Assembly (NCBI GenBank): GCA_021203205.1
Contig: JAJQBQ010000044.1
Span: 37,013-101,012, forward strand
Origin: Lachnospiraceae bacterium
GTDB lineage: Bacteria; Bacillota; Clostridia; Lachnospirales; Lachnospiraceae
Reading direction: 5' to 3'
DNA: 64,000 bases
Part shown: positions 1-64,000 of the stretch, in pieces
How the letters are laid out: each line of letters starts with the position of its first letter
How positions within the stretch are numbered: the first letter of the stretch is position 1
Program-made: the position numbers and the translations under genes
The notes under the pieces: model-generated
Seen by the model: the letters and a program-made list of their open reading frames with translations, nothing else
What the model was told of the DNA's origin: nothing
Databases searched by the model: none

Positions 1-996
1 GAGTACAAGAAGCATGAGGAATGCCTGCCTGCGGAGGACAAGAAGTATGAGAAGCGCCTGACTGCGGAGGAGAAGAAGCGTGAAGAGTGCCTGTTCGCGG
101 AGAATAAGAAGAAAAGGGAGCGCCTGACTGCAAAAGATAAGAAGAGAAAGGACTCCCCGGCATATAAGAAGATGGCATGTGGTCTGTGGATCGGTCTTGC
201 CGTGATTCTCGTGGCTGCGGTTCCGGTGATTTATGTCATCTCAAAAGATGCGGTGAAAGAGAAACTGACACTGGGAGAAGGTTTAGTGTGCGCTGAGAGT
301 TTTGCGCTGACAATAGACGGAAACCGCGCGGAGGGAAGAAATATCCGGGCGGTCAACACCGGAAACAGGGATGCGGTTGTCATGGCAGTGCTCACAAATG
401 AAACCAGTTTTCAGATTTATGGCGAAGATGGCACATGGGAGGTCACGGGAGAAGATTTGGTTTTTGATTATTCGGGTGTAACGAGTGTCGGAGACGGGGA
501 AAATACCGAGTCCTGTATCACCGTAGTTTACCGGGAAGAGGATCCGGACGATTCTTCCGATGATATCGTTTTTCGAATTTACCTCAATACCGTGATTACA
601 TATACAGATCTGACTTCTGTCCGCAAGGATTACACGGAAGGGGATCTGGAAGCCCGGGATTTGTTTGACGCTTATCAATGGACGTTTGACGATGCGTCGA
701 GCACGGAGACGGAAGCATATTTTTTCTGCAACTATATCGTGACGCCGGGCGACCACACAGGGGAGCTGATCGATCGGGTGGAACTGGCAAGCGGCGCGGA
801 CGGGTCGACCGGCTTTGATTACAGCCTTAAGTTTGAGTTAAAGGATCGGCAGGAGATCACGCCGGTGGGCTATCTGTTTGGAACCGCGAACGGAATCAAA
901 GGACTTGGCTGGAGCATGGAAGCGGAAAATATCTGCGGATACTATGATACAGACTGCGGACGTTCGAATTATATTTTCTGGGAGACGGCACGGTAA
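1..996 (+). CDS. Membrane-anchored surface protein, SipW-substrate-like (5' partial)
   Basis: The frame is open from base 1, so the true start is upstream. The first 57 residues are Lys/Glu-rich with imperfect 14-residue repeats (variants of AEEKKREERLT), probably a charged cytoplasmic helix. One transmembrane segment follows (about residues 60-80), then an extracellular beta-rich domain with an NTGN motif and a WTFD motif. The same NTGN/WTFD domain forms the C-terminus of the SipW-like fusion at 9,915-11,450, so the two are paralogous. This layout resembles TasA/camelysin-type exported proteins; the function is inferred from that resemblance only. Confidence 0.6.
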   Translation, partial: EYKKHEECLPAEDKKYEKRLTAEEKKREECLFAENKKKRERLTAKDKKRKDSPAYKKMACGLWIGLAVILVAAVPVIYVISKDAVKEKLTLGEGLVCAESFALTIDGNRAEGRNIRAVNTGNRDAVVMAVLTNETSFQIYGEDGTWEVTGEDLVFDYSGVTSVGDGENTESCITVVYREEDPDDSSDDIVFRIYLNTVITYTDLTSVRKDYTEGDLEARDLFDAYQWTFDDASSTETEAYFFCNYIVTPGDHTGELIDRVELASGADGSTGFDYSLKFELKDRQEITPVGYLFGTANGIKGLGWSMEAENICGYYDTDCGRSNYIFWETAR

Positions 997-1246
997 AACC
1001 CATGCCCGCGAAGCGTAATGCCGCTTAAAATTCAGCATAGATGAAAATCACATGTTCCAGCCTGGCTGGTAAATTGACAGACTTTTATGGCAAATTCCCA
1101 TTCCCAGTTCACGGGTACTAAGGGATGAGCGGTGGCGACGATTATGCGGAAATCATTTTAAGGACGGCGTGAAAGAGAAAACACAGAGCAATATGGTGGG
1201 TGATAAAGTTATACGGAGTATATAACCGTCTCAGGAGGCGGCGTGA
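997..1246. other. Non-coding upstream region of the first sigma gene
   Basis: No credible gene is seen. The stretch separates the surface-protein gene from the ECF sigma gene. A TTGACA lies near 1,074, but no good -10 box follows at the right distance. The AGGAGG near 1,233 serves the sigma gene. Confidence 0.4.
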
Positions 1247-1819
1247 ATGGGATCGTTTAGAGAAAAACTGGAGAAGGAGCGGGAGCAGCAGCGCTTTATG
1301 GCGGAACTCTTCGAAAACTATCAGAACTACATGTTCTATGTGGCGAGGCAGTTCGTGGATGACGCGCAGGCCTGCGAGGACATCGTGCAGGATGGCCTGG
1401 TGAAGCTCTTAGGCAGGATAGAATTGCTGCAGAGCCTGAATAAGAAGGCTCTGGCATCGTATTTATATAAGACCATAAAGAACCTGGCGCTGGATTATCT
1501 GGAAGCGCAACAGAAAGAGCGGGCGGCGCCGCCGGAAGAACTGGAGGAATGCACAGTGGAGACACCGGAATCGCTTCTGATCGCGGCGGAGGATCAGAAG
1601 GCGGTGGCCCGGGCCTGGGCGGGGCTTTCGGATGTGGAAGCGCACCTGTTGGAGCGCAAGTACGCGGACGGGCTTTCGAATAAGGAGCTGGCGGCGGAGT
1701 TTGGCATTCGGGTCGAGTTTGTGTCCATGAAGGTGATCCGGGCGAAAAAAAAGCTCGCGAAGCTGCTGCAGAGAGAGGAAGAGAATCGGGGGAAAGGAGA
1801 ACAGGATGGAAGACGATAA
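1247..1819 (+). CDS. ECF-type RNA polymerase sigma factor
   Basis: This is a 190-aa sigma-70 family protein. Region 2 spans about residues 20-80 (motifs YMFYVARQF and ACEDIVQDG). Region 4 lies at about residues 125-175 (GLSNKELAAEFGI followed by VSMKVIRAKKKL), a helix-turn-helix for -35 recognition. The ATG is preceded by AGGAGG at correct spacing. The gene overlaps the DUF4367 gene by 14 nt, the usual sign of a translationally coupled sigma/anti-sigma pair. It is a close paralogue of the sigma gene at 6,317. The likely role is to transcribe its own module, including the downstream permease; the signal sensed is unknown. Confidence 0.88.
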   Translation: MGSFREKLEKEREQQRFMAELFENYQNYMFYVARQFVDDAQACEDIVQDGLVKLLGRIELLQSLNKKALASYLYKTIKNLALDYLEAQQKERAAPPEELEECTVETPESLLIAAEDQKAVARAWAGLSDVEAHLLERKYADGLSNKELAAEFGIRVEFVSMKVIRAKKKLAKLLQREEENRGKGEQDGRR

Positions 1820-2708
1820 GAAATCCGGCACGACATGGGAACCGGAACTGGAGGAAGCGGTGTTCGCGACACTTATAAACGAACACAGAGCACAGGGGAA
1901 AAATGAACATGGGGATGAATGCAGAATACGCAAAAAAAGTGGGAATGAGGGAGAGCATAGAGCACGTGAAAAGAGCGAAAATGAGGATGGATACAGAGCA
2001 CAGGAAAGCGATAAAAATGAGAATAAAAACAGTGTGGCAAAATCGGTGAAAATACCCGTGAGCCGCCGCATGGATCGCCGGGGCCGCAGGACCATCCGGA
2101 AGCATTTTCGAAAACGGCGGATCGCCTCATTTTTCGACTGCGCTTACCCTGCCATGCGCCGGGCGGTCGCGGTGATCCTTCTGCTGGTGGTCATGGGAAT
2201 GTCCTCCTCCGCCTACGCCCCGCAGCCCAGGGAAAACATCTACAATTTCATCACATTTTATTCAAATTATGAATTCGTGGTGGAATTTGAACCCTCAACC
2301 ATTTCCGCATCGCGAATTTACGATATCACAGCCGGGTGGCTTCCGGAGGGGATGGAAGAGATGTATGCTTATTATAATGCCAGCTATACCAACCGAAGAT
2401 GTGGAACTGTGAGCTGGGGCAGCGAAGAGGAGACAGATCAGCGCTGGATCACCTTAGATGTATATACCGACAGCATGTCGGAACAGTATACGTACAATAC
2501 GTACAGCAATGGCGAGCGGGGGGATGCTTACCTGCAGGACGGCACTATCGTTCACTGGTGGTCCTATGAGAGGGAGATCGGCGGCGGAAATGTCTACGTA
2601 AAGATGGTCTGGTATGACAGGGAGCATGACGCGATTTTTTATATGTCCGGGAAGTACGTCACTTATGAGGAGATGCTTGAGGTTGCGGAGGGGCTGGTTG
2701 TGAGATGA
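1806..2708 (+). CDS. DUF4367 membrane protein, probable anti-sigma factor
   Basis: A 300-aa protein with a long charged cytoplasmic N-terminus (about residues 1-115), including imperfect repeats of the type EHRAREKSENEDGYRAQ. One transmembrane helix (about 118-140) leads to an extracellular domain with the GWLPEGM motif seen in DUF4367 proteins. The position directly behind an ECF sigma gene and the one-pass topology support an anti-sigma role that holds the sigma factor until a cell-envelope signal arrives. The N-terminal repeats are absent from the paralogue at 6,933. Confidence 0.72.
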   Translation: MEDDKKSGTTWEPELEEAVFATLINEHRAQGKNEHGDECRIRKKSGNEGEHRAREKSENEDGYRAQESDKNENKNSVAKSVKIPVSRRMDRRGRRTIRKHFRKRRIASFFDCAYPAMRRAVAVILLLVVMGMSSSAYAPQPRENIYNFITFYSNYEFVVEFEPSTISASRIYDITAGWLPEGMEEMYAYYNASYTNRRCGTVSWGSEEETDQRWITLDVYTDSMSEQYTYNTYSNGERGDAYLQDGTIVHWWSYEREIGGGNVYVKMVWYDREHDAIFYMSGKYVTYEEMLEVAEGLVVR

Positions 2709-2999
2709 CAGATTTAAGGAGCCACAGATTCAGAGTCATCGAGGGAAGGTAAAAAAACCAGGGAAGAAGCCATTTTTCGAAGAAAAATCGGCAAATTCCG
2801 AGTGTTTACAGGATTTCGGGAGCTGGAGTGAACGACTTTTTCGAAGCAAAATGTCGCGAGTTCCGCGAAGCGGAATTCATGAGCTTATGCGTTACGGAAG
2901 AAATCCGTGTGTCATGACCTTTTATTTCCTGAATCATGATATCAGAAGCCGGAAATCCGTGTATTATGACCTTTTATATTGAGAAGGACGGAGGAAAGC
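2709..2999 (+). promoter_or_regulatory. Intergenic region with hairpins and a direct repeat
   Basis: No gene is seen. It holds a palindromic hairpin around 2,868 (TTCCGC/GCGGAA) and a 26-bp near-identical direct repeat at 2,900-2,925 and 2,952-2,977 (GAAATCCGTGT...TGACC). The repeated boxes lie just upstream of the permease gene and may be binding sites for a regulator. This is inferred only from repetition and place. Confidence 0.4.
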
Positions 3000-4277
3000 A
3001 TGAGAAAAAAGATCCGCACCCGCAAAAGAAACCTGCTGACACTCGTCGTCATGCTGTTCATTTTCTTCCTGCTGGACAATATACTCCTGTCCCTGTCGGA
3101 TTACATCATTGACCGCATGCAGGAGCATCTGGACGCGAGAACCCTGATCGTGAGGGGAAGCGTATCGATCGAGGATCCGGAACTGCCGGAGGAGGATGTA
3201 GCTGCGCTTGAGGTTTACCTTGCGGACGCGCCAGGCGTTCTTTCCTGGATCAAAGCGGTGGATGGTGCGACATTCAGGTACGCGGAAAATGACGAGGATT
3301 TCCTGTTTAGCATCTCGGCCTGCGACTATGCCGCCATACAGGCCTATCTTATAACGGAAGACTGTCCCGTGCCGGAGGAAAATGAAATTATCATACCCAA
3401 ATACTACACCAACGAGGGAAACCGGTTTGATATCGGCAGCTATATCTTATCCTTTGACGAACTGGGGCGCGAGGATCGGACCCTGGACGGGGAGGAGCTG
3501 ATCGGGGAGACGGTCACAGGAACGGTTCAGGTCACCACTGCACTGGGAGAAAGCATCCGGTTCGAGAAGGAACTGACGGTGATCGGGGTGTACGATAATT
3601 ACGAAATGGCAGAGCAGAATCTGTATTTTATAAATCCCGACACCCTCGCTTCATGGCATGAGGAGGGGGAAGCCCTTGGAACCTGGGAGCCGGAAGAAGA
3701 TGTGATCTATCAGGATCTGTATGAAGATTATGGGCATGTGATCACCTGCAAGACCAGGGCTGATCTTCTGGCGCTGGAACAGTACATAGACGACAACTTT
3801 GAAAATTTGAATTGCATTTGCATCGAAACACTGGACGAGGAACAGTGCACCATTTTACAGAGCATGATGATGGTGGCCGATGTGGTTCTCGTGTTTTTCC
3901 TGATCAATCTGGCGATCAACATCGTGTACACGGAAGAGCATGAAGTTTACATCCGGCGGAGAGAATACGGGCTGATGAAGGCGGTGGGATATGAAGATGT
4001 GCAGTTGGGGCTGTTTCACATGCGGGAAACTCTGAAAAATGTCGGGTTGGCGTTCCTTGTGACATTCCTCATCGGCGGCGCGGTGATCCTGGTGCTGAAC
4101 GCCATTATGGCTCCGTTTTTAAATATCCTGTTTTATACATTTCGGATCCGGATACAGGCGGAAGTCTGCGCGGTCGTGGTGCTGGCGGGGCTGGCGTCTG
4201 TGAGTGTCGGCTCGGTTCGGGGGCTGGTGAAGGTGTGCAGGATGCAGGCAGTGGAGGCATTGAAGGGGGAAGCGTAG
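3000..4277 (+). CDS. FtsX/MacB-like ABC permease
   Basis: A 425-aa membrane protein. An N-terminal transmembrane helix (about residues 13-35) is followed by a large extracytoplasmic domain (about 40-290) and three C-terminal helices (about 295-320, 345-375, 390-415) with the REYGLMKAVGY motif of FtsX-type permeases. The start is set by GGAGG 6 nt upstream of the ATG. Paralogues lie at 7,970 and 11,598, but this one lacks their Thr/Glu-rich insert. It probably works with the ATPase encoded at 13,130, since no ATPase lies beside it. Confidence 0.75.
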   Translation: MRKKIRTRKRNLLTLVVMLFIFFLLDNILLSLSDYIIDRMQEHLDARTLIVRGSVSIEDPELPEEDVAALEVYLADAPGVLSWIKAVDGATFRYAENDEDFLFSISACDYAAIQAYLITEDCPVPEENEIIIPKYYTNEGNRFDIGSYILSFDELGREDRTLDGEELIGETVTGTVQVTTALGESIRFEKELTVIGVYDNYEMAEQNLYFINPDTLASWHEEGEALGTWEPEEDVIYQDLYEDYGHVITCKTRADLLALEQYIDDNFENLNCICIETLDEEQCTILQSMMMVADVVLVFFLINLAINIVYTEEHEVYIRRREYGLMKAVGYEDVQLGLFHMRETLKNVGLAFLVTFLIGGAVILVLNAIMAPFLNILFYTFRIRIQAEVCAVVVLAGLASVSVGSVRGLVKVCRMQAVEALKGEA

Positions 4278-4294
4278 GGAGCAGATATCAGGAA

Positions 4295-4357
4295 AGAGAA
4301 GGCGTTAGGAGAAACATAAGTAGTCGTCCCAGAAACGCTTTCTCTTTCTTTATACGC
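4295..4357 (+). terminator. Probable Rho-independent terminator
   Basis: An imperfect stem (GAGAAGGCGTT with AACGCTTTCTC) precedes a T-rich run (TTTCTTTAT) just after the permease stop. Confidence 0.5.
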
Positions 4358-4561
4358 TTGTTTACATGAAGCGTGTCGATACTATCAGAAAAAATATCAG
4401 CCAGAGCAGCAACAAAAATGGAAAGGTGATTTTCCTCACAGGCACTGAGCATTGCAAAGCCGCCCGGAAAAGGATACACGTCGGTGCTGTCCGGAATACT
4501 GGAGAGTACGTTGAAAGATAAGGAAGTGATACAACGATAGCTGTAAACTTCAGAATGTGTT

Positions 4562-4725
4562 AAACGGGGATTCGCGCTATAATTGCGACACGATGAATGG
4601 GGATTTGCGCATAAATAGGTTTTGCATGAATGGGGATTCGTGTATAAATAGCCCCCTACATGAACGGGGATTTGCGCATAAATAACCTTTACACGAACGG
4701 GGATTTGCGCTATAATACGCTGCAG
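4562..4725 (+). repeat. Five tandem 33-34-bp repeats upstream of an ATPase gene
   Basis: Units with the core GGGGATTYGCGC start at 4,566, 4,599, 4,632, 4,666 and 4,699, a strict 33-34-bp period. Each core is followed by an A/T box (ATAAATA or TATAAT). The last unit contains TATAAT near 4,711, close to the AGGAGG and start of the ATPase gene, so the array probably carries its promoter. Unit number may vary between strains. There are no unique spacers, so it is not a CRISPR. Confidence 0.75.
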
Positions 4726-4735
4726 GAGGTAGATT

Positions 4736-6076
4736 ATGGGCAAAACTGTTTTTAAAAGAAAAATATACGATGAAATCCTTGAGTGGAAGGAAAATCGAAG
4801 CGATAAGTACGCGCTTCTGATCAAAGGTGCCAGACGGGTTGGAAAATCAACGATAGCAGAGGAGTTTGCCAGAAAAAATTTCAAGTCCTATATTATGATA
4901 GATTTTGCGCATGTCAGCAAAGCAATTCTGGAATTGTTTGATGATACCTATCATCTGGATTTTTTCTTTTTGCAGCTACAGCAGTTTACGGGTGTCAGAC
5001 TGTATGAAAAAGAGTCCGTGATTATATTTGATGAGGTTCAGCTGTTTCCAAAGGCCAGACAGGCAATTAAGTACCTTGTAGCGGATGGCCGGTATAAGTA
5101 CATTGAAACTGGTTCGCTTATATCAATAAAGAAAAATACAAAGGATATATTGATCCCCAGTGAAGAGCATAAGATATCCATGTATCCTATGGATTTTGAG
5201 GAATTTTTATGGGCAACGGGCGATGAAATCACCGCAGATATCATCAGGCAGTTATTAAAGAACAAGCGGTCAGCAGGAAATACAATGCATAGAAATCTGA
5301 TGCGCATATTCAGATTATATATGCTTGTTGGCGGAATGCCTCAAGCCATAGAAGCATATCTGGAGCATAATAATCTGCAAGTGGTTGATGAAGTCAAAAG
5401 AGAAATCGTAGATTTATACGAGAAAGACTTTATGAAAATAGATGGCACAGGACTGGCTGGTGATATCTATGATGCGATTCCGGCAAGCCTGACAGGAAAT
5501 TCTTCCAGATATGTACTATCAAACGCGAGAGAAGGAATCCGCACGGAACGTGTGCGGGAACTCATACCGGATATATTAAGTTCGTATACCGTAAACATTG
5601 CTTACCATGCCAATAATCCCGGAGTCGGGATGGCGCTTGAAAAAGATGCCGGGCGATACAAATTGTTTACATCAGATGTGGGATTGTTTGTGACGCTTGC
5701 ATTTAAGGATAAAAACTATACGGAAAATATTATTTATAACAAGCTGCTCTCGGACAAACTGGATGTTAATATGGGATATGTATATGAAAACGCCGTTGCC
5801 CAGATGCTGATTGCCAGGGGAAATAATCTGTTTTACTATACGATGGAGAGCGACACATCCAATCATTTGTACGAGATAGATTTTATCCTCTCATCAGGGA
5901 ATAAAATCAGTCCTGTGGAGGTGAAGTCCGGGGATTACAGAGGGCATAAATCTTTGGATATATTTTGCGACAAATACAGCAGTCGTGTCGGGGAAAAATA
6001 TGTTGTCCATGTGAAAGATTATAAATGGGAGAATGGCATTCATTATCTGCCGGTCTATATGGTTCCTTTTATGTAG
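4736..6076 (+). CDS. AAA+ ATPase of the AAA_14/DUF4143 family
   Basis: A 446-aa cytoplasmic protein. The N-terminal ATPase domain has Walker A GARRVGKST (about residues 31-39) and Walker B IIFDEVQLF (about 97-105). The C-terminal DUF4143 domain ends with a nuclease-like EIDFILSSG...VEVKSG pattern (about 380-405). Such ATPases are common solitary, mobile genes in Clostridia and Bacteroidetes; their role is unproven. AGGAGG precedes the ATG. The gene interrupts two copies of the sigma/permease module and is AT-richer than them, which suggests acquisition. Confidence 0.8.
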   Translation: MGKTVFKRKIYDEILEWKENRSDKYALLIKGARRVGKSTIAEEFARKNFKSYIMIDFAHVSKAILELFDDTYHLDFFFLQLQQFTGVRLYEKESVIIFDEVQLFPKARQAIKYLVADGRYKYIETGSLISIKKNTKDILIPSEEHKISMYPMDFEEFLWATGDEITADIIRQLLKNKRSAGNTMHRNLMRIFRLYMLVGGMPQAIEAYLEHNNLQVVDEVKREIVDLYEKDFMKIDGTGLAGDIYDAIPASLTGNSSRYVLSNAREGIRTERVRELIPDILSSYTVNIAYHANNPGVGMALEKDAGRYKLFTSDVGLFVTLAFKDKNYTENIIYNKLLSDKLDVNMGYVYENAVAQMLIARGNNLFYYTMESDTSNHLYEIDFILSSGNKISPVEVKSGDYRGHKSLDIFCDKYSSRVGEKYVVHVKDYKWENGIHYLPVYMVPFM

Positions 6077-6179
6077 CGGATTAAAGAACTGGACAAAACT
6101 GAGCGTGAAACACTTTCATTTAAGGATAAGTGCTGGGAAGCTCTGATTGAATGAAATGAAAAATTTATAAAAATTTTAG

Positions 6180-6212
6180 AAAATGCGCGTTGTATTTCGC
6201 GCATTTTTTGCG
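6180..6212 (+). terminator. Rho-independent terminator
   Basis: The perfect stem AAATGCGCG/CGCGCATTT, with loop TTGTATTT, is followed by TTTTTGCGTTTT. Confidence 0.8.
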
Positions 6213-6316
6213 TTTTACTAATATACGGATGTTGCAGGGGCAAAAGTAATGATACTGTGGAATCCCCCCCAGAGTCATACAGGGAAACGAGAGACAGAGA
6301 GAATAATAAGAAAAAA

Positions 6317-6928
6317 ATGAAAAATAAAAGAGACAGGGAGCATGAGCCAGAAAGCGAGTGGTGGAAAGAGCGCGAGCAGGAGCAGTTCATGATTTCCCTC
6401 TACGAAAACTACCGGGATTACATGTTTTATGTGGCCAGGCAGTTCGTGGAGGATGTGCATGCCTGTGAGGATATCGTGCAGGACGGCATTGTGAAGCTGC
6501 TGCGCCGGGTCGAACTGCTGCAGTCGCTGGAAGAGAAGGCGCTTATTACTTATTTATATAAAACCATAAAAAATCTGGCGCTGGACTATCTGGACGAGCG
6601 GATGAAGGAGCGGGCGACCCCGCCGGAGGATATGGAGGGCGCTCTTGGGCGCCCGGCAGAGCCTGGGGCGGCGGAGCAGGCCGCAAACCCGGAGGAGATG
6701 ATGGCTGCCGCAGCTGACAGCGAGCGCATCCGGCGGGCATGGGAAGGACTGACGGAGGAGGAGAGATTTCTCCTGGCGCACAAATATTATTACTGCGAAT
6801 CCGGCGAGGAGCTGGCGCGGGCGACCGGCATCCGGCGCGACTTTATTTCCATGAAACTGATCCGCGCAAAGAAGAAGCTGGCGAAGCTGCTGCAGGAGGA
6901 TGATGAGAAAAGGAAGGAGGCCAGGTGA
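6317..6928 (+). CDS. ECF-type RNA polymerase sigma factor (second copy)
   Basis: A sigma-70 family protein of about 203 aa, closely matching the factor at 1,247 (YMFYVARQFVEDVHACEDIVQDG in region 2, split by one change; RRDFISMKLIRAKKKL in region 4). The linker between regions 2 and 4 is longer and Ala/Pro-rich. The ATG at 6,317 gives an N-terminus matching the paralogue. A GTG at 6,257 would add 20 residues; neither has a strong ribosome site. It is followed at once by its DUF4367 partner. Confidence 0.82.
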   Translation: MKNKRDREHEPESEWWKEREQEQFMISLYENYRDYMFYVARQFVEDVHACEDIVQDGIVKLLRRVELLQSLEEKALITYLYKTIKNLALDYLDERMKERATPPEDMEGALGRPAEPGAAEQAANPEEMMAAAADSERIRRAWEGLTEEERFLLAHKYYYCESGEELARATGIRRDFISMKLIRAKKKLAKLLQEDDEKRKEAR

Positions 6929-6932
6929 GAAT

Positions 6933-7874
6933 ATGAGCGAATTAGATGATAACAGGATCGACAGGGAATATGAAGAGGCCGTATTTGCCGCCATCATAAA
7001 TCGGGTTGTGCGTATGGATAATGGGGGGAGGGAAAATAATGAAACCGACGGTAGACGGATCATCGGAAAAATAAATGAACAGTCAAACGGCGGAGATAAG
7101 GATGACGAAGAAGATGAAAACGCCGGAAACCGGATGTTCATCGAATGGAAGAAAGAGTCTGCCGAAGGAATGCCTCCGGGAAGAGCCATGGATCAGAGGT
7201 GTTTAAAAACGATTCGTGGATACTTTGCGAAGAAACGTGCAAAGAGGCTGGTAAAATCTTCCATGAAATACGTGGTTGGCGCGGCAGCCATGGTGGCCCT
7301 GTTTTGCCTGTGCGTGGGCGTGATTTTCCCGGATTTTCTGGAGGCGACAAAACCGGTCGTGCGGGAAAGCATCCTGGATTTTATGGCGCAGCGCACGGCG
7401 AATAACATCGAATACACGTATTTATATTATGAAGGCACGGAAAATCAGCTTTTGTCTGTGGAAACGGGCTGGCTCCCGGAGAACCTCGAGGTACTGTCCT
7501 GTCATGAATATGACAATTCGATACAGATCAGCCTTGGAGAGACGGAAAATGGCGTGAAGGAAGAATCCTTAAGGATAGATGTTTACGGCGATGATATGAC
7601 CAGCGTTTCTTATACAGAATATGAGGAGGTTACGGTACAGGGGAACATTGCCCTGTTGAATGAAAAGGAATATACCGATCAGGCGGGAGATGCCAGTAAC
7701 AGCATACATCTTGAATGGTACGATCCGGATTCCGAGTTTATGATCAGTATATTGGCGGATAATATGGAAAGAGAAGACGTGCTGCACCTGGCGGAGGAAC
7801 TGACATTTCAGTGGGAGCAGGGCGAATGGACGGTGAAAAATACGACCGGATTCGGTTCCATGGATGGGGATTGA
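6933..7874 (+). CDS. DUF4367 membrane protein, probable anti-sigma factor (second copy)
   Basis: A 313-aa protein with a charged cytoplasmic N-terminus, one transmembrane helix (about residues 115-140) and an extracellular DUF4367-type domain with the GWLPENLEVLS motif. It starts 4 nt after the sigma gene stops, which supports coupling. The DNA around GWLPENLEVLS reappears as a fragment near 9,640. Confidence 0.7.
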   Translation: MSELDDNRIDREYEEAVFAAIINRVVRMDNGGRENNETDGRRIIGKINEQSNGGDKDDEEDENAGNRMFIEWKKESAEGMPPGRAMDQRCLKTIRGYFAKKRAKRLVKSSMKYVVGAAAMVALFCLCVGVIFPDFLEATKPVVRESILDFMAQRTANNIEYTYLYYEGTENQLLSVETGWLPENLEVLSCHEYDNSIQISLGETENGVKEESLRIDVYGDDMTSVSYTEYEEVTVQGNIALLNEKEYTDQAGDASNSIHLEWYDPDSEFMISILADNMEREDVLHLAEELTFQWEQGEWTVKNTTGFGSMDGD

Positions 7875-7882
7875 CAGCGGGG

Positions 7883-7931
7883 GTTCCGGACGCTGAAGTG
7901 AACGCTTCGCGTTAACTTCCGGACTTGGAAC
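7883..7931 (+). promoter_or_regulatory. Interrupted hairpin between anti-sigma and permease genes
   Basis: GTTCC and GGAAC close an imperfect stem whose inner part (GAAGT-AACG) is capped near a TTCG loop. There is no T-run, so it is more likely an RNA-stability or attenuation element than a terminator. Confidence 0.35.
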
Positions 7932-7969
7932 TCTGATGTTATCCTGTGAATGGGAAGAAGGAATTTTAT

Positions 7970-9517
7970 ATGAGAAGAAGAAACGTACACACCAGAAGAA
8001 AAAATAACACGACGCTGCTGATCCTGCTTCTGACATTTTTTCTCTTTGACAACATCCTGCTGTCATTTTCTGTATACATATACGACCGCATGGACGAATT
8101 GCTTCTGTCCAGAAGGCTTCGCGTGGAGTGTACCTGGTCATTTGCGGATGTGGGCCATATGGAAAGTGGGGATGAGATCTACGACTGGCGCGATACAGAG
8201 CAAATGAAGCGGTATCTGGAGCTGGGAAAAGAGGCAGTGGCGGCAGAGTACGAAGATCTGATGGAATATCTGGAAGAGCGGGGCGGCGTGATCTCCTGCA
8301 TTCGAAGAACGCAGGGCCTTGGAACACATGAATTTTATTCTTATAAGGATGGACAGGAAATATGTTTTTCCACAAAAGAATGTGATTATGAAGCAATTAA
8401 GGACTATATTCTGACGGAAGGCTGCGGGGAACCGGGCGCGGGCGAGGTGATTTTGCCGAAATATTACGGGCCGGGCGGCGGCAGGGACACGGGTTCTTAT
8501 CTGGTGTCCACAGAAGAGTTAGATCTTGTGGAGTATGATGCGGAGGAACTGGTGGGAAAAACCATCACCGGGAGCACTTATGGGCAGGAGGTCGCTCTGA
8601 AGGTGATTGGCGTGTATGATAATTATGCCCTCGGACTGGATAATGCTCTGTGCTTCGGGGAAGAAACCGTGATAGCGTTCGGGGATACGGCGAGCCTGAG
8701 AAATTCAGGTGCAGGTTCAGGCACAGGTGATGGCGAAACAGACAGCGCAGGGGCGGACAGTGCAGAAACAAATGCAGCGGAGGCAGGAAGTACTGAGACG
8801 GATGTGACGGGAACGGACGGCGCAAAGACAGACGCAACGGGAACGGAAAACGCGGGGACAGACAATGCAGGGACAGAAATAGCTGTGACAGACAACACTG
8901 GGACGGAAACAGTTGTGTCAGAAAGCGATGAAGATACGGAAGAGGATCCCTGGAATATCGTGGATGATATTGAGTATTATATCACCTTCGAGACACGGGC
9001 AGATCTGCTGGCGGCAGTAAACTATATCAATTATAACCTGGAGTACCTGTATGGCTATAAAATGGGAGTTTTGTTTGAGGTAGAACCCATGTTCATCACG
9101 GCGATGGCCATGATCGGAAATGTGGTTCTGGCATTCCTTATGATAGATCTTTTTGTCAACATTGTGTACACCGAGGAGACGATCGCCTGGCTGCGGCGCA
9201 GGGAGTATGGCCTGATGAAGGCGGTAGGCTATCGCACGGTGGATGTGGCGCTGTTTCACATAAAAGATACCGCAAAGAGTACACTGGCGGGTCTCGCGGT
9301 GACCTTTGCAGTCGGTGCAGTGGTATTTACCACGATCAATCTTATCATGGAGCCGTACCTGAACCTGACCTTTGAAACCTTCCGGGTCCGCATGCTGCCA
9401 GGGGTGATGGCGGTCACGTTGCTTGTGGGAATCGGCTCCACTGTGGTGGGCGGAGGCATCGGCCTGCGGCATGTGATGAAGCTGCGGGTGGCGGAAGCGC
9501 TGAAGGTGGAGGAGTAA
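7970..9517 (+). CDS. FtsX/MacB-like ABC permease with a Thr/Glu/Asp-rich insert
   Basis: A 515-aa paralogue of the 3,000 and 11,598 permeases: an N-terminal transmembrane helix, a large external domain, then three C-terminal helices with the REYGLMKAVGYRTVDVALF motif. About 80 residues at 8,700-8,940 are low-complexity repeats of the type GTDNAGTE, inserted in the external domain. The insert looks like an expanded acidic linker and differs in sequence from the one at 12,330-12,530. The chosen ATG gives MRRRNVHTRRKNN, matching the start of the paralogue. Confidence 0.75.
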   Translation: MRRRNVHTRRKNNTTLLILLLTFFLFDNILLSFSVYIYDRMDELLLSRRLRVECTWSFADVGHMESGDEIYDWRDTEQMKRYLELGKEAVAAEYEDLMEYLEERGGVISCIRRTQGLGTHEFYSYKDGQEICFSTKECDYEAIKDYILTEGCGEPGAGEVILPKYYGPGGGRDTGSYLVSTEELDLVEYDAEELVGKTITGSTYGQEVALKVIGVYDNYALGLDNALCFGEETVIAFGDTASLRNSGAGSGTGDGETDSAGADSAETNAAEAGSTETDVTGTDGAKTDATGTENAGTDNAGTEIAVTDNTGTETVVSESDEDTEEDPWNIVDDIEYYITFETRADLLAAVNYINYNLEYLYGYKMGVLFEVEPMFITAMAMIGNVVLAFLMIDLFVNIVYTEETIAWLRRREYGLMKAVGYRTVDVALFHIKDTAKSTLAGLAVTFAVGAVVFTTINLIMEPYLNLTFETFRVRMLPGVMAVTLLVGIGSTVVGGGIGLRHVMKLRVAEALKVEE

Positions 9518-9599
9518 ATCGCTTTCATCTGATGAGTACGGAGGTATTGAAGAGGTGTATCAGTTTGAGAAAGAAAATTTGCGAGGATGACAGCGGCTT

Positions 9600-9750
9600 T
9601 ACAAACGGGAATTTGAGCTTTGCCAGTATACAGGAAAACAGGCTGTCTTTTGGAGAACCTCGAAGTGCTGTCCTTCGGGAGAAATTCGTGGATTGAAGCA
9701 GCAGAGAAACAAATCCGTGAAATCTGTGAGGACAGCGTAGCTGTGGAAGA
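9600..9750 (+). pseudogene. Remnant of a DUF4367 anti-sigma gene
   Basis: About 50 bp near 9,630-9,680 match the segment of the 6,933 gene that encodes GWLPENLEVLS, but the reading frame is broken on both sides. The rest of 9,518-9,914 holds no convincing gene. This marks the third, decayed copy of the module. Confidence 0.55.
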
Positions 9751-9914
9751 GTCGAAAAATATTTCGCTGGTAATTATTGGGGAGAATGTCCGAAAACTAA
9801 AAACAGTCTCGCTCAGACCACAACATACGGTATTTCAAAAGAGTCATGGAGACTATATAGTGCCTAATGAGTCCGAAGGACGAGTTTTCGGACGGCCTGT
9901 GGGAGGAATATGTT

Positions 9915-11450
9915 ATGGAAGAAAGAAAAAGATACATACCGCTGGGAAGCCGGATTTTTCATGCGATTCAATGGATTTATGTCGGTCTGCTGATCCTGTG
10001 TTTCGCTGCCGGATTATTTTCGCTTGCCGTAAACGCGATTTCGGCGAAGATCGGGACGGGAATTCGCTTCCTTGCCGTGCGGGCGGATTCCATGCAGCCG
10101 GAATTCTGCGAGGGAGATCTGGCGGTCGTGCGCACGCAGCGGGCAGAAAAAATCAGCGAGGGTGATGTGATCGCATACCGCCCCGGGGAGGAAGCGGATG
10201 CATACCTGATCCACCGCGTGACGGAAAAAATCAGCGATTACGAAGGCGCCGGTGTGACCTGCTTTTATACGGCGGGAGATTTCAATGCCGAAGAAGACGG
10301 CATCCTGGTGGATGAAAGCCATGTGATCGGAATGGTGGTTCTGACCATTCCGAAACTTGGCTATGTCCTGCGTTTCCTTGTGATGCGCTGGTACTGTCCG
10401 GTTCTGGTGGTGCTTGCGGCGTTCCTCATATTTCTGGCGATCCGCCTTGCGCGGTACTGGATGGATCACCGCGAGGACGATTTCCCGGACGGAGAGGAGA
10501 TCGCAACGGGCGGCTTCTGGCTGAAAAACAGAAACGGCAAAGGCATCCGCATCGCGAAATGGCAGGTGGCGCATGTGCTCTCGCCGGTGCTGTTTCTGGC
10601 AGCTGTGGCCGGGGTGCTGGTGTTGTGGAAGGTGTCGGAAGTCGAGATCATCGACACGCTGACGCAGGCGGAGAGCGGCGGCGTTGTGGTCGTGGAAGAC
10701 TTTGCAAATGGAAGCGAACTGGAAGGCGTTCGAGTCATGAACACTGGAAACCTGGAGTCTCTGATCCGGGCGGTGCTCACCGGCGATGGCTGGAGTTTCG
10801 ATTACGAGCATGTCGTCACCAGGGCGGCAGGGGATGCGGAAACAGAATCTTACATCACCGCCGTGTCTGACGGCTGCATTCTTCGAATTTACCTCGCATC
10901 GGTCGTTTTAAGCACGGACAAGGAAAACCAGGACATAGAATCGCGGTATCCGTCAGAGGAAGATTATGACATGGAAAGCGAAGAGGGCGCGGAAGCCTAT
11001 GAGGAGGCCAGTCAGGCGGCCGATACGTCCCTGAAGTACAACTGGACTTTCGATGTTGGAAACAGTGACGGAAAAACGGTGTACCTTTATTACAATTATT
11101 CCCTGCAGCCGGCGACCGGGACAAAAGAGCTGATCGAGCGTGTGGAGTTGGTGACGAACGGTGCTGAAGGAACAGGCGGAATGACAAACGCTGCGGATGA
11201 TTCCCTTCTCTGCCGCATGGAGAATATCCCGGTCATGCGAAACGAGGACATGTCGGATACCGAACGTCTTCAGGCCGCGCAGGAGGGATACGGGTGGAAT
11301 TTGGAGGTAAAAAGTGCATATGGGGTGATGGAAGGAATTCAGATCTCATCAAAAATGTTCTATCGGAAAACAATTATGCTGGAATGGCAGACGCCCGAGG
11401 AGAAGGAAAAACAGCTGGAGGAAGAGAGCGGGTACGGGTCTATGGATTAA
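9915..11450 (+). CDS. SipW-type signal peptidase I fused to a surface-protein domain
   Basis: A 511-aa protein. The N-terminal half is an S26B (SipW/ER-type) signal peptidase: a transmembrane helix (about 15-40), the catalytic Ser motif ADSMQPEF (about 62-69) and LIHRV, with His in place of the Lys of the bacterial type. A hydrophobic helix follows (about 155-175), then another (about 215-238), and then an external NTGN/WTFD domain paralogous to the protein at 1-996. A peptidase joined to a domain like its own typical substrates is unusual. GGAGG precedes the ATG. Confidence 0.75.
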   Translation: MEERKRYIPLGSRIFHAIQWIYVGLLILCFAAGLFSLAVNAISAKIGTGIRFLAVRADSMQPEFCEGDLAVVRTQRAEKISEGDVIAYRPGEEADAYLIHRVTEKISDYEGAGVTCFYTAGDFNAEEDGILVDESHVIGMVVLTIPKLGYVLRFLVMRWYCPVLVVLAAFLIFLAIRLARYWMDHREDDFPDGEEIATGGFWLKNRNGKGIRIAKWQVAHVLSPVLFLAAVAGVLVLWKVSEVEIIDTLTQAESGGVVVVEDFANGSELEGVRVMNTGNLESLIRAVLTGDGWSFDYEHVVTRAAGDAETESYITAVSDGCILRIYLASVVLSTDKENQDIESRYPSEEDYDMESEEGAEAYEEASQAADTSLKYNWTFDVGNSDGKTVYLYYNYSLQPATGTKELIERVELVTNGAEGTGGMTNAADDSLLCRMENIPVMRNEDMSDTERLQAAQEGYGWNLEVKSAYGVMEGIQISSKMFYRKTIMLEWQTPEEKEKQLEEESGYGSMD

Positions 11451-11597
11451 ATGATATGATGACATCAGGGTAAGTAAGTCTTGAAATTTACTTCCCGAAA
11501 TCAGAAATATATACTCCGCATTGAGTTTAGACTTGGGAGTCGTCACTTCGGCTCTGGAATCATGGCCTGTACGACGATTCGGAAAGGACAGGGGTTT
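11451..11597. other. Short non-coding spacer
   Basis: This separates the peptidase fusion from the third permease gene. No promoter or structure stands out. Confidence 0.3.
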
Positions 11598-13109
11598 ATG
11601 AGAAGAAAAGTACACACCAGAAGAAAAAATAACGTGACGCTGCTGACCCTGCTGCTGACATTTTTCCTTTTTGACAATATCCTGCTGTCGTTTTCCACGT
11701 ACGTAACCGACCGCATGGACGAATGTCTGCTGGAAAGAAGGCTTTATGTGTCCTGCGGCAAGGCTTATACGGATATTGGCTGGGAGGAAAGCGGAAATGA
11801 GCGTTACGATTATGATGACACGGAACAAATGGAGGAATACCTGGCGCTGGGCAAAAAAGCCCTGGCGGCGCAGTTTGAAGAACTGGTCGGGTATCTGGAA
11901 AAGGCAGAGGGGATCGTTTCCTTTGTTCGAAGAACAAAGGGCAGAGGGGAGGCTTTTGTATCATATAAAAACGGGCAGGAAGTATATTTTTACACGAATT
12001 TCTGTGATTATGAGGCAATAAAGGACTATATCCTGACGGAGGACTGCGGGGAACCGGGCGCATACGAGGTGATTTTGCCGAAATATTACGGGCCGGGCAG
12101 CGGCAGAGATATGGGGTCTTACGTGCTGTCTCAGGAAGAATTAAATGTCGTGGAGTATGATGCCGAAGAGCTGGTGGGGCGAACCATCACCGGGACCACC
12201 TACGGCCAGCAGGTGGAGCTGAAAGTGATCGGTGTGTACGATAATTATGCCCTGGGGCTCGATAACTGTATCTGCTTCGGGGAAGAAACCATGGCGGCGT
12301 TGGAGGAAAATGCCGGTGTCAGGAGTGAGGAAACAGACGGCACGGAGGAAGAAGCAGAGTCAGAAAGTGCAGAAATGGACATTGTGGAGACGGAAACAGC
12401 GGAGCCGGAAAGTGCGGAAACGGACATTGTGGAGACGGAAACAGTGGAGCCGGAAAGTACGGATGCGGACAGCGCGGGGACTGAAGCCACGAAGCCGGAA
12501 AATGCAGACGCAGGCAGCGCAGAATACACGGAAGAAAATCTCTGGAATGTGGTGGATGACACCGTGTATTACGTAACCTGCGAGTCGCGGGCGGATCTGC
12601 TGGCTCTGAAGGAATATATCAGTGAAAACCTGGAGTATCTGGGTGGTAATCCGATGGGGGATCTGGATGAGGCGATCGCCGGGCTCGTGACATCCATGGC
12701 CATGATCGGGAATGTGATCCTGGCGTTTCTCCTGGTAAACCTCTTTGTCAACATCGCGTATACCGAGGAGCAGGTCGCCTGGTTGAGGCGCAGGGAGTAC
12801 GGGCTGATGAAGGCTGTGGGCTACCGCACGGTGGACGTGGCGCTGTTCCACATAAAGGATACCGCAAAGAGCACCCTGACAGGGCTGGCGGTGACCTTTG
12901 CTGTCGGGGCTTCGGTGTTTGCAGTTATCAACTATCTCATGGAACCATACCTGAATCTGACCTTTGAAACCTTCCGGATCCGCATGCTGCCGGGGGTGAC
13001 GGCCATCACTTCCCTGGTGGGGATCGGCGCCACGCTTATCGGCGGCGGCATCGGCCTGCGGCACATCGCCCGAATGCAGGCGGCGGAGGCGCTGAAGGCG
13101 GAGGAGTAA
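11598..13109 (+). CDS. FtsX/MacB-like ABC permease (third copy)
   Basis: A 503-aa protein very similar to the 7,970 permease at both ends (MRRKVHTRRKNN start; REYGLMKAVGYRTVDVALF near the C-terminus). The external domain again holds an acidic low-complexity insert at about 12,330-12,530, here built from repeats of the type ETDIVETETVEPES. The gene lies 20 bp upstream of the ABC ATPase gene, its likely partner. Confidence 0.78.
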   Translation: MRRKVHTRRKNNVTLLTLLLTFFLFDNILLSFSTYVTDRMDECLLERRLYVSCGKAYTDIGWEESGNERYDYDDTEQMEEYLALGKKALAAQFEELVGYLEKAEGIVSFVRRTKGRGEAFVSYKNGQEVYFYTNFCDYEAIKDYILTEDCGEPGAYEVILPKYYGPGSGRDMGSYVLSQEELNVVEYDAEELVGRTITGTTYGQQVELKVIGVYDNYALGLDNCICFGEETMAALEENAGVRSEETDGTEEEAESESAEMDIVETETAEPESAETDIVETETVEPESTDADSAGTEATKPENADAGSAEYTEENLWNVVDDTVYYVTCESRADLLALKEYISENLEYLGGNPMGDLDEAIAGLVTSMAMIGNVILAFLLVNLFVNIAYTEEQVAWLRRREYGLMKAVGYRTVDVALFHIKDTAKSTLTGLAVTFAVGASVFAVINYLMEPYLNLTFETFRIRMLPGVTAITSLVGIGATLIGGGIGLRHIARMQAAEALKAEE

Positions 13110-13129
13110 CTATTTTAAGGAGGACAATT

Positions 13130-13825
13130 ATGGGAAAAATCACGCTTGAAGTTAAAGATTTGCGAAAAGTGTATGTGGATTCTGCCGGGAACCGCAACAC
13201 GGTGTTTGAGAAGCTCTCGCTTCAGTTTGAGAGCGGGAAGATGTACGCCATCTTTGGCCCGTCCGGCTGTGGGAAGTCGACGCTTTTAAATCTGCTGGGG
13301 CTTCTGGATAAGCCGGACTTCGGTGATGTGATCATCGACGGAAAAAACAGTCATTTTCTCTCGCCGAACGAGCTGGCCGGGATGCGGCGGGATTACATCG
13401 GCTTCGTCTTTCAAGACCATTACATGAACCCGAAGCTCACGGTGCAACAGAATCTGGAGATGCCGCTGCGCATCAACAAAAAAGTGAAAAAGGCTGAGTA
13501 CGAGGATCTCTGCCGCAGTTTGCTTTCGCTGTTCGGTATGGAGGAATACCTGCATCGCTACCCGGATGAGTTGTCGGGCGGAGAGCAGCAGCGGGCCTGC
13601 ATCGCACGAGCGCTGGTAAACGACCCTTCGGTGATCCTCGCCGATGAGCCCACCGGGAACCTGGATGAGGACAATGAGCAGGTGGTCGCAAAGTACCTGC
13701 GAGGGTTGACCGTGCAGGATAAGACCGTCATCGTGGTCACCCACAATGAGGCGGTGCGCGAGTACGCGGACGTGGTTTATAATATGAAGCGGGGAAAGCT
13801 GACGGAGGTGGAGACATGCCCATAA
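13130..13825 (+). CDS. ABC transporter ATPase, LolD/MacB type
   Basis: A 231-aa protein with Walker [10 protein letters not shown] (about 43-51), Q-loop FVFQDHYM, signature LSGGEQQR (about 145-152), Walker [14 protein letters not shown] (about 165-177) and H-loop VVTHN (about 201). This is the subfamily that pairs with FtsX/MacB permeases for lipoprotein or peptide export and antimicrobial defence. It is the only ATPase seen near the three permeases, so it may serve all of them. AAGGAGG precedes the ATG. Confidence 0.92.
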
Positions 13826-14418
13826 AAGAAAAGAAACTGCGTTCCCCGCGCTATCTGTGGAAGATTTTGATTTGTGCCCTCGACATTGCCTTTCTCATCC
13901 TGGCTCTCAGCGTTGCCGTGGATCTGTACCGTGTCGCCGACCCGGAAACTGGGGCGGCCTATGTGATGTTGGCCACGGGAGAGCGGATGTCGACGGATGG
14001 AGACAATGTGGTGCTGCAGTTCGCGAAGCTGATCGCGGCGCTCTGCATGGTGGCCTATGTGGGGCTGCTGCTCACACTGTCTCGGGTATTTTCCAACGAA
14101 CTGTTCACCCGGGAGAATGCCGAACGTCTGCAGTACGCCATGGGGTACCGCAAGATGGACATCGTGATTTATGAGGAAATTTATGTGATGTTTGACCTGC
14201 TGCTGGCGTATCTGGCAGCCGTACTGTTTGCGGCAGGCATCGGGGCGCTGGCGGGCAGGGTGAATGAAATAGCGCTGTTAAACCGGACGCTTTCCCAGAA
14301 CAGCTGTATCGTGAGCGGGGCGTACCCTGCGACGGGAATCGTGGCAGCAGCGGTGATCGCGGCGGGGACAGCCAGACAGGCGGCCTCGCAGTGGAGTGAG
14401 AACGCGAAGAGAAAATAG
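13816..14418 (+). CDS. Small membrane partner of the ABC transporter
   Basis: A 200-aa protein overlapping the ATPase gene by 10 nt. Predicted transmembrane helices lie at about residues 17-35, 73-95, 120-150 and 165-185. The stretch LQYAMGYRKMDIVIYEE resembles the FtsX motif LMKAVGY, so it may be a half-size permease domain. Confidence 0.55.
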   Translation: MPIKEKKLRSPRYLWKILICALDIAFLILALSVAVDLYRVADPETGAAYVMLATGERMSTDGDNVVLQFAKLIAALCMVAYVGLLLTLSRVFSNELFTRENAERLQYAMGYRKMDIVIYEEIYVMFDLLLAYLAAVLFAAGIGALAGRVNEIALLNRTLSQNSCIVSGAYPATGIVAAAVIAAGTARQAASQWSENAKRK

Positions 14419-14449
14419 GTTTGTTGCAGATATAATAACAAAATGAAAG

Positions 14450-14489
14450 AGGGATGGCATTGAGTATGAAAAGATCCAATGTCATCCCT
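14450..14489 (+). terminator. 13-bp hairpin after the ABC operon
   Basis: AGGGATGGCATTG pairs with CAATGTCATCCCT (one G-T pair). The downstream bases are A-rich rather than a T-run, so termination is uncertain. Confidence 0.4.
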
Positions 14490-14631
14490 AAAATATTGTA
14501 GCTTTAAAGTGGCGTGGAGAGGAACGACTAATTTGAAAATCCCGGAGCATGGAAAAAGACTTGCGTAAGAGGAACATTTTGGGTACAATATTGCAGTATG
14601 AGATTAATGTTACCATATTGCAGGGAATGAG

Positions 14632-15801
14632 GTGATACAGTTGTTTGCTGATAATGATTTCACATTAATGAATAAGGACAGGAAAGTATTACATTTTCAC
14701 ATGGAGAATAAATATGGAGGTATTGAGCTGTACGAGACGGAACGCGAGGCGGATGCGGTGCTTCCGGTCAACTACACAGAACTGGAACCGTGGTTAAGCC
14801 AACGACAGGCACCGAAGCATCGGGCGCATATTGAAAAACTGCTGCGGCAGTGTGGATGTTATAATCTGGATGGTTTTGTACGGCTTACACATGCCCTTAG
14901 TCTCAACGATACATTTTGGGTAAAATCCAGACAGTCGGATTTGAACTGGAACGATGTTTCTCTGTATCGAAATGAATTTGATGAAACAATCGCCCGCCTC
15001 GCTTTTGAAGGCGGCCTTTACGGAGATTATTTTTCAACAACTTCGCCGGAATTCGGTACCAGTGGTTCCTTTGCGAAATGCTGGGTACGTGAACAGGATG
15101 GAATATATCTGATGAAATGCGGCTCGGAAGGATTTGCAAATGCGGGTTTGGAGCCATATTCTGAAATGTATGCGTCAGAGATAGCGTCTGCCATTTGCCA
15201 TAAAAGTGTCCCATATACAACACAGATGTACAGAGGGAAACTGGTATCGAGTTGCCCTTTGTTTACAGACGAGGAAAATGGCTTTGTGGCCATGATTCAT
15301 TTTCGCAAAACAACTCAGCCGGGAGAATTGCTGCGGTTCATGGAAAAATACGAAGCAGAAGATGATTTCAGGCGTATGTTGGTACTGGATGCGCTTATTT
15401 TGAATGTAGACCGTCATCCGGGCAATTACGGTATGATATTTGACACGGACACCATGGAAATAAAGGGAATGGCTCCGGTATTTGACCATAATATGAGCCT
15501 TCTTCCGTATGCCATGCAGGAGGATTTTGATAATCTGGACGAATACCTGTCATCGCGCCCTGCCAGAATTGGGATTGATTTCAATGAGGTGGCAAACAGT
15601 ATGTTGACACCGGATATTCGTGCGGATTTGCGGAACCTGTACGGGTTCAGATTTAGCCGGAATTACGCCTATGCACTTCCGGAAGATCGGCTGCGGATAT
15701 TAGAGAGTGTAGTGAACTCTCAGATTAATCGAATATTAAAGAGAATACCGCTGTATATTCCGCCGGCAGATGACACGGGAATTTTCAAAATTGACAGATA
15801 A
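14632..15801 (+). CDS. HipA-like Ser/Thr kinase
   Basis: A protein of about 389 aa with the HipA-type kinase core: FGTSGSFAKCW (ATP-binding loop, about 142-152), LNVDRHPGNYG (catalytic loop, about 261-271) and PVFDHNMSL (metal-binding DFD-like motif, about 284-292). HipA toxins phosphorylate tRNA synthetases or related targets, normally held in check by HipB. No HipB-type repressor gene lies beside it, so this is an orphan or a different kinase branch. The GTG start is weakly supported; an ATG at 14,668 is possible. It is the last host gene before the phage. Confidence 0.72.
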   Translation: MIQLFADNDFTLMNKDRKVLHFHMENKYGGIELYETEREADAVLPVNYTELEPWLSQRQAPKHRAHIEKLLRQCGCYNLDGFVRLTHALSLNDTFWVKSRQSDLNWNDVSLYRNEFDETIARLAFEGGLYGDYFSTTSPEFGTSGSFAKCWVREQDGIYLMKCGSEGFANAGLEPYSEMYASEIASAICHKSVPYTTQMYRGKLVSSCPLFTDEENGFVAMIHFRKTTQPGELLRFMEKYEAEDDFRRMLVLDALILNVDRHPGNYGMIFDTDTMEIKGMAPVFDHNMSLLPYAMQEDFDNLDEYLSSRPARIGIDFNEVANSMLTPDIRADLRNLYGFRFSRNYAYALPEDRLRILESVVNSQINRILKRIPLYIPPADDTGIFKIDR

Positions 15802-16009
15802 AAAACGAAAAAAATTAGTAATTCTCGTTTTCCTCTAATCTTCCTCTAATCTTTCCAAAGGAGGAAATATGCCAAAATGAGCCGTTTTTGCGGGAAAAAT
15901 GCCATTTTTAGAGGTGATTCGAAGTGGTTCAGAGGAGGTAAATGCAGGTAATTCGTACATTATTCCTACATTATTTATACACACAATATTCCTACACAAT
16001 GGACAAGGA
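15802..16009. other. Left phage/host junction: candidate attachment region
   Basis: It lies between the HipA-like gene and the 3' end of the integrase gene. It holds a host-side hairpin (AAAACGA/TCGTTTT), a tandem 11-bp duplication (CTCTAATCTTC, about 15,834-15,855) and two copies of ATTCCTACA at 15,962-15,970 and 15,988-15,996. An inverted copy, TGTAGGAAT, lies at 17,736-17,744. The shared 9-mers could be integrase arm sites. The core cannot be fixed without the right end. Confidence 0.45.
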
Positions 16010-17227
16010 CTATTTAATTTTCTCAATCTCGGACCTGAGCCACTCCGGTTCACGAACTGTATACACTTTTTCCGTGATGTCCGCAATAGCGTGGCCAATC
16101 AGATACTTGATCGCATACTCATCGACTTTATATTTTTTAGCCAAAGACACAAAAGTTTTACGTCCGTCATGAGGCCTGTGCTCTGGATTAAGATTCAACT
16201 TGTCATAGATCTCAATAAGTTCCTTCCTATATTGAGTATAGTTCAAGTGTACCGTAGCATTTTTAAACTTGCTCTTACGATTGAAAAGGTACATCGAACC
16301 GGCCGCTTCTGCTTCTTTATATCTTTGTTCGACAAAAGGACGGATAAGCGAATGAATCGGAACTGTTCTATCAAAGCCGGCTTCTGTTTTTGATCCTCCT
16401 GTAAACGTTCCTTTTTCCAAATCCACATCCTTCAACTCAAGAGAAATAAGCTCTTTGGGACGCCAACCAGAATAACACTGAATTAGGAGCACATCCACAA
16501 AATCCGTATCCTCCACATGCTTCCACAGTGAATTCATTTCTTCGGTAGTGAATATTATGTGATCCTTCTCCACTTTATATTCTTCACCAGAGCCTTTGAA
16601 GTCACGGGAATAGTTTTTATCTACGGCACCCATCTCCAATGCATAGTCAAGCAAAAGATTGAATAGGGTTTTGATATTTCCTTTTTGTACCACAGTAGGG
16701 GATTTCAGTTCTCCTTTCACCATTCTTGTTCCTTCTTCCATACAGCCTTTAATATGACGTACTCTTAAATCTTTTACACGCATATCGTAAACCGCCGAAC
16801 AGAATTCCCAAGACCGCATCATGGCGTTAGGACTCTTTAAGGTCGCATAGTAACCAGGACTCCATTTTTCATAGACTTCTTTCACCGTAATACCTGGATC
16901 GAGATCATACGGATTCTTGTTATATTCTACGAGAGCCATATAAGCATCATTGTAAGTCTCGAAGTAGGCATCGGGTTTTAAAGGTTTGCAGATTGGTCGG
17001 CCAGTCTCAGTCTTTCCGACAGTAACCATGGCTCGAAACGGCTTGCGGAGATTACGATTCTTAATCTCACTAATCTGTCCGAAGCCATTTGGCAGGCGCC
17101 TGCGCTTATTCGACTGACGAGGCTTTCTCTGCTTAATGATATTTGGCTGCAAGGGGTAGCCACAGTGTGGGCACGTAATGGTCTTATCACTCACCTGCAG
17201 CTCACATTCGGGGCATTGAATTAACAT
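16010..17227 (-). CDS. int: Tyrosine site-specific integrase with N-terminal zinc ribbon
   Basis: A 405-aa protein. Residues 1-25 form a zinc ribbon (CPEC...CPHCGYP), followed by a basic linker, a SAM-like core-binding domain (about 105-220) and a catalytic domain. Catalytic residues are visible: Arg in SGWRPKEL, Lys in GGSKTEAGFDR, HDGRK, GHA and the Tyr nucleophile in EKVYTV near the C-terminus. It integrates and, with a directionality factor, excises the phage. It is the only large minus-strand gene of the phage, as is common for int next to an attachment site. Confidence 0.93.
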   Translation of the reverse strand: MLIQCPECELQVSDKTITCPHCGYPLQPNIIKQRKPRQSNKRRRLPNGFGQISEIKNRNLRKPFRAMVTVGKTETGRPICKPLKPDAYFETYNDAYMALVEYNKNPYDLDPGITVKEVYEKWSPGYYATLKSPNAMMRSWEFCSAVYDMRVKDLRVRHIKGCMEEGTRMVKGELKSPTVVQKGNIKTLFNLLLDYALEMGAVDKNYSRDFKGSGEEYKVEKDHIIFTTEEMNSLWKHVEDTDFVDVLLIQCYSGWRPKELISLELKDVDLEKGTFTGGSKTEAGFDRTVPIHSLIRPFVEQRYKEAEAAGSMYLFNRKSKFKNATVHLNYTQYRKELIEIYDKLNLNPEHRPHDGRKTFVSLAKKYKVDEYAIKYLIGHAIADITEKVYTVREPEWLRSEIEKIK

Positions 17228-17233
17228 AGCAAA

Positions 17234-17437
17234 TCATCCTTTCTTGATTTTGTCGACTTTGAGTTCACGGTTTGCCAGTGAATCAAGACCAAGACAAACG
17301 AGACTACAACCGGCAAGAAACAGAGATAGCTTTAACATTCCACGAGTTTCAATCTTCTCTTCATAGTTCTTAATACCACCATTCTCGGTGAATACTTCAT
17401 GAAGATATTTTGCTGTGCCACTGGGTTTTCTTTTCAT
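17234..17437 (-). CDS. Small membrane protein, unknown
   Basis: A 67-aa protein with one transmembrane helix (about residues 36-54). The start is chosen for the AAAGGAGGA just upstream on the minus strand. It lies 6 bp upstream of int, so the two probably share a transcript leaving the divergent region at 17,438-17,495. Confidence 0.6.
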   Translation of the reverse strand: MKRKPSGTAKYLHEVFTENGGIKNYEEKIETRGMLKLSLFLAGCSLVCLGLDSLANRELKVDKIKKG

Positions 17438-17452
17438 GCGCGTTCCTCCTTT

Positions 17453-17476
17453 CGCAAAAGTTACACCTCCTATAGT
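17453..17476 (+). promoter_or_regulatory. Promoter-like element, copy 1
   Basis: CGCAAAAGTTACACCTCC is followed directly by TATAGT (17,471-17,476), then the ribosome site of the next gene. It belongs to the family with CGC exactly 18 nt upstream of the hexamer. Confidence 0.6.
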
Positions 17477-17495
17477 GAAAGGAGGTGAAGAAATC

Positions 17496-17660
17496 ATGGG
17501 AAAGAAAATGTACTTAATCACCGGAATTATATTTGAGGCACTTGTGCTGAGAAACTATGCTAAAAACAACGTTTCATTCACATGGCCAGAATTAATAGCC
17601 GGTGGGGTTATCGACATTGCCGCTTGGCCCGTTGTACTTCTCGCCAATGTTATCAAGTAA
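17496..17660 (+). CDS. Small hydrophobic protein, unknown
   Basis: A 54-aa protein with hydrophobic segments near residues 5-18 and 32-52. A strong GGAGGTG ribosome site lies upstream. It is the first gene of the rightward transcript. Confidence 0.55.
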   Translation: MGKKMYLITGIIFEALVLRNYAKNNVSFTWPELIAGGVIDIAAWPVVLLANVIK

Positions 17661-17665
17661 GGTTT

Positions 17666-17695
17666 AGGGGCGTTAGCAGCGCCTCTTTCCTTTTC
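17666..17695 (+). terminator. Rho-independent terminator
   Basis: GGGGCG pairs with CGCCTC and is followed by TTTCCTTTTCTC. Confidence 0.65.
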
Positions 17696-17782
17696 TCAAA
17701 TGGTTGATTTCTCATCGGTAATCATATAGAATTGTGTAGGAATTGTCAACTCCTACATTGATATTTTTTTGAGGGTTTCTAT

Positions 17783-18094
17783 ATGGTCAGCGATAAGCAA
17801 TCAATCTGCCCCGAGTGCGGAGGACAGTTAAAGTATTACGACAAAGCAGTACGTGTGGTGCGTGGACGGCGAAGACAGACACAACGAATCAAGATACGCA
17901 GGCTCCGGTGCGAGAACTGTGGCAGGTATCATCGTGAGCTGCCTGACTTTATATTTCCATACAAGCAATATGATGCAGATGTCATTCGAGGTGTATGCGA
18001 GGGGTTCATCACACCAGATACAATCGGGTTTGAAGATTACCCATGTGAGATGACAATGAAGAGATGGAAGGCGCAGGAATTACATCTCCTTTAA
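17783..18094 (+). CDS. DUF6431-like zinc-finger protein
   Basis: A 103-aa protein with two Cys pairs (CPECGGQL at about 9-16; CENCGRYHRELPD at about 48-60) and the motif PYKQYDADVI. This matches the DUF6431 family, small zinc proteins of Firmicutes phages and mobile elements that resemble the DNA-binding end of IS-type transposition proteins. The function is not known. The ribosome site (GAGGG) is weak. Confidence 0.65.
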   Translation: MVSDKQSICPECGGQLKYYDKAVRVVRGRRRQTQRIKIRRLRCENCGRYHRELPDFIFPYKQYDADVIRGVCEGFITPDTIGFEDYPCEMTMKRWKAQELHLL

Positions 18095-18095
18095 T
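18072..18095 (+). promoter_or_regulatory. Promoter-like element, copy 2
   Basis: CGCAGGAATTACATCTCC is followed by TTTAAT (18,090-18,095), then GGAGG and the next start. It overlaps the 3' end of the preceding gene. Confidence 0.5.
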
Positions 18096-18108
18096 GGAGG
18101 TGAATTTT

Positions 18109-18267
18109 ATGTGCAGTAAATACGAATTACAGAACGAAAGAAAACGCCTGGAAATTGAGATTCGGTATCTGGAAGATGATTTAATCAGATGTCGGGATCG
18201 ATACAAACAGGAGCAAATAATGATCAAGTTAAACGTATTACGCAGAAAATTAGGCCAAATGAGATGA
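18109..18267 (+). CDS. Small coiled-coil protein, unknown
   Basis: A 52-aa, highly charged, probably all-helical protein (heptad-like pattern ELQNERKRLEIEIRYLED). GGAGGTG lies ahead of the ATG. Confidence 0.55.
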   Translation: MCSKYELQNERKRLEIEIRYLEDDLIRCRDRYKQEQIMIKLNVLRRKLGQMR

Positions 18268-18270
18268 GAG

Positions 18271-18300
18271 AAAAGCGGGGTCAGCGATGACTCTGCTTTT
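18271..18300 (+). terminator. 13-bp hairpin with GNRA tetraloop
   Basis: AAAAGCGGGGTCA pairs with TGACTCTGCTTTT around the loop GCGA, followed by ATATTTTT. Related hairpins with the same GTCA-GNRA-TGRC top lie at 20,012 and 22,216. Confidence 0.75.
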
Positions 18301-18310
18301 ATATTTTTCT

Positions 18311-18334
18311 CGCGAAATTTACAAGGACTATAGT
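18311..18334 (+). promoter_or_regulatory. Promoter-like element, copy 3 (drives tRNA-like RNA 1)
   Basis: CGCGAAATTTACAAGGAC is followed by TATAGT (18,329-18,334). The predicted start, 6-7 nt on, coincides with the 5' end of the tRNA-like element. Confidence 0.7.
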
Positions 18335-18339
18335 GAAAG

Positions 18340-18413
18340 AAATAGTTAGTTCAATTGGTGAGAACGGCAGCGAGAGCTGGCATCAGTTGGTGGTTCGAGT
18401 CCGCCACTATTTC
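18340..18413 (+). ncRNA. tRNA-like RNA 1
   Basis: The 5' AAATAGT pairs with the 3' ACTATTT as an acceptor stem, followed by T8-A9. The D arm has stem GTTC/GAAC with GG in the loop, and the T arm is GGTGG-TTCGAGT-CCGCC. The overall length (74 nt with discriminator C) fits a tRNA. The middle arm does not: it folds as CAGC-GAGA-GCTG with a GNRA tetraloop and has no U33 or anticodon loop. It is therefore a tRNA mimic or degenerate tRNA rather than a decoding tRNA. No CCA is encoded. Confidence 0.6.
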
Positions 18414-18425
18414 TTTTATATTTTT

Positions 18426-18449
18426 CGCGAAATTTACAAGGACTATATT
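18426..18449 (+). promoter_or_regulatory. Promoter-like element, copy 4
   Basis: CGCGAAATTTACAAGGAC is followed by TATATT (18,444-18,449). The upstream 18 nt are identical to copy 3. Confidence 0.65.
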
Positions 18450-18491
18450 GAAACAAATAACTAAACAATTTTCTATATGGAGGTATTTATT

Positions 18492-18605
18492 ATGTGTATT
18501 GCTAATGGAATGGTTAGAATTGTAAGAGCATTTATTTTGGCGTGTATAGTAATGGACGTTAAGGAAAAAGTTGAGCATTTTGTAAAGAAGGAGGAAGTCC
18601 TGTGA
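18492..18605 (+). CDS. Tiny hydrophobic protein, unknown
   Basis: A 37-aa protein with a hydrophobic N-terminal helix and a charged C-terminus (KEKVEHFVKKEE). ATGGAGG lies at suitable spacing ahead of the ATG. Promoter and terminator make it a one-gene unit. Confidence 0.5.
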   Translation: MCIANGMVRIVRAFILACIVMDVKEKVEHFVKKEEVL

Positions 18606-18625
18606 TGGGACTTCTTCTTTTTGCT
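18594..18625 (+). terminator. Rho-independent terminator
   Basis: GAAGTCC pairs with GGACTTC and is followed by TTCTTTTTGCTTTTT. The stem overlaps the stop region of the tiny gene. Confidence 0.7.
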
Positions 18626-18657
18626 TTTTAAGCAAATTTATAGCAACCTACTTTTGT

Positions 18658-18686
18658 TTAACAAACGGTCATTCTTAATCTAGAAT
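18658..18686 (+). promoter_or_regulatory. Canonical sigma-A-type promoter
   Basis: TTAACA and TAGAAT are separated by exactly 17 bp, close to the housekeeping consensus and unlike the 14-copy element family. It faces the excisionase-like gene. Confidence 0.6.
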
Positions 18687-18710
18687 AGCGCGTGTAAGGA
18701 GGAACCGCCT

Positions 18711-18959
18711 ATGGAAGACCAATTTGTTAACGGCTCTGTACCTGTCGCAGTAGCGGCAAGGGTGTATGGCAAAGACGCATCCTGGGTCAGAGCAGGCATC
18801 ATTGCAGGGTGGCTGCCAATCGGCAAAGCTACTCGCAAAGGAAAACTGATCACAAGTCTTGACCAGATGAATTCTAAGTACGGCAGAATCAACTTTTATA
18901 TTTCGCCGAAGCTTCTCTGGGAAGAGACGGGGTATCTTTGGAAAGGAGAAAGAGACTAA
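18711..18959 (+). CDS. Excisionase-like / MerR-type HTH protein
   Basis: An 82-aa protein with the pattern VPVAVAARVYGKDASWVRAG, then WLPIGKAT, typical of small phage helix-turn-helix proteins annotated as excisionase-like in Clostridia phages. It could direct integrase toward excision or regulate transcription. AAGGAGG lies ahead of the ATG. The stop overlaps the next start. Confidence 0.6.
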   Translation: MEDQFVNGSVPVAVAARVYGKDASWVRAGIIAGWLPIGKATRKGKLITSLDQMNSKYGRINFYISPKLLWEETGYLWKGERD

Positions 18960-19381
18960 TGGCAACAAGTTTACGTCCGGAGTTATCCGAGAGAAATCCT
19001 TACTGGATTGAAAGACACAGGTACTATGAGTTAAAGCATTTCTGCTTGCAGTATCCGATCTGGAAGAAGGCTCTTCTGGAACTGGAGAAGAACGGTATGA
19101 GCAAGGGCTCGACTGATATTTCAGGAATTCGCAGCGGCAATATCAGTGATCCGACTGCAGAATGCGTGGCAGCGTGCGAAAAATACCGCAAGCGTATGGA
19201 ACTTGTCGAGTTGACAGCACAGGGAGTTAGCTTCGATTTGGGCGATTATATTTTAACCGGGGTTACCGAAGGACTTTCCTACGACAACCTCGCAAAACGT
19301 TATGACATACCGTGCTGCAAGGACGTCTATTACAATCTGTACCGGAAGTTCTTCTGGCTGTTGGACATGAGGAGGGATTGA
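18959..19381 (+). CDS. RinA/ArpU-like putative transcriptional regulator
   Basis: A 140-aa protein with an N-terminal helical part (motif RNPYWIERHRYYELKHFC) and a C-terminal helix-turn-helix-like stretch (GLSYDNLAKRYDIPCCKDVYYNLYR, shown in part; about residues 108-132). Size and layout resemble RinA/ArpU regulators of late genes in Firmicutes phages, though the early location is odd. The assignment rests on pattern only. Confidence 0.45.
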   Translation: MATSLRPELSERNPYWIERHRYYELKHFCLQYPIWKKALLELEKNGMSKGSTDISGIRSGNISDPTAECVAACEKYRKRMELVELTAQGVSFDLGDYILTGVTEGLSYDNLAKRYDIPCCKDVYYNLYRKFFWLLDMRRD

Positions 19382-19386
19382 TATTT

Positions 19387-19563
19387 ATGGCAAAACTGAC
19401 AGGCATGCGTGGAGATCCGTTTGATCATCCATGGCGTAAGAGAACCGAGAAGATGGAAGAAGCTCACAGGCTTGTCTCCGGCACCGACGAAAAGGAAGAG
19501 GTCAGGAAGAAAGCCAGAAAAGACTTCATACGAAAGCTCAACTATCACAGTGACTGGGATTGA
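19387..19563 (+). CDS. Small charged protein, unknown
   Basis: A 58-aa, basic and helical protein with no recognised domain. It follows the preceding gene by 5 bp, without a strong ribosome site. Confidence 0.45.
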   Translation: MAKLTGMRGDPFDHPWRKRTEKMEEAHRLVSGTDEKEEVRKKARKDFIRKLNYHSDWD

Positions 19564-19569
19564 TATTTT

Positions 19570-19593
19570 CGCAAGAATAACATCTGCTTTAAT
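19570..19593 (+). promoter_or_regulatory. Promoter-like element, copy 5
   Basis: CGCAAGAATAACATCTGC is followed by TTTAAT (19,588-19,593), directly after a GATATTTT motif. Confidence 0.55.
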
Positions 19594-19632
19594 GAAACTA
19601 ATAAACCTAATTTTTATTATGGAGGTAGCAAC

Positions 19633-20007
19633 ATGAAGGAAAAATTAAGATGGGCAAAGGAACACAAAAAGGAGCTTCTTATTGGAGCCGGGTGTTTTGT
19701 TGGAGGAACTGTACTTGTCGCTATTGGTGTGAAATGCACGAGAAAGACAAACTCAGTCTCAATGGATACCATAACAAGTGCGATCGACAAAGCTGTTGAT
19801 TCAGCAATCGAGGCTACGTTAAATATGGTGTCTAGTGTGCATGAGTCGTCTGATCCGAGCATTGCACAGCAATACTGTGTTGACTTGGAAGCGATACCAA
19901 TCAAGGACCTTGGTAACATTGGGAAGAATTTCCTCGATGCAATTCCGGAAGCCAGGGAGGACACTGTAGTGCAGGTTATCGCGTATATTGAAAATAAGGA
20001 TTTGTAA
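19633..20007 (+). CDS. Membrane protein, unknown
   Basis: A 124-aa protein with one N-terminal transmembrane helix (about residues 16-34) after a basic start, then a soluble helical C-terminus. GGAGGTAG lies ahead of the ATG. Confidence 0.55.
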   Translation: MKEKLRWAKEHKKELLIGAGCFVGGTVLVAIGVKCTRKTNSVSMDTITSAIDKAVDSAIEATLNMVSSVHESSDPSIAQQYCVDLEAIPIKDLGNIGKNFLDAIPEAREDTVVQVIAYIENKDL

Positions 20008-20011
20008 GATG

Positions 20012-20043
20012 AAGGGCGGGGTCAGCAATGGCTCTGCCTTTTA
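20012..20043 (+). terminator. Hairpin with GNRA tetraloop (copy 2)
   Basis: The stem has a one-base bulge (AAGG-G-CGGGGTCA with TGGCTCTGCCTT), the loop is GCAA, and TTTATATTTTT follows. It belongs to the same hairpin family as 18,271. Confidence 0.7.
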
Positions 20044-20045
20044 TA

Positions 20046-20156
20046 TTTTTAATCTAGAATAGAAATACCATACCGGGGTGACGGCAAAACATGCTATTTT
20101 AATACCGTAAAAATTCCCGGGGTGAAAATTTTGGAAATCTTTTTAAGGAGGATGCT
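20046..20156 (+). promoter_or_regulatory. Intergenic region with short repeats
   Basis: It contains AATCTAGAATAG (also at 18,677; TCTAGATT inverted near 20,880), two CCGGGGTGA boxes and two ATACCG boxes. This may be an operator region. AAGGAGG near 20,145 serves the next gene. Confidence 0.35.
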
Positions 20157-20375
20157 ATGCTTTTAGAGATGATGTTTATCGTGGGTGTGATATTTGGGAA
20201 TGTTTTTACTTATGTGAAATTACACATTAAATCTCCCGGCCGTATAAGGATTGACACATCCGACCCGGATGGTCCGTACATGTTTCTGGAATTGACAGAG
20301 CCGGTAAAGTCATTCATGAACGAGAAGCAGGTGCTACTCGACATCGACTTGGAGAATTACCTTCCGCGAGAATAA
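20157..20375 (+). CDS. Small membrane protein common in Clostridia phages
   Basis: A 72-aa protein with an N-terminal transmembrane helix (about residues 1-20), then a short soluble part with the motif RIRIDTSDPDGPYMFLEL. I know this motif from many phage genomes, but its role is unknown. Confidence 0.55.
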   Translation: MLLEMMFIVGVIFGNVFTYVKLHIKSPGRIRIDTSDPDGPYMFLELTEPVKSFMNEKQVLLDIDLENYLPRE

Positions 20376-20388
20376 CATCTGCTTTTAT
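20365..20388 (+). promoter_or_regulatory. Promoter-like element, copy 6
   Basis: CGCGAGAATAACATCTGC is followed by TTTTAT (20,383-20,388). The 5' part lies inside the end of the preceding gene. Confidence 0.5.
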
Positions 20389-20423
20389 GGAACTATTGTT
20401 TATATTTTCAAATGGAGGACAAC

Positions 20424-20795
20424 ATGGAAGAAAAAGACATCAATGGATTGTTAGAGGATGAGCTGAAAAGACAGTTCAACGAATTACAGACGTTAGACGC
20501 CGGAAGTGAAGAACAGTCACGGGCAGTCGAGAACGTAGTGAAACTGTACAAAGCGAAGATCGACGAACAGAAAGCTGTTTGGGATTCCGAAGACTCGTAT
20601 GACAGACGGGTTATGGAAGTCAAGCAGGCGAGAGAACGTTGGATCAAGTTAGGTATAGACGCCGCAGGAATCGTATTGCCAATGATATTTTACACGATTT
20701 GGACGAAAGCAGCGTTCGGATTCGAGACGAACGGTTATCCAAGCACGATGACAACCAAAGAGCTTTGGCACCTGATCAGACCTACGAAAAAGTAG
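20424..20795 (+). CDS. Helical protein with C-terminal membrane segment, unknown
   Basis: A protein of about 123 aa. It is charged and helical, with one hydrophobic segment (about residues 83-101, GIDAAGIVLPMIFYTIW). GGAGG lies 8 nt before the chosen ATG; an in-frame ATG at 20,412 lacks a ribosome site. Confidence 0.5.
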   Translation: MEEKDINGLLEDELKRQFNELQTLDAGSEEQSRAVENVVKLYKAKIDEQKAVWDSEDSYDRRVMEVKQARERWIKLGIDAAGIVLPMIFYTIWTKAAFGFETNGYPSTMTTKELWHLIRPTKK

Positions 20796-20846
20796 ACAAT
20801 TATGCAGACGGAGGGATTATGCAGACAGCATGGTCTCTTCGTTTTT

Positions 20847-20870
20847 CGTGATATTTACAAGGCCTATAAT
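20847..20870 (+). promoter_or_regulatory. Promoter-like element, copy 7
   Basis: CGTGATATTTACAAGGCC is followed by TATAAT (20,865-20,870). A GATATTT motif overlaps the upstream box. Confidence 0.5.
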
Positions 20871-20946
20871 GGAGATATCTCTAGATTAAAAATTAATCGT
20901 GTGGTATAACTATCACACAAATTTATCTTGAAAGGAGATATTCATT

Positions 20947-21243
20947 ATGGGATTTTTTAACAAAAAGAGGCTTGAAGCAATGAGCGGTCGAGGTTACTAT
21001 TGTAGTCGATGTGGGGCGAAAATGTTCTTCGAGAATGAATTTGAGGACACCCTCATCTGCCCGAAATGCGGACATGATATTCCGACAGAGAGATACGGGA
21101 TGGAAGATGATGAGGATTACGATGCCCTCTACCCGACAAAAGAGGAAGTATGCGGGTACGACGAAGAAGAGGAAGAAGATGACGACAATGAGTATGGCGA
21201 GATCTATGAAGAAGAGTTCAATGAATTAAGCCACGATGATTAA
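20947..21243 (+). CDS. Acidic zinc-ribbon protein
   Basis: A 98-aa protein with a CSRC...CPKC zinc ribbon (about residues 20-42) and a strongly acidic tail (runs of E and D). AAAGGAG lies ahead of the ATG. The acidic tail hints at binding to a basic partner or at DNA mimicry. Confidence 0.5.
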   Translation: MGFFNKKRLEAMSGRGYYCSRCGAKMFFENEFEDTLICPKCGHDIPTERYGMEDDEDYDALYPTKEEVCGYDEEEEEDDDNEYGEIYEEEFNELSHDD

Positions 21244-21265
21244 GAAACTTTAAGAGTATCGAGGG

Positions 21266-21298
21266 AAAGGGTTCGGACGCGGGCCCTTTTCTTTTTTT
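21266..21298 (+). terminator. Rho-independent terminator
   Basis: AAAGGGTTCG pairs with CGGGCCCTTT around GACG and is followed by TCTTTTTTT. Confidence 0.8.
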
Positions 21299-21310
21299 AT
21301 GGAGGACAGA

Positions 21311-21670
21311 ATGCGATATCACTACGAAAAGCCTGCAATCTATCTTTCACTGTATGGCGAACGTTATATTTGCAATCATCCGGTTTACGATGCCTGCACA
21401 CTATACAAAATCGGTAAGAAGGGCCTTGCTGTCATCCAACAGCGATATGATCCCGAGACAAAGCATACCTGGTGGGGAGAGCTTGACCCGTGGCTGACCG
21501 ACCAATTATATTTGAACCCGAACTTTAAGAAGTACTTTGACGAACGTTCCGGAGAGTGTAAGAATGGCTTGTATCCGACAGTTAGTGTTCGGCAAATGAT
21601 GTGGGCATTGAAGATGAAGCCTATCAAGCGGGAACGCTGGGAAACATGCTTCGATCGACGTGATATTTAG
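21311..21670 (+). CDS. Conserved phage protein, unknown
   Basis: A 119-aa, soluble, aromatic-rich protein with no domain I recognise. GGAGG lies 5 nt ahead of the chosen ATG. Confidence 0.5.
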   Translation: MRYHYEKPAIYLSLYGERYICNHPVYDACTLYKIGKKGLAVIQQRYDPETKHTWWGELDPWLTDQLYLNPNFKKYFDERSGECKNGLYPTVSVRQMMWALKMKPIKRERWETCFDRRDI

Positions 21671-21671
21671 A

Positions 21672-21695
21672 CGCGAAATTTACAGGGTCTATTAC
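21672..21695 (+). promoter_or_regulatory. Promoter-like element, copy 8
   Basis: CGCGAAATTTACAGGGTC is followed by TATTAC (21,690-21,695). Confidence 0.5.
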
Positions 21696-21724
21696 AGAAA
21701 TAAATCTTTTAAGGAGGTAGCTTT

Positions 21725-21904
21725 ATGTTTAAGGAACTTGTTACAATGGTGTGGAAACCGCAGATTGAATGGGTTAAACGGCACTGGATTGCGTATATCG
21801 TGATCAGCGTTGTTGGAGGTGTTCTGTTCGGTACATACCCGTACTGGGTCGGAAATGTAAAAGACTGGTTTAAAGAGAAATTTAGCAGAAAGGAGGAGTC
21901 CTGA
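21725..21904 (+). CDS. Small membrane protein, unknown
   Basis: A 59-aa protein with one central transmembrane helix (about residues 20-38) and a basic C-terminus. AAGGAGG lies ahead of the ATG; the unit has its own promoter element and terminator. Confidence 0.55.
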   Translation: MFKELVTMVWKPQIEWVKRHWIAYIVISVVGGVLFGTYPYWVGNVKDWFKEKFSRKEES

Positions 21905-21920
21905 AAAGGACTCTTTCTTT
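21896..21920 (+). terminator. Rho-independent terminator
   Basis: GAGTCC pairs with GGACTC around TGAAAA and is followed by TTTCTTTT. The stem includes the stop codon of the preceding gene. Confidence 0.75.
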
Positions 21921-21929
21921 TGATATTTT

Positions 21930-21953
21930 CGCGAAGAATGCGAGGACTATAAT
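21930..21953 (+). promoter_or_regulatory. Promoter-like element, copy 9
   Basis: CGCGAAGAATGCGAGGAC is followed by a perfect TATAAT (21,948-21,953). GATATTTT abuts it upstream. Confidence 0.65.
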
Positions 21954-21988
21954 GAAACAATAAACCCTGCAATTTTAAGGAGGTAATT

Positions 21989-22213
21989 ATGTTGGAGGCT
22001 TGTATGAGGATTAAAGGCTTTTTTACGACAGGTATTGTGGAGAAAATCATACAGAAAATGGTGCGTAAGAAATTTGGGTATGAGATTAATACTGAAATTA
22101 ACGACATCGATATTCGGGTATGTGATGAAACAATTCTTGTCCATGTAGACGCCCAGGTAGAAATCGACAAGGACGAATTTATGAAAATTTTGAAAGAAAA
22201 CGGGGCAGTTTGA
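21989..22213 (+). CDS. Small soluble protein, unknown
   Basis: A 74-aa alpha/beta protein with no recognised domain. AAGGAGGT lies ahead of the ATG. Confidence 0.5.
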   Translation: MLEACMRIKGFFTTGIVEKIIQKMVRKKFGYEINTEINDIDIRVCDETILVHVDAQVEIDKDEFMKILKENGAV

Positions 22214-22215
22214 TG

Positions 22216-22251
22216 AAAAGAAGTGGAGTCAGCAATGGCTCTGCTTCTTTT
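22216..22251 (+). terminator. 16-bp hairpin with GNRA tetraloop (copy 3)
   Basis: AAAAGAAGTGGAGTCA pairs fully (with G-T pairs) with TGGCTCTGCTTCTTTT around GCAA and is followed by TATATTTT. Confidence 0.8.
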
Positions 22252-22258
22252 ATATTTT

Positions 22259-22282
22259 CGCGAAATTTGCAAGGACTATAGT
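22259..22282 (+). promoter_or_regulatory. Promoter-like element, copy 10 (drives tRNA-like RNA 2)
   Basis: CGCGAAATTTGCAAGGAC is followed by TATAGT (22,277-22,282). The tRNA-like element begins 6 nt later, the same spacing as at 18,340. Confidence 0.7.
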
Positions 22283-22287
22283 GAAAG

Positions 22288-22357
22288 AAATAATTGGTTT
22301 AGTTGGTAAAACGCAGGTGAAATTCCTGAGATATCGGTTCGAATCCGATACTATTTC
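22288..22357 (+). ncRNA. tRNA-like RNA 2
   Basis: The acceptor AAATAAT pairs with ACTATTT (one A-C mismatch). The D arm is GTTT/AAAC with GG in the loop, and the T arm is ATCGG-TTCGAAT-CCGAT. The middle arm has stem CAGG/CCTG and the 7-nt loop TGAAATT, which lacks U33; GAA sits one position early. It has the same acceptor ends and promoter as RNA 1. It is probably a tRNA mimic or decayed tRNA. Confidence 0.55.
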
Positions 22358-22400
22358 TTTTGCTGTTTATATTTTTCTTCACTGAAAGGAGGACGAAGAA

Positions 22401-23156
22401 ATGGCAACTAAATCAACAGAGATGCAGCGTTTGCTAAAACGCAACTCATCAACTATCCTGACTTGTATTGGCGCAGTCGGGGTAGTAGCAACAGCGGTGT
22501 CTACAGCATTGGTGACGCCCAAAGTAACCCAGAAACTGAGCAAGACAAAGAAAGAGAAACGGAGGAAGCTGACTAAAACAGAAACATTTCTAATAGCGGC
22601 TCCGAATTATATTCCTGCTGTCGCTATTGGCGCCGGTACGATTCTCTGTATCTTCGCTGCAAATACGCTCAACCAGAAGCATCAGGCAGGTTTGACCAGT
22701 GCTTATGCACTTCTTAACGAGTCCTACAAAGACTATCGGAAGACATTGATTGATCTTCACGGAGAAGAGATTGACGAAGAAGTCCGGCAGGCAATGCTTC
22801 GGGAATGCTGCGACTATCACCAGCTTCATGTTGATTCTCCGGATAATAAGGCGATCTTCTTGGAGCCTATTTCGGGAGAGACTATTGAAGCCTATGAAAG
22901 AGAAATTATGGATGCAGAATACCACATGAACCGCAATTATATTTTGCGTGGCTATGCGTCGCTTAATGAATTCTACGAATTCCTCGGATTGCCAAAGACC
23001 GATTATGGCGATGAGCTTGGTTGGTGCTGTATGGATGAAATTGATTGGATCGATTTCGAGCATCATGAAGTATCCAGAGATGACGGAGGAACGCCGATCT
23101 ACGAGATCAGTTATATTTTCGAGCCATATGCCGGTTATCTGGGTGAGTTTGAGTAA
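22401..23156 (+). CDS. DUF6353-like membrane protein, paralogue A
   Basis: A 251-aa protein. Two transmembrane helices (about residues 16-36 and 66-90) flank a charged loop. The C-terminal domain has NEFYEFLGLP and GDELGW motifs shared with the proteins at 23,438 and 25,733. The family is known only from phages and prophages and has no assigned role; a membrane-associated structure is inferred. AAAGGAGG lies ahead of the ATG. Confidence 0.65.
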   Translation: MATKSTEMQRLLKRNSSTILTCIGAVGVVATAVSTALVTPKVTQKLSKTKKEKRRKLTKTETFLIAAPNYIPAVAIGAGTILCIFAANTLNQKHQAGLTSAYALLNESYKDYRKTLIDLHGEEIDEEVRQAMLRECCDYHQLHVDSPDNKAIFLEPISGETIEAYEREIMDAEYHMNRNYILRGYASLNEFYEFLGLPKTDYGDELGWCCMDEIDWIDFEHHEVSRDDGGTPIYEISYIFEPYAGYLGEFE

Positions 23157-23158
23157 TT

Positions 23159-23182
23159 CGCAAAAATTGCAAGGACTATAGT
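23159..23182 (+). promoter_or_regulatory. Promoter-like element, copy 11
   Basis: CGCAAAAATTGCAAGGAC is followed by TATAGT (23,177-23,182). Confidence 0.65.
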
Positions 23183-23210
23183 GAAGAATCAATGAAAGGA
23201 GGTTATCGCT

Positions 23211-23390
23211 ATGGGCAAGAAATCTAATTTGATTAACGTTTTAGGAATGGTCGCAACCGTAATTGGAATGGGAGCAACGCTTCTGTCTAATTGGGCAAAT
23301 GAGCAGAAAATGAATGAAAGAATCAAAGAGGAAGTTGACGCAGCGTTAGCTGAACAGAACAGTGATGACGATGAAGAAGAGGAGGCTTGA
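23211..23390 (+). CDS. Small membrane protein with acidic tail
   Basis: A 59-aa protein with one transmembrane helix (about residues 7-26) and a tail ending in DDDEEEEA. AAAGGAGG lies ahead of the ATG. Confidence 0.55.
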   Translation: MGKKSNLINVLGMVATVIGMGATLLSNWANEQKMNERIKEEVDAALAEQNSDDDEEEEA

Positions 23391-23412
23391 TGGCCTCTTC
23401 CTCTTTATTATA
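23375..23412 (+). terminator. Probable Rho-independent terminator
   Basis: GAGGC pairs with GCCTC across the stop codon, extended by AGAAGAG with CTTCCTCT, and TTTATTATATTTTT follows. Confidence 0.6.
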
Positions 23413-23437
23413 TTTTTCTTAAGGAGGACTTGTAACT

Positions 23438-24211
23438 ATGAAGGTTAACTTTCCTTCACTCGCGAAGAGTGTGAAAGCGGGGTTTGTAAGACGAAGCCCC
23501 GAAATCCTTACCGGTCTTGGTATTGCCGGAATGATCGGAACCGTGGTATGGTCGGTTAAGTCAACACCGAAGGCTCTTACTCTTATAGAAGAGAAGAAAA
23601 AAGAGCTGGATGTGGAGAAGCTGACACCGACAGAAACAATCAAGACTACGTACAAATGCTATATTCCGGCGGCGGTTACCGGAGCAGTTTCGGTGGCGTG
23701 TCTAATCGGTGCCAACTCCGTAAACTCGAAGCGGAATGCAGCGTTGGCAGCTGCTTTAACCATTTCTGAAAACAGCATGAAGGAGTATAGCTCCAAAGTG
23801 GTTGAGGAACTTGGCGAAAAGAAAGAGAAAGCCATCCGGGACGAGATTGCAAAGGATAAGATAGAGAAAGATCCTGTTTCTGAAAAAGAAGTAATCGTAA
23901 CAGGAAAGGGTGATGTGCTCTGCTATGACACAATCTCTGGACGATACTTCAAGTCAGACATTGATAAGATCAAAAGGATTCAGGCAGAGCTGAACCAACG
24001 CTTAATCCTGGAGAATTATATTTCGATGAACGAATTCTACTACGAGATTGGGTTGCCAAGCATTAAAATCGGCGATGATCTCGGATGGAATGTTAATGAC
24101 GGAACGATTGATATTTCGTTCAGTTCACAGTTAGCAGACGAAGGGACTCCATGCCTTGTGGTGGACTTTAGCTATTTCGCTCCACGGTACGACTATCGTG
24201 GGCTGATGTGA
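23438..24211 (+). CDS. DUF6353-like membrane protein, paralogue B
   Basis: A 257-aa protein with the same plan as paralogue A: helices at about residues 22-40 and 76-96 (PTETIKTTYKCYIPAAV then a small-residue-rich helix), then a C-terminal domain with NEFYYEIGLP and GDDLGW. AAGGAGG lies ahead of the ATG. Confidence 0.65.
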   Translation: MKVNFPSLAKSVKAGFVRRSPEILTGLGIAGMIGTVVWSVKSTPKALTLIEEKKKELDVEKLTPTETIKTTYKCYIPAAVTGAVSVACLIGANSVNSKRNAALAAALTISENSMKEYSSKVVEELGEKKEKAIRDEIAKDKIEKDPVSEKEVIVTGKGDVLCYDTISGRYFKSDIDKIKRIQAELNQRLILENYISMNEFYYEIGLPSIKIGDDLGWNVNDGTIDISFSSQLADEGTPCLVVDFSYFAPRYDYRGLM

Positions 24212-24213
24212 TC

Positions 24214-24237
24214 CGCAAAAATTACATACGCTATTAT
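24214..24237 (+). promoter_or_regulatory. Promoter-like element, copy 12
   Basis: CGCAAAAATTACATACGC is followed by TATTAT (24,232-24,237). Confidence 0.55.
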
Positions 24238-24280
24238 GGGGAAACAACCCTAAATTATATTTGTAAAGGAGATTGTAACT

Positions 24281-24544
24281 ATGGAGAACGAAGCGATTGA
24301 AACAGTAAGTGAAGTTGTGGAAGAGGCAGCTCCGGAGATTTTCGTAGCAGTGGATACGAATAAGGGCTTCATGAAAGGTGTAGCAGCCGGTTCATTGGCG
24401 GTGCTTGGATGCGTAGCAGTATGCGAGCTGGTCACTAAACTGGTGATACCTAAAATGAAGCAGAAGAAAACGTACACTCAGTTGCACACGGTAAATCCGG
24501 AAGATTTGGACAACTACGAAGAAATCGAGGACGACTTCGAGTAA
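24281..24544 (+). CDS. Small membrane protein, unknown
   Basis: An 87-aa protein with an acidic N-terminus, one transmembrane helix (about residues 32-54) and an acidic tail. AAAGGAG lies ahead of the ATG. Confidence 0.5.
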   Translation: MENEAIETVSEVVEEAAPEIFVAVDTNKGFMKGVAAGSLAVLGCVAVCELVTKLVIPKMKQKKTYTQLHTVNPEDLDNYEEIEDDFE

Positions 24545-24575
24545 CTCGTAACAAATAGTAAGAGTTGTTTTGATG

Positions 24576-24615
24576 AAGGGAGAGCATCCGTAACAGGGTG
24601 CTTTCTCTTTTTCTG
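24576..24615 (+). terminator. Rho-independent terminator
   Basis: GGGAGAGCATCC pairs with GGGTGCTTTCTC and is followed by TTTTTCTGTTTT. It is the last of the single-gene units; genes further on are tightly packed. Confidence 0.65.
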
Positions 24616-24632
24616 TTTTAGGAGGTGACGTG

Positions 24633-24830
24633 ATGACGCAGTATGCCTACAGTGGGCCTGTGATGGAGTTTGATATTTGTATTGCAAACAAATGGGAAAG
24701 CGCCACATGGGCACCGACGGAAAAGAAAGCCAGGAGTAATCTGGTGTATCAGTTTAAGAAAAAGAATAATAGACTTCCGAGCGCGAAAATCACGTTGCCC
24801 GGAAAACTTGTAGAATTAGGAGGACGATAA
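24633..24830 (+). CDS. Conserved phage protein, unknown
   Basis: A 65-aa protein with the motif SGPVMEFDICIANKW and a basic C-terminus (KARSNLVYQFKKKNNR), a pattern seen in many Clostridia phages. GGAGGTGACGTG leads to the ATG. Confidence 0.55.
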   Translation: MTQYAYSGPVMEFDICIANKWESATWAPTEKKARSNLVYQFKKKNNRLPSAKITLPGKLVELGGR

Positions 24831-25459
24831 TGGCAGAAATTGTAATGGAGGACTACAAGTCGAACAGTTTTAAGTCAAAGGGCGCAATAGAGAAGCCCGA
24901 AGTAAAGCAAGAGAAAAAAGTTGATAAGGTAATCTCCGGAGACGTTAAGGTAAGAAAGAAAAATGGTCTGCAGAAGGTTGCGGATGCTTTCATTGCCGAA
25001 GACATCAACAGTGTGAAAAATTATATTTTCAAGGATGTCTTAATTCCGCATATACAGAAAACAGTTATGGATGTCATGTATAACGGATTGGACATGATGT
25101 TTAACGGTATCTCCGGAAAGAGGAGCAACTCATCTCCGGGATCGAGAGTTTCCTATCGTGATTACTACGATCGGGATAAAAAGCCAAGACCGGCACCGGT
25201 AAACGAACGAGCAGCTTTTGACTATGGACAGTGGACATTCGACAATCGCGGCGATGCTGAAATTATATTAGAGTGTCTGGATGACATGATCAGCCGGTAC
25301 CGGAGAGCTACGGTGCTTGACCTGTACGATGCAGCAGGCGTTGCAACTGACAATTTCACAGCCAATAAATATGGCTGGACTGATATTTCAAGTGCAAAGG
25401 TTGTTCGGGTTCAGGATGGCTATTCCTTAAGAATGCCAAGACCAATGCCGCTTGATTAA
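24830..25459 (+). CDS. Conserved phage protein, unknown
   Basis: A 209-aa soluble protein with a Lys/Glu-rich N-terminus and a disordered Ser/Arg/Tyr-rich middle (SYRDYYDRDKK). The conserved C-terminus (about 120-205) contains WTFDNRGDAEIILECLDDMI and NKYGWTDI. It overlaps the preceding stop by 1 nt. The family is common in these phages; its role is unknown. Confidence 0.6.
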   Translation: MAEIVMEDYKSNSFKSKGAIEKPEVKQEKKVDKVISGDVKVRKKNGLQKVADAFIAEDINSVKNYIFKDVLIPHIQKTVMDVMYNGLDMMFNGISGKRSNSSPGSRVSYRDYYDRDKKPRPAPVNERAAFDYGQWTFDNRGDAEIILECLDDMISRYRRATVLDLYDAAGVATDNFTANKYGWTDISSAKVVRVQDGYSLRMPRPMPLD

Positions 25460-25468
25460 GGAGGGACT

Positions 25469-25714
25469 ATGTACGAATCAGACGATAAGATGGTTTCCCA
25501 TCCGGCTCATTATATTTCGAACGGTATGGAAGTGATCGACGTAATTGAAGCTTTCACATCAGACCTGAAAGGAATTGAAGCCACGGACACCGGAAACATC
25601 ATCAAGTATGCCTGCCGCTGGAAGCATAAGAATGGCGTGCAGGATTTAAAGAAAATTATGTGGTACACACAGCATTTGATCGATCATCTCGAAAAGGACG
25701 AGGATGATATTTGA
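25469..25714 (+). CDS. DUF3310 protein
   Basis: An 81-aa protein with the family pattern HPAHYISNGMEVIDVIEAF, then GNIIKYACRWKHKNG and DLKKIMWY. DUF3310 is widespread in phages next to nucleotide-metabolism genes and is sometimes labelled nucleotide kinase; the biochemical role is not settled. Confidence 0.85.
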   Translation: MYESDDKMVSHPAHYISNGMEVIDVIEAFTSDLKGIEATDTGNIIKYACRWKHKNGVQDLKKIMWYTQHLIDHLEKDEDDI

Positions 25715-25732
25715 AAGGAGATTTAAAAAACT

Positions 25733-26689
25733 ATGAAAATGAATAATATTACGAACAAAGCAGCCCGCGTATTCCATGAAGTTGCATTTACAACAAAGAA
25801 ACACAGTCCGGAGATTCTTATTGTGACGGGCATTGTCGGAGGTGTAGCGGCTACAGTAATGGCCTGCAAAGCGACGCTTAAGGTCAATGATATTTTGACC
25901 GAACATAAGGACACGGTGGACAAGATTCACGATGTTGCTGCAGATGAGAAGATCACGGAGTACACCGAGGAAGACGAGAAGAAGGATCTGACTACGACTT
26001 ATATTCAGACCGGTTTTAAGATGGCGAAGAATTACGCTCCGGCGGTCCTGCTTGGCGGTCTGTCGATCACCTGCATCCTGGCTTCCAATAACATTCTGAA
26101 AAAGAGATGGGTGGCATCGGAGGCTGCGGTTGTAGCGATCAACAACAGCTTCAAAGATTATCGTTCCAGAGTAGTGGAGAAATTCGGCGAAGCTGTCGAT
26201 AAGGAACTGCTGTGCAACCTGAAAGCAACAGAAATCGAGGAAAAGGTTACGGATGAGGAGACCGGCGAAGAAAAGACGGTAACGAAGACAGTAACAACGG
26301 CAAATCGGAATGATAGTTCAGAGTTTGCAGCATACTTCGGGCCATACATCTATGATGAAGAAGGTAATACCAAACCAAACTTGAACTATAGCACAAACAA
26401 CCTGTATAACATGATGTTCCTTCGGGAGAAAGAGAGTTATGCAAACGACTTACTTAAAGTAAAGGGTCGTTTATTCCTGAATGAGGTATACGCAATGCTG
26501 GGGCTTCCAGAGACAAGAGCCGGTCAGGTTGTCGGATGGACCTACGATCCAAAGAATCCGTCTGGGGACAACTATGTCGATTTCGGAATTCCCGAGGATA
26601 CATTGACCTATGTTGACTATGTAGAAGGATATACAGAAGAAATCCTGTTGGACTTCAATGTAGATGGTAATATCTGGAAACTGATGTGA
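25733..26689 (+). CDS. DUF6353-like membrane protein, paralogue C
   Basis: A 318-aa protein, the longest of the three paralogues. Helices lie at about residues 22-44 and 96-118; the C-terminal domain has NEVYAMLGLP and GQVVGW. A 50-residue insert (EEKVTDEETGEEKTV region, about 165-215) is unique to it. AAAGGAG lies ahead of the ATG. Confidence 0.65.
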   Translation: MKMNNITNKAARVFHEVAFTTKKHSPEILIVTGIVGGVAATVMACKATLKVNDILTEHKDTVDKIHDVAADEKITEYTEEDEKKDLTTTYIQTGFKMAKNYAPAVLLGGLSITCILASNNILKKRWVASEAAVVAINNSFKDYRSRVVEKFGEAVDKELLCNLKATEIEEKVTDEETGEEKTVTKTVTTANRNDSSEFAAYFGPYIYDEEGNTKPNLNYSTNNLYNMMFLREKESYANDLLKVKGRLFLNEVYAMLGLPETRAGQVVGWTYDPKNPSGDNYVDFGIPEDTLTYVDYVEGYTEEILLDFNVDGNIWKLM

Positions 26690-26714
26690 AAGTTGGAACA
26701 AGACTTGTTTGATT

Positions 26715-26758
26715 ATCCCTCCTTGGCTTATGAATCATTAGGTCAGGAGGGATTTCTG
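26715..26758 (+). terminator. Rho-independent terminator
   Basis: ATCCCTCC pairs with GGAGGGAT around a 29-nt loop and is followed by TTCTGC, a weak T-run. Confidence 0.5.
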
Positions 26759-26781
26759 CATTAAACGAAAGGAGAACGACT

Positions 26782-26868
26782 ATGAGTTTCTTGGCTTATA
26801 TTTTAGCAACAATGTCAGGGCTTTGCCTGGTGAGTGGTATTGCGGTGCTGTCCGGTGGAAAGGAGTAA
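26782..26868 (+). CDS. Tiny membrane peptide, unknown
   Basis: A 28-aa, almost entirely hydrophobic peptide with AAAGGAG at good spacing. It is followed 3 bp later by another small membrane gene. Confidence 0.45.
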   Translation: MSFLAYILATMSGLCLVSGIAVLSGGKE

Positions 26869-26871
26869 TTC

Positions 26872-27024
26872 ATGGAGAACTTCGAAAGTTTAATAACCAC
26901 ACTGGATTATCTGCTTGATACCAAGAGAAAACGTCACATTGTTGGAGGCATTCTTCTGAGTGCCTCCCTTTTATTTGGCGGACTTGCAATAACCGTTATG
27001 ACAATCAGAAATGAGGGAATGTAA
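26872..27024 (+). CDS. Small membrane protein, unknown
   Basis: A 50-aa protein with one C-terminal transmembrane helix (about residues 24-44). AAGGAG overlaps the end of the preceding gene. Confidence 0.5.
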   Translation: MENFESLITTLDYLLDTKRKRHIVGGILLSASLLFGGLAITVMTIRNEGM

Positions 27025-27576
27025 ATGAATAAATTGGCAGGAGCTGTGATATTTGCAGCGGGAACGGCAATTGGAGTGCTGGCTACTTGGCATTTTGCAA
27101 AAACAAAGTATGAAAAAATCGCGGAGGAAGAAATTGCGGAAGTAAAGCAAACCTATCGTGTAAAAATCACCGGAAATGGAATACGTGTCGAAAAGGTTGA
27201 AGAAAAAGAGCCGGTTGATGACAAGACTACATATGGTGTCAAGATTGCTGAAAGTGGATATGGCAGAATCTCCGTTGATGAAGAGACAAACGATCACTAT
27301 GTTATTTCGCCGGAAGAGTTTGGTGAAATGGCTGATTATGACAACAGGACATTATTATATTTTCAGGATGGTGTCCTGACTGATGACAACTACGAAGTTG
27401 TAGACGATGTGGACGAAATCGTTGGAGAGGAAGCTCTTAAAAGTTTCGGAGAATACGAGGATGACTCGGTCTATGTCCGAAATGACCGGACGAAGTGTGA
27501 CTATGAGATTCTTCTAAATCTTGACACGTACCGAAACGTAGCAAAGACTCTCCCGCCACATCGTAGGAGGACGTGA
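27025..27576 (+). CDS. Membrane-anchored acidic protein, unknown
   Basis: A 183-aa protein with an N-terminal helix (about residues 4-22), then a soluble acidic part with YVISPEEFGEM and a tyrosine-rich C-terminus. The start abuts the preceding stop. A related protein occurs in many gut phages; its role is unknown. Confidence 0.55.
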   Translation: MNKLAGAVIFAAGTAIGVLATWHFAKTKYEKIAEEEIAEVKQTYRVKITGNGIRVEKVEEKEPVDDKTTYGVKIAESGYGRISVDEETNDHYVISPEEFGEMADYDNRTLLYFQDGVLTDDNYEVVDDVDEIVGEEALKSFGEYEDDSVYVRNDRTKCDYEILLNLDTYRNVAKTLPPHRRRT

Positions 27577-28163
27577 TGGCAAGAAAGGATAAATCAATGG
27601 GGCTGGCGATAAAAAAGCGGCCGATAGTAACGGAATTATATTTTGAATGGCTGTGCCAGTTTGTATCGGACAATCCTGTATATCCGGTATCCTCATACAC
27701 GAAGCTTTTATCGAAGCTTCATACGATCAAGTTCAATTATGTATTACCAATGGACGGAAATCGCGAAGAGGACGGAACGGACTTGAGATACAGATTTGCT
27801 TATGAGCATGACTATGACGAACGGATGATTGTAACAGTACTTGATGATCGTCCGTGCAGTGTATTGGAAATGATGGTCGCACTGGCAGTGAGATGCGAAG
27901 AGCATATTATGGATGATCCGGAGATTGGAAATCGAACCAGTGAATGGTTCTGGGGAATGATTAAGAACCTTGGATTGATGTCTATGACCGACGACAATTT
28001 TAGTGATTCATACGTCGACACAGTTATCACAAGATTCCTCGATCAGGACTACGAGAAAAACGGCAAGGGCGGTCTGTTCACTGTCGATCATTGCGGCAGA
28101 GACTTAAGAACCGTTGATATTTGGTGTCAGCTCTGCTGGTACCTTGATGAGATTAGTGAATGA
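27576..28163 (+). CDS. Conserved phage protein, unknown
   Basis: A 195-aa soluble protein with motifs LPMDGNREEDGTDLRYRF and DIWCQLCWYL. It is conserved in this phage group upstream of replication genes and has no known domain. AGGAGG lies ahead; GTG at 27,573 is an alternative start. Confidence 0.6.
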   Translation: MARKDKSMGLAIKKRPIVTELYFEWLCQFVSDNPVYPVSSYTKLLSKLHTIKFNYVLPMDGNREEDGTDLRYRFAYEHDYDERMIVTVLDDRPCSVLEMMVALAVRCEEHIMDDPEIGNRTSEWFWGMIKNLGLMSMTDDNFSDSYVDTVITRFLDQDYEKNGKGGLFTVDHCGRDLRTVDIWCQLCWYLDEISE

Positions 28164-28176
28164 AAGGAGAAATATT

Positions 28177-28557
28177 ATGAATAACAATTTTTTGGAGATT
28201 ATTATTGATAATCATGCATATCACTTAAATAATTTGAATGCTCAGTTAGAGGTTGTGAACGAGTCGATCCGGAGGAGCAATAAACTTCTTAAAAACCATG
28301 CGACAAACATTAGAATGCTTGGTATAGGTCTGGCTCTTGTCAGCATTGATATTCTTGTAATGCTGAAAGACAATGCCAAACAGGAGAAAAAGATTAAGAA
28401 GATCAACGAAGATTTGGATCGGCAGGAAGCAGAAATTGCTGAACTTAAATTCAAGATTGAACAGCAGAAAAAAGAAATAACTGACATCAATTTTAGAATG
28501 GATAGTATGGCAGACGAGCTGCAGCGCCACCTTGCCGAAGAAGGAGAACAGAAATGA
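28177..28557 (+). CDS. Membrane-associated coiled-coil protein
   Basis: A 126-aa protein with a hydrophobic helix (about residues 46-64) and a long C-terminal coiled coil (about 70-120, repeating Lys/Glu/Ile heptads). The start is chosen for AAAGGAG 6 nt upstream. It ends 1 nt before the replication gene and may tether replication to the membrane; that role is inferred only from position. Confidence 0.5.
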   Translation: MNNNFLEIIIDNHAYHLNNLNAQLEVVNESIRRSNKLLKNHATNIRMLGIGLALVSIDILVMLKDNAKQEKKIKKINEDLDRQEAEIAELKFKIEQQKKEITDINFRMDSMADELQRHLAEEGEQK

Positions 28558-28558
28558 G

Positions 28559-31500
28559 ATGCTTGATTTTTTAATGGTTGCTACACGCAAACCAAAACAG
28601 GGAATTGTGGAGATCTATCCGAAATTCAAGATACAGACAAGTGACGATCTGATGATTCGAGGCAGCGATTTCTATGCTATCTGGATTGAAGAACGTGGCT
28701 TGTGGTCCACGAATGAACAGGATGCTTTGCAGCTTATTGATCGGGAGCTTGATATTTTCGCAAAAGAAAATAAATCACGTTATGACCCGGATACGACTGT
28801 ACGAGTTTTACACATGTGGGATGCAGAATCAGGTATGATAGATCGTTGGCACAAGTATTGTCAGAAGCAGATGCGAGACAATTTTGTTATGCTCGACGAG
28901 AAATTGATATTTTCAAACACTGAGACGAACAAGAAGGATTACGCCAGCAAGAAGCTTCCTTATCCTTTGGAAGCCGGTGACACTCCTGCCTATGACAAAC
29001 TCATGTCCGTATTATATTCTGAGGACGAACGGATGAAGATCGAGTGGGCAATCGGTTCAATCGTGAGTGGAGATTCGAAAAAGATCCAGAAGTTTATGGT
29101 TTTGTATGGGGCCGCCGGTACCGGTAAATCGACGGTCCTTAACATTATCCAACAACTCTTTGACGGATATTATTCTGTCTTTGACGCAAAAGCCCTTGGC
29201 TCTTCCACAAACGCGTTTGCACTGGAGGCTTTCAAAGCAAATCCGCTTGTTGCAATTCAGCATGACGGAGATTTGTCAAGGATCGAGGATAACACACGAT
29301 TGAACAGTCTGGTTTCTCATGAGCTTATGACGGTTAACGAGAAATTCAGGTCAACATATTCTACTCGATTCAAATGCTTTCTCTTTATGGGTACGAACAA
29401 GCCGGTCAAGATTACAGATGCCAAATCAGGTCTGATTCGAAGACTTATCGACGTCTCTCCGACCGGAGAAAAACTTAGCCCAAAAGAATACAAGGCAACG
29501 ACGAAACAGATCAAATTTGAACTTGGCGGAATTGCACAGCATTGTCTGGACGTCTATCAGGAAAACCCGGGAAGATACGACAATTATATTCCGACAGCTA
29601 TGCTGGGGGCTTCGAATGACTTCTACAATTTCATGCTGGATTCTTACTATGTCTTCGAAAAGGAAGACGGAGTAACGTTGAAGGCAGCATGGGAGATGTA
29701 CAAGACATATTGCGACGATGCCAGAGTAAATTTTCCATACTCTCAGAGAATCTTCAAAGAGGAATTGAAGAATTATTTTTGGGAATACAGCGAGAGGTCT
29801 TATGCAAGTGATGGCACTAGGGTTCGAAGCTGGTACTCAAAGTTCCGAAAAGACAAGTTTGAGGAACCTATGCCGGAGGTTGAGGAAAAGCCAAAACCTT
29901 GGTTGATATTTGACTCGACTAATTCTACGTTTGATCGAGAACTTCATGACTGTCCTGCACAATATGCTTCGGATGAAGGAACGCCCATGCGAAAATGGGA
30001 AAATGTAAGAACACAGTTACACGATCTGGATACGACAAAACTTCACTATGTGAAGGTTCCGGAAAACCATATCGTGATTGACTTCGATATTCCAGACGAA
30101 GAAGGTAACAAATCTTTCGAAAAGAATCTCGAAGCCGCATTGAAGTGGCCTGCGACCTATGCGGAACTCAGCAAGAGCGAGGCGGGAATTCATCTGCATT
30201 ATATTTATGCAGGGGATCCTTCTATGCTGAGCCGTGTTTACGCGGACTACATCGAAATAAAAGTATTTAACGGCAACAGTTCCTTAAGACGAAAGTTGTC
30301 GAAATGTAACGAGTTGCCGATTGCAACCATAAGCTCTGGCTTACCACTGAAAGGAGAAAAAGCTATGGTTAATTTTGACTCGGTGCAGAGTGAGAAGGGG
30401 CTTCGAACTTTGATTAAGAGGAACCTCAATAAAGAGATTCATCCTGGAACGAAGCCCAGCATCGACTTTATATTTAAAATTTTGGAGGACGCATATGCCG
30501 GAGGTCTGAAATACGACGTAACTGACATGAGAGGAGCAATATTGGCGTTTGCTGCGAACAGTACGCATCAGGCAGATTACTGCATTAAGATGGTAAACAA
30601 AATGCAGTTTAAGTCTGAGGATGCGTCGGAAGTAGTAGAAAGCACAGATGAGAAAATTATATTTTACGATGTGGAAGTGTTTCCGAACCTGTTCCTTGTC
30701 AATTTCAAAGCGGAAGGCGAAGGAAAGCAAGTCAGTCGAATGATTAATCCAAGTCCAACAGAGATTGAAAGTCTGATTCAATTTAAGCTGGTTGGCTTTA
30801 ACTGCCGGAGATACGATAATCATATTTTGTATGCCCGTTTAATGGGGTATACAAATGAGCAACTTTACAACCTGTCTCAGAGAATCATCAGCGGTGACAG
30901 CAAGAACTGCTTCTTTGGGGAGGCTTACAACATATCGTACACGGATGTATACGACTTCTGCAGCAAAAAGCAATCTCTGAAAAAGTGGGAGATCGAACTG
31001 GGTATTCATCATCAGGAACTTGGTCTACCATGGGATCAGCCGGTACCGGAGGAACTCTGGACGAAAGTTGCAGAGTATTGTGACAATGATGTCATTGCTA
31101 CAGAAGCGGTTTTCAATGCTCGTAAGGCAGATTTTACCGCGAGGGAGATTCTGGCAGACGTTGCTGGCTCCACAGTTAACGATACGACAAACTCTTTGAC
31201 AGCCAAAATTATATTTGGCAAAGAGAAGAATCCTCAGAAGTCATTCAACTATAGGGACATGAGCAAGGTTCCAACAGACAACATCTATTCAATCTGCTTT
31301 GTGAATAACCGCATTCCTGCTTATAAAAATGTCAAAGAAGATGACTATGATATTTTCGATACAGACAAGCATCCGTGGTTTCGTGGGTATGTCTACGATC
31401 ATGGTAAATCAACTTATCGCGGAGAAGAAGTCGGCGAAGGCGGCTACGTCTATTCCGAACCTGGTATGTATGGAAACGTGGCTTTGCTTGATATTGCTTC

Positions 31501-32596
31501 AATGCATCCGAGCAGCATTGTAGCAGAAGAACTCTTTGGACCTGTCTACACGGCTCGCTTCAATGATATTTTGCAGGCTCGTATCGCGATAAAGCACAAA
31601 GAGTTTGACAAAGCGAAGAAAATGCTCGGTGGAGCTTTGGCGAAATACTTAACAGACGAGGATGCTGCGAATGATTTGGCACAGGCTTTGAAGATTGCGA
31701 TCAATTCTGTGTATGGTCTGACGGCGGCAAACTTCGACAATCCATTCCGGGATAAGAGGAACAAGGATAACATCGTAGCCAAACGTGGGGCACTCTTCAT
31801 GATTAACTTGAAGCATGAGGTACAAAAGCGTGGTTATATTGTTGCACACATCAAGACAGATTCCATCAAGATTCCGGATGCGACTCCGGAAATTATTGAG
31901 TTTGTCATGGCCTACGGCAAAGAGTACGGATACAACTTTGAGCATGAGGCTACGTATGACCGGATGTGTCTGGTAAATGATGCGGTTTATATTGCCAAGT
32001 ATAAGGATGGAAAGCACGCCGGAGAGTGGACAGCGACCGGTACACAATTTCAGGTTCCATATGTCTTCAAGACTTTGTTCAGCAAAGAGCCAATTACGTT
32101 CGAAGACATGTGCGAGACGAAGTCTGTTAAGGACGCATTATATTTGGACATGAACGAAAATCTGCAGGATGTGACCGCATACGAAAAAGAACGAGACGGA
32201 TTCTTTAAGAGTAACGCTCCATGCCCTGATGATATTTTACAGAAAATCGCCGAAGGTCACGATTACCACTTCATCGGAAAGGTTGGTCAGTTCTGTCCGA
32301 TTAAGCCTGGATGCGGAGGCGGCGTATTATATCGTGGTAAAGACGGTAAGTATTATGCAGCCACAGGAACAAAAGGATACAGGTGGCTTGAATCAGAAAT
32401 GGTCAAGACACTTGGTAAAGAAGATGACATTGATCGGTCATATTATGAGAAACTGGTTGATGAAGCGAAAACAGCAATCAGTGTATATGGAGACTTTGAA
32501 TGGTTTGTTTCCGAAGATCGGTACATAGGCCCAAATTTTGACATGGGTGACTATATGAACCGACCAGTCTATGAAGAGGAACTACCATTTAATTGA
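28559..32596 (+). CDS. Replication fusion protein: SF3 helicase, probable primase, exonuclease and family B DNA polymerase
   Basis: A 1,345-aa protein. An SF3/D5-like helicase has Walker A GAAGTGKST at about 184. A probable archaeo-eukaryotic-type primase core follows, with VIDFDIPD (about 506-513), GIHLHYIY and IEIKVF. A DnaQ-like 3'-5' exonuclease has FYDVE (about 702), the NCRRYDN region and YCDNDV. The polymerase has motif A DIASMHPSS (D978), motif B KIAINSVYG and motif C KTDS (about 1099-1102). Motif C carries Lys where family B enzymes usually have the first Asp of DTDS, so activity needs proof. AAGGAGA fixes the ATG, 1 nt after the preceding stop. One polypeptide could unwind, prime, copy and proofread. 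Confidence 0.85.
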   Translation: MLDFLMVATRKPKQGIVEIYPKFKIQTSDDLMIRGSDFYAIWIEERGLWSTNEQDALQLIDRELDIFAKENKSRYDPDTTVRVLHMWDAESGMIDRWHKYCQKQMRDNFVMLDEKLIFSNTETNKKDYASKKLPYPLEAGDTPAYDKLMSVLYSEDERMKIEWAIGSIVSGDSKKIQKFMVLYGAAGTGKSTVLNIIQQLFDGYYSVFDAKALGSSTNAFALEAFKANPLVAIQHDGDLSRIEDNTRLNSLVSHELMTVNEKFRSTYSTRFKCFLFMGTNKPVKITDAKSGLIRRLIDVSPTGEKLSPKEYKATTKQIKFELGGIAQHCLDVYQENPGRYDNYIPTAMLGASNDFYNFMLDSYYVFEKEDGVTLKAAWEMYKTYCDDARVNFPYSQRIFKEELKNYFWEYSERSYASDGTRVRSWYSKFRKDKFEEPMPEVEEKPKPWLIFDSTNSTFDRELHDCPAQYASDEGTPMRKWENVRTQLHDLDTTKLHYVKVPENHIVIDFDIPDEEGNKSFEKNLEAALKWPATYAELSKSEAGIHLHYIYAGDPSMLSRVYADYIEIKVFNGNSSLRRKLSKCNELPIATISSGLPLKGEKAMVNFDSVQSEKGLRTLIKRNLNKEIHPGTKPSIDFIFKILEDAYAGGLKYDVTDMRGAILAFAANSTHQADYCIKMVNKMQFKSEDASEVVESTDEKIIFYDVEVFPNLFLVNFKAEGEGKQVSRMINPSPTEIESLIQFKLVGFNCRRYDNHILYARLMGYTNEQLYNLSQRIISGDSKNCFFGEAYNISYTDVYDFCSKKQSLKKWEIELGIHHQELGLPWDQPVPEELWTKVAEYCDNDVIATEAVFNARKADFTAREILADVAGSTVNDTTNSLTAKIIFGKEKNPQKSFNYRDMSKVPTDNIYSICFVNNRIPAYKNVKEDDYDIFDTDKHPWFRGYVYDHGKSTYRGEEVGEGGYVYSEPGMYGNVALLDIASMHPSSIVAEELFGPVYTARFNDILQARIAIKHKEFDKAKKMLGGALAKYLTDEDAANDLAQALKIAINSVYGLTAANFDNPFRDKRNKDNIVAKRGALFMINLKHEVQKRGYIVAHIKTDSIKIPDATPEIIEFVMAYGKEYGYNFEHEATYDRMCLVNDAVYIAKYKDGKHAGEWTATGTQFQVPYVFKTLFSKEPITFEDMCETKSVKDALYLDMNENLQDVTAYEKERDGFFKSNAPCPDDILQKIAEGHDYHFIGKVGQFCPIKPGCGGGVLYRGKDGKYYAATGTKGYRWLESEMVKTLGKEDDIDRSYYEKLVDEAKTAISVYGDFEWFVSEDRYIGPNFDMGDYMNRPVYEEELPFN

Positions 32597-32616
32597 TATT
32601 TTGAAAGGAATAAAGC

Positions 32617-32799
32617 ATGGCATACAAATTAAAAACAATTTTTCAGCCGATAAGTTTTTCAAAGCTATTTGATGCTGAAATGACTGAATTGGCAAATGAT
32701 GGCTGGTATCCGCTTACCAACTATCCAAGAGTTATTTCACACGAGACGAAGGAAGACACCCTGATATCAGTAATGGAAAAAGAAGAGGAGGACAAGTAA
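32617..32799 (+). CDS. Small DUF1737-like protein
   Basis: A 60-aa soluble protein. The phrase [16 protein letters not shown] resembles the DUF1737 pattern of small proteins with an N-x-G-W-x-P core. The role is unknown. AAAGGA lies ahead. Confidence 0.4.
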
Positions 32800-32800
32800 A

Positions 32801-33271
32801 ATGGCAGCAAACAGAGTAGGAACTATTGCAATTGAGAACGCACACATTTTCTTTCGGAATTTCTCCGGGAAAGAAAGTAAGTACAATCGTCCGGGGCAGA
32901 GAAATTTCTGTGTAAGCATTGATGATCCGGCGCAGGCTCAGCAGCTTTCAGAGGACGGATGGAATGTCCGTATCTCGAAGCCTCGCGAAGAAGGTGACGA
33001 CCCGAGCTATTATATTCAGGTGAAGGTCAGCTATGACAACTTCCCGCCGAAGGTCTATATGGTGACAAAAAAGGGGAAGACACTTCTGGATGAGGAATCC
33101 ATTGAATCGTTGGACTATGCGGAATTCCACAATGTAGATTTGGAAATTAGGCCATATAACTATGATGTCAATGGCAAGACTGGCATTTCTGCATACTTAA
33201 AGACGATGTATGCCGTGATTGAAGAGGATCGTTTCGCCGACAAGTATGCGGAGGAAGAGTATCCGGAGTAA
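32801..33271 (+). CDS. Probable phage single-stranded DNA-binding protein
   Basis: A 156-aa protein with many beta-strands ([28 protein letters not shown]) and an acidic C-terminal tail (EEEYPE), the usual mark of SSB proteins that recruit partners. It lies directly between the polymerase fusion and the helicase. The assignment rests on fold pattern, tail and neighbours. Confidence 0.6.
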
Positions 33272-33296
33272 TTTATATTTTGTAAAGGAGGACAAG

Positions 33297-33584
33297 ATGA
33301 GCGTAACGTTAAGTCAGGAGGATTGCTATTGCGACCTTCAAACATTTTATAAAAACGTTGCGACCAAGATGGGTGTTACTGTAACAGGTAGCACCCTTTT
33401 TGATTGCAGAAAAATCAGTGTTACGAAGCAGGTTCAGGACGAGTTGTGGGCCTACTATTATCAGGAGGAAGGATACAGCAATATGCAGATTTCTGCGCTG
33501 TTTCTTGCTATGGGTCCGAAGGCTAACATTGACCAGTGTAAGGAGGAATACCTGGCGAAGACCGAGGATGGCTTTGTAGCGTAA
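33297..33584 (+). CDS. Small soluble protein, unknown
   Basis: A 95-aa protein containing a DELWAYYYQEEGYSNMQI stretch that could be a helix-turn-helix. AAAGGAGG fixes the ATG; longer in-frame starts overlap the SSB gene. Confidence 0.45.
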   Translation: MSVTLSQEDCYCDLQTFYKNVATKMGVTVTGSTLFDCRKISVTKQVQDELWAYYYQEEGYSNMQISALFLAMGPKANIDQCKEEYLAKTEDGFVA

Positions 33585-33613
33585 TTATATTTTCACCACT
33601 GAAAGGAGAATAA

Positions 33614-33976
33614 ATGGTTAAGTTTGAAACAGGGCAGGTGATGACGACCAATGGCGTTGTTGAAGAGCAAAAACGAGATATATTTTTCAATTTGTTTGTC
33701 GGTATTTCACTAATTCGTTTTAAATATGGCGATTGGGGTGATCTGGACGAGGAAGACAAGCAGACGAACGAAGACGCTTTGAAACATGGCAATCGTCTCA
33801 TGGGCAGTTATATTTACGACAAGGATGAGATACTTAACTATATTAACTCAATGCATAATACAGAAAAATACACCCCGAAGAAAACCGAGGACAAGGATCC
33901 GGAGGGTTTGAAGATTTGGATTATCACGGAATGGGATCGCAGCTACACAACGATTCTGTTTCCGGAAGAGTATTAA
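33614..33976 (+). CDS. Conserved phage protein, unknown
   Basis: A 120-aa soluble protein ending in WDRSYTTILFPEEY, a C-terminal signature I associate with small phage and plasmid proteins of unknown role. AAAGGAG lies ahead. Confidence 0.55.
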   Translation: MVKFETGQVMTTNGVVEEQKRDIFFNLFVGISLIRFKYGDWGDLDEEDKQTNEDALKHGNRLMGSYIYDKDEILNYINSMHNTEKYTPKKTEDKDPEGLKIWIITEWDRSYTTILFPEEY

Positions 33977-33983
33977 GGAAAGG

Positions 33984-34205
33984 ATGCATGATATGAAAAG
34001 AGAAGAACTATGCTGTGAAAAATGTGTTCATGGATATGTATGCGCACACAAAACAAACTTTTGGAAAGCCCAAGAAGCTATGGATAAAATAACTGTTCCG
34101 ATAGAAGAACAGGAGGTTACTTTTCTTAAAGATATGCTTTTTATCAAACCTGTGGAATTGCAATGTCGATACTATATGAGATTAAAGGAAGCGAATATAA
34201 AATGA
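33984..34205 (+). CDS. Small Cys-rich protein, unknown
   Basis: A protein of about 73 aa with CCEKCVHGYVCAHK near the N-terminus and a further Cys near the C-terminus, so a zinc site is possible. An in-frame ATG at 33,993 is an alternative start. Confidence 0.45.
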   Translation: MHDMKREELCCEKCVHGYVCAHKTNFWKAQEAMDKITVPIEEQEVTFLKDMLFIKPVELQCRYYMRLKEANIK

Positions 34206-34253
34206 TTCAACTCTATGGCGGAGTAGAAGAGATTTGTTAGGAGGATTATATTT

Positions 34254-34469
34254 ATGGCTTATAAAAAAGAAGACAGAGAAAATCTTATAGCAACCGTAAA
34301 GACTGTTGGTGAAACTTTAATCAACGATGCTGAGAGTATAGTAGGGGAGAATACAGATTGCTTGTCGAACTTTAGCATCTGGATTCATTTAGACGCTGAC
34401 TCTGTACCCACTTACGAGGTGACGCAGGAGTATGATATACCACCGTACAGTGAAAGGCAGAACAAATGA
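34254..34469 (+). CDS. Small soluble protein, unknown
   Basis: A 71-aa protein flanked by a 17-bp direct repeat (AAATGATTCAACTCTATG, at about 34,199 and 34,464) that also forms the start of the helicase gene. It therefore looks like a cassette inserted at the helicase start codon. Confidence 0.5.
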   Translation: MAYKKEDRENLIATVKTVGETLINDAESIVGENTDCLSNFSIWIHLDADSVPTYEVTQEYDIPPYSERQNK

Positions 34470-35680
34470 TTCAACTCTATGACTATCAACTGGAAGCGGT
34501 TCAGAAGATGAAGAACGGCTGTATTCTTTGTGGTGGCGTGGGTTCGGGAAAGTCCTTAACTGCGCTAGCGTATTACTACCTTCGAAATGAGGGTGAGATG
34601 GAATCCTTAATGGGCGAGGACTATATTCCTATGAATGATCCGCCTATGGATTTGTACATCATTACGACAGCGCGGAAGAGAGACACTTTAGAGTGGGAGG
34701 GGGAGCTTTCTCCCTTCCTGCTTTACCCAAAGAAAGAAGTAAGCCTTTACTCTAATAAGGTCGTAGTTGACTCCTGGAATAACATCGCGAAATACAGGGA
34801 TGTGACAGGAGCCTTCTTTTTATTTGACGAGCAAAGGGTTGTCGGATCCGGTGCCTGGGTAAAGTCTTTCCTGAAAATTGCCCGGGGGAACGAATGGATA
34901 CTGCTTTCTGCGACACCGGGTGATACCTGGCAGGATTATATTCCGGTCTTCATTGCAAATGGTTTCTATAAAAACCGCACCGAGTTTATCCGAGAACATG
35001 TGGTCTATTCTCGCTTTACGAAGTATCCGAAGATTGACAAATATTTGAATACCGGCCGGTTAATCAGACTGCGCAATTCTATTCTTGTTAACATGGATTT
35101 CAAAAGGCAAACGATTTCACACCACGATGATATTTTCGCAGACTATGACAAGATGAAGTACAAGGAAGTAACCCGGACACGCTGGAATCCTTACACGAAT
35201 GAGCCGGTTATGAACGCCGGTGAGCTTTGCTATGTCTGGCGACGCATTGTGAATTCCAGTGAGGACAGGCAGGTGAAGCTTTTGGAGATCGTTGAGGCTC
35301 ATCCGAAGAGTATTATATTTTACAACTTTGACTATGAGCTGGAAATCTTGAAGACAATTTTGCAGGGTATGGAGATTGCTGAGTGGAACGGTCACAAGCA
35401 TCAGGAGATTCCACGGTCTGATAAGTGGGCTTATCTGGTACAGTACAATGCGGGAGCCGAGGGCTGGAATTGCATCTGGACAGATACGATTATATTTTAC
35501 TCGCAGAATTACTCTTACAAGATGATGCAGCAAGCGTCCGGAAGAATTGACAGATTAAATACACCTTACAAAGACTTGTACTATTACCATTTCAAGTCAC
35601 GTTCAGGAATTGATCTGGCGATTGCGAAAGCTTTGAAGGATAAGAAAAATTTCACAGAAGGAGGATTTGTGAAGTGGTAG
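34466..35680 (+). CDS. SF2 DNA helicase (DEAD/SNF2-like)
   Basis: A 404-aa protein. Walker A is GGVGSGKS (about residues 23-30), motif II FDEQ (about 124-127), motif III SATPG, and motif VI QQASGRIDR (about 355-363). DEQ in place of DEAH is a minor variant. It probably acts in phage replication or recombination. It overlaps the preceding gene by 4 nt. Confidence 0.85.
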   Translation: MIQLYDYQLEAVQKMKNGCILCGGVGSGKSLTALAYYYLRNEGEMESLMGEDYIPMNDPPMDLYIITTARKRDTLEWEGELSPFLLYPKKEVSLYSNKVVVDSWNNIAKYRDVTGAFFLFDEQRVVGSGAWVKSFLKIARGNEWILLSATPGDTWQDYIPVFIANGFYKNRTEFIREHVVYSRFTKYPKIDKYLNTGRLIRLRNSILVNMDFKRQTISHHDDIFADYDKMKYKEVTRTRWNPYTNEPVMNAGELCYVWRRIVNSSEDRQVKLLEIVEAHPKSIIFYNFDYELEILKTILQGMEIAEWNGHKHQEIPRSDKWAYLVQYNAGAEGWNCIWTDTIIFYSQNYSYKMMQQASGRIDRLNTPYKDLYYYHFKSRSGIDLAIAKALKDKKNFTEGGFVKW

Positions 35681-35868
35681 AAAAATTTTGTGTTGGTCTT
35701 ATAGTTTCAATAATCATTGCTGTTTTAGGCATTTTAATCGGAGAAGCATTCACAGTAATATTTAATGACGAAATGGACGGTTATAGATTTACTGTAGTAC
35801 TGTTGGCAATAGCTCTTGGGATTTGTTTAACTATATTTCGATATCAATATATCGTCTCATTCTTGTAA
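35674..35868 (+). CDS. Small membrane protein, unknown
   Basis: A 64-aa protein with two transmembrane helices (about residues 4-28 and 40-60). It overlaps the helicase stop and starts with GTG. Confidence 0.5.
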   Translation: MVEKFCVGLIVSIIIAVLGILIGEAFTVIFNDEMDGYRFTVVLLAIALGICLTIFRYQYIVSFL

Positions 35869-35887
35869 AGTAAAGGAGATTTTGAAA

Positions 35888-36109
35888 ATGACAGAAAAAA
35901 TGTTCTATATGTGTGATATTTGCAAAAAGTTCCACGACACCAAAGAAGAATGCGAGAAGTGTGAATCATCGCACACTTCTGTTAAAAGTATCAAAGAATG
36001 TGAGTATATTTATGATGGTCCATATCCATATCGCATTAATATAGAGTTTGCCGATGGAACGGTTGCAGCATATGACCTTTATAAAATATTGCAAGAGGAG
36101 GTTTTGTGA
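35888..36109 (+). CDS. Small zinc-binding protein, unknown
   Basis: A protein of about 73 aa with CDICKKFHDTKEECEKCE, probably a Cys4 zinc site. AAAGGAG supports the ATG. Confidence 0.5.
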   Translation: MTEKMFYMCDICKKFHDTKEECEKCESSHTSVKSIKECEYIYDGPYPYRINIEFADGTVAAYDLYKILQEEVL

Positions 36110-36110
36110 A

Positions 36111-36374
36111 GTGGGAAAGTATGAGGTAACATTATCGCTTCCCTACAATGAAGTATCTCTGCCAACCGAGGATTCATTAAGGACATTCGTAAAATTGGCT
36201 TTACGTCAAAGAGGAATTTCTGTTCGTCAACTGGCGCGTGATTTGAAAGAAGAAGGTGGACCATGTGAAAAACAAATTCATCGCTGGCTTTATGGAGAAA
36301 ACTCGATGAGATATAAAAGCATCGAGAAAATATTCAGGTATCTGATTGTCTGGGATGAGGCTAAGGAGGTTTAA
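36111..36374 (+). CDS. Cro/CI-type HTH protein
   Basis: An 87-aa protein starting at GTG with GAGGAGG upstream. Residues about 20-80 fit a lambda-repressor-like helix-turn-helix (ALRQRGISVRQLARDLKE, then IHRWLYGENSMRYKSIEKI). It is the best candidate for a phage transcription regulator outside the early region, since no repressor is seen near int. Confidence 0.55.
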   Translation: MGKYEVTLSLPYNEVSLPTEDSLRTFVKLALRQRGISVRQLARDLKEEGGPCEKQIHRWLYGENSMRYKSIEKIFRYLIVWDEAKEV

Positions 36375-36376
36375 AA

Positions 36377-36601
36377 ATGATAGGAATTATTATATTTGCG
36401 GTACTGGCAATGCTTTGCTGGGCATTCATACACGCTTGCGATAATGAGCCGGAAGAATGCTATTGGTATATGGAGTCTAACGGCCACGCGTTCTCAAATG
36501 CCTGTGGTGGCATGGTTCCGCCAGATGAAAGTTGTAGTAAATGTCCGTTTTATGTAGAATTAGGAGGTAACGATGAAACAACCGAAACGACTGACTCGTA
36601 A
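36377..36601 (+). CDS. Small membrane protein with Cys-rich domain
   Basis: A 74-aa protein with an N-terminal helix (about residues 2-20), then four to five Cys (ECYWYME, NACGG, CSKCPFY) in a likely metal or disulfide domain. AAGGAGG lies ahead. Confidence 0.5.
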   Translation: MIGIIIFAVLAMLCWAFIHACDNEPEECYWYMESNGHAFSNACGGMVPPDESCSKCPFYVELGGNDETTETTDS

Positions 36602-36764
36602 GCAGAAAGAATGTCTGTCTGCGCAGGATTTGAACTGGCGCGAATGGCTGTTACTTGAGGAGACGGAATTTTCTTACCGGCTTGTACATAAGGTGACCGG
36701 TAGAATTAAGAGAGTGGACAAGTTTGTCAAAAGGAGAAAAAATGGACGAAACATACTCGTATAA
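36573..36764 (+). CDS. DUF6906-like protein
   Basis: A 63-aa basic protein with the family pattern RLTRKQKECLSAQDLNWREW, then RLVHKVTGRIKRV. DUF6906 proteins are small phage and mobile-element proteins of unknown role. It overlaps both neighbours. Confidence 0.7.
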   Translation: MKQPKRLTRKQKECLSAQDLNWREWLLLEETEFSYRLVHKVTGRIKRVDKFVKRRKNGRNILV

Positions 36765-36903
36765 AGAGGTCTACTTTGACCAGTATTGTGAAACTTGTAA
36801 ACATAAGGACACCTATGAAGGTGACATGCCATGCAATGAGTGCCTGAATAATGGCGCAGCATTATATTCTCATAAGCCCGTTTGCTGGGAAGAAAAGGAG
36901 TAA
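36742..36903 (+). CDS. Small zinc-ribbon protein, unknown
   Basis: A 53-aa protein with CETCKHKD and CNECLNN, a likely Cys4 zinc ribbon. AAAGGAG lies ahead of the ATG; it overlaps the DUF6906-like gene. Confidence 0.5.
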   Translation: MDETYSYKEVYFDQYCETCKHKDTYEGDMPCNECLNNGAALYSHKPVCWEEKE

Positions 36904-36906
36904 TGT

Positions 36907-37116
36907 ATGGGAAGTTTGTCAAGAATGTCAGAGGTTTGCAGTATATGCCCGCAGAAAGACAAATGCTCTAAGAAAAGGATGGAGGCATGCGCCTATTTAG
37001 TACCGGCTTCTGAGCCTATTGCGGCTGAGATAGAAATTAATAACGAGATTAAACAGAATATCTATGACCAAATTTATTCATTTAGTGTACCTCGTGTGTA
37101 TACTGGTAAATTTTAG
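36907..37116 (+). CDS. Small Cys-rich protein, unknown
   Basis: A 69-aa protein with CSICPQKDKCSKKRMEAC near the N-terminus, again a probable metal site. It is one of a run of small Cys-pair proteins at 35.9-37.2 kb. Confidence 0.45.
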   Translation: MGSLSRMSEVCSICPQKDKCSKKRMEACAYLVPASEPIAAEIEINNEIKQNIYDQIYSFSVPRVYTGKF

Positions 37117-37134
37117 AAAGGCGGAATTAAAATT

Positions 37135-37443
37135 ATGAGTGAAGATTATAACCTTGGATTTGATGCTGGATACGATTGCGCTATATGCAGAGAAGTTAGA
37201 GACAAAGAATACAAAAACAGACAGATAAAGCGGAAGAGAGAAGCTGAGATAGAGCGGAAATTATATTTTGCCGGGCAGAAGTTGCTCGGCATTTTTGTTC
37301 TTCTGTTTACTTTTGTGTCAGTGGCTCTGATGAACGGCGACGCTACTTTGGCTCTGATCACGGCTCCGTTGGGATGTGTGCTGATATTTTCAAAGAGGCG
37401 GCTTCTTACAGTGAAGCAGGAAGGAGAAGATGAATGGTTGTAA
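37135..37443 (+). CDS. Membrane protein, unknown
   Basis: A 102-aa protein with a charged N-terminus and two transmembrane helices (about residues 49-66 and 72-86). Confidence 0.5.
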   Translation: MSEDYNLGFDAGYDCAICREVRDKEYKNRQIKRKREAEIERKLYFAGQKLLGIFVLLFTFVSVALMNGDATLALITAPLGCVLIFSKRRLLTVKQEGEDEWL

Positions 37444-37646
37444 AGGTTTTAAAAGTTAGTGATGGCGGACGGATTGATGACAGCCGGGTTGCTCTTATGA
37501 ATAAGAGTGGCAGCTTTAGCCGGATTTACAATAATAACAAGTACCTGAGAAATCTGATTGAAAAGTACGGAACACCATTATATTTGAATGCAATCATTGA
37601 TGGTGATGCGGTTCATGTTAAAGGAATGGTTCGCGGCACGTTTTAA
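37434..37646 (+). CDS. Small basic protein, unknown
   Basis: A 70-aa protein that overlaps the preceding gene by 10 nt. GGAGAAG lies ahead of the ATG. No domain is recognised. Confidence 0.45.
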   Translation: MVVKVLKVSDGGRIDDSRVALMNKSGSFSRIYNNNKYLRNLIEKYGTPLYLNAIIDGDAVHVKGMVRGTF

Positions 37647-37656
37647 GGAGGTTGAT

Positions 37657-37989
37657 ATGGAGGACAAATTACCAAAAATCATTGCAGTTGATTTTGACGG
37701 TACATTATGTGAGGACAGATACCCGGAAATTGGAAACCCACGTTTAGCCGTTTTTGAATATCTGTTCCACGAAAAGAATGTGCGAGGCGCAAAAATAATT
37801 TTGTGGACATGCCGTGTCAATGAACACTTGAAGCACGCCACCGCTTGGTGCGCTGAGCATGGATTATATTTCGATGCAGTTAATACAAATCTGCCGGAGG
37901 TGATTCGCACATATGGGTGTGATACTCGCAAAATTTATGCGGACGAGTATATAGACGATAAAAATCGTATGATAGGAGGTAAAGGATGA
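37657..37989 (+). CDS. HAD-family hydrolase-like phage protein
   Basis: A 110-aa protein with HAD motif I VDFDGTLCED (about residues 10-19), motif II-like ILWTCR (about 48-53) and an acidic motif YADEYIDDKN near the end. The small size suggests a phosphatase without a cap domain. The substrate is unknown; nucleotides are plausible. AAGGAGG supports this start. Confidence 0.75.
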   Translation: MEDKLPKIIAVDFDGTLCEDRYPEIGNPRLAVFEYLFHEKNVRGAKIILWTCRVNEHLKHATAWCAEHGLYFDAVNTNLPEVIRTYGCDTRKIYADEYIDDKNRMIGGKG

Positions 37990-38738
37990 TTAAACTTGAC
38001 AACACGGAGGTTACTGGTTGGGAGCACGCAATTCGTGGAATGCGGAATCCTATGAACTCGTGGGATAGGAGTGATAGTGAATATTGCGATATGATAAATC
38101 GTTGTACAGAATGTCATGCATTTAATTCCAAGCGTAGCTATTGTGAATATACTGAATACGCCAATACTACGAGTTATTATTATGGCCGAAATTATATTCT
38201 TGGTCCGAATGACCGTAAACTTGCATTAAGTTTGGCAAAGAGTGGATCTGTCCATGCGAAGTATCGCCGGATGATCGTGGTGTACGTAGACATTACGGCA
38301 CCATTATATTGGTGGAAAGAGTTTGATACGTACAAGGTTGGTACAGTTGCGAATTCTTGCAGCACGATGCATAAGATTGCAGAGAAGGAATTTACTTTGG
38401 ATGATTTCTCGCATGAGTATTTGAGGGTGGCGTCACTTCAATGCTTGAAATATACGATCGAGGCTTTGAATGCGGAAAGAGAAGCTTATATTGGTAAGGC
38501 ATTACCTGGACTGAAAGATGATAAGCAGTGCTGGTACAACATGATTCAGCTTCTTCCGACCAGTTACAACCAGAAGCGGACGGTGATGTTGAATTACGAG
38601 GTCTTAGCCGGATTATATCCTATGCGGAAAGATCACAAGCTTGATGAATGGCATCTCTTCTGTGACTGGGTTCGGAACCTGCCTTATTCGGATTTGATTA
38701 TCGGAGAGGAGAAAGCGGATGCAAAAATTGACCAATGA
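37986..38738 (+). CDS. Conserved phage protein, remotely ThyX-like
   Basis: A 250-aa protein whose central part (VDITAPLYWWKEFDTYKVG, then NSCSTMHKI) loosely resembles the nucleotide-binding signature of flavin-dependent thymidylate synthases. The canonical RHR signature is not present. A short Cys pair (CTEC) lies near the N-terminus. It overlaps the HAD gene by 4 nt. Treat the ThyX link as a weak inference. Confidence 0.45.
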   Translation: MIKLDNTEVTGWEHAIRGMRNPMNSWDRSDSEYCDMINRCTECHAFNSKRSYCEYTEYANTTSYYYGRNYILGPNDRKLALSLAKSGSVHAKYRRMIVVYVDITAPLYWWKEFDTYKVGTVANSCSTMHKIAEKEFTLDDFSHEYLRVASLQCLKYTIEALNAEREAYIGKALPGLKDDKQCWYNMIQLLPTSYNQKRTVMLNYEVLAGLYPMRKDHKLDEWHLFCDWVRNLPYSDLIIGEEKADAKIDQ

Positions 38739-38922
38739 AGAAACAGAGGCTTTGTGTAACTTTGCATATGACCTGTTTGTTGGTGATACGGCATTTAGCA
38801 TTGATCTGGATGATGAGGATTGGCATCGGTTAGTACGTGATCGGACGATTACAAAATCTAACTCATATGGACAAAGAGTTAGAATTATATATACCGGATT
38901 ACGAGAAGTATCTTACAATTAA
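38719..38922 (+). CDS. Small soluble protein, unknown
   Basis: A 67-aa protein with no domain recognised. It overlaps the preceding gene by 20 nt; GGAGAGGAG lies ahead. Confidence 0.45.
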   Translation: MQKLTNEETEALCNFAYDLFVGDTAFSIDLDDEDWHRLVRDRTITKSNSYGQRVRIIYTGLREVSYN

Positions 38923-38943
38923 TCAAAAGTAGGAGGACTTGAA

Positions 38944-39267
38944 ATGAAACGAGAAGATTTTGTTGCCGGGCTAAACAGTCAGCTTGAAATGTCGGTCGAC
39001 GAGCAGGCTGATATTTTGTACGAAAGCTTAAAGCAAGATGGTGAGACATTAACGTCCATTATAGCAATCGAAGAACTTGCTGAGTTGCAGAAGGAAATCA
39101 GTAAGCAGCTTCGCGGAGAAGGTAACTTCTATGACCTTTTACAGGAGATGGCAGATGTTGATATTTCTCTTGCTAATTTAATGGTGATGCACGATATCAG
39201 CTCATCAGAGCTTAGAAAGGTCATGACTGTGAAAATTGATCGTGAGAAGAAACGGATTGGGAGGTGA
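38944..39267 (+). CDS. MazG-like nucleotide pyrophosphohydrolase
   Basis: A 107-aa all-helical protein with the MazG pattern IEELAELQKEISK (EExxE type, about residues 42-54), then EMADVDISL (ExxD type, about 69-77). It probably hydrolyses (d)NTPs or alarmone-like nucleotides, as in other phages. AGGAGG lies ahead. Confidence 0.8.
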   Translation: MKREDFVAGLNSQLEMSVDEQADILYESLKQDGETLTSIIAIEELAELQKEISKQLRGEGNFYDLLQEMADVDISLANLMVMHDISSSELRKVMTVKIDREKKRIGR

Positions 39268-39274
39268 ATGAGAG

Positions 39275-39442
39275 ATGGCGCTTTTTGCTGTAATAGCATG
39301 GTTGATAGAGACACTCTTCGGTATAGGATTCATTATGTCTGGAACTAATTTGGCTGGATGGAATGACTTTGCCAGAGTAGGGATAGGTGCTTTGTTTCTT
39401 ATTGCTGCCGCGATTAACCTTACTGCTACAGATAATGATTGA
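39275..39442 (+). CDS. Small membrane protein, unknown
   Basis: A 55-aa protein with two hydrophobic helices (about residues 2-20 and 33-50). GGGAGGTG lies ahead. Confidence 0.5.
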   Translation: MALFAVIAWLIETLFGIGFIMSGTNLAGWNDFARVGIGALFLIAAAINLTATDND

Positions 39443-39460
39443 TGAAGGGAGATGATGAAA

Positions 39461-39742
39461 ATGTTGAGTGTAGAAGAACTCGTGTGGCTGTTTATTATAT
39501 TTATCTGTGCTTATGCAATTGTGAGTCGGGTTTGTAAATGCATTGAACAGTGTGCTGCAGACAAGGCGGTCAGGGAAATTTGTCAGTATAACCCGAACAA
39601 CAAGTTGGCGAACGATGTCTATAAGAAAGCATATGAAACAATGATGAAGACGCTGCTGAAAAAAGGAGCTTACTATGAGCAAAAGAGCGGAAATCAGGCG
39701 GGCGGCCAGACAGGAACAGAAAGATCAGACGGCCACGTATAA
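39461..39742 (+). CDS. Small membrane-anchored protein, unknown
   Basis: A protein of about 93 aa with an N-terminal helix (about residues 5-24), then a charged helical part. ATGs at 39,452 and 39,455 are alternative starts. Confidence 0.45.
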   Translation: MLSVEELVWLFIIFICAYAIVSRVCKCIEQCAADKAVREICQYNPNNKLANDVYKKAYETMMKTLLKKGAYYEQKSGNQAGGQTGTERSDGHV

Positions 39743-40043
39743 CCTGACAAAAGCTCAGCTGGAACATTATATTCAGGAAGGCATTAAGGACAAGATTGCG
39801 GAGGCTAAGCAGGAAGCTACCGAGAAGGCTGTGAATCAGGCTATGGTGCTTATGCTGACACTTCCGCTTGAAGTCCTGATGGATTATTACTGGCCTAAAA
39901 CATATGCCAAGCGCATTCCGGAGTTTACGGATCATGTGTTGGAATACTTTGAGAGATGGCAGAATGGAGAACTGGATATGGACAAGCTGAGAGAGGATTT
40001 GTGGGTTTATGGTGGTGTGAAATTGGAGGTTGAAGATGAGTGA
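39675..40043 (+). CDS. Helical protein, unknown
   Basis: A 122-aa protein with a basic N-terminus and a hydrophobic stretch in the middle (AMVLMLTLPLEVLMDYYW). It overlaps the preceding gene by 68 nt in another frame. Similar proteins are common in Clostridia phages; the role is unknown. Confidence 0.5.
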   Translation: MSKRAEIRRAARQEQKDQTATYNLTKAQLEHYIQEGIKDKIAEAKQEATEKAVNQAMVLMLTLPLEVLMDYYWPKTYAKRIPEFTDHVLEYFERWQNGELDMDKLREDLWVYGGVKLEVEDE

Positions 40044-40191
40044 TATTGACGAGAGGCTTAAAATGACGGTGATGACCTGGGCCAGAGAGGTGAACGAAGT
40101 TATATTTAAAGCAAAAGAATATACGGATTCAGTAAGTGTACAGTTGGCTGCCTCAATAAATAATATTCTGACGAAAGAAGAAAAGCAGTGA
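40036..40191 (+). CDS. Small soluble protein, unknown
   Basis: A 51-aa helical protein. GGAGG lies about 7 nt ahead, and it overlaps the preceding stop. Confidence 0.45.
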   Translation: MSDIDERLKMTVMTWAREVNEVIFKAKEYTDSVSVQLAASINNILTKEEKQ

Positions 40192-40220
40192 AAATTTTTG
40201 TGGTTCTATGGAGGTTGAAG

Positions 40221-40415
40221 ATGAGTAATATTAATAGAAACGGGTCAGGTTACTATGATCCGACGGCTTTTGAGGTTATGAAGACCAGTGCAGAAGAGGA
40301 GGAGCGGTTTCACAAGCTCCTGTGTACTATCAAGTATATTTGTAACCTTGCTGATTTTGACATTGATGAAAGGATCATACTCACTGACAGGAGAACCGGA
40401 CGAACCTGGAGGTGA
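40221..40415 (+). CDS. Conserved small phage protein, unknown
   Basis: A 64-aa protein with GYYDPTAFEVMK and a C-terminal RIILTDRRTGRTWR, a pattern recurring in these phages. ATGGAGG lies ahead of the chosen ATG. Confidence 0.55.
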   Translation: MSNINRNGSGYYDPTAFEVMKTSAEEEERFHKLLCTIKYICNLADFDIDERIILTDRRTGRTWR

Positions 40416-40420
40416 TGCGG

Positions 40421-40600
40421 ATGGGTAGAAAAAAGAGTGAAATTGCGAAAAGAAAAAGATACTCGCTTCGGTTAAATGGCGGCGAACAGGCCATGCTGGA
40501 AGAGGTTGCTAACGAAACTGGCATGACTATGGCTGAGATTTTAAGGTGCGGTGTGAGGTTACAGTACCGGGAATTATTGAAACATCGGGACAATTTTTGA
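40421..40600 (+). CDS. Ribbon-helix-helix DNA-binding protein
   Basis: A 59-aa protein with a basic N-terminus (GRKKSEIAKRKR), a short beta-strand RYSLRLN, then two helices with GMTMAEILRCGV, the Arc/CopG layout. It ends 13 bp before an array of TGTACA-containing iterons, which are suitable RHH sites. It could act in copy control, partition or repression of the array. Confidence 0.72.
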   Translation: MGRKKSEIAKRKRYSLRLNGGEQAMLEEVANETGMTMAEILRCGVRLQYRELLKHRDNF

Positions 40601-41080
40601 AAATTTTTGCCGATTTTTGGATGTACAAAAACGAAAATTTTGGGCCATTTTTGGTTTTTGAATTTGGCCCATTGCCCACTTTTTCTGGCCCATTGTTGAA
40701 AATAGTTGGTTTTTTGGATGTACAAAAATGCGAAAATGGGACACTTTTTGGGCCATTTGCCCACTTTTGGGCCACTTTTGAAAAGTGGATTTGGCCCATT
40801 TTTGGATGTACATTTTAGCAAATTTCTGAAAATTGGATGTACAAAAACGGCTAAAATGGCTTAAAAATGGACGTTTTTGACCGCATTTTGGGATTTTTTC
40901 AGGTTTTGCGATTTTTGGATGTACAAATAGGCCAAAAGCCCACTTTTATTTCTTATTTAAACGCGAAAAGAAAAAATAGAAATATATAGTAATTGGCAAA
41001 AATTTTTGGCCTTTTGGCCCATTTTTGTACATCCATTTTAGCGCGGACTATTTTGTCCTCAAATTTATCTCAAAAACAGC
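40601..41080. repeat. Iteron array: candidate replication origin or partition/operator site
   Basis: No gene is seen. TTTTGGATGTACAAAA-type iterons start at about 40,614, 40,711, 40,799, 40,832 and 40,912, with one inverted copy at 41,023-41,040. Each contains the palindrome TGTACA. TTGGCCCA/TGGGCCA boxes are interspersed at least seven times. The region is AT-rich. It follows an RHH gene and precedes an RNA gene, as in plasmid-type origins and centromeres. Confidence 0.78.
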
Positions 41081-41109
41081 TTTATATTTCAAGCCACTCA
41101 TGCTATACT
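41081..41109 (+). promoter_or_regulatory. Extended -10 promoter of the structured RNA
   Basis: TTTATA (41,081-41,086), a 17-bp spacer and TGCTATACT (extended -10; TATACT at 41,104-41,109) predict a start at about 41,116, the first base pairs of the RNA's closing stem. Confidence 0.65.
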
Positions 41110-41114
41110 ACGAG

Positions 41115-41277
41115 TGCCGCACAATCGAATAATTTTTCTCGGTTAAGGGAACAACTTTGCTAAAAAGTGTGTTCTCTCTTTACTCATACCTTGACCGGGA
41201 AGAGATTGTGCGGCAACAAGTGAGGGATTGCGCTTTTTGGGTGCGTCTCTCGCTGCGGTGTAGGGGCGCACTTTTTA
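41115..41277 (+). ncRNA. Structured non-coding RNA with its own terminator, unknown class
   Basis: A rod-like fold. P1 is TGCCGCACAATC with GATTGTGCGGCA (41,115-41,126 / 41,204-41,215, 12 perfect bp). An asymmetric internal loop follows (10 nt / 3 nt). P2 is TCTCGGTTAAGG with CCTTGACCGGGA (41,137-41,148 / 41,189-41,200). A 3' bulge leads to P3, GAACA-ACTTT with AAAGT-GTGTTC. A separate terminator stem, GTGCG/CGCAC with TTTTTATT, ends at about 41,277. The rod with large bulges recalls 6S RNA in shape only; I cannot assign a family. Confidence 0.72.
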
Positions 41278-41316
41278 TTATATTTGGGCCCCGTTGAGTG
41301 GGGAGGATTTGTGGAG

Positions 41317-41814
41317 ATGAACGATGAAATCGAGTATTGCTATGGTGACGTTTTAGACAAGGATGGTAATGTCAAAGAGGAATATGTGCGAGTTGAAATA
41401 AGTGCTCGTACGAAGGATGCGGAAGAGTTATTGCAGGACGAGGATAAGATGGAACGCTTTCTTCAAAGGCTGGAACGAAAGCTTAAAAAGGTTCCTGCTA
41501 TTGGAGATAAGCTGTCTAATGTTCCTGTGCTTATTTCGTTAATCCGTTCGTACATAAGAAAAGAATATGATAGAGTTCCATACCTGAGTTTAATCAGCAT
41601 TGTTGCGGCTTTATTATATTTCTTATCCCCGGTAGATTTGATTCCTGATTTTGTTCCTGGAATTGGCTACATAGATGATGCATTTATTATTACCACAGTT
41701 TGCGCGATGATGCAGGATGATGTAGACGAGTATAAGCAGTGGCTGGCGGAGCATCCGAGAAAAGCATTACCAGAGGAAACAGTAGTTTATGAAGAGGAGG
41801 ATGACGATGAGTAG
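41317..41814 (+). CDS. DUF1232 (YkvA-like) membrane protein
   Basis: A 165-aa protein. The C-terminal half has the DUF1232 signature SPVDLIPDFVPGIGYIDDAF (about residues 103-122) within a hydrophobic helical hairpin. Family members are small membrane proteins of unknown role. The ATG is chosen 10 nt after GGGAGG; a GTG at 41,311 is possible. Confidence 0.82.
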   Translation: MNDEIEYCYGDVLDKDGNVKEEYVRVEISARTKDAEELLQDEDKMERFLQRLERKLKKVPAIGDKLSNVPVLISLIRSYIRKEYDRVPYLSLISIVAALLYFLSPVDLIPDFVPGIGYIDDAFIITTVCAMMQDDVDEYKQWLAEHPRKALPEETVVYEEEDDDE

Positions 41815-41932
41815 ACACCATCATAGAGGGCACGGAAACGGCAGATTTCTAATGGATTTAATCCTTACAATCTGCACAGGCGGTCTTTGGCTGATCTGGC
41901 TGTTGATCAAGTTTCTACGGAACAACAGTTGA
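41807..41932 (+). CDS. Tiny His-rich membrane protein, unknown
   Basis: A 41-aa protein with HHHRGHG near the N-terminus, then one transmembrane helix. GAGGAGG lies ahead; it overlaps the DUF1232 gene by 8 nt. Confidence 0.5.
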   Translation: MSRHHHRGHGNGRFLMDLILTICTGGLWLIWLLIKFLRNNS

Positions 41933-41958
41933 CACAAAATTATATTTCAGATTATCAA

Positions 41959-41986
41959 GGTCGGGAAGCTTTCTCGGCCTTTTTAA
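41959..41986 (+). terminator. Rho-independent terminator
   Basis: GGTCGGGAA pairs with TTCTCGGCC around GCT and is followed by TTTTTAATTTT. Confidence 0.8.
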
Positions 41987-41990
41987 TTTT

Positions 41991-42014
41991 CGCGAAAAAA
42001 ACATGGACTGTTAT
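41991..42014 (+). promoter_or_regulatory. Promoter-like element, copy 13
   Basis: CGCGAAAAAAACATGGAC is followed by TGTTAT (42,009-42,014), upstream of the nuclease/RNAP-like operon. Confidence 0.5.
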
Positions 42015-42071
42015 GAAGAGAAAAGGTATAAGTGCCATTTTCTCTAAACTTTTGAAAAGGAGCCTATTTCT

Positions 42072-42362
42072 ATGTTAGAGAGTGAATTTCAGGCATCACT
42101 CATCCGAGAATTAAAGAAACGATTCAAAGGATGCATTGTGATGAAGAATGACCCGGATTATATTCAGGGCATACCTGACTTGCTGATTCTTTACAACAAT
42201 AAATGGGCTACGCTCGAATGTAAAAACAGTGCAAGCGCGAAAAAGCAACCCAATCAGGAGTATTATGTAGGACGTATGAACGAGATGTCATTCTCAAGAT
42301 TCATTTGTCCGGAGAACAAAGAGGAGGTTTTAAATGAACTTCAACAGGCATTCGGAAATTAG
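42072..42362 (+). CDS. VRR-NUC endonuclease
   Basis: A 96-aa protein with the family core: MKNDPDYIQGIPDLLIL (about residues 26-42), then WATLECKNSASAKKQPNQ (about 47-64). Asp, Glu and Lys of the PD-(D/E)XK site are present. Stand-alone VRR-NUC proteins in phages are structure-specific (Holliday-junction type) nucleases. AAAAGGAG lies ahead. Confidence 0.88.
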   Translation: MLESEFQASLIRELKKRFKGCIVMKNDPDYIQGIPDLLILYNNKWATLECKNSASAKKQPNQEYYVGRMNEMSFSRFICPENKEEVLNELQQAFGN

Positions 42363-43011
42363 GGGAACCCACGCTTGCTTTGGAGCCAGCGACAGTGCAT
42401 GGCTTCGATACGATGAAGAGAAAGCTTTGATGAAATTGAAGAAGCGCTACATCACAGCGCTTGGGACAGAAGCACACGAGTTTGCTGAATCTCAGATCAG
42501 GCTTTGTAACAAGATTACGAGCAACAAGGATCTCAGTCATGGCTTTCGAACTTATATTTACAGGAAGTATTTGGATGGTTATGGTGACCTTTTGCCATAT
42601 GGCTCAACTTTGTTGGAGCACATTCAGTACATGCCGAAGACATCGTTTGAGACGATGAAGACATACATCAATGACGGAATTGGATTTCGTATGGAGACCG
42701 AGCAGCCATTGAAGTATTCTGATTATTTTTATGGAACAGCAGATTCGATCTCATTTCGAGACAACTTTTTAAGAATACACGATCTTAAGACTGGAATAAC
42801 ACCGGTTCACATGGAGCAGCTTGAAATTTACGCTGCTCTTTTTTGTTTGGAGTACAAGGTGAAACCTGGTGAGATCGAGATGGAGCTTCGGATCTATCAG
42901 AACAATGAAGTATTATATTTGAATCCGACTGCAGAAGAAATCCTTCCTATCATGGATCGGATTGTTTCACTTAACAAGACAATCATCAGATCAATGGATA
43001 AGGAGGGCTGA
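42334..43011 (+). CDS. PD-(D/E)XK nuclease, RecB/Cas4-like
   Basis: A 225-aa protein with FYGTADSISFRDNFLRIHDL, then KTG (Asp and Lys of the nuclease site), followed by MEQLEIYAALFC (the QxxxY-like motif of RecB-family nucleases). It probably acts in phage recombination or packaging-linked processing. It overlaps the VRR-NUC gene by 29 nt. Confidence 0.75.
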   Translation: MNFNRHSEIRGTHACFGASDSAWLRYDEEKALMKLKKRYITALGTEAHEFAESQIRLCNKITSNKDLSHGFRTYIYRKYLDGYGDLLPYGSTLLEHIQYMPKTSFETMKTYINDGIGFRMETEQPLKYSDYFYGTADSISFRDNFLRIHDLKTGITPVHMEQLEIYAALFCLEYKVKPGEIEMELRIYQNNEVLYLNPTAEEILPIMDRIVSLNKTIIRSMDKEG

Positions 43012-43015
43012 GATC

Positions 43016-45982
43016 ATGAGAATCGCGGATGATATTTTGATGCATTATGGCGTTGGTAAACTTGATGGCGCTCCTGGTCGTGGCTCAGGTCGTTATCCAT
43101 TGGGAAGCGGTAAGAATCCAAACCAGCATAGCCGAGATTTTCTATCTCGAATTGATGATTTGAAGTCTCAGGGATTGACTGAGAAACAGATTGCTGATGC
43201 AATGGGCCTTACCACAACTCAGCTTAGGGCACAGAAAGCCTTAGCAAAATCGGAAGTTCGATCTGCAGAGTATGAAAGAGCAAAAGAGCTGCAGGAGCAG
43301 GGTTACAATCCTACAGAAATAGCTCGAATCATGGGATACAAGAGTGAATCGTCAATTCGATCTCTTTTGAATCCGAAATCTGCAGAAAACATGAACAAAT
43401 CTATGGTGACCGCGGAACTTATCAAGAAGGAAGTTGATTCTAAAGGATTGGTTGATGTCGGAACCGGTGTTGATGCAGAGCTTGGCATTTCCAAAGAAAA
43501 GCTGGATCAGGCTTTGGCTATTCTGCAGGAACAGGGTTATGAAGTTTATGGTGGACGTATTCCACAGGCTACCAATCCTGGCAAGTATACAACACTGAAA
43601 ATCATTGGCCCGCCTGGAACAGAGCATAAAGACATTTACAACTATGGTGAAATCAGTTCACTGAAAGATTATATTTCCTATGATGGCGGCGAATCTTTTA
43701 AGAAGGCTTTCGAGTATCCGGCAAGTATGGACTCAAGCCGATTGCAGATTCGCTATGCCGAAGATGGTGGTAAAGACAAGGATGGTGTTGTTGAGATTCG
43801 TCGAGGTGTGGAAGATCTGTCTCTTGGTAATTCACACTACGCACAGGTTCGAATCCTTGTTGATGGAACACATTACATCAAAGGAATGGCTGTCTATTCT
43901 GATGGAAGTGATATGCCTGATGGTGTCGATGTTATATTTAACACCAACAAGAGCAAATCGGTATCAAAGATGGATGTCTTAAAGGAGATTCATACCGAAG
44001 ATCCTGACAATCCGTTTGGCTCTCTGATCAAGGAACATGGTGGCCAGAGCTATTATGACGATCCGAATGGTAATTATATTGATGAGGTGACCGGAAACAG
44101 GCAGTCATTATCACTCATCAACAAACGAGCTGATGAAGGAGACTGGGGTGACTGGGCTGATGCTTTACCGTCTCAGTTCTTATCCAAGCAAAGTGATAAG
44201 CTTATTAAACAGCAGCTCACACTTGCAGCAGATGACAAGAAAGCAGAGTATGAAGAGATTTGTTCACTTACCAATCCTACTGTTAAGAAGGCATTGCTGA
44301 AATCCTTTGCTGATGATTGCGATGCAGCAGCAGTTCATTTGAAAGCAGCGGCTTTACCGAGGCAGAAATACCAAGTTATATTACCCTTGACAACAATCAA
44401 GGATACCGAAATCTATGCTCCTAATTATGAAGATGGTGAAACAGTTGCTTTGATTCGTTATCCGCATGGCGGAACCTTTGAAATTCCTATCCTGAAAGTA
44501 AACAACAAGCAGGCAGAAGGAAGAGAGGTTTTGGGTAACACACCTGCAGATGCGGTTGGCATCAGTTCTTCTGTAGCAGCCCGATTGTCTGGTGCAGACT
44601 TTGATGGCGACACCGTTATGGTTATTCCATGTAACTCGTCAAACAGTAAGATCAAGATCGTTTCTACTCAACCATTGGAAGGTTTGAAGAATTTTGAACC
44701 AAAGGACGAGTATGGTGCAGATTATTCCACTACTGATGCTGATGGAGTAACCAAGCATTATTATCGTAACGGCGTTGAGTTCCAGCAGATGAAGAACACT
44801 CAGACAGAGATGGGTAAGATTAGTAATCTTATCACAGACATGACTTTAAAGGGTGCTACTGATGATGAGCTTGCTCGTGCTGTCCGGCATAGTATGGTTG
44901 TCATTGATGCAGAGAAGCATCATTTGGACTACAAAGCAAGCGAGCGCGAGAACAACATTACTGGATTGAAGAAGAAATACCAGGCCAAAGAGGATGAAGA
45001 GAAGTATGGTGGTGCCGCAACTCTAATCTCTCGTGCAAAGTCCCAGACCTCTGTAACCAAGAGACAGGGTGTGCCTAAAATTAATCAAAAGGGTAAGGAG
45101 TGGTACGATTCAAGCAAGCCCGAGGGAGCCCTGATCTATAAGGACAGCGAGAAGGCTACCTATGATGTGGCTAAGGTGAGTCGCCGCTCTGCAGATACCA
45201 ATGCTACCATCCGTATAAGTGCTAAGGGTACGGCTTATGCCCAGCCTGATGACTCAGAGAAGTGGTACCCCATAGATGGGAAGACCACCACCCTGAAAGA
45301 AGGAGACCGAGTCGATGCAACCATTACAAGTAAGACCCGTACTGAGAAGAGTACCAAGATGGCTGAGACTGACGATGCCATGACCCTTGTTTCAGAATAC
45401 AGATCCCGTGCCGAACTGGCCTATGCGGACTATGCCAACCAGATGAAGTCCCTTGCCAACCAGGCCCGTATCGAGATGGTTAGTACCGGTAAGATAGAAT
45501 ATTCAGCCTCTGCCGCTAAGACCTATGCAGAAGAGGTGAAGGTTCTTAAGTCAAAATTAAACGTGTCCTTGCAGAACGCACCAAAAGAGCGCCTTGCTCA
45601 GATTATTGCCAATGATAAGGTGACTGCTATGAAACAGGAAAATCCTGACATGACAAAAGAGCAGATCAAGAAGGCTTCTCAGCAGGCACTTACTCAGGCA
45701 CGTCAGACTGTTGGTGCAGAACGACAAGCCATTGAGATTACTGATCGTGGATGGGAAGCTATTCAAGCTGGCGCAATTAGTGAGAATCAGCTTGCACAAA
45801 TTCTTGATCATACTGACATTGACAAATTAAAAGAACGTGCAACACCACGAACTTCTACGGAATTGAGTCAAGTTCAACAGAACAGAATCAAGTCTTTGGC
45901 TGCTTCTGGTTATACAACAGAACAAATAGCAAAAGCGCTTGGCGTTTCAACTTCTACTGTTCGAAAGTATTTAAAACAGTAG
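43016..45982 (+). CDS. Single-chain RNA-polymerase-like protein with DFDGD motif
   Basis: A 988-aa protein. The N-terminus (MHYGVGKLDGAPGRGSGRYP) resembles the tags of the capsid-region proteins. Two helix-turn-helix units follow (about 50-75 and 92-118). The central domain has LIRYPHGGTFEIPIL, then LSGADFDGDTVMVIP with Asp at about 528, 530 and 532. This matches the DxDGD magnesium site of the double-psi barrel of cellular RNA polymerases and YonO-like phage enzymes. A third HTH ends the protein (YTTEQIAKALGVSTSTVRKY). Codon use changes at about 44,990-45,550. Catalysis is not proven. Confidence 0.75.
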   Translation: MRIADDILMHYGVGKLDGAPGRGSGRYPLGSGKNPNQHSRDFLSRIDDLKSQGLTEKQIADAMGLTTTQLRAQKALAKSEVRSAEYERAKELQEQGYNPTEIARIMGYKSESSIRSLLNPKSAENMNKSMVTAELIKKEVDSKGLVDVGTGVDAELGISKEKLDQALAILQEQGYEVYGGRIPQATNPGKYTTLKIIGPPGTEHKDIYNYGEISSLKDYISYDGGESFKKAFEYPASMDSSRLQIRYAEDGGKDKDGVVEIRRGVEDLSLGNSHYAQVRILVDGTHYIKGMAVYSDGSDMPDGVDVIFNTNKSKSVSKMDVLKEIHTEDPDNPFGSLIKEHGGQSYYDDPNGNYIDEVTGNRQSLSLINKRADEGDWGDWADALPSQFLSKQSDKLIKQQLTLAADDKKAEYEEICSLTNPTVKKALLKSFADDCDAAAVHLKAAALPRQKYQVILPLTTIKDTEIYAPNYEDGETVALIRYPHGGTFEIPILKVNNKQAEGREVLGNTPADAVGISSSVAARLSGADFDGDTVMVIPCNSSNSKIKIVSTQPLEGLKNFEPKDEYGADYSTTDADGVTKHYYRNGVEFQQMKNTQTEMGKISNLITDMTLKGATDDELARAVRHSMVVIDAEKHHLDYKASERENNITGLKKKYQAKEDEEKYGGAATLISRAKSQTSVTKRQGVPKINQKGKEWYDSSKPEGALIYKDSEKATYDVAKVSRRSADTNATIRISAKGTAYAQPDDSEKWYPIDGKTTTLKEGDRVDATITSKTRTEKSTKMAETDDAMTLVSEYRSRAELAYADYANQMKSLANQARIEMVSTGKIEYSASAAKTYAEEVKVLKSKLNVSLQNAPKERLAQIIANDKVTAMKQENPDMTKEQIKKASQQALTQARQTVGAERQAIEITDRGWEAIQAGAISENQLAQILDHTDIDKLKERATPRTSTELSQVQQNRIKSLAASGYTTEQIAKALGVSTSTVRKYLKQ

Positions 45983-46021
45983 CTAGTGAATTATATTTGA
46001 ATTGAAAGGAGTGAATTTAGA

Positions 46022-46264
46022 ATGTCAACAAGATTCGCATTGACAACGTTTGACAATCCTTACAATCCATTCACAGATTTCAATTCTTGGTTTCTGTTTG
46101 ATGTGGAAAAAGGATACAATTCTTGTGGTTATCTTGGAAGAATCGCGAAAACTTCTGATCAGTTCTCGGAAGAAGAGAACAATAAGGAAGTAGAGCGAGC
46201 AATTGATGAAATTGTAAAGTATGATTTCAGAAATATCTACAAAAAAGTAAAGCAAACTGCTTAA
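46022..46264 (+). CDS. Conserved small phage protein, unknown
   Basis: An 80-aa protein with FALTTFDNPYNPFTDFNSW, a motif seen upstream of terminase genes in these phages. AAAGGAG lies ahead. Confidence 0.55.
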   Translation: MSTRFALTTFDNPYNPFTDFNSWFLFDVEKGYNSCGYLGRIAKTSDQFSEEENNKEVERAIDEIVKYDFRNIYKKVKQTA

Positions 46265-46340
46265 CGAAAGGACGAATTTTGAATAAATTTCTGTTTGTTG
46301 TAGGAAATGAAAGCGTACAAGGGTTTCATAAGGAATTTTA

Positions 46341-46430
46341 GGTATAGGGGGGGGTAGCAAAAAATGCGCCCCCTCTCCAAATCGCGGCTGTCTTCAAAAA
46401 ATCTCCGGGGGAGATTTTTGGGGGTGGTTG
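46341..46430 (+). other. Candidate packaging (cos/pac) site with G/C-rich hairpins and terminator
   Basis: GGTATAGGGGGGGG and GCGCCCCC form a G-run/C-run hairpin around an A-rich loop. It is followed by AAAAATCTCC/GGAGATTTTT around GGG (46,396-46,419), a terminator-like hairpin. Such GGTATAGGGGG blocks just upstream of terS are typical of cohesive-end regions in Firmicutes phages; cleavage position is not determined. Confidence 0.55.
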
Positions 46431-46436
46431 ATATTT

Positions 46437-46567
46437 TATAGCGTTTGGACAAATTCACAGGGCTGACCATATACAAGACTAGCCAATATTCGTTAAAAAA
46501 GTCCTCCTTTTACCTCCTTTCAGTGGGATAACATCTGGCGGTTCTGTGAATTTGTCTAAACGCTATA
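46437..46567 (+). promoter_or_regulatory. 24-bp near-perfect inverted repeat ahead of terS
   Basis: 46,437-46,460 (TATAGCGTTTGG...) pairs with 46,544-46,567 (...CTAAACGCTATA), with one G-T pair. The 83-nt loop holds a GGCT/AGCC hairpin and two CCTCCTTT stretches complementary to Shine-Dalgarno sequences. ACCTCCTTTC equals the anti-SD core of 16S rRNA. It could be a terminase-binding site or an RNA switch on late translation. Confidence 0.6.
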
Positions 46568-46592
46568 AGTGAATTAAAAGAGGTGATATTTC

Positions 46593-46931
46593 ATGGCAAG
46601 GAAAAAAGCCACAACTGATTCTTCCGAGCGAAAAATTAGACCGGCTTTAACTCCGGAAGCCAGGGAAAATCAGATGATTTCGCTTGCAATAGATTTAGCG
46701 GAGAAGCAGCTTATCGAGGGAACCGCTTCTTCACAGGTCATTACCCATTATCTGAAACTCGGCTCAACAAAGGAGCGAATCGAGAAAGAGATACTGGAAA
46801 AACAAAAGGACCTGATTGAGGCAAAAACAGAGAATCTGCAATCAGCAAAACGAATTGAGGAACTCTATGCAAATGCATTGAAAGCGATGCGAAATTATAG
46901 TGGGTATGGCGGTGATTCAGATGAAGATTAG
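46593..46931 (+). CDS. terS: Terminase small subunit (putative)
   Basis: A 112-aa protein with a basic N-terminus, then helices (LTPEARENQMISLAIDLAEK). It sits between the packaging site and HNH/TerL genes as TerS does in HK97-like Firmicutes phages. AAGAGGTGA lies ahead. Confidence 0.65.
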   Translation: MARKKATTDSSERKIRPALTPEARENQMISLAIDLAEKQLIEGTASSQVITHYLKLGSTKERIEKEILEKQKDLIEAKTENLQSAKRIEELYANALKAMRNYSGYGGDSDED

Positions 46932-47337
46932 AACTTACTCGGAATTGATAGCCTTACCAACTTTCGAAGAACGGTACAGATATTTGAAACTGGATGGGAC
47001 GGTCGGGCAGGAGACTTTCGGATTTGACAGATACATGAACCAGCAATTCTATCAGTCACAGGAGTGGCGGTCAATTCGGGATGCAGTAATCATCCGGGAC
47101 AATGCCTGTGACCTTGCTTTGCCCGGGTACGATATTTTCGGAAAAGTATTGATTCACCATATGAATCCAATCTCAATGGATGACATTAAGCGTCGAAGCG
47201 AGTTCCTGTTGAATCCGGAATACCTGATTTGTGTAACCCACAGAACCCATCAGGCAATCCATTATGGCGATGAGAATCTGTTGTCGAAAGAACCTGTAGA
47301 ACGAACAAAGAATGATACTTGCCCATGGCGGCATTAA
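46921..47337 (+). CDS. HNH endonuclease
   Basis: A 138-aa protein with LIHHMNPISMDD, then NPEYLICVTHRTHQAIHYG, the HNH nuclease fold. HNH proteins beside terminase genes are needed for cleavage of packaged DNA in cos-type phages, which supports a cos site upstream. It overlaps terS by 11 nt. Confidence 0.88.
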   Translation: MKIRTYSELIALPTFEERYRYLKLDGTVGQETFGFDRYMNQQFYQSQEWRSIRDAVIIRDNACDLALPGYDIFGKVLIHHMNPISMDDIKRRSEFLLNPEYLICVTHRTHQAIHYGDENLLSKEPVERTKNDTCPWRH

Positions 47338-47354
47338 CAAAGGAGTGATCTATC

Positions 47355-47702
47355 ATGGACAGTATTCTTACATCAGTTAAAAAATTGTTGGGTGTTACGG
47401 AAGAGTACACTCATTTCGACACTGATATTATTATGCACATTAACTCTGTCTTTACAATCCTGACACAGCTTGGCGTTGGTCCATCCGCAGGATTTTCTAT
47501 TTCAGACTCAAGTGCAGTTTGGACAGACTTCATAGATGAGACTCCACAGTTGGAGCTGGTCAAGTCCTATATGTATCTGCGAGTTCGGCTTTTGTTTGAT
47601 TCCACGACGATGAGCGGAACCGTTGTCGAGTCAATCAACCGACAGATTTCAGAGTTTGAATGGCGTCTCCAGGTTGGAGCAGAATTAAATAGCGAGGAGT
47701 AA
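47355..47702 (+). CDS. Head-tail connector / DNA-packaging protein (gp6-like)
   Basis: A 115-aa helical protein (HINSVFTILTQLGVG; VKSYMYLRVRLLFD) with the pattern of the HK97 gp6-like connector family. It lies earlier than usual, upstream of TerL. AAAGGAG lies ahead. Confidence 0.7.
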   Translation: MDSILTSVKKLLGVTEEYTHFDTDIIMHINSVFTILTQLGVGPSAGFSISDSSAVWTDFIDETPQLELVKSYMYLRVRLLFDSTTMSGTVVESINRQISEFEWRLQVGAELNSEE

Positions 47703-47705
47703 GTT

Positions 47706-48239
47706 ATGGTTTATACATATTTTGGTAATGAACTTTACCATCACGGTATTCTCGGGATGAAGTGGGGTGTCCGGCGTTATCAGAATGAAGATGGTACTTT
47801 AACGGAAGAGGGAAAGAAACGATACAATCGTGATATTCAGGAGAATAAAGCCAAAAAGAAAGATAGTCGAATTGATACAAGCTCCCCTGATCCGAACCGC
47901 TGGGTAAGGGAAGATAAGGAAAGAGCTTTGGATACAGTAAACGAATCTTCAAAGCTTGTTAACCAACTTTCCAAAATCGAGCAGGAGACCAGAACACAAC
48001 CGGTAAAGCAGAAAATGGATTTGTCTAACATGACCGATAAAGAATTGCGAGACCAGATCAATCGTGAGCTTTTGGAACAGCAGTACAACAAGCTTTTTGC
48101 AGAAGAGACAACTCCACAGACTTCAAAGGGTAGAGAGTATGTACAGAACACTCTTGAAATAGCTGGAACAGTGTTAGGCTTAACCAGTTCTGCTTTGGCA
48201 ATTGCGCTTTCAATTCAGAAATTAACTGGGAAAGGATAA
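47706..48239 (+). CDS. YHHG-tagged phage protein 1
   Basis: A 177-aa protein with the N-terminal tag ELYHHGILGMKWGVRRYQ (about residues 9-26), then NEDGTLTEEGKKRY. A charged helical middle contains MTDKELRDQINRELLEQQY, and a hydrophobic helix lies near the C-terminus (about 150-168). The tag recurs in five neighbours. It begins about 4 nt after the connector gene. Confidence 0.7.
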   Translation: MVYTYFGNELYHHGILGMKWGVRRYQNEDGTLTEEGKKRYNRDIQENKAKKKDSRIDTSSPDPNRWVREDKERALDTVNESSKLVNQLSKIEQETRTQPVKQKMDLSNMTDKELRDQINRELLEQQYNKLFAEETTPQTSKGREYVQNTLEIAGTVLGLTSSALAIALSIQKLTGKG

Positions 48240-48242
48240 GTA

Positions 48243-48746
48243 ATGGTTTACACATATTTTGGTAATGAACTTTACCATCACGGTATTCTCGGGATGAAGT
48301 GGGGTGTCCGGCGTTATCAGAACGAAGACGGTACTTTGACAGAAGCTGGTAAAAGAAGAAAAGCCAAGATCAGTAAGAAAGAAGAGAAAGCCCGTGCTAA
48401 AGAGGAGAAAGAATACACCAAAGCACGTACTAGAGAAGTTGCAAATAAAGAGAACGATTTAAGTGATGATTTCGACAAAACAGAAGAGGGTCAAAAGTTA
48501 TGGAAAGAATATTCAGACCAGCTTGATAAGATGTACTCAACTTATGACGACACCATGGATTGGGAGGCATTTAGCAAGGCTGAATCGAACTATCTCAAAG
48601 CGCAAGGCGAATATGTGGCAAGGCAGTTAATAAGCATTTATGGAGAAGAGGATGCAAAGAAATTTGGAGATTATGGTCGACTTGAAAAAAGTGAAAACTT
48701 TATAAAAGACATGGGTGATGAATACCTGTATCTTCATGGCGAATAA
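48243..48746 (+). CDS. YHHG-tagged phage protein 2
   Basis: A 167-aa protein whose first 35 residues match protein 1 almost exactly, with about 100 bp nearly identical DNA. The rest is unrelated, acidic and helical. The sharp end of identity suggests tag exchange or recent duplication. Confidence 0.7.
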   Translation: MVYTYFGNELYHHGILGMKWGVRRYQNEDGTLTEAGKRRKAKISKKEEKARAKEEKEYTKARTREVANKENDLSDDFDKTEEGQKLWKEYSDQLDKMYSTYDDTMDWEAFSKAESNYLKAQGEYVARQLISIYGEEDAKKFGDYGRLEKSENFIKDMGDEYLYLHGE

Positions 48747-48767
48747 TACATAAAAAGGAGCTATCAA

Positions 48768-50513
48768 ATGGCACTATCGAACACAGCCGTTCCAAAATAC
48801 TACGGCATGTTTCGAGATGCCGTAACTCGCGGCGAAATACCAATCTGCAGAGAGATTGAAATGGAGATGCATCGGGTTGATGACCTGATTGCAAACCGAG
48901 GAGTTTACTATGACGATCAGGCAGTAGAAGGCTGGATCAAGTTCTGTGAAGCAGAGATGACCCTGACGGATGGAGCAGACCTGACATTGCTTGACAGCTT
49001 TAAACTCTGGGGCGAACAGGTTTTTGGTTGGTACTACTATGTGGAGCGTAGTATCTATGAACCGAACGAAGACGGCCACGGCGGACACTTCGTCACAAAG
49101 ATGGTGAAGAAGCGACTGGTGAATAAGCAATACCTTATCGTCGGTCGAGGTGCAGCCAAATCTCTCTATGATTCCTGTATTCAATCTTACTTCGAAAACG
49201 TTGACACATCTACAACACATCAGATCACGACAGCGCCAACCATGAAACAGGCCGACGAAGTAATGTCTCCAATTCGAACAGCAATTACCAGATCGAGAGG
49301 TCCGCTCTTTCAATTCTTAACCGAGGGTTCCATTCAGAACACAACCGGCTCAAAAGCAAATCGAGTGAAGCTTGCTTCCACAAAGAAGGGGATTGAAAAT
49401 TTTCTTACCGGCTCACTGCTTGAGATAAGACCGATGAGCATCGCGAAGCTGCAGGGGTTAAGACCGAAGATTTCTACAATCGACGAATGGCTTTCCTGCG
49501 ACTCCAGAGAGGATGTAGTTGGTGCAATCGAGCAGGGTGCGTCCAAAGTTGACGACTATCTGATCATCGCAACCAGCTCCGAGGGCACAGTCCGAAACGG
49601 AGTAGGCGATACAATCAAAATGGAATTGACGAGCATTCTCCGGGGTGAGTACATCAACCCACATGTCTCCATTTGGTGGTACAAACTGGACTCCATTGAC
49701 GAGGTCGGAGACCCTGCCATGTGGCTGAAAGCCAATCCGAACATCGGTAAGACCATTAGCTACGAGACTTATCAGCAGGATGTGGAGAGAGCAGAGAAAG
49801 CACCCGCAGCGAGGAATGATATTCTGGCGAAAAGATTTGGGCTCCCGATGGAAGGCTATACCTATTACTTCGCTTACGAGGAAACCATTCCCCATAAGAA
49901 GCGGGTTTACTGGCAGATGTCCTGTGCACTTGGCGCGGACTTATCCAGGGGCGATGACTTCTGTGCATTTACATTCCTATTTCCGCTGGAAGGCGGATAT
50001 TTTGGAGTTAAGACTCGGGATTACATCGCATCGACAACCTTGATGAAGCTTCGTCCGGCTATGCGAACGAAGTATGAGCAATTCATGAAAGAAGGTACCC
50101 TGATCGTTATGGAGGGTACGGTTCTGGAAATGATGGATGTCTATGAAGATTTGGACAAGTTCATCAGTACAAATGAGTATGATGTGAGATGCTTTGGATA
50201 CGACCCATACAATGCAAGAAGCTTCGTTGAGCGATGGGAAAACGAGAATGGGCCATTCGGCATCGAGAAAGTAATTCAGGGAGCAAAAACAGAATCAGTT
50301 CCTCTCGGAGAGTTGAAGAATCTTGCGGAGCAGAGGATGTTGCTGTTCGATGAAGAGCTGATGTCTTTTGCTATGGGAAACTGTATCACATTGGAAGATA
50401 CGAATGGTAACCGGAAGTTGTACAAGCAGCGGCACGATGAAAAGATTGATGCTGTTGCAGCTATGATGGATGCATACATAGCATACAAGCTGAATCCGGA
50501 AGCGTTTGAATAA
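48768..50513 (+). CDS. terL: Terminase large subunit
   Basis: A 581-aa protein. The ATPase domain has the Walker A-like VGRGAAKS (about residues 126-133) and Walker B ISTIDEWLS (about 239-247). The nuclease domain has GADLSRGDDFCAF (about 387-399), FGYDPYNA and KIDAVAAMMDA near the C-terminus. It is an HK97/Terminase_1-type enzyme that drives DNA into the prohead and cuts it. AAAAGGAG lies ahead. Confidence 0.95.
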   Translation: MALSNTAVPKYYGMFRDAVTRGEIPICREIEMEMHRVDDLIANRGVYYDDQAVEGWIKFCEAEMTLTDGADLTLLDSFKLWGEQVFGWYYYVERSIYEPNEDGHGGHFVTKMVKKRLVNKQYLIVGRGAAKSLYDSCIQSYFENVDTSTTHQITTAPTMKQADEVMSPIRTAITRSRGPLFQFLTEGSIQNTTGSKANRVKLASTKKGIENFLTGSLLEIRPMSIAKLQGLRPKISTIDEWLSCDSREDVVGAIEQGASKVDDYLIIATSSEGTVRNGVGDTIKMELTSILRGEYINPHVSIWWYKLDSIDEVGDPAMWLKANPNIGKTISYETYQQDVERAEKAPAARNDILAKRFGLPMEGYTYYFAYEETIPHKKRVYWQMSCALGADLSRGDDFCAFTFLFPLEGGYFGVKTRDYIASTTLMKLRPAMRTKYEQFMKEGTLIVMEGTVLEMMDVYEDLDKFISTNEYDVRCFGYDPYNARSFVERWENENGPFGIEKVIQGAKTESVPLGELKNLAEQRMLLFDEELMSFAMGNCITLEDTNGNRKLYKQRHDEKIDAVAAMMDAYIAYKLNPEAFE

Positions 50514-50526
50514 ATTGGATGGTTGT

Positions 50527-50744
50527 TAGGGAACGATTTTACAGCTATTTATGTTCATTTGCAGTTTTGTAAAACTGTCTGTAATTTACATGTTGCTTTG
50601 TTTTGTCTCGGTTTTCAAGATACCATACCCAGTATTCAGGTAAAAGACTTTGGGGATCGTCCTTTGGCTTGTAACACTTGGAGTATGAAATATGCGAATG
50701 TTCGTTCATGGCGACTCCTTTCTATCAATGAAAATCGTTCCCTA
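50527..50744. repeat. Cassette bounded by a 14-bp inverted repeat
   Basis: TAGGGAACGATTTT at 50,527-50,540 is the exact reverse complement of AAAATCGTTCCCTA at 50,731-50,744. The pair encloses the only minus-strand gene seen in the late operon. The arms could be ends of a small mobile unit or a promoter/terminator pair. Confidence 0.6.
50545..50709 (-). CDS. Small antisense protein gene inside the late operon
   Basis: A 54-aa protein starting MNEHSHISYSKCYKPKDD, with AAAGGAG 6 nt ahead of its ATG on the minus strand. It is soluble, basic and aromatic-rich, with no domain recognised. The plus strand here has no gene with a ribosome site. It is probably a moron expressed independently of the late genes. 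Confidence 0.55.
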   Translation of the reverse strand: MNEHSHISYSKCYKPKDDPQSLLPEYWVWYLENRDKTKQHVNYRQFYKTANEHK

Positions 50745-50803
50745 TGACTATATATTGTAAGTAATTTAATCGGTATTGTCTAGATTTCGGTCAGGAGTAA
50801 GTT

Positions 50804-51928
50804 ATGAAATACGTTTACCAAGGCAATGAGCTTTATCATCATGGTATTCTCGGTCAGAAGTGGGGACAAAAGAACGGGCCTCCGTATCCTCTTGACTCTT
50901 CTGACCATTCTTCATCTGAGAAGAAGGCAGGATGGAAGAAATCACTTGATAAAAGTTCGTCTGATACAACGAAATCCTCGATAAAGAAACTTAGCAATCA
51001 GGATTTACGAGAATTTCGTCAGAAGACAATAGACAAACAGGATAAGGATGCAAAGAAGCAGCAGGATACCAAAACAAAAAGCGAGGAAGAATTAGAGCAA
51101 ATAAGAGCAAGGAGAAAAACAGCTGCTAAAGTGGCAATAGGTGTAGCTGCGGCGGCTGGAATAGGTGTTGGTGTATATTTTGCCTACAAGCGGAATGCGA
51201 TTGATTATTTAAGTATGGGTATGCCAGCCAAAGACGCTTTAAAAACTGCTATGAGCGATATAGACAGTACCAAGGATCAAATATTAGATAGTATCGACGA
51301 TACTATATTACCTGCGGGAACTACGTTTCATCGAATGACAGCGGAGGCCGGCATTGATTTTTCAAAGATGACATCTCCTACATATGTGTCATATAAAGAA
51401 AAAGACGTATTAACATATATGACGCAGCTTAAAGATTGGTCCGGAACTGGCGAACGTTACGATGTTACTTTGGAAGCAATCAAAGATATTCGTATGCCGT
51501 CCAAAGAAAAAGCACAGAAAGTTTTCGAGCAATTATGGAACGAAGATTCACAATATAGAAATGATTTGCAGGAATCTCTTGAAAGCCTGTATTATTCTGC
51601 TTATGAAAAGCAAGGATATGGAGCTTATTATACACAAGGAATGCTTAAGAGCGCCGCTAAATCAGAAGCTTCTCAAGCTCTCTCACAAGATCCATTTATG
51701 GCTGCTGTTTATTCAATTGTAGGACGCGGAAAAGATACTGAAACTTTTCTTGGAAAACTTAAAGATTTAGGATATTCCGCAATAGAAGACTATTTCGATA
51801 AAGGCTCCTTTACAGATTCACCAGTAGTGTTATTTGACGCATCTACTTCTGTAGTAAAGAAGGGAGAGGAACTTGTTACATCAGCTATGAAACAATTAGC
51901 GCTTACAAGATTAGCTCAATTGACATAG
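50804..51928 (+). CDS. YHHG-tagged protein 3 with membrane segment and ART-like domain
   Basis: A 374-aa protein. The tag ELYHHGILGQKWGQKNGPPY (about residues 9-28) is followed by a charged helical linker, one transmembrane helix (about 106-126) and a C-terminal domain (about 155-350). That domain contains LPAGTTFHRM, then KLKDLGYSAIEDYF and SPVVLFDAS, a pattern of ADP-ribosyltransferase-like domains in phage head proteins. The protein at 53,284 shares the plan. An effector or virion role is inferred. Confidence 0.6.
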   Translation: MKYVYQGNELYHHGILGQKWGQKNGPPYPLDSSDHSSSEKKAGWKKSLDKSSSDTTKSSIKKLSNQDLREFRQKTIDKQDKDAKKQQDTKTKSEEELEQIRARRKTAAKVAIGVAAAAGIGVGVYFAYKRNAIDYLSMGMPAKDALKTAMSDIDSTKDQILDSIDDTILPAGTTFHRMTAEAGIDFSKMTSPTYVSYKEKDVLTYMTQLKDWSGTGERYDVTLEAIKDIRMPSKEKAQKVFEQLWNEDSQYRNDLQESLESLYYSAYEKQGYGAYYTQGMLKSAAKSEASQALSQDPFMAAVYSIVGRGKDTETFLGKLKDLGYSAIEDYFDKGSFTDSPVVLFDASTSVVKKGEELVTSAMKQLALTRLAQLT

Positions 51929-51951
51929 CAAATTATTGGTGTTAAGATATT

Positions 51952-51975
51952 CGCAATAAACACATGCTCTTTTAT
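51952..51975 (+). promoter_or_regulatory. Promoter-like element, copy 14
   Basis: CGCAATAAACACATGCTC is followed by TTTTAT (51,970-51,975), then GGAGG. It is the only copy in the late region, upstream of a small gene with its own terminator, like the early units. Confidence 0.5.
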
Positions 51976-51990
51976 GAGGAGGTAATGCTT

Positions 51991-52149
51991 ATGTTCTTGA
52001 CAATGGATGTAATGGCAGAGTTATACAAGAAGATAAAAAGTAACGAAGCAACAGAGGCTGAAAGAAGGGATTTCTATTCTAACCTTGCCGTCTGTTCCTT
52101 CGAGACGGATTACGTTGTTGAAAAGCTTGAACAAATGATACAAGGATAA
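51991..52149 (+). CDS. Small soluble protein, unknown
   Basis: A 52-aa helical, acidic protein. GAGGAGG lies ahead of the ATG. With the element upstream and terminator downstream it forms an independent cassette between tagged genes. Confidence 0.5.
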   Translation: MFLTMDVMAELYKKIKSNEATEAERRDFYSNLAVCSFETDYVVEKLEQMIQG

Positions 52150-52164
52150 GGCAAACCATGAGAA

Positions 52165-52198
52165 AAGAGGAGTCGAAGCAAGGCTCTTCTTTTTTTTA
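52165..52198 (+). terminator. Rho-independent terminator
   Basis: AAGAGGAGTC pairs with GGCTCTTCTT and is followed by TTTTTTTA. Confidence 0.75.
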
Positions 52199-52225
52199 TG
52201 CGCAATAAAGACAGGAGGTAGCGAT

Positions 52226-52702
52226 TTGGAAAACAGTTTATACCATCACGGTATACTCGGTCAGAAATGGGGCGTTCGTCGCTACCAGAATGAAGATGGA
52301 AGTTTGACCGAAGCTGGGCGAGCACGACTCAGCAAGAAAGACGAAAAATGGGTAAAAAAGAACAGCGACAAGATTACCGAAAAAGCCACGAAAAAGGTGT
52401 CGAAAGACATGAAGAAGTATCAGAAAGAGCTTCTGAACCAGCCAGGAGCGGTCAATAAGAACGGTAAACTTAGCGCAAAGACCATCAATGCCTATAACCA
52501 GCGGATGGCACAGCTGATGACCGAGCAGGTTTCAAACATTTCCTCTCCATCCGGACAGGTCGTGAAGTTTGTGGCAAAGCGAAGTGAGATCGGTGTCATG
52601 ATGGCACTGGCAGATCAGGGCTATAACATGGACCAGCTCAAGAATGGTGTCTGGACTTCCGGCAAGATTGCTTACAAATCGACGGTGCTGGACAAGGTTT
52701 AG
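52226..52702 (+). CDS. YHHG-tagged phage protein 4
   Basis: A 158-aa protein starting at TTG with GGAGG 7 nt upstream. The tag SLYHHGILGQKWGVRRYQ starts at residue 4, then NEDGSLTEAG. The remainder is basic and helical (KKVSKDMKKYQKELLNQPG). The role is unknown. Confidence 0.65.
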   Translation: MENSLYHHGILGQKWGVRRYQNEDGSLTEAGRARLSKKDEKWVKKNSDKITEKATKKVSKDMKKYQKELLNQPGAVNKNGKLSAKTINAYNQRMAQLMTEQVSNISSPSGQVVKFVAKRSEIGVMMALADQGYNMDQLKNGVWTSGKIAYKSTVLDKV

Positions 52703-52724
52703 GGATTTGGGAGGAAAAATCAAA

Positions 52725-53273
52725 ATGGTTTACATGTATTACGGTGATGAACTTTACCATCACGGCATTCTCGGACAAAAGTGGGGTGTACGCCGCTATC
52801 AGAACTATGATGGCAGTTACACACAGGCTGGTTTGAAGCGGTACGCAAAGGCACAGACGGCTTATGAGGATGCGAAAGCGAACGCTAAGTCAGCCAAGAC
52901 CGCATACAAGGAAGGTATCGGTTCAAAAGAAAGCTATAAACAGGCCAAAGCTGAGGTGAAATCGACAAAAAAAAAGATGGATTCCGAATACGAAAAGTTG
53001 CCGCAGCATAAGAAGGCCGATGAGGGAAAGAAACTTTATGCTCAGGGTAAGACGATTACGGATAATGGCAATCATGCCAGAATTGCGCAGACTGCTATTA
53101 TCGTTGGATCGGGTGTAGCCCAGAGAGTCTTAGCCCAAAGCGGTGATCAGCAACTTGCAACGATTGCTCCTGCTGTTATTGCAGTGGGAGGGACTGCTGT
53201 AAATGCTGCTATTTATGCAAAGACTTCCTCGGAGAACAAAAAGTTGAGAGCTTACTATGCACATAAATCATAG
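52725..53273 (+). CDS. YHHG-tagged phage protein 5
   Basis: A 182-aa protein with the tag ELYHHGILGQKWGVRRYQ (about residues 9-26), a long Ala/Lys-rich helix, and a hydrophobic C-terminal segment (about 122-165) that may be one or two membrane helices. Confidence 0.65.
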   Translation: MVYMYYGDELYHHGILGQKWGVRRYQNYDGSYTQAGLKRYAKAQTAYEDAKANAKSAKTAYKEGIGSKESYKQAKAEVKSTKKKMDSEYEKLPQHKKADEGKKLYAQGKTITDNGNHARIAQTAIIVGSGVAQRVLAQSGDQQLATIAPAVIAVGGTAVNAAIYAKTSSENKKLRAYYAHKS

Positions 53274-53283
53274 GAGAAATGGT

Positions 53284-54384
53284 ATGAACTATGTTTATTA
53301 CGGCCGCGAGTTATACCATCATGGTATACTCGGTCAGAAGTGGGATAAAAGGAATGGACCACCATACCCATTAGACGCTTCTGATCATTCGTCATCTGAG
53401 AAAAAGGCCGGATGGAGAGATTCACTTAAGAAAACCGTTTCGAGTGCGAAACAGAAGCATCAGAGTAATTTGGAAAAGAAATACGAAAAGAAAGGTATGA
53501 GTTCCTCTGATGCAGAAGCAGCAGCAAAGAAACGAATGAAAGTTGAGAAAGTTGTTGCAGCAGCTGGAGCTGTAACTTTAGCCGCAGCAGCTGCCTACAC
53601 AGTGAAGAACAAATTCTGTGCTGAATATACAGATTCTGTATTAAAGAAGGGAACCAAATTTCAAACAATCGCAACCGATCAAGATATTTCGGGGCGCTCC
53701 AGAATTTACGCTGCTCAAACAAAGAGGGATAAAGTTATTTACAAAGGGCTATATGGCAATCAATTAGCTCAAAGCGGAAAGAAAGTGTTTAATATAACTA
53801 CTGAGGCATCGGATGACATAAAAGTTCCTTCTCGTAAGAAAGCAGCAGAGGTATTTGCAGATTTGTATAAATCTGATTCTACGTTTAGACAGCAGGTGGA
53901 TTCAAATATGTCCACATATAAAAATGCCGGTCTAGGAGCTAAACAGAAGAAGCTTTTTAGTAAAATTACATCTGGTATGTCAGATAGTCAGCTTGTAAAA
54001 GAGGGCTATGATGCATTTAATATAGGGTTGGCTAATTATACAAATGGTGCTGCAGATACTTTTTATAGTAAGTTGAAATCTTTGGGTTATAATGCTATAG
54101 TAGACATGAATGATTCTAAATATAGTAGTTTTAAATCATCAAAGCCAGTGATTCTCTTTGACACTGGTTCTCTGGTTACAAGTGCGGTTGCATCTATGAC
54201 TGAAAAAGAGTTAAAGGTTAATAATATCGCACAGAAAGCGATTCGAAACGGAGCCACATATGCTGCCGAGTTGGGACTTATGGTGGGCGGTGTCGCCGCT
54301 ATGAAAAATAGTAGCACATATACTACGGCAACGAAATCATCCAAAAAGAAAACCACTGAAAATAAGGAGGAAAAGAAAACATGA
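53284..54384 (+). CDS. YHHG-tagged protein 6 with membrane segment and ART-like domain
   Basis: A 366-aa protein. The tag is ELYHHGILGQKWDKRNGPPY, with the Gly of KWG changed to Asp. A basic linker, a hydrophobic helix (about residues 82-104) and a C-terminal domain follow, with KKGTKFQTIA, KLKSLGYNAIVDMND and KPVILFDTG, parallel to protein 3. A second hydrophobic segment lies near residue 325. AGGAG lies ahead. Confidence 0.6.
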   Translation: MNYVYYGRELYHHGILGQKWDKRNGPPYPLDASDHSSSEKKAGWRDSLKKTVSSAKQKHQSNLEKKYEKKGMSSSDAEAAAKKRMKVEKVVAAAGAVTLAAAAAYTVKNKFCAEYTDSVLKKGTKFQTIATDQDISGRSRIYAAQTKRDKVIYKGLYGNQLAQSGKKVFNITTEASDDIKVPSRKKAAEVFADLYKSDSTFRQQVDSNMSTYKNAGLGAKQKKLFSKITSGMSDSQLVKEGYDAFNIGLANYTNGAADTFYSKLKSLGYNAIVDMNDSKYSSFKSSKPVILFDTGSLVTSAVASMTEKELKVNNIAQKAIRNGATYAAELGLMVGGVAAMKNSSTYTTATKSSKKKTTENKEEKKT

Positions 54385-54569
54385 TTACGAAGCTTATTAA
54401 ATATTTGGTATCAATTGTTCGAAAAGATGATCAACCTGATATTATTCCGGCTGCTGGCGGCTATTGGTTTAATCCCAATAAGCATTTTTCGAAAAAGAGG
54501 ATTAACGAACTGCAGCCTGAGTTAGAGCGGCTTAATAAATCTATAGGCCACGATACACCAGGACAGTAA
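54381..54569 (+). CDS. Small protein, unknown
   Basis: A 62-aa protein with no domain recognised. It overlaps the preceding gene by 4 nt; AAGGAGG lies ahead. It precedes the portal gene. Confidence 0.5.
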   Translation: MITKLIKYLVSIVRKDDQPDIIPAAGGYWFNPNKHFSKKRINELQPELERLNKSIGHDTPGQ

Positions 54570-54588
54570 AAGGAGGTGATCCTAAAAT

Positions 54589-55851
54589 ATGAATATGTCA
54601 TTTGGTTCCAGGTTGAAACACGCCTGGAACGCTTTTTTTAATAAGGACCCCACGAGCTATTATCGGGACATCGGAGCCGGAAACGCAATTCGTCCGGACA
54701 GGCCGAGATTCTCCAGGGGAAACGAAAGGTCAATTGTTACTTCCGTCTACAATCGTATTTCGATGGACGCAGCGGCGATTGACCTTTTTCATGTCCGTCT
54801 GGATGAGAATGGAAGATATTTGGAAACGATCGATTCCGGTCTGAACAACTGTCTCACAATCGAGGCGAATGCCGATCAGACAGGCAGGGCGTTTCTGCAG
54901 GATATAGTCATGTCGATGCTGGATGAAGGTTGTGTGGCAATCTTACCGACCGATACCGATACAGATCCTGATGCTTCCGGCTCTTTTCGTATTGATGAAA
55001 TGCGGGTAGGAAAGATTCTGGAATGGTATCCGGCTCATGTCCGTATCCGGGCTTACAACGAACACACCGGAAAGAAGGAAGATATCACAATGCCGAAGAG
55101 TGCGGTTGCGATTGTCGAGAATCCTTTCTATGCGGTGATGAATGAGCCTAACTCAACACTGCAACGTTTAATTCATAAGCTGAATCTTCTGGATGTTGTG
55201 GATGAACAGACGAGCTCAGGGAAACTGGATTTGATTATTCAGCTTCCTTATGTAATCAAGACCGAGGCAAGGCGAAAACAGGCGGAGATTCGTCGAAAAG
55301 ACATTGAAAACCAGTTGGCCGGCTCACAATACGGTATTGCTTACACAGATGGTACCGAGAAAATTACGCAGCTGAATCGAGCGGTGGAGAACAATCTGTT
55401 ATCTCAGATTGAATACCTGACGAGTATGCTTTATAGCCAGTTAGGAATCACTCAGGAGATCATGAATGGGACTGCCGACGAGAAAGCCATGCTTAATTAT
55501 TACAGTCGGACGATTGAACCGATTCTTGCGGCAATAGCTGATGAGATGAAGCGAAAATTCCTGACCAAGACTGCCCGGTCACAGCGACAGTCAATCGAGT
55601 TCTTCCGAGATCCGTTCAAGCTTGTTCCGGTTGCTGATCTGGCAGAGCTTTCTGATAAGCTGACAAGGAATGAAATCCTGACCTCGAATGAGGTTCGTCA
55701 GATTATTGGCATGAAGCCGTCGAACGACCCGAATGCGGATGAACTGAGAAATAAGAATCTGAGCGAGCCGAAAGGGGATACCCCTGTTGCAAATGCTCAG
55801 GTTGATGAAGAAACTGTAAATGACGAGGAGGAAAATCAAAATGAAGTTTGA
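54589..55851 (+). CDS. Portal protein (HK97-like)
   Basis: A 420-aa protein with SIVTSVYNRISMDAAAIDLF near the N-terminus, a central stem/wing region and LTSMLYSQLGITQEIMNG, typical of HK97-type portals. It forms the dodecameric DNA entry ring at one capsid vertex. AAAGGAGGTG lies ahead; it overlaps the protease-capsid gene by 11 nt. Confidence 0.9.
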   Translation: MNMSFGSRLKHAWNAFFNKDPTSYYRDIGAGNAIRPDRPRFSRGNERSIVTSVYNRISMDAAAIDLFHVRLDENGRYLETIDSGLNNCLTIEANADQTGRAFLQDIVMSMLDEGCVAILPTDTDTDPDASGSFRIDEMRVGKILEWYPAHVRIRAYNEHTGKKEDITMPKSAVAIVENPFYAVMNEPNSTLQRLIHKLNLLDVVDEQTSSGKLDLIIQLPYVIKTEARRKQAEIRRKDIENQLAGSQYGIAYTDGTEKITQLNRAVENNLLSQIEYLTSMLYSQLGITQEIMNGTADEKAMLNYYSRTIEPILAAIADEMKRKFLTKTARSQRQSIEFFRDPFKLVPVADLAELSDKLTRNEILTSNEVRQIIGMKPSNDPNADELRNKNLSEPKGDTPVANAQVDEETVNDEEENQNEV

Positions 55852-57541
55852 TTTCAGTGGCTATGCCACAAGAAACAACCTCAGATGCTCTGATGGACGG
55901 ACAATCCTGAAAGATGCGTTTAAGGCAGACGACGGTGAGATAAGACCTCTTGTGTGGAACCATCAGCATGACAGCGTAGATAATGTTCTCGGTCATGCTT
56001 TGCTGGAAAATCGTGATGATGGCGTGTATGCATATTGCTCATTTAACGATACCGAGTCCGGACAGAATGCGAAAGCCTTAGTGCAGCATGGAGATGTCCG
56101 GGCTTTATCTATTTATGCGAACCAGTTACAGCAACGTGGCACAAATGTTGTGCATGGCGCAATTCGCGAAGTGAGTCTCGTGCTTGCTGGGGCAAATCCT
56201 GGAGCATTTATCGAGTCTGTGGTGGAACACAGCGACGGTACGGATGAATGGGCGGTAATCAAGATGGATTCACCGATCAGCACCGAAAGTGGCCAGCTCG
56301 AATTGAAGCACGCCGACGAAGAGGATAAGAAAGAAGAAAAGGAGGAATCCGAAGTGGCAGACAACAAGAAATCTGACAGCGGAAAGACCGTAAAAGACGT
56401 GTTTGACACGCTGAATGAGGAACAGAAAACAGTGGTTTATGCACTGATCGGTCAGGCTCTTGAAGAAAAATCCGGCGGGTCTGACGACGATGATGAAGAA
56501 GGGAGCAAAGATATGAAGCACAATGTGTTTGACAACGAAGATAACCAGGGGAATGTTCTCAGTCATTCCGACATGATGGCTGTGATCGGTGATGCGAAGA
56601 GATACGGGAGCATGAAGGAGAGCGCACTGCAGCACGGTATCGACGATATCGATTATCTCTTCCCGGACTATAAAGAGATTAACAATCCGCCGTCGTTCAT
56701 CTCCCTGCAGCCGAATCAGTGGGTGACGACCGTCATGAATGGCGTTCACCACACTCCGTTTAGCCGCATTAAGATGACTTTCGCGGACATTACCATGGAT
56801 GAAGCCAGGGCGAGAGGTTACATCAAGGGTAACCAGAAAGTGGAGGAGACGTTCGGCCTGCTGAGAAGGACGGTTGATCCGACCACGATCTACAAGAAGC
56901 AGAAGTTCGACCGCGACGACGTGGTGGACATCACGGACTTCGACATTATTGCCTGGGTGAAGACCGAGATGAGAGGTAAGCTGGATGAGGAAATTGCCCG
57001 CGCGATTGTGTTCGGCGATGGCCGTAGCACGACCTCTGATGATAAGATTGATGAGACCAAGATTATCCCGATCGTATCCGATGCGGAGCTGTATGTCATC
57101 ACCTATGAGGTGAGCGATACCAGCGATGCCAGCAATATTATTGATGCAGCTGTAAAGGCGCAGGATAATTATCAGGGTAGCGGCAACCTGAAAATGTTCG
57201 TACCGAACTCTTCGGTTTCTGATATGCTTCTGGTGAAGGATTACAACCAGCGTCGTATCTACAAGGACATTGCGGAACTGGCAACCGCTTGCGCGGTAGA
57301 TTCTATCGTAAAGGTTCCGGATTCCATCGTTCCGGATGACATTCTGGCGGTGATCGTTGACCTTGATGACTACAACGTCGGCGCGGATAAAGGTGGTGCG
57401 GTCAAGATGTTCGATGACTTCGACATTGACTACAACCAGCAGAAGTACCTGATTGAGACCCGTTGCTCTGGCGCTCTGATCAAGCCGTATTCCGCGATCG
57501 TTCTTAAGAAGGGTTCAACTGACGAGGAAGAAGCGGCTTGA
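55841..57541 (+). CDS. Prohead protease fused to major capsid protein
   Basis: A 566-aa protein. The N-terminal S78-type protease (about residues 1-125) has WNHQHDSVDNVLGHA, DVRALSIYA and IREVSLVLAGANPGA. A Glu/Asp/Lys-rich segment (about 145-225), probably the scaffold, follows. The HK97-fold major capsid protein occupies about 240-560. In HK97-like phages these are often separate genes; here one polypeptide supplies all three, so self-cleavage should release the shell protein. GAGGAGG supports the ATG at 55,841. Confidence 0.88.
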   Translation: MKFDFSGYATRNNLRCSDGRTILKDAFKADDGEIRPLVWNHQHDSVDNVLGHALLENRDDGVYAYCSFNDTESGQNAKALVQHGDVRALSIYANQLQQRGTNVVHGAIREVSLVLAGANPGAFIESVVEHSDGTDEWAVIKMDSPISTESGQLELKHADEEDKKEEKEESEVADNKKSDSGKTVKDVFDTLNEEQKTVVYALIGQALEEKSGGSDDDDEEGSKDMKHNVFDNEDNQGNVLSHSDMMAVIGDAKRYGSMKESALQHGIDDIDYLFPDYKEINNPPSFISLQPNQWVTTVMNGVHHTPFSRIKMTFADITMDEARARGYIKGNQKVEETFGLLRRTVDPTTIYKKQKFDRDDVVDITDFDIIAWVKTEMRGKLDEEIARAIVFGDGRSTTSDDKIDETKIIPIVSDAELYVITYEVSDTSDASNIIDAAVKAQDNYQGSGNLKMFVPNSSVSDMLLVKDYNQRRIYKDIAELATACAVDSIVKVPDSIVPDDILAVIVDLDDYNVGADKGGAVKMFDDFDIDYNQQKYLIETRCSGALIKPYSAIVLKKGSTDEEEAA

Positions 57542-57570
57542 TAATCTGGCAGTAAAGGAGAAAATTCAAA

Positions 57571-57894
57571 ATGAATAAGTTTTACGGGGTTATCGGCTAC
57601 GCCATAACCGAAGAGACATCACCCGGTGTATGGACAGAGCAAATCACAGAGCGAAACTACTATGGTGACCTGATTCAGAACCGTCGTAGATTACAAAATT
57701 CCAGTTCAGTGAATGATGACATTAACATCTCAAATCAAATCAGCATTGTAGCCGATCCGTTTGCTTATCAGAATTTTCACCAGATGCGATACATTGAGTT
57801 TATGGGCGCGAAATGGAAGATTTCCGAAGTTGACGTGAAATTTCCGCGTCTTGTGTTGACTATAGGAGGTGTCTATAATGTCCAGGAGGCTTGA
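57571..57894 (+). CDS. Head closure / head-tail adaptor protein
   Basis: A 107-aa beta-rich protein (KFYGVIGYAITEE; FMGAKWKISEVDVKFPRL) of the size and place of head-closure proteins directly after the capsid gene. AAAGGAG lies ahead. Confidence 0.65.
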   Translation: MNKFYGVIGYAITEETSPGVWTEQITERNYYGDLIQNRRRLQNSSSVNDDINISNQISIVADPFAYQNFHQMRYIEFMGAKWKISEVDVKFPRLVLTIGGVYNVQEA

Positions 57895-58183
57895 ATTACA
57901 TGAGATTCTTTGTGATATTTTGGGCAGCAGATACGTCTATTTTCAGCCACCGGAATCTATAGCGATGACTTACCCCGCCATTGTGTATAGTCTTGACAAT
58001 ATGCCTAGCAGACATGCCAATGACGGGGTTTATTTGTTGGGTGACCGGTATCAGGTAATTCTGATCGACAAAGACCCGGATAACACAACCAGAGAAAAGC
58101 TGGCGCTTTTGCCGACAAGTCAGTTTAACCGTTACTACGCTCAGGATAACTTAAATCACTATGTGTTTACTTTGTATTATTAA
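57878..58183 (+). CDS. Neck / tail-completion protein
   Basis: A 101-aa protein with VYFQPPESIAMTYPAIVY and a C-terminal beta-strand, like tail-completion proteins of siphophages. TAGGAGGTG lies ahead; it overlaps the preceding gene by 17 nt. Confidence 0.65.
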   Translation: MSRRLELHEILCDILGSRYVYFQPPESIAMTYPAIVYSLDNMPSRHANDGVYLLGDRYQVILIDKDPDNTTREKLALLPTSQFNRYYAQDNLNHYVFTLYY

Positions 58184-58202
58184 AGATTAGGAGGAACTAA
58201 TT

Positions 58203-58853
58203 ATGGCAGTATTGAAATGGGATCAGACTGGCGAGCGTCTGTTTGAAACCGGCGTTAATAAAGGTGTACTTTTTCCGTTTGTTGACAATGCCTATGGCAC
58301 CGGCGTTGCCTGGAACGGTCTGACTGCAGTCAATGAGAATCCGTCCGGAGCAGAGCTTACGGCACTCTATGCAGATAATATTAAATACCTGAACCTTATG
58401 TCCGCAGAAGATTTCGGCGGTACGATCGAGGTCTATACCTATCCCGATGAGTTTGGCCAGTGTGATGGTACGGCATCACTCGTGACCGGTGTGACTCTTG
58501 CACAGCAGAAGCGTATTCCCTTTGGATTCTCTTACCAGACCAGAATTGGCAATGACACTGACGGCTCTGACTATGGTTATAAGATTCATCTTGTTTATGG
58601 TGCGATCGCATCCCCGTCGCAGAAGGGCTATAACACGATCAATGATTCTCCGGAAGCAATTACCTTCTCCTGGGAGTTCTCTACAACTCCGGTTGAGGTA
58701 TCCGGCTTCAAGCCGACCGCACATATTGTGATCGACAGTACGAAGGTAACAACGGCACAGCTTACCGCTATCGAGACAGCCCTGTATGGATCTACTTCGG
58801 CAGAATCCTATCTTCCATTACCGGATGCTCTTGCAACGATGTTCGCAGCGTAA
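58203..58853 (+). CDS. Major tail tube protein
   Basis: A 216-aa protein with the phage tail-tube pattern (MAVLKWDQTGERLFETGVNK; GVAWNGLTAVNENPSGAE). It assembles as stacked hexamers forming the tail tube. AGGAGG lies ahead. A diverged copy follows at once. Confidence 0.85.
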   Translation: MAVLKWDQTGERLFETGVNKGVLFPFVDNAYGTGVAWNGLTAVNENPSGAELTALYADNIKYLNLMSAEDFGGTIEVYTYPDEFGQCDGTASLVTGVTLAQQKRIPFGFSYQTRIGNDTDGSDYGYKIHLVYGAIASPSQKGYNTINDSPEAITFSWEFSTTPVEVSGFKPTAHIVIDSTKVTTAQLTAIETALYGSTSAESYLPLPDALATMFAA

Positions 58854-58878
58854 GAAATAGAAGGAAGGAGCATAAACG

Positions 58879-59616
58879 ATGAGCAAACTGACATGGGACT
58901 CAACCGGTGAGCACTTCTATGAAACCGGCATCGAGAAATGTGCTCTTTTTCCTATTACTTCTGGTAAGTATGCAACAGGCGTTGCGTGGAATGGTATAAC
59001 ATCAATCAATGAAAATTCATCCGGCGGTGAGATTACTGCACTTTATGCGGACAACATTAAGTATTTACAGATGATCTCGCCAGAAGAGTTTGCGGCTACA
59101 GTTGAAGCGTATGCTTATCCGGAGGAGTTCAAGCAATGCATTGGCGAACTTGGCTGGGCAGATGGTGTGGTGCTTTCTCAGCAGAGAAGGAAACACTTTG
59201 GATTGGTCTATCGCACTTTGATTGGGAATGATATTTACGGGAGCGATCTGGGATACAAACTTCATATCCTGTTTGATTGCATTGCCGGACCCACAGCAGA
59301 ATCTCATTCGACAATCACTGATTCCCCCGAAGCTATGACGTTTTCATGGGAAATTAACACGAATAAAGAATCGGTGGATGATTATTTGCCAACAGCCTGT
59401 GTGGTAATGGATTCGCTACAGTTGAAAGAAGTCGGCCTTACTAATATTCTTACTTACATCGAGGATATGGTTTACGGATCAGATTCCAATGATCCGACTT
59501 TTATGGGTGTGTCTGATATTTTGGATGCATGTACAACACAAATGTATATTATGGACTTGGAGAGTGATTTTATACTGGATAGTGACGGAAATTACATCCA
59601 GTCCAGCGTTTATTAA
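58879..59616 (+). CDS. Second tail tube protein paralogue with C-terminal extension
   Basis: A 245-aa protein clearly paralogous to its neighbour (LTWDSTGEHFYETGIEK; GVAWNGITSINENSSGGE). It has an extra tail of about 35 residues rich in Asp and Tyr (DLESDFILDSDGNYIQ). It may be a minor tube component or a decorated form. Confidence 0.78.
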   Translation: MSKLTWDSTGEHFYETGIEKCALFPITSGKYATGVAWNGITSINENSSGGEITALYADNIKYLQMISPEEFAATVEAYAYPEEFKQCIGELGWADGVVLSQQRRKHFGLVYRTLIGNDIYGSDLGYKLHILFDCIAGPTAESHSTITDSPEAMTFSWEINTNKESVDDYLPTACVVMDSLQLKEVGLTNILTYIEDMVYGSDSNDPTFMGVSDILDACTTQMYIMDLESDFILDSDGNYIQSSVY

Positions 59617-59621
59617 AGAAT

Positions 59622-59660
59622 GGAGAGCCGTATTCAGGAAAAGCTGGCGGCTCTTTTCTT
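59622..59660 (+). terminator. Rho-independent terminator
   Basis: AGAGCCG pairs with CGGCTCT and is followed by TTTCTTG, between the tail tube and chaperone genes. Some read-through is expected. Confidence 0.6.
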
Positions 59661-59681
59661 GTATGAAAGGAGAAATGAACA

Positions 59682-60086
59682 ATGTTAAGAAAAACGATTA
59701 CGTACAAAGATTACAATGGCGCTGAGAGAACAGAGGATTTCTATTTCAATCTTTCTCAGGCAGAAACCATGGAAATGGAGATGAGCCAGGCTGGCGGTCT
59801 TACCGAGATGATTCAGAAGATTGTGAATGCGAAGGACATCCCGGCGATTATCAAGGTGTTTAAAGATCTTCTGCTTAAAGCATACGGCGAGAAGAGTCCG
59901 GATGGAAAACGTTTCATCAAGTCGGAAGAGATTTCAACCGCATTTTCTCAGACAGAAGCATACTCACAGCTTTTTATGGAGCTGGCAACAGACCCGGATG
60001 CCGCATCCGCTTTTGTTAACGGAATTATTCCTCAGGCACCGGCTGCGAAGGTAGTAAATGCCGATTTTACAGCTACGGCCAATTAG
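59682..60086 (+). CDS. Tail assembly chaperone (gpG-like)
   Basis: A 134-aa protein with RTEDFYFNLSQAETMEMEM near the N-terminus, typical of tail assembly chaperones of Firmicutes siphophages. It helps the tape measure and tube assemble. AAAGGAG lies ahead. I see no obvious slippery heptamer at its end. Confidence 0.78.
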   Translation: MLRKTITYKDYNGAERTEDFYFNLSQAETMEMEMSQAGGLTEMIQKIVNAKDIPAIIKVFKDLLLKAYGEKSPDGKRFIKSEEISTAFSQTEAYSQLFMELATDPDAASAFVNGIIPQAPAAKVVNADFTATAN

Positions 60087-60113
60087 AAAAGAATGATCTA
60101 GGGAGGTGAGAAA

Positions 60114-60659
60114 ATGCTTCGGATTACAATTGCTCCGCCGGAACAGTGGGACGAGTTACACAACGAATTTGTTTACATGAAACCGCAGACATTACAGTTG
60201 GAGCATTCTCTCGTCTCCCTTTCAAAATGGGAGTCGAAATGGTGTAAACCTTTCTTAAGCAGAGAGGTAAAAACCTGGGACGAGACTCTTGACTATATCA
60301 AATGCATGACTCTGACACAGAATGTCGACCCGATCATCTACAATTATTTGACCAATGCAAATGTAAACGAAATTAACAAGTACATTGATGCGCCAATGAC
60401 CGCGACAAAAATTCCCGAAAAGAAAAACGGTCGTCGAGGCGCAAGAGAGCAGGTTACGGCAGAACTTATCTATTATTGGATGGTTACTTTTAACATCCCG
60501 TTTGAATGTCAGAAATGGCATTTAAACAGGCTTTTGACTTTGGTAAAAGTATGCGAGTACAAGAATAGACCGGCAAAGAAGATGAGCGGAAGAGAACTTG
60601 CGTCCCGCAATAGTGCATTGAATAAACAAAGAAGAGCAAAGTTGAATTCAAGGGGATAG
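60114..60659 (+). CDS. Second tail assembly chaperone-like protein
   Basis: A 181-aa protein with KWESKWCKPFLSREVKTWDE and a basic C-terminus. It takes the place of the gpGT extension but has its own GGGAGGTG and ATG, so it is made separately and not by frameshift. Confidence 0.65.
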   Translation: MLRITIAPPEQWDELHNEFVYMKPQTLQLEHSLVSLSKWESKWCKPFLSREVKTWDETLDYIKCMTLTQNVDPIIYNYLTNANVNEINKYIDAPMTATKIPEKKNGRRGAREQVTAELIYYWMVTFNIPFECQKWHLNRLLTLVKVCEYKNRPAKKMSGRELASRNSALNKQRRAKLNSRG

Positions 60660-60661
60660 CA

Positions 60662-61027
60662 ATGAAAAAGACAGGAAAAATTGAGACTGCGTTGAAAAAC
60701 AGCCCCATCAATTATTTCTCGGATTTATTTGTAATCACGATGGTAATTGCATGGATTGTTGTTCTGGTTGTAATGATCGGTTTCGCAGTATATTCCACAA
60801 TTGTTCTTGACGATACATCAATGTGGTCTGAGATAGCCAATCTTGTGGCAGTCCCTTTAACCGCTGGGGGTGCTATCTGGATGGTAAAAAACAGCGTGCA
60901 ACATGCAATCGCAAACAATCGTGGTGAGCGAGCGCATCAGGATTTTCCGAGAGTTAATGCGGATGGGGAAGATGATGGCTTTGAAACATTGATGGAACAG
61001 GCATCAGAAAGCGAGGCAGAAGGATGA
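60662..61027 (+). CDS. Membrane protein, lysis-associated (putative)
   Basis: A 121-aa protein with two transmembrane helices (about residues 23-46 and 58-80) and an acidic tail. It overlaps the holin-like gene by 4 nt and may be a holin partner or antiholin. Confidence 0.55.
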   Translation: MKKTGKIETALKNSPINYFSDLFVITMVIAWIVVLVVMIGFAVYSTIVLDDTSMWSEIANLVAVPLTAGGAIWMVKNSVQHAIANNRGERAHQDFPRVNADGEDDGFETLMEQASESEAEG

Positions 61028-61266
61028 AGTCATTTTTAACAAGACTCACAAGCAGAAAATTTATTGCATCCATGCTCGGCGTGATACTGGGGATAGCAGT
61101 TACTTTTGGTGTTGATGGTAGCACTGTAACAAATGTTATGGGCATTATTACTTCGGCGGCAAGTATCGTTTCCTATATTATCACCGAGGGAAAAGTGGAT
61201 GCTGCTTCGGTTGGTAACATTATCGACTACATCGAAGTTGCAGAGGAAGAAAGCGAGGCGGAGTGA
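61024..61266 (+). CDS. Putative holin
   Basis: An 80-aa protein with a basic N-terminus, two hydrophobic helices (about residues 12-32 and 36-54) and an acidic tail. It lies directly before the endolysin, so the context supports a holin. Confidence 0.65.
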   Translation: MKSFLTRLTSRKFIASMLGVILGIAVTFGVDGSTVTNVMGIITSAASIVSYIITEGKVDAASVGNIIDYIEVAEEESEAE

Positions 61267-61267
61267 T

Positions 61268-62068
61268 ATGGCGAAAACAAATAGCGGACTGGTAACTTAT
61301 GCAAAAGCTCAGGTAGGACTTCCTTATTGGTATGGAACTTATGGCCAGACAGCAAGTGCAAGTCTTTACAAGGACAAGAAAAAACAGTACCCATCCTACT
61401 ATACGGCATCTGATTTCGCAAAGCAGTATGGTAAGCGAGTTCATGACTGTGTCGGTTTAATAAAAGGATATTTATGGTCTTCCAGTACAACAGCGACCCC
61501 GAGCTATAACAAGACTCAGGATAAGAGCGCATCCGGAATGTATGCGGCATCTTCTGAAAAAGGAAAGATCAACACATTCCCGAAACATGCGGGCCAGCTT
61601 GTATATAAGGGTACTACAGAGGCAAAGATTCATCATGTCGGTGTATACGATGGAAACGGTTATGTCTATGAGGCAAAAGGTCATGCGTATGGTGTCGTAA
61701 TGACAAAGTTTGTAACAAGTGAGTGGGACTTCTGGAGTCAGTGCCCGTATTGTACGGATGATACAACTACCTCTACGTCTGACGCGAAAGAAGTCACGGC
61801 GTCTACGATAAAGGCTGCTGATTCGGCGCAGAGTTTTGACAAGACTCTTGCAGGGACATACACGATTTCGAATTGCACATGGGCGAATGCGAGAACAGGT
61901 GCAGGTACCAGTAAGAAATCCTTGGTTCAGATTCCTGCTGGAACAAAAGTGAAGAATTATGGATATTTCACCAAGGTCGGAACAACAAACTGGCTCTATG
62001 TTGCATTTACCTATAAGAATGTGAATTACGAAGCATTCGTATCAAACACACTTCTTAAGAAATCATAA
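61268..62068 (+). CDS. Endolysin: NlpC/P60-type peptidase with SH3 domain
   Basis: A 266-aa protein. The N-terminal domain has the Cys nucleophile in HDCVGLIKGYLW (about residues 59-70) and the His motif KIHHVGVYDG (about 121-130). A Ser/Thr-rich linker (about 165-190) leads to a C-terminal bacterial SH3 domain for wall binding. It cuts peptidoglycan peptides at lysis. The ATG at 61,268 is 2 nt after the holin stop. Confidence 0.85.
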   Translation: MAKTNSGLVTYAKAQVGLPYWYGTYGQTASASLYKDKKKQYPSYYTASDFAKQYGKRVHDCVGLIKGYLWSSSTTATPSYNKTQDKSASGMYAASSEKGKINTFPKHAGQLVYKGTTEAKIHHVGVYDGNGYVYEAKGHAYGVVMTKFVTSEWDFWSQCPYCTDDTTTSTSDAKEVTASTIKAADSAQSFDKTLAGTYTISNCTWANARTGAGTSKKSLVQIPAGTKVKNYGYFTKVGTTNWLYVAFTYKNVNYEAFVSNTLLKKS

Positions 62069-62078
62069 GGAGTAAATC

Positions 62079-62456
62079 ATGATCAGTTTCAAACAAACGG
62101 GCGACTTTTCTAAGGCGACAAGATATTTCGAAAAGTTAAAAGAAGTTGTACATCTTGGCGAGTTGGACAAGTATGGGCGAAGAGGTGTTGAAGCTCTCCA
62201 AGCCGCAACGCCCGTTGATACTGGTCTGACTGCAAACTCGTGGTATTACGAGATTACTAATAAGAACGGAACCGCTACAATTTCTTTTTTTAATTCAAAC
62301 GTCCAAAACGGTGTTCCGATTGCCATTATTTTGCAATATGGGCACGCAACAAGAAACGGAGGCTGGGTTCAGGGTCGAGATTACATCAATCCTGCAATCC
62401 AGCCTATTTTTGACGAGATTGCCGAATCTGCCTGGAAGGAGGTTAAGAGCTTATGA
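62079..62456 (+). CDS. HK97 gp10-like head/tail component
   Basis: A 125-aa protein with EALQAATPVDTGLTANSWYY and QYGHATRNGGWVQGRDYINP, both hallmarks of the HK97 gp10/minor capsid family. It is normally encoded between head closure and tail tube; here it sits between the endolysin and tape measure. Confidence 0.85.
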   Translation: MISFKQTGDFSKATRYFEKLKEVVHLGELDKYGRRGVEALQAATPVDTGLTANSWYYEITNKNGTATISFFNSNVQNGVPIAIILQYGHATRNGGWVQGRDYINPAIQPIFDEIAESAWKEVKSL

Positions 62457-64000
62457 GCACTACAGTTGACAGCAGAGTTGTTGAGATGCAATTCGATAAC
62501 AGTAAGTTTGAGTCGAATGTCAAGACAAGTCTGAGCACTTTGGACAAGCTGAAATCAGCTCTGAATTTTTCTGGCGTTTCAGACAGCTTTAGTAATATTA
62601 CAACTTCCGCCGGGAAGGTAGATATGTCTCCCTTAAGCGGGGCAATCGAGACTGTTCATCAGAAATTTTCCGCAATGGAAGTCGTGGCTGTGACTGCATT
62701 GGTTAACATCACAAATCAGGCAATTTCGGCAGGTGAGCAGCTGGTCAAGTCATTGTCGGTAGACAATATTGCTTCGGGTTGGGAGAAATTCTCAGAGAAG
62801 ACACAGTCGGTAGCAACGCTTGTTTCGCAGGGGTACGACCTTGAAACGGTAACTGAGCAGCTGGAAAGACTGAACTGGTATACTGATGAAACCAGTTACA
62901 ATTTCACTGACATGGTTTCCAACATTGCGAAGTTCACAGCATCTGGTCAGGACCTTGAAACTTCTGTGACAGCAATGGAGGGTATCGCGAACTGGGCGGC
63001 TTTGTCAGGTCAGAATGCGACGACAGCCAGTCGAGCCATGTATCAGCTGTCTCAGGCAATGAGTGCTGGCTACATGAGATTGGAGGATTACAAATCAATT
63101 CAAAATGCCTCCATGGATACCGAGGAATTCAGACAGAAATGCATTGATGCAGCGGTCGCATTAGGCACTTTGCAGGATAATGCAGATGGTACATATACGT
63201 CTATTGTTGATGGGGCATCTTCAACCACATTTACTTTATCTTCCTTTACAACTGGTCTGACGGATGGCATGTGGATGACTTCCGATGTCATGATGGAAGT
63301 TTTCAATGAGTATTCCAGTGCTGTCGATCAGATTTATGAGTATGCCGAAGAAAAAGGAATTACAGCTTCGGAAGCTATTGAAGAACTTGGCGACAGTGTT
63401 GATGAGTTTGGATTAAAGGCTTTTAAGGCAGCTCAGGAAGCGAGAAGCTGGGCAGATGTTATCGACTCGGTAAAGGATGCTGTTTCCACCGGGTGGATGA
63501 ACACCTTCGAGTATATTTTCGGTAATGAGGAAGAAGCGATCGAGCTTTGGACAGATTTGGCAAATGCGATGTATGATGTGTTTGCCGAAGGTGGTAATGC
63601 TCGAAACGAGATGCTTGCCGAGTGGAAAGAACTTGGCGGAAGAGACGTTCTGGTCGATGCATTCTGGACTGCATGGGACAATATCGGCGAAGTGCTCGGA
63701 ACAGTCAAAGAAGCGTTTCGTGATATTTTTCCAAGCACGACAGCGGATCAGCTTTATTCTTTCACTGAGGGATTGAAGACATTTGCCGAAAATCTCAAGA
63801 TGAGCGATGAGAACCTGGAGAATCTCAGCAAGACATTCAAAGGTGTTTTCTCTGTTTTAGACATTGTGAAGCAGGCTTTAAGCGCTGTTTTCAATGGTGT
63901 CAAGACTTTGTTCGGCGGTGTGGGTTCTCTCGCCAGCAGCATTCTTGGAGTGACAGGCTCCATCGGTGACTGGCTGGTTGCGTTGGATGAGTCAGTTGAG
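62453..64000 (+). CDS. Tape measure protein (3' partial)
   Basis: It is open to the window end, giving 516 residues so far. It starts at an ATG overlapping the gp10-like stop (ATGA); GGAGG lies upstream. The N-terminus has coiled-coil segments, then YKSIQNASMDTEEFRQKCID and SFTTGLTDGMW, motifs of tape measure proteins of Clostridia siphophages. It sets tail length and helps DNA entry. Confidence 0.9.
   Translation, partial: MSTTVDSRVVEMQFDNSKFESNVKTSLSTLDKLKSALNFSGVSDSFSNITTSAGKVDMSPLSGAIETVHQKFSAMEVVAVTALVNITNQAISAGEQLVKSLSVDNIASGWEKFSEKTQSVATLVSQGYDLETVTEQLERLNWYTDETSYNFTDMVSNIAKFTASGQDLETSVTAMEGIANWAALSGQNATTASRAMYQLSQAMSAGYMRLEDYKSIQNASMDTEEFRQKCIDAAVALGTLQDNADGTYTSIVDGASSTTFTLSSFTTGLTDGMWMTSDVMMEVFNEYSSAVDQIYEYAEEKGITASEAIEELGDSVDEFGLKAFKAAQEARSWADVIDSVKDAVSTGWMNTFEYIFGNEEEAIELWTDLANAMYDVFAEGGNARNEMLAEWKELGGRDVLVDAFWTAWDNIGEVLGTVKEAFRDIFPSTTADQLYSFTEGLKTFAENLKMSDENLENLSKTFKGVFSVLDIVKQALSAVFNGVKTLFGGVGSLASSILGVTGSIGDWLVALDESVE

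Follow-up and report, generated by a model that had tools for sequence, protein, structure and literature searches.

The window analysed here, a 64,000-nucleotide stretch of a Lachnospiraceae contig (JAJQBQ010000044.1), carries host-type DNA to ~16 kb and a prophage from ~16 kb on. At the border of the prophage's late module lies an open reading frame of 988 residues (Table 1) that we predict to encode an RNA polymerase and refer to below as the polymerase. It starts with ATG; a TTG at 42962 is an alternative start. The gene belongs to a conserved string made up of a VRR-NUC nuclease, an exonuclease, the polymerase and an 80-residue protein, followed by head genes. The gene for the 80-residue protein is kept in 14 of 14 relatives. 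In linear relatives of the ReqiPepy6 type, the polymerase and an 80-residue-type gene lie at the right cos end; the non-coding stretch 46265–46592 is the place in the window that matches this end.

Table 1. Features of the window, in window coordinates. Promoter function and polymerase activity are inferred.
Feature	Position	Strand	Basis
Promoter element, early region	17452..17481	+	score 32.1
Promoter element	18071..18100	+	score 26.5
Promoter element; CTATAGT box, 4 nt, then tRNA-Ser at 18339	18310..18339	+	matrix, tRNA spacing
tRNA-Ser, directly behind CTATAGT box	18339..18414	+	tRNA detection, spacing
Promoter element	18425..18454	+	score 31.0
Promoter element	19569..19598	+	score 24.5
Promoter element	20364..20393	+	score 20.0
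Promoter element	20846..20875	+	score 33.9
Promoter element	21671..21700	+	score 23.6
Promoter element	21929..21958	+	score 17.1
Promoter element; box, 4 nt, then tRNA-Phe at 22287	22258..22287	+	matrix, tRNA spacing
tRNA-Phe, directly behind CTATAGT box	22287..22358	+	tRNA detection, spacing
Promoter element	23158..23187	+	score 28.4
Promoter element	24213..24242	+	score 32.4
Promoter element upstream of polymerase operon (CGCGAAAAAAACATGGACTGTTATGAAGAGA)	41990..42019	+	matrix, upstream scan
VRR-NUC-type endonuclease (phrog_93), first gene of conserved polymerase operon	42072..42362	+	gene order, profile
RecB/Cas4-like exonuclease (DUF2800, phrog_3953), second gene of operon	42334..43011	+	gene order, profiles
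Predicted single-chain two-barrel RNA polymerase, 988 aa (phrog_4291)	43016..45982	+	profile match, alignment, model
N-terminal tag (residues 1-40, HYG...GRGSGRYPLGSG), conserved, predicted disordered	43016..43135	+	relatives, model
Two N-terminal HTH-like units (residues ~42-85, ~99-143)	43139..43444	+	Pfam (second unit), model helices
First (beta-type) barrel region with K289, K312	43787..43957	+	alignment, model, Foldseek; boundaries inferred
Second (beta'-type) barrel: R481-x-P483, catalytic D528/D530/D532	44366..44629	+	PF05183 match 519-660, alignment, model; boundaries inferred
C-terminal HTH (residues 952-987)	45869..45976	+	Pfam, model
80-aa protein, function unknown (phrog_4303), adjoins polymerase	46022..46264	+	gene order, profile
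Head-region protein with YHHGILGMKWGVRRYQ tag (DUF7211)	47706..48239	+	tag pattern, profiles
Head-region protein with YHHGILGMKWGVRRYQ tag	48243..48746	+	tag pattern
Terminase large subunit	48768..50513	+	homology
Tagged head-region protein (YHHGILGQKWG...NGPPYPL)	50804..51928	+	tag pattern, profile
Promoter-like element, late region, before small ORF at ~51991	51951..51980	+	score 18.2
Tagged head-region protein	52226..52702	+	tag pattern
Tagged head-region protein	52644..53273	+	tag pattern
Tagged head-region protein (YHHGILGQKWD...NGPPYPL)	53257..54384	+	tag pattern, profile
Portal protein	54589..55851	+	profiles
Prohead protease fused to major capsid protein	55820..57541	+	profiles

In a profile search the polymerase matches phrog_4291 (PHROG 4291) over its full length (1249 bits, residues 3–987), so its motifs are not there by chance. 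The sequence R481-Y-P483 is followed, 42 residues on, by S-G-A-D-F-D-G-D (residues 525–532; window 44588–44611), within which ADFDGD occupies residues 527–532. An alignment of 68 relatives shows no variation at R481, P483, D528, D530, D532, K289 or K312. By tblastn, the polymerase is present in 250 of 50,697 phage records at 37–54% identity, including phages of Arthrobacter, Gordonia, Streptomyces, Lactococcus, Rhodococcus, Faecalibacterium, Bifidobacterium and others. At least 588 IMG/VR stretches encode it. Within the host family, copies occur in 5 of the 298 other Lachnospiraceae genomes searched, the best at ~71% identity. The superfamily is known and the family has been catalogued previously, under labels ('RNA-dependent RNA polymerase', 'HTH DNA-binding protein' or 'HTH protein', 'structural protein') that name no role in phage transcription.

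The AlphaFold (AF2) model of the polymerase has a mean pLDDT of 83.1 and a pTM of 0.74. Foldseek comparison with the PDB returned eleven chains of Neurospora QDE-1 as the best matches (E 2e-7 to 8e-7, probability 1.0), with plant RDR2 ranked next (E 2.5e-5), and the model thereby meets the overall-fold criterion of the double-psi RNA polymerase superfamily. A further criterion, a DxDxD loop in a beta'-type barrel with R-x-P before it, is also met. K289 and K312 lie in a region rich in strands, and the alignment with QDE-1 that covers it spans ~1,000 columns. TM-scores were low (~0.3), so the QDE-1 match backs fold homology and not precise superposition; the barrels were not superposed singly. 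Searches of PDB sequences with phmmer and with profiles gave only HTH-level or chance matches. On the basis of homology and predicted fold, it is likely that the reading frame encodes a two-barrel polymerase; that it synthesizes RNA is inferred. The protein also has three HTH units. The C-terminal unit is strong by profile (residues 951–987; HTH_23 and others), the second is clear by sequence (~88–116), and the first (~42–85) is weak by sequence and forms a three-helix unit in the model.

Is the protein an RNA-dependent RNA polymerase, as its PHROG label says? The phrog_4291 label, a weak Pfam RdRP match (PF05183, residues 519–660) and the closest folds, QDE-1 and RDR2, are in favour. However, the label follows homology only, and the presence of three HTH units together with a conserved promoter element in the DNA (below) points to DNA. 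YonO of the Bacillus prophage SPbeta, assigned to the same superfamily, has been shown to be DNA-dependent (PMC5467207), and the matched QDE-1 structures include complexes with DNA templates. QDE-1 and RDR2 are cellular RNA-silencing polymerases without the phage HTH units, tag or promoter. We consider the RNA-dependent alternative very unlikely. DNA is the probable template of the polymerase, an inference drawn from the HTH units, the promoter and, by analogy, the YonO precedent.

Lactococcus phage 1706 orf75, Rhodococcus phage ReqiPoco6 gp106 and Arthrobacter phage Mudcat gp94 are full-length homologues (~40–54% identity) with the same tag, barrels and HTH units and, in most, the same operon. 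Their annotations go no further than 'structural protein', 'HTH protein' or 'RNA-dependent RNA polymerase'. YonO is likewise single-chain, prophage-encoded and assigned to the two-barrel superfamily. It transcribes late genes, unlike the early role that we propose for the polymerase, and its authors did not determine its promoter (PMC5467207). The two proteins have no detectable sequence similarity (hhalign probability 0.2); by sequence the polymerase is not a member of the YonO family and has a large family of its own. The virion RNAP gp66 of crAss-like phage phi14:2 has the single-chain two-barrel fold that is predicted for the polymerase, and virion-delivered early transcription is proposed here too. 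However, gp66 belongs to a different phage lineage and is not among the listed Foldseek matches. Phage P23-45 encodes two two-barrel RNAPs, gp96 (a tail-tape-fused vRNAP) and gp64 (an nvRNAP), and phage-specific promoter motifs have been linked to the presence of such enzymes (PMC10770324). Whereas gp96 is part of the tape measure protein, the polymerase is free-standing with a head-type tag, and the P23-45 promoter sequence differs from the 30-bp element described below. By analogy with the virion RNAPs of crAss-like and P23-45 phages (PMC10770324), we think it likely that the polymerase acts in the same manner, its activity and packaging being inferred.

The sequence-only reading had called the protein a single-chain RNA polymerase with three HTH units, and had matched ADFDGD and the R-x-P before it to the catalytic double-psi barrel of YonO-like and crAss-like phage polymerases. 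The motif and the HTH units held, the single-chain polymerase fold is supported by structure prediction, with neither of the refuting conditions that could be examined coming true, and no sequence similarity to YonO was detected.

Upstream of genes in this phage group we found a conserved promoter-like element of 30 bp, TCGCa-nnWTTTACA-nnnn-CTATARTGRRA. In the window, repeat analysis picked it up as an early-region family, CGCGAAATTTACAAGGACTATAGTGAAA. In phage 1706, with a polymerase ~40% identical, the core TTTACAnnnnCTATAGT recurs in eleven exact copies, most of them immediately ahead of early genes. The element is also present in Arthrobacter phage Mudcat, Rhodococcus phage ReqiPepy6, Gordonia phage Chikenjars, Streptomyces phage HotFries and Lactococcus phage P092. 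A leave-one-phage-out 30-bp matrix applied to 13 genomes gave 102 sites on the coding strand and none on the other strand, against ~0.3 in Markov shuffles. The CGCA box and the purines after CTATART are conserved although they lay outside the matrix seed. Sites fall mainly in the early module, before early genes, and the distance from the end of the box to the start codon has a median of 32 nt, with many sites at 19–25 nt (the mode). No convincing site was found in a stretch of SPbeta that includes the region upstream of yonK, the reported YonO start. We found no description of a promoter for PHROG 4291 phages in the literature searched (the 1706, Reqi and crAss gp66 papers lay outside it). 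The element is probably a new result, with its use as a promoter inferred. A separate candidate, the octamer TKATATTY as a lysogenic silencer site, was dropped because similar strand-biased ATATT-type words occur in ReqiPepy6 and Chikenjars, in which no integrase was seen.

An alternative explanation is that the motif is a host sigma-A promoter, with TATAAT as its -10, preceded by a site at which a phage activator or repressor binds, and that the polymerase acts elsewhere. In support, the box takes the form CTATAAT in the actinophages and P092, which resembles a -10, and the motif is found together with the DNA polymerase gene and others. However, there is no -35 box: at 15–19 bp spacing, TTGACA is matched only as well as at randomly chosen positions. 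The sites before the polymerase operon read CTTTTATGA, a poor -10, and the same CGCA and TTTACA boxes are found in phages of Lactococcus and of Actinomycetota hosts. The tRNA genes also speak against it. In six of six close cases, from five prophages, a tRNA gene starts 3–5 nt beyond the final T of CTATART. Two of these are in the window (18339 and 22287) and one each in prophages G046, G247a, G149 and G247b, of which G247a and G149 are nearly identical at the site; one tRNA in ReqiPepy6 lies 9 nt from the box and is neutral. Sigma-70 transcription starts ~7 nt (usually 6–7 nt) after the -10. A start at that distance would fall inside the tRNA. Together with the missing -35 box, this means that the element is no ordinary sigma-70 promoter, and we regard the sigma-A explanation as unlikely. 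Under a phage-specific promoter, the first transcribed base would probably be the conserved purine that directly follows the box, an inference from the tRNA spacing.

Does the polymerase read this element? We collected 64 independent loci by protein similarity only, without reference to the matrix building, each with at least 1.9 kb of upstream sequence. A site on the + strand lies within 1.9 kb upstream of the polymerase start in 56 of the 64 (88%); a site on the - strand does so in none (0/64). Most of these sites are 910–1130 nt upstream of the polymerase start, just before the operon, and they carry a variant of the element, CGCGAAAAAAACATGCCCTTTTATGAAGAGAG. A second test that did not depend on the matrix, a scan of IMG/VR with the pattern alone, returned at least 120 stretches, compared with 1 for the reversed pattern. 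The polymerase is encoded in 32 of the 42 motif-bearing contigs checked (≥30 kb), and among these in 26/28 of ≥40 kb and 16/16 of ≥50 kb; motif and polymerase share a strand in these contigs. Seven of the ten motif contigs without the polymerase carry all or part of the group DNA polymerase, and these may be truncated before the polymerase.

The DNA polymerase/primase of the group has a near-identical distribution (252 full-length records, compared with 250 for the polymerase). The link between motif and polymerase therefore holds at the level of the group, and another conserved protein could read the motif. Separating RNA polymerase from DNA polymerase by distribution failed, as the two sets coincide. 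Record MT835495 lacks the group DNA polymerase yet has the motif before the polymerase operon; this favours the polymerase as the reader but is a single unverified record. The polymerase is the natural candidate, strongly suggested by comparative genomics, and we think it likely that it reads the element, although recognition is inferred and not proven. The exact start site, and that this enzyme and not another group protein reads the motif, are likewise inferences.

We then consider the N-terminus. The polymerase begins with HYGVGKLDGAPGRGSGRYPLGSG, where most relatives read LMHYGMPRRSGRYPWGSG, and the form L-x-H-x-G...SGR-Y-x-x-G-[ST]-G opens nearly every full-length relative inspected. The first 40 residues have pLDDT below 50. 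Six nearby head-region reading frames of the window carry a YHHGILG[MQ]KW tag (Pfam: DUF7211), and structural orf7 of phage 1706 has two DUF7211-like tags. DUF7211, the KWGVRRYQ tag, has D.L.HYG[IVM] in common with the polymerase N-terminus; it runs on as KGMKWGVRRYQ, whereas the polymerase runs on as PRRSGRYPWGSG. By hhalign, the polymerase tag scored 25.9 against the DUF7211 tags, the likeness being limited to ~10 columns, and 51 control windows scored at most 13.7. The head tags had been gathered with a pattern requiring HxG, which favours a match to the polymerase tag. DUF7211 (PF23847) is absent from the best 25 Pfam matches of the polymerase.

Evidence from annotation bears on packaging as well. 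Orf75 of phage 1706 is deposited as a 'structural protein' (GenBank EU081845). Two small early-region reading frames in that record are labelled in the same way with no evident homology reason, so the orf75 label may rest on virion proteomics; this is an inference, as we have not traced the label to its paper. The same label on ReqiPoco6 gp106 was given by similarity to 1706 orf75. From the tag's conservation and the 1706 label, we infer that the polymerase is likely packaged via its tag; for the prophage itself we had no data on expression, biochemistry or the proteome. A possible alternative is that the conserved segment is part of the enzyme, for example a sigma-like start-site element, and not a packaging tag. 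The segment is near-invariant in the polymerase itself, has only ~10 columns in common with the DUF7211 tags, and does not bring DUF7211 among the best Pfam matches. Against this, it is predicted to be disordered, its hhalign score exceeds those of all controls (with the caveat of the HxG pattern), and the tags sit in head-module reading frames of the same phages.

We propose that the polymerase is delivered in the virion, transcribes early genes from a promoter of its own and feeds its own production, a reading to which we give a probability of roughly 0.72; activity, promoter use and packaging are inferred. In this model, the protein would be a DNA-dependent, single-chain, two-barrel RNA polymerase serving as the phage's own early transcriptase. 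It would recognize a promoter composed of a T-rich stretch, CGCa, WTTTACA, 4 nt, CTATART and a purine start, with no -35 box. Reading of the upstream boxes probably falls to the built-in HTH units, which would make a host sigma factor unnecessary. The disordered tag would carry the polymerase into the head at assembly, and the enzyme would be ejected into the host along with the phage DNA. There it would transcribe the early genes and also its own operon, from the promoter just upstream, yielding enzyme for the next particles. Because the element precedes the operon in 88% of independent loci, a founder enzyme would be needed unless a host promoter also exists; an additional host promoter before the operon is possible and has not been excluded.

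A further alternative accepts the polymerase but not its packaging: it would be made from a host-RNAP promoter once infection has begun and act as a middle or late non-virion RNAP like YonO. The precedent of YonO, which transcribes SPbeta late genes (PMC5467207), and the position of the gene at the late-module border support this idea. However, motif sites are concentrated in the early module, and the polymerase's own operon is preceded by the motif and so requires a founder enzyme; the tag is conserved, and 1706 orf75 is listed as a structural protein. We consider the non-virion alternative unlikely.

The sequence-only reading had also proposed a virion-type tag like those of nearby proteins, an unusual promoter family and, if the tag targets the head, an enzyme that could be injected and transcribe early genes from it. 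The promoter family held, by repeat analysis and conservation across phages. The tag claim held in part: the tag is present, with a likeness to the KWGVRRYQ tags of only ~10 columns. Conservation and predicted disorder of the tag, together with the 1706 label, support a place in the virion, and the link between enzyme and promoters is supported by comparative genomics, with activity, promoter use and packaging remaining inferred.

Returning to the virion-delivered model, we lean, by a narrow margin, towards a bolder version. In it, siphophages of Bacillota and Actinomycetota, temperate and virulent alike, would as an entire lineage start infection with an injected single-chain two-barrel RNA polymerase. 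This enzyme would read a sigma-free promoter of its own, initiate at the purine directly after CTATART and form a closed loop on its own gene, so that infection would depend on a founder enzyme carried by the particle.

The YonO study did not settle which promoter the enzyme uses or whether it needs extra factors (PMC5467207). Here, a large sister family, recorded for at least 250 phages with tractable ones of Lactococcus and Arthrobacter among them, comes with a putative promoter of defined sequence. How a single-chain relative of cellular RNAP recognizes a promoter can therefore be tested directly. If our reading is correct, Gram-positive hosts would gain a ready-made orthogonal expression tool in this promoter, the labels 'RNA-dependent RNA polymerase' and 'HTH protein' would be corrected in hundreds of records, and a tag for packaging proteins into the phage head would be suggested.

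The octamer TKATATTY is strand-biased in the window prophage, with 127 copies on the plus strand versus 2 on the minus strand over 68 kb. It occurs in every reading frame and also between genes; within the integrase gene, which is encoded on the minus strand, it still lies on the plus strand. Its density in the early region is about one copy per 320 bp. The run stops just past the gene for the polymerase (the predicted single-chain RNA polymerase), at 46584, and the head genes almost lack the word. The phage Oengus has the same bias and boundary (50 versus 4 copies), and strand-biased ATATT-type words are present in the genomes of Rhodococcus phage ReqiPepy6, Gordonia phage Chikenjars and BitterVaud1.

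The early region also contains a cluster of imperfect repeats, possibly a replication origin or a regulatory RNA. Several Oengus early proteins are annotated DUF6353.

In prophages of relatives, a tRNA-like gene directly follows the promoter-like element; ARAGORN labels these genes 'tRNA-Stop' or 'tRNA-???', and their anticodon loops are unusual. Another genome, G255, carries a polymerase copy adjoining tail genes. This locus has neither the early module nor any promoter site, and it is apparently a degraded prophage.

The non-coding stretch before the late genes contains G-runs and a 25-nt inverted repeat. Judged by its position, it is likely to be the packaging (cos) site.

Features of the window prophage and of related prophages
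Feature	Position or locus	Strand	Remark
Early proteins	22401-23156, 23438-24211, 24830-25459		in 12-13 of 14 relatives
TKATATTY, examples	18299, 18896, 19246, 22937, 43030	+	range 16000-46600
Direct and inverted repeats	40600-41070		TTTTTGGATGTACAAAAAC, TTTTGGGCCATTTTTGG
80-aa protein	46022-46264		phrog_4303; directly 3' of polymerase
Non-coding stretch	46265-46592		separates polymerase operon from late genes
Inverted-repeat arms	46436-46460, 46544-46568
tRNA-like genes behind promoter	G046 (L042, 3425); G247 (L056, 4784; L045-L047); G149 (L048-L050)		ARAGORN
Polymerase copy	G255:C130, 80897-83506 (L051)		matches from residue 31 on only

The 80-aa protein carries a DNPYNPF...GY motif and is present in all 14 relatives; it could be a partner of the polymerase or a co-packaged protein.
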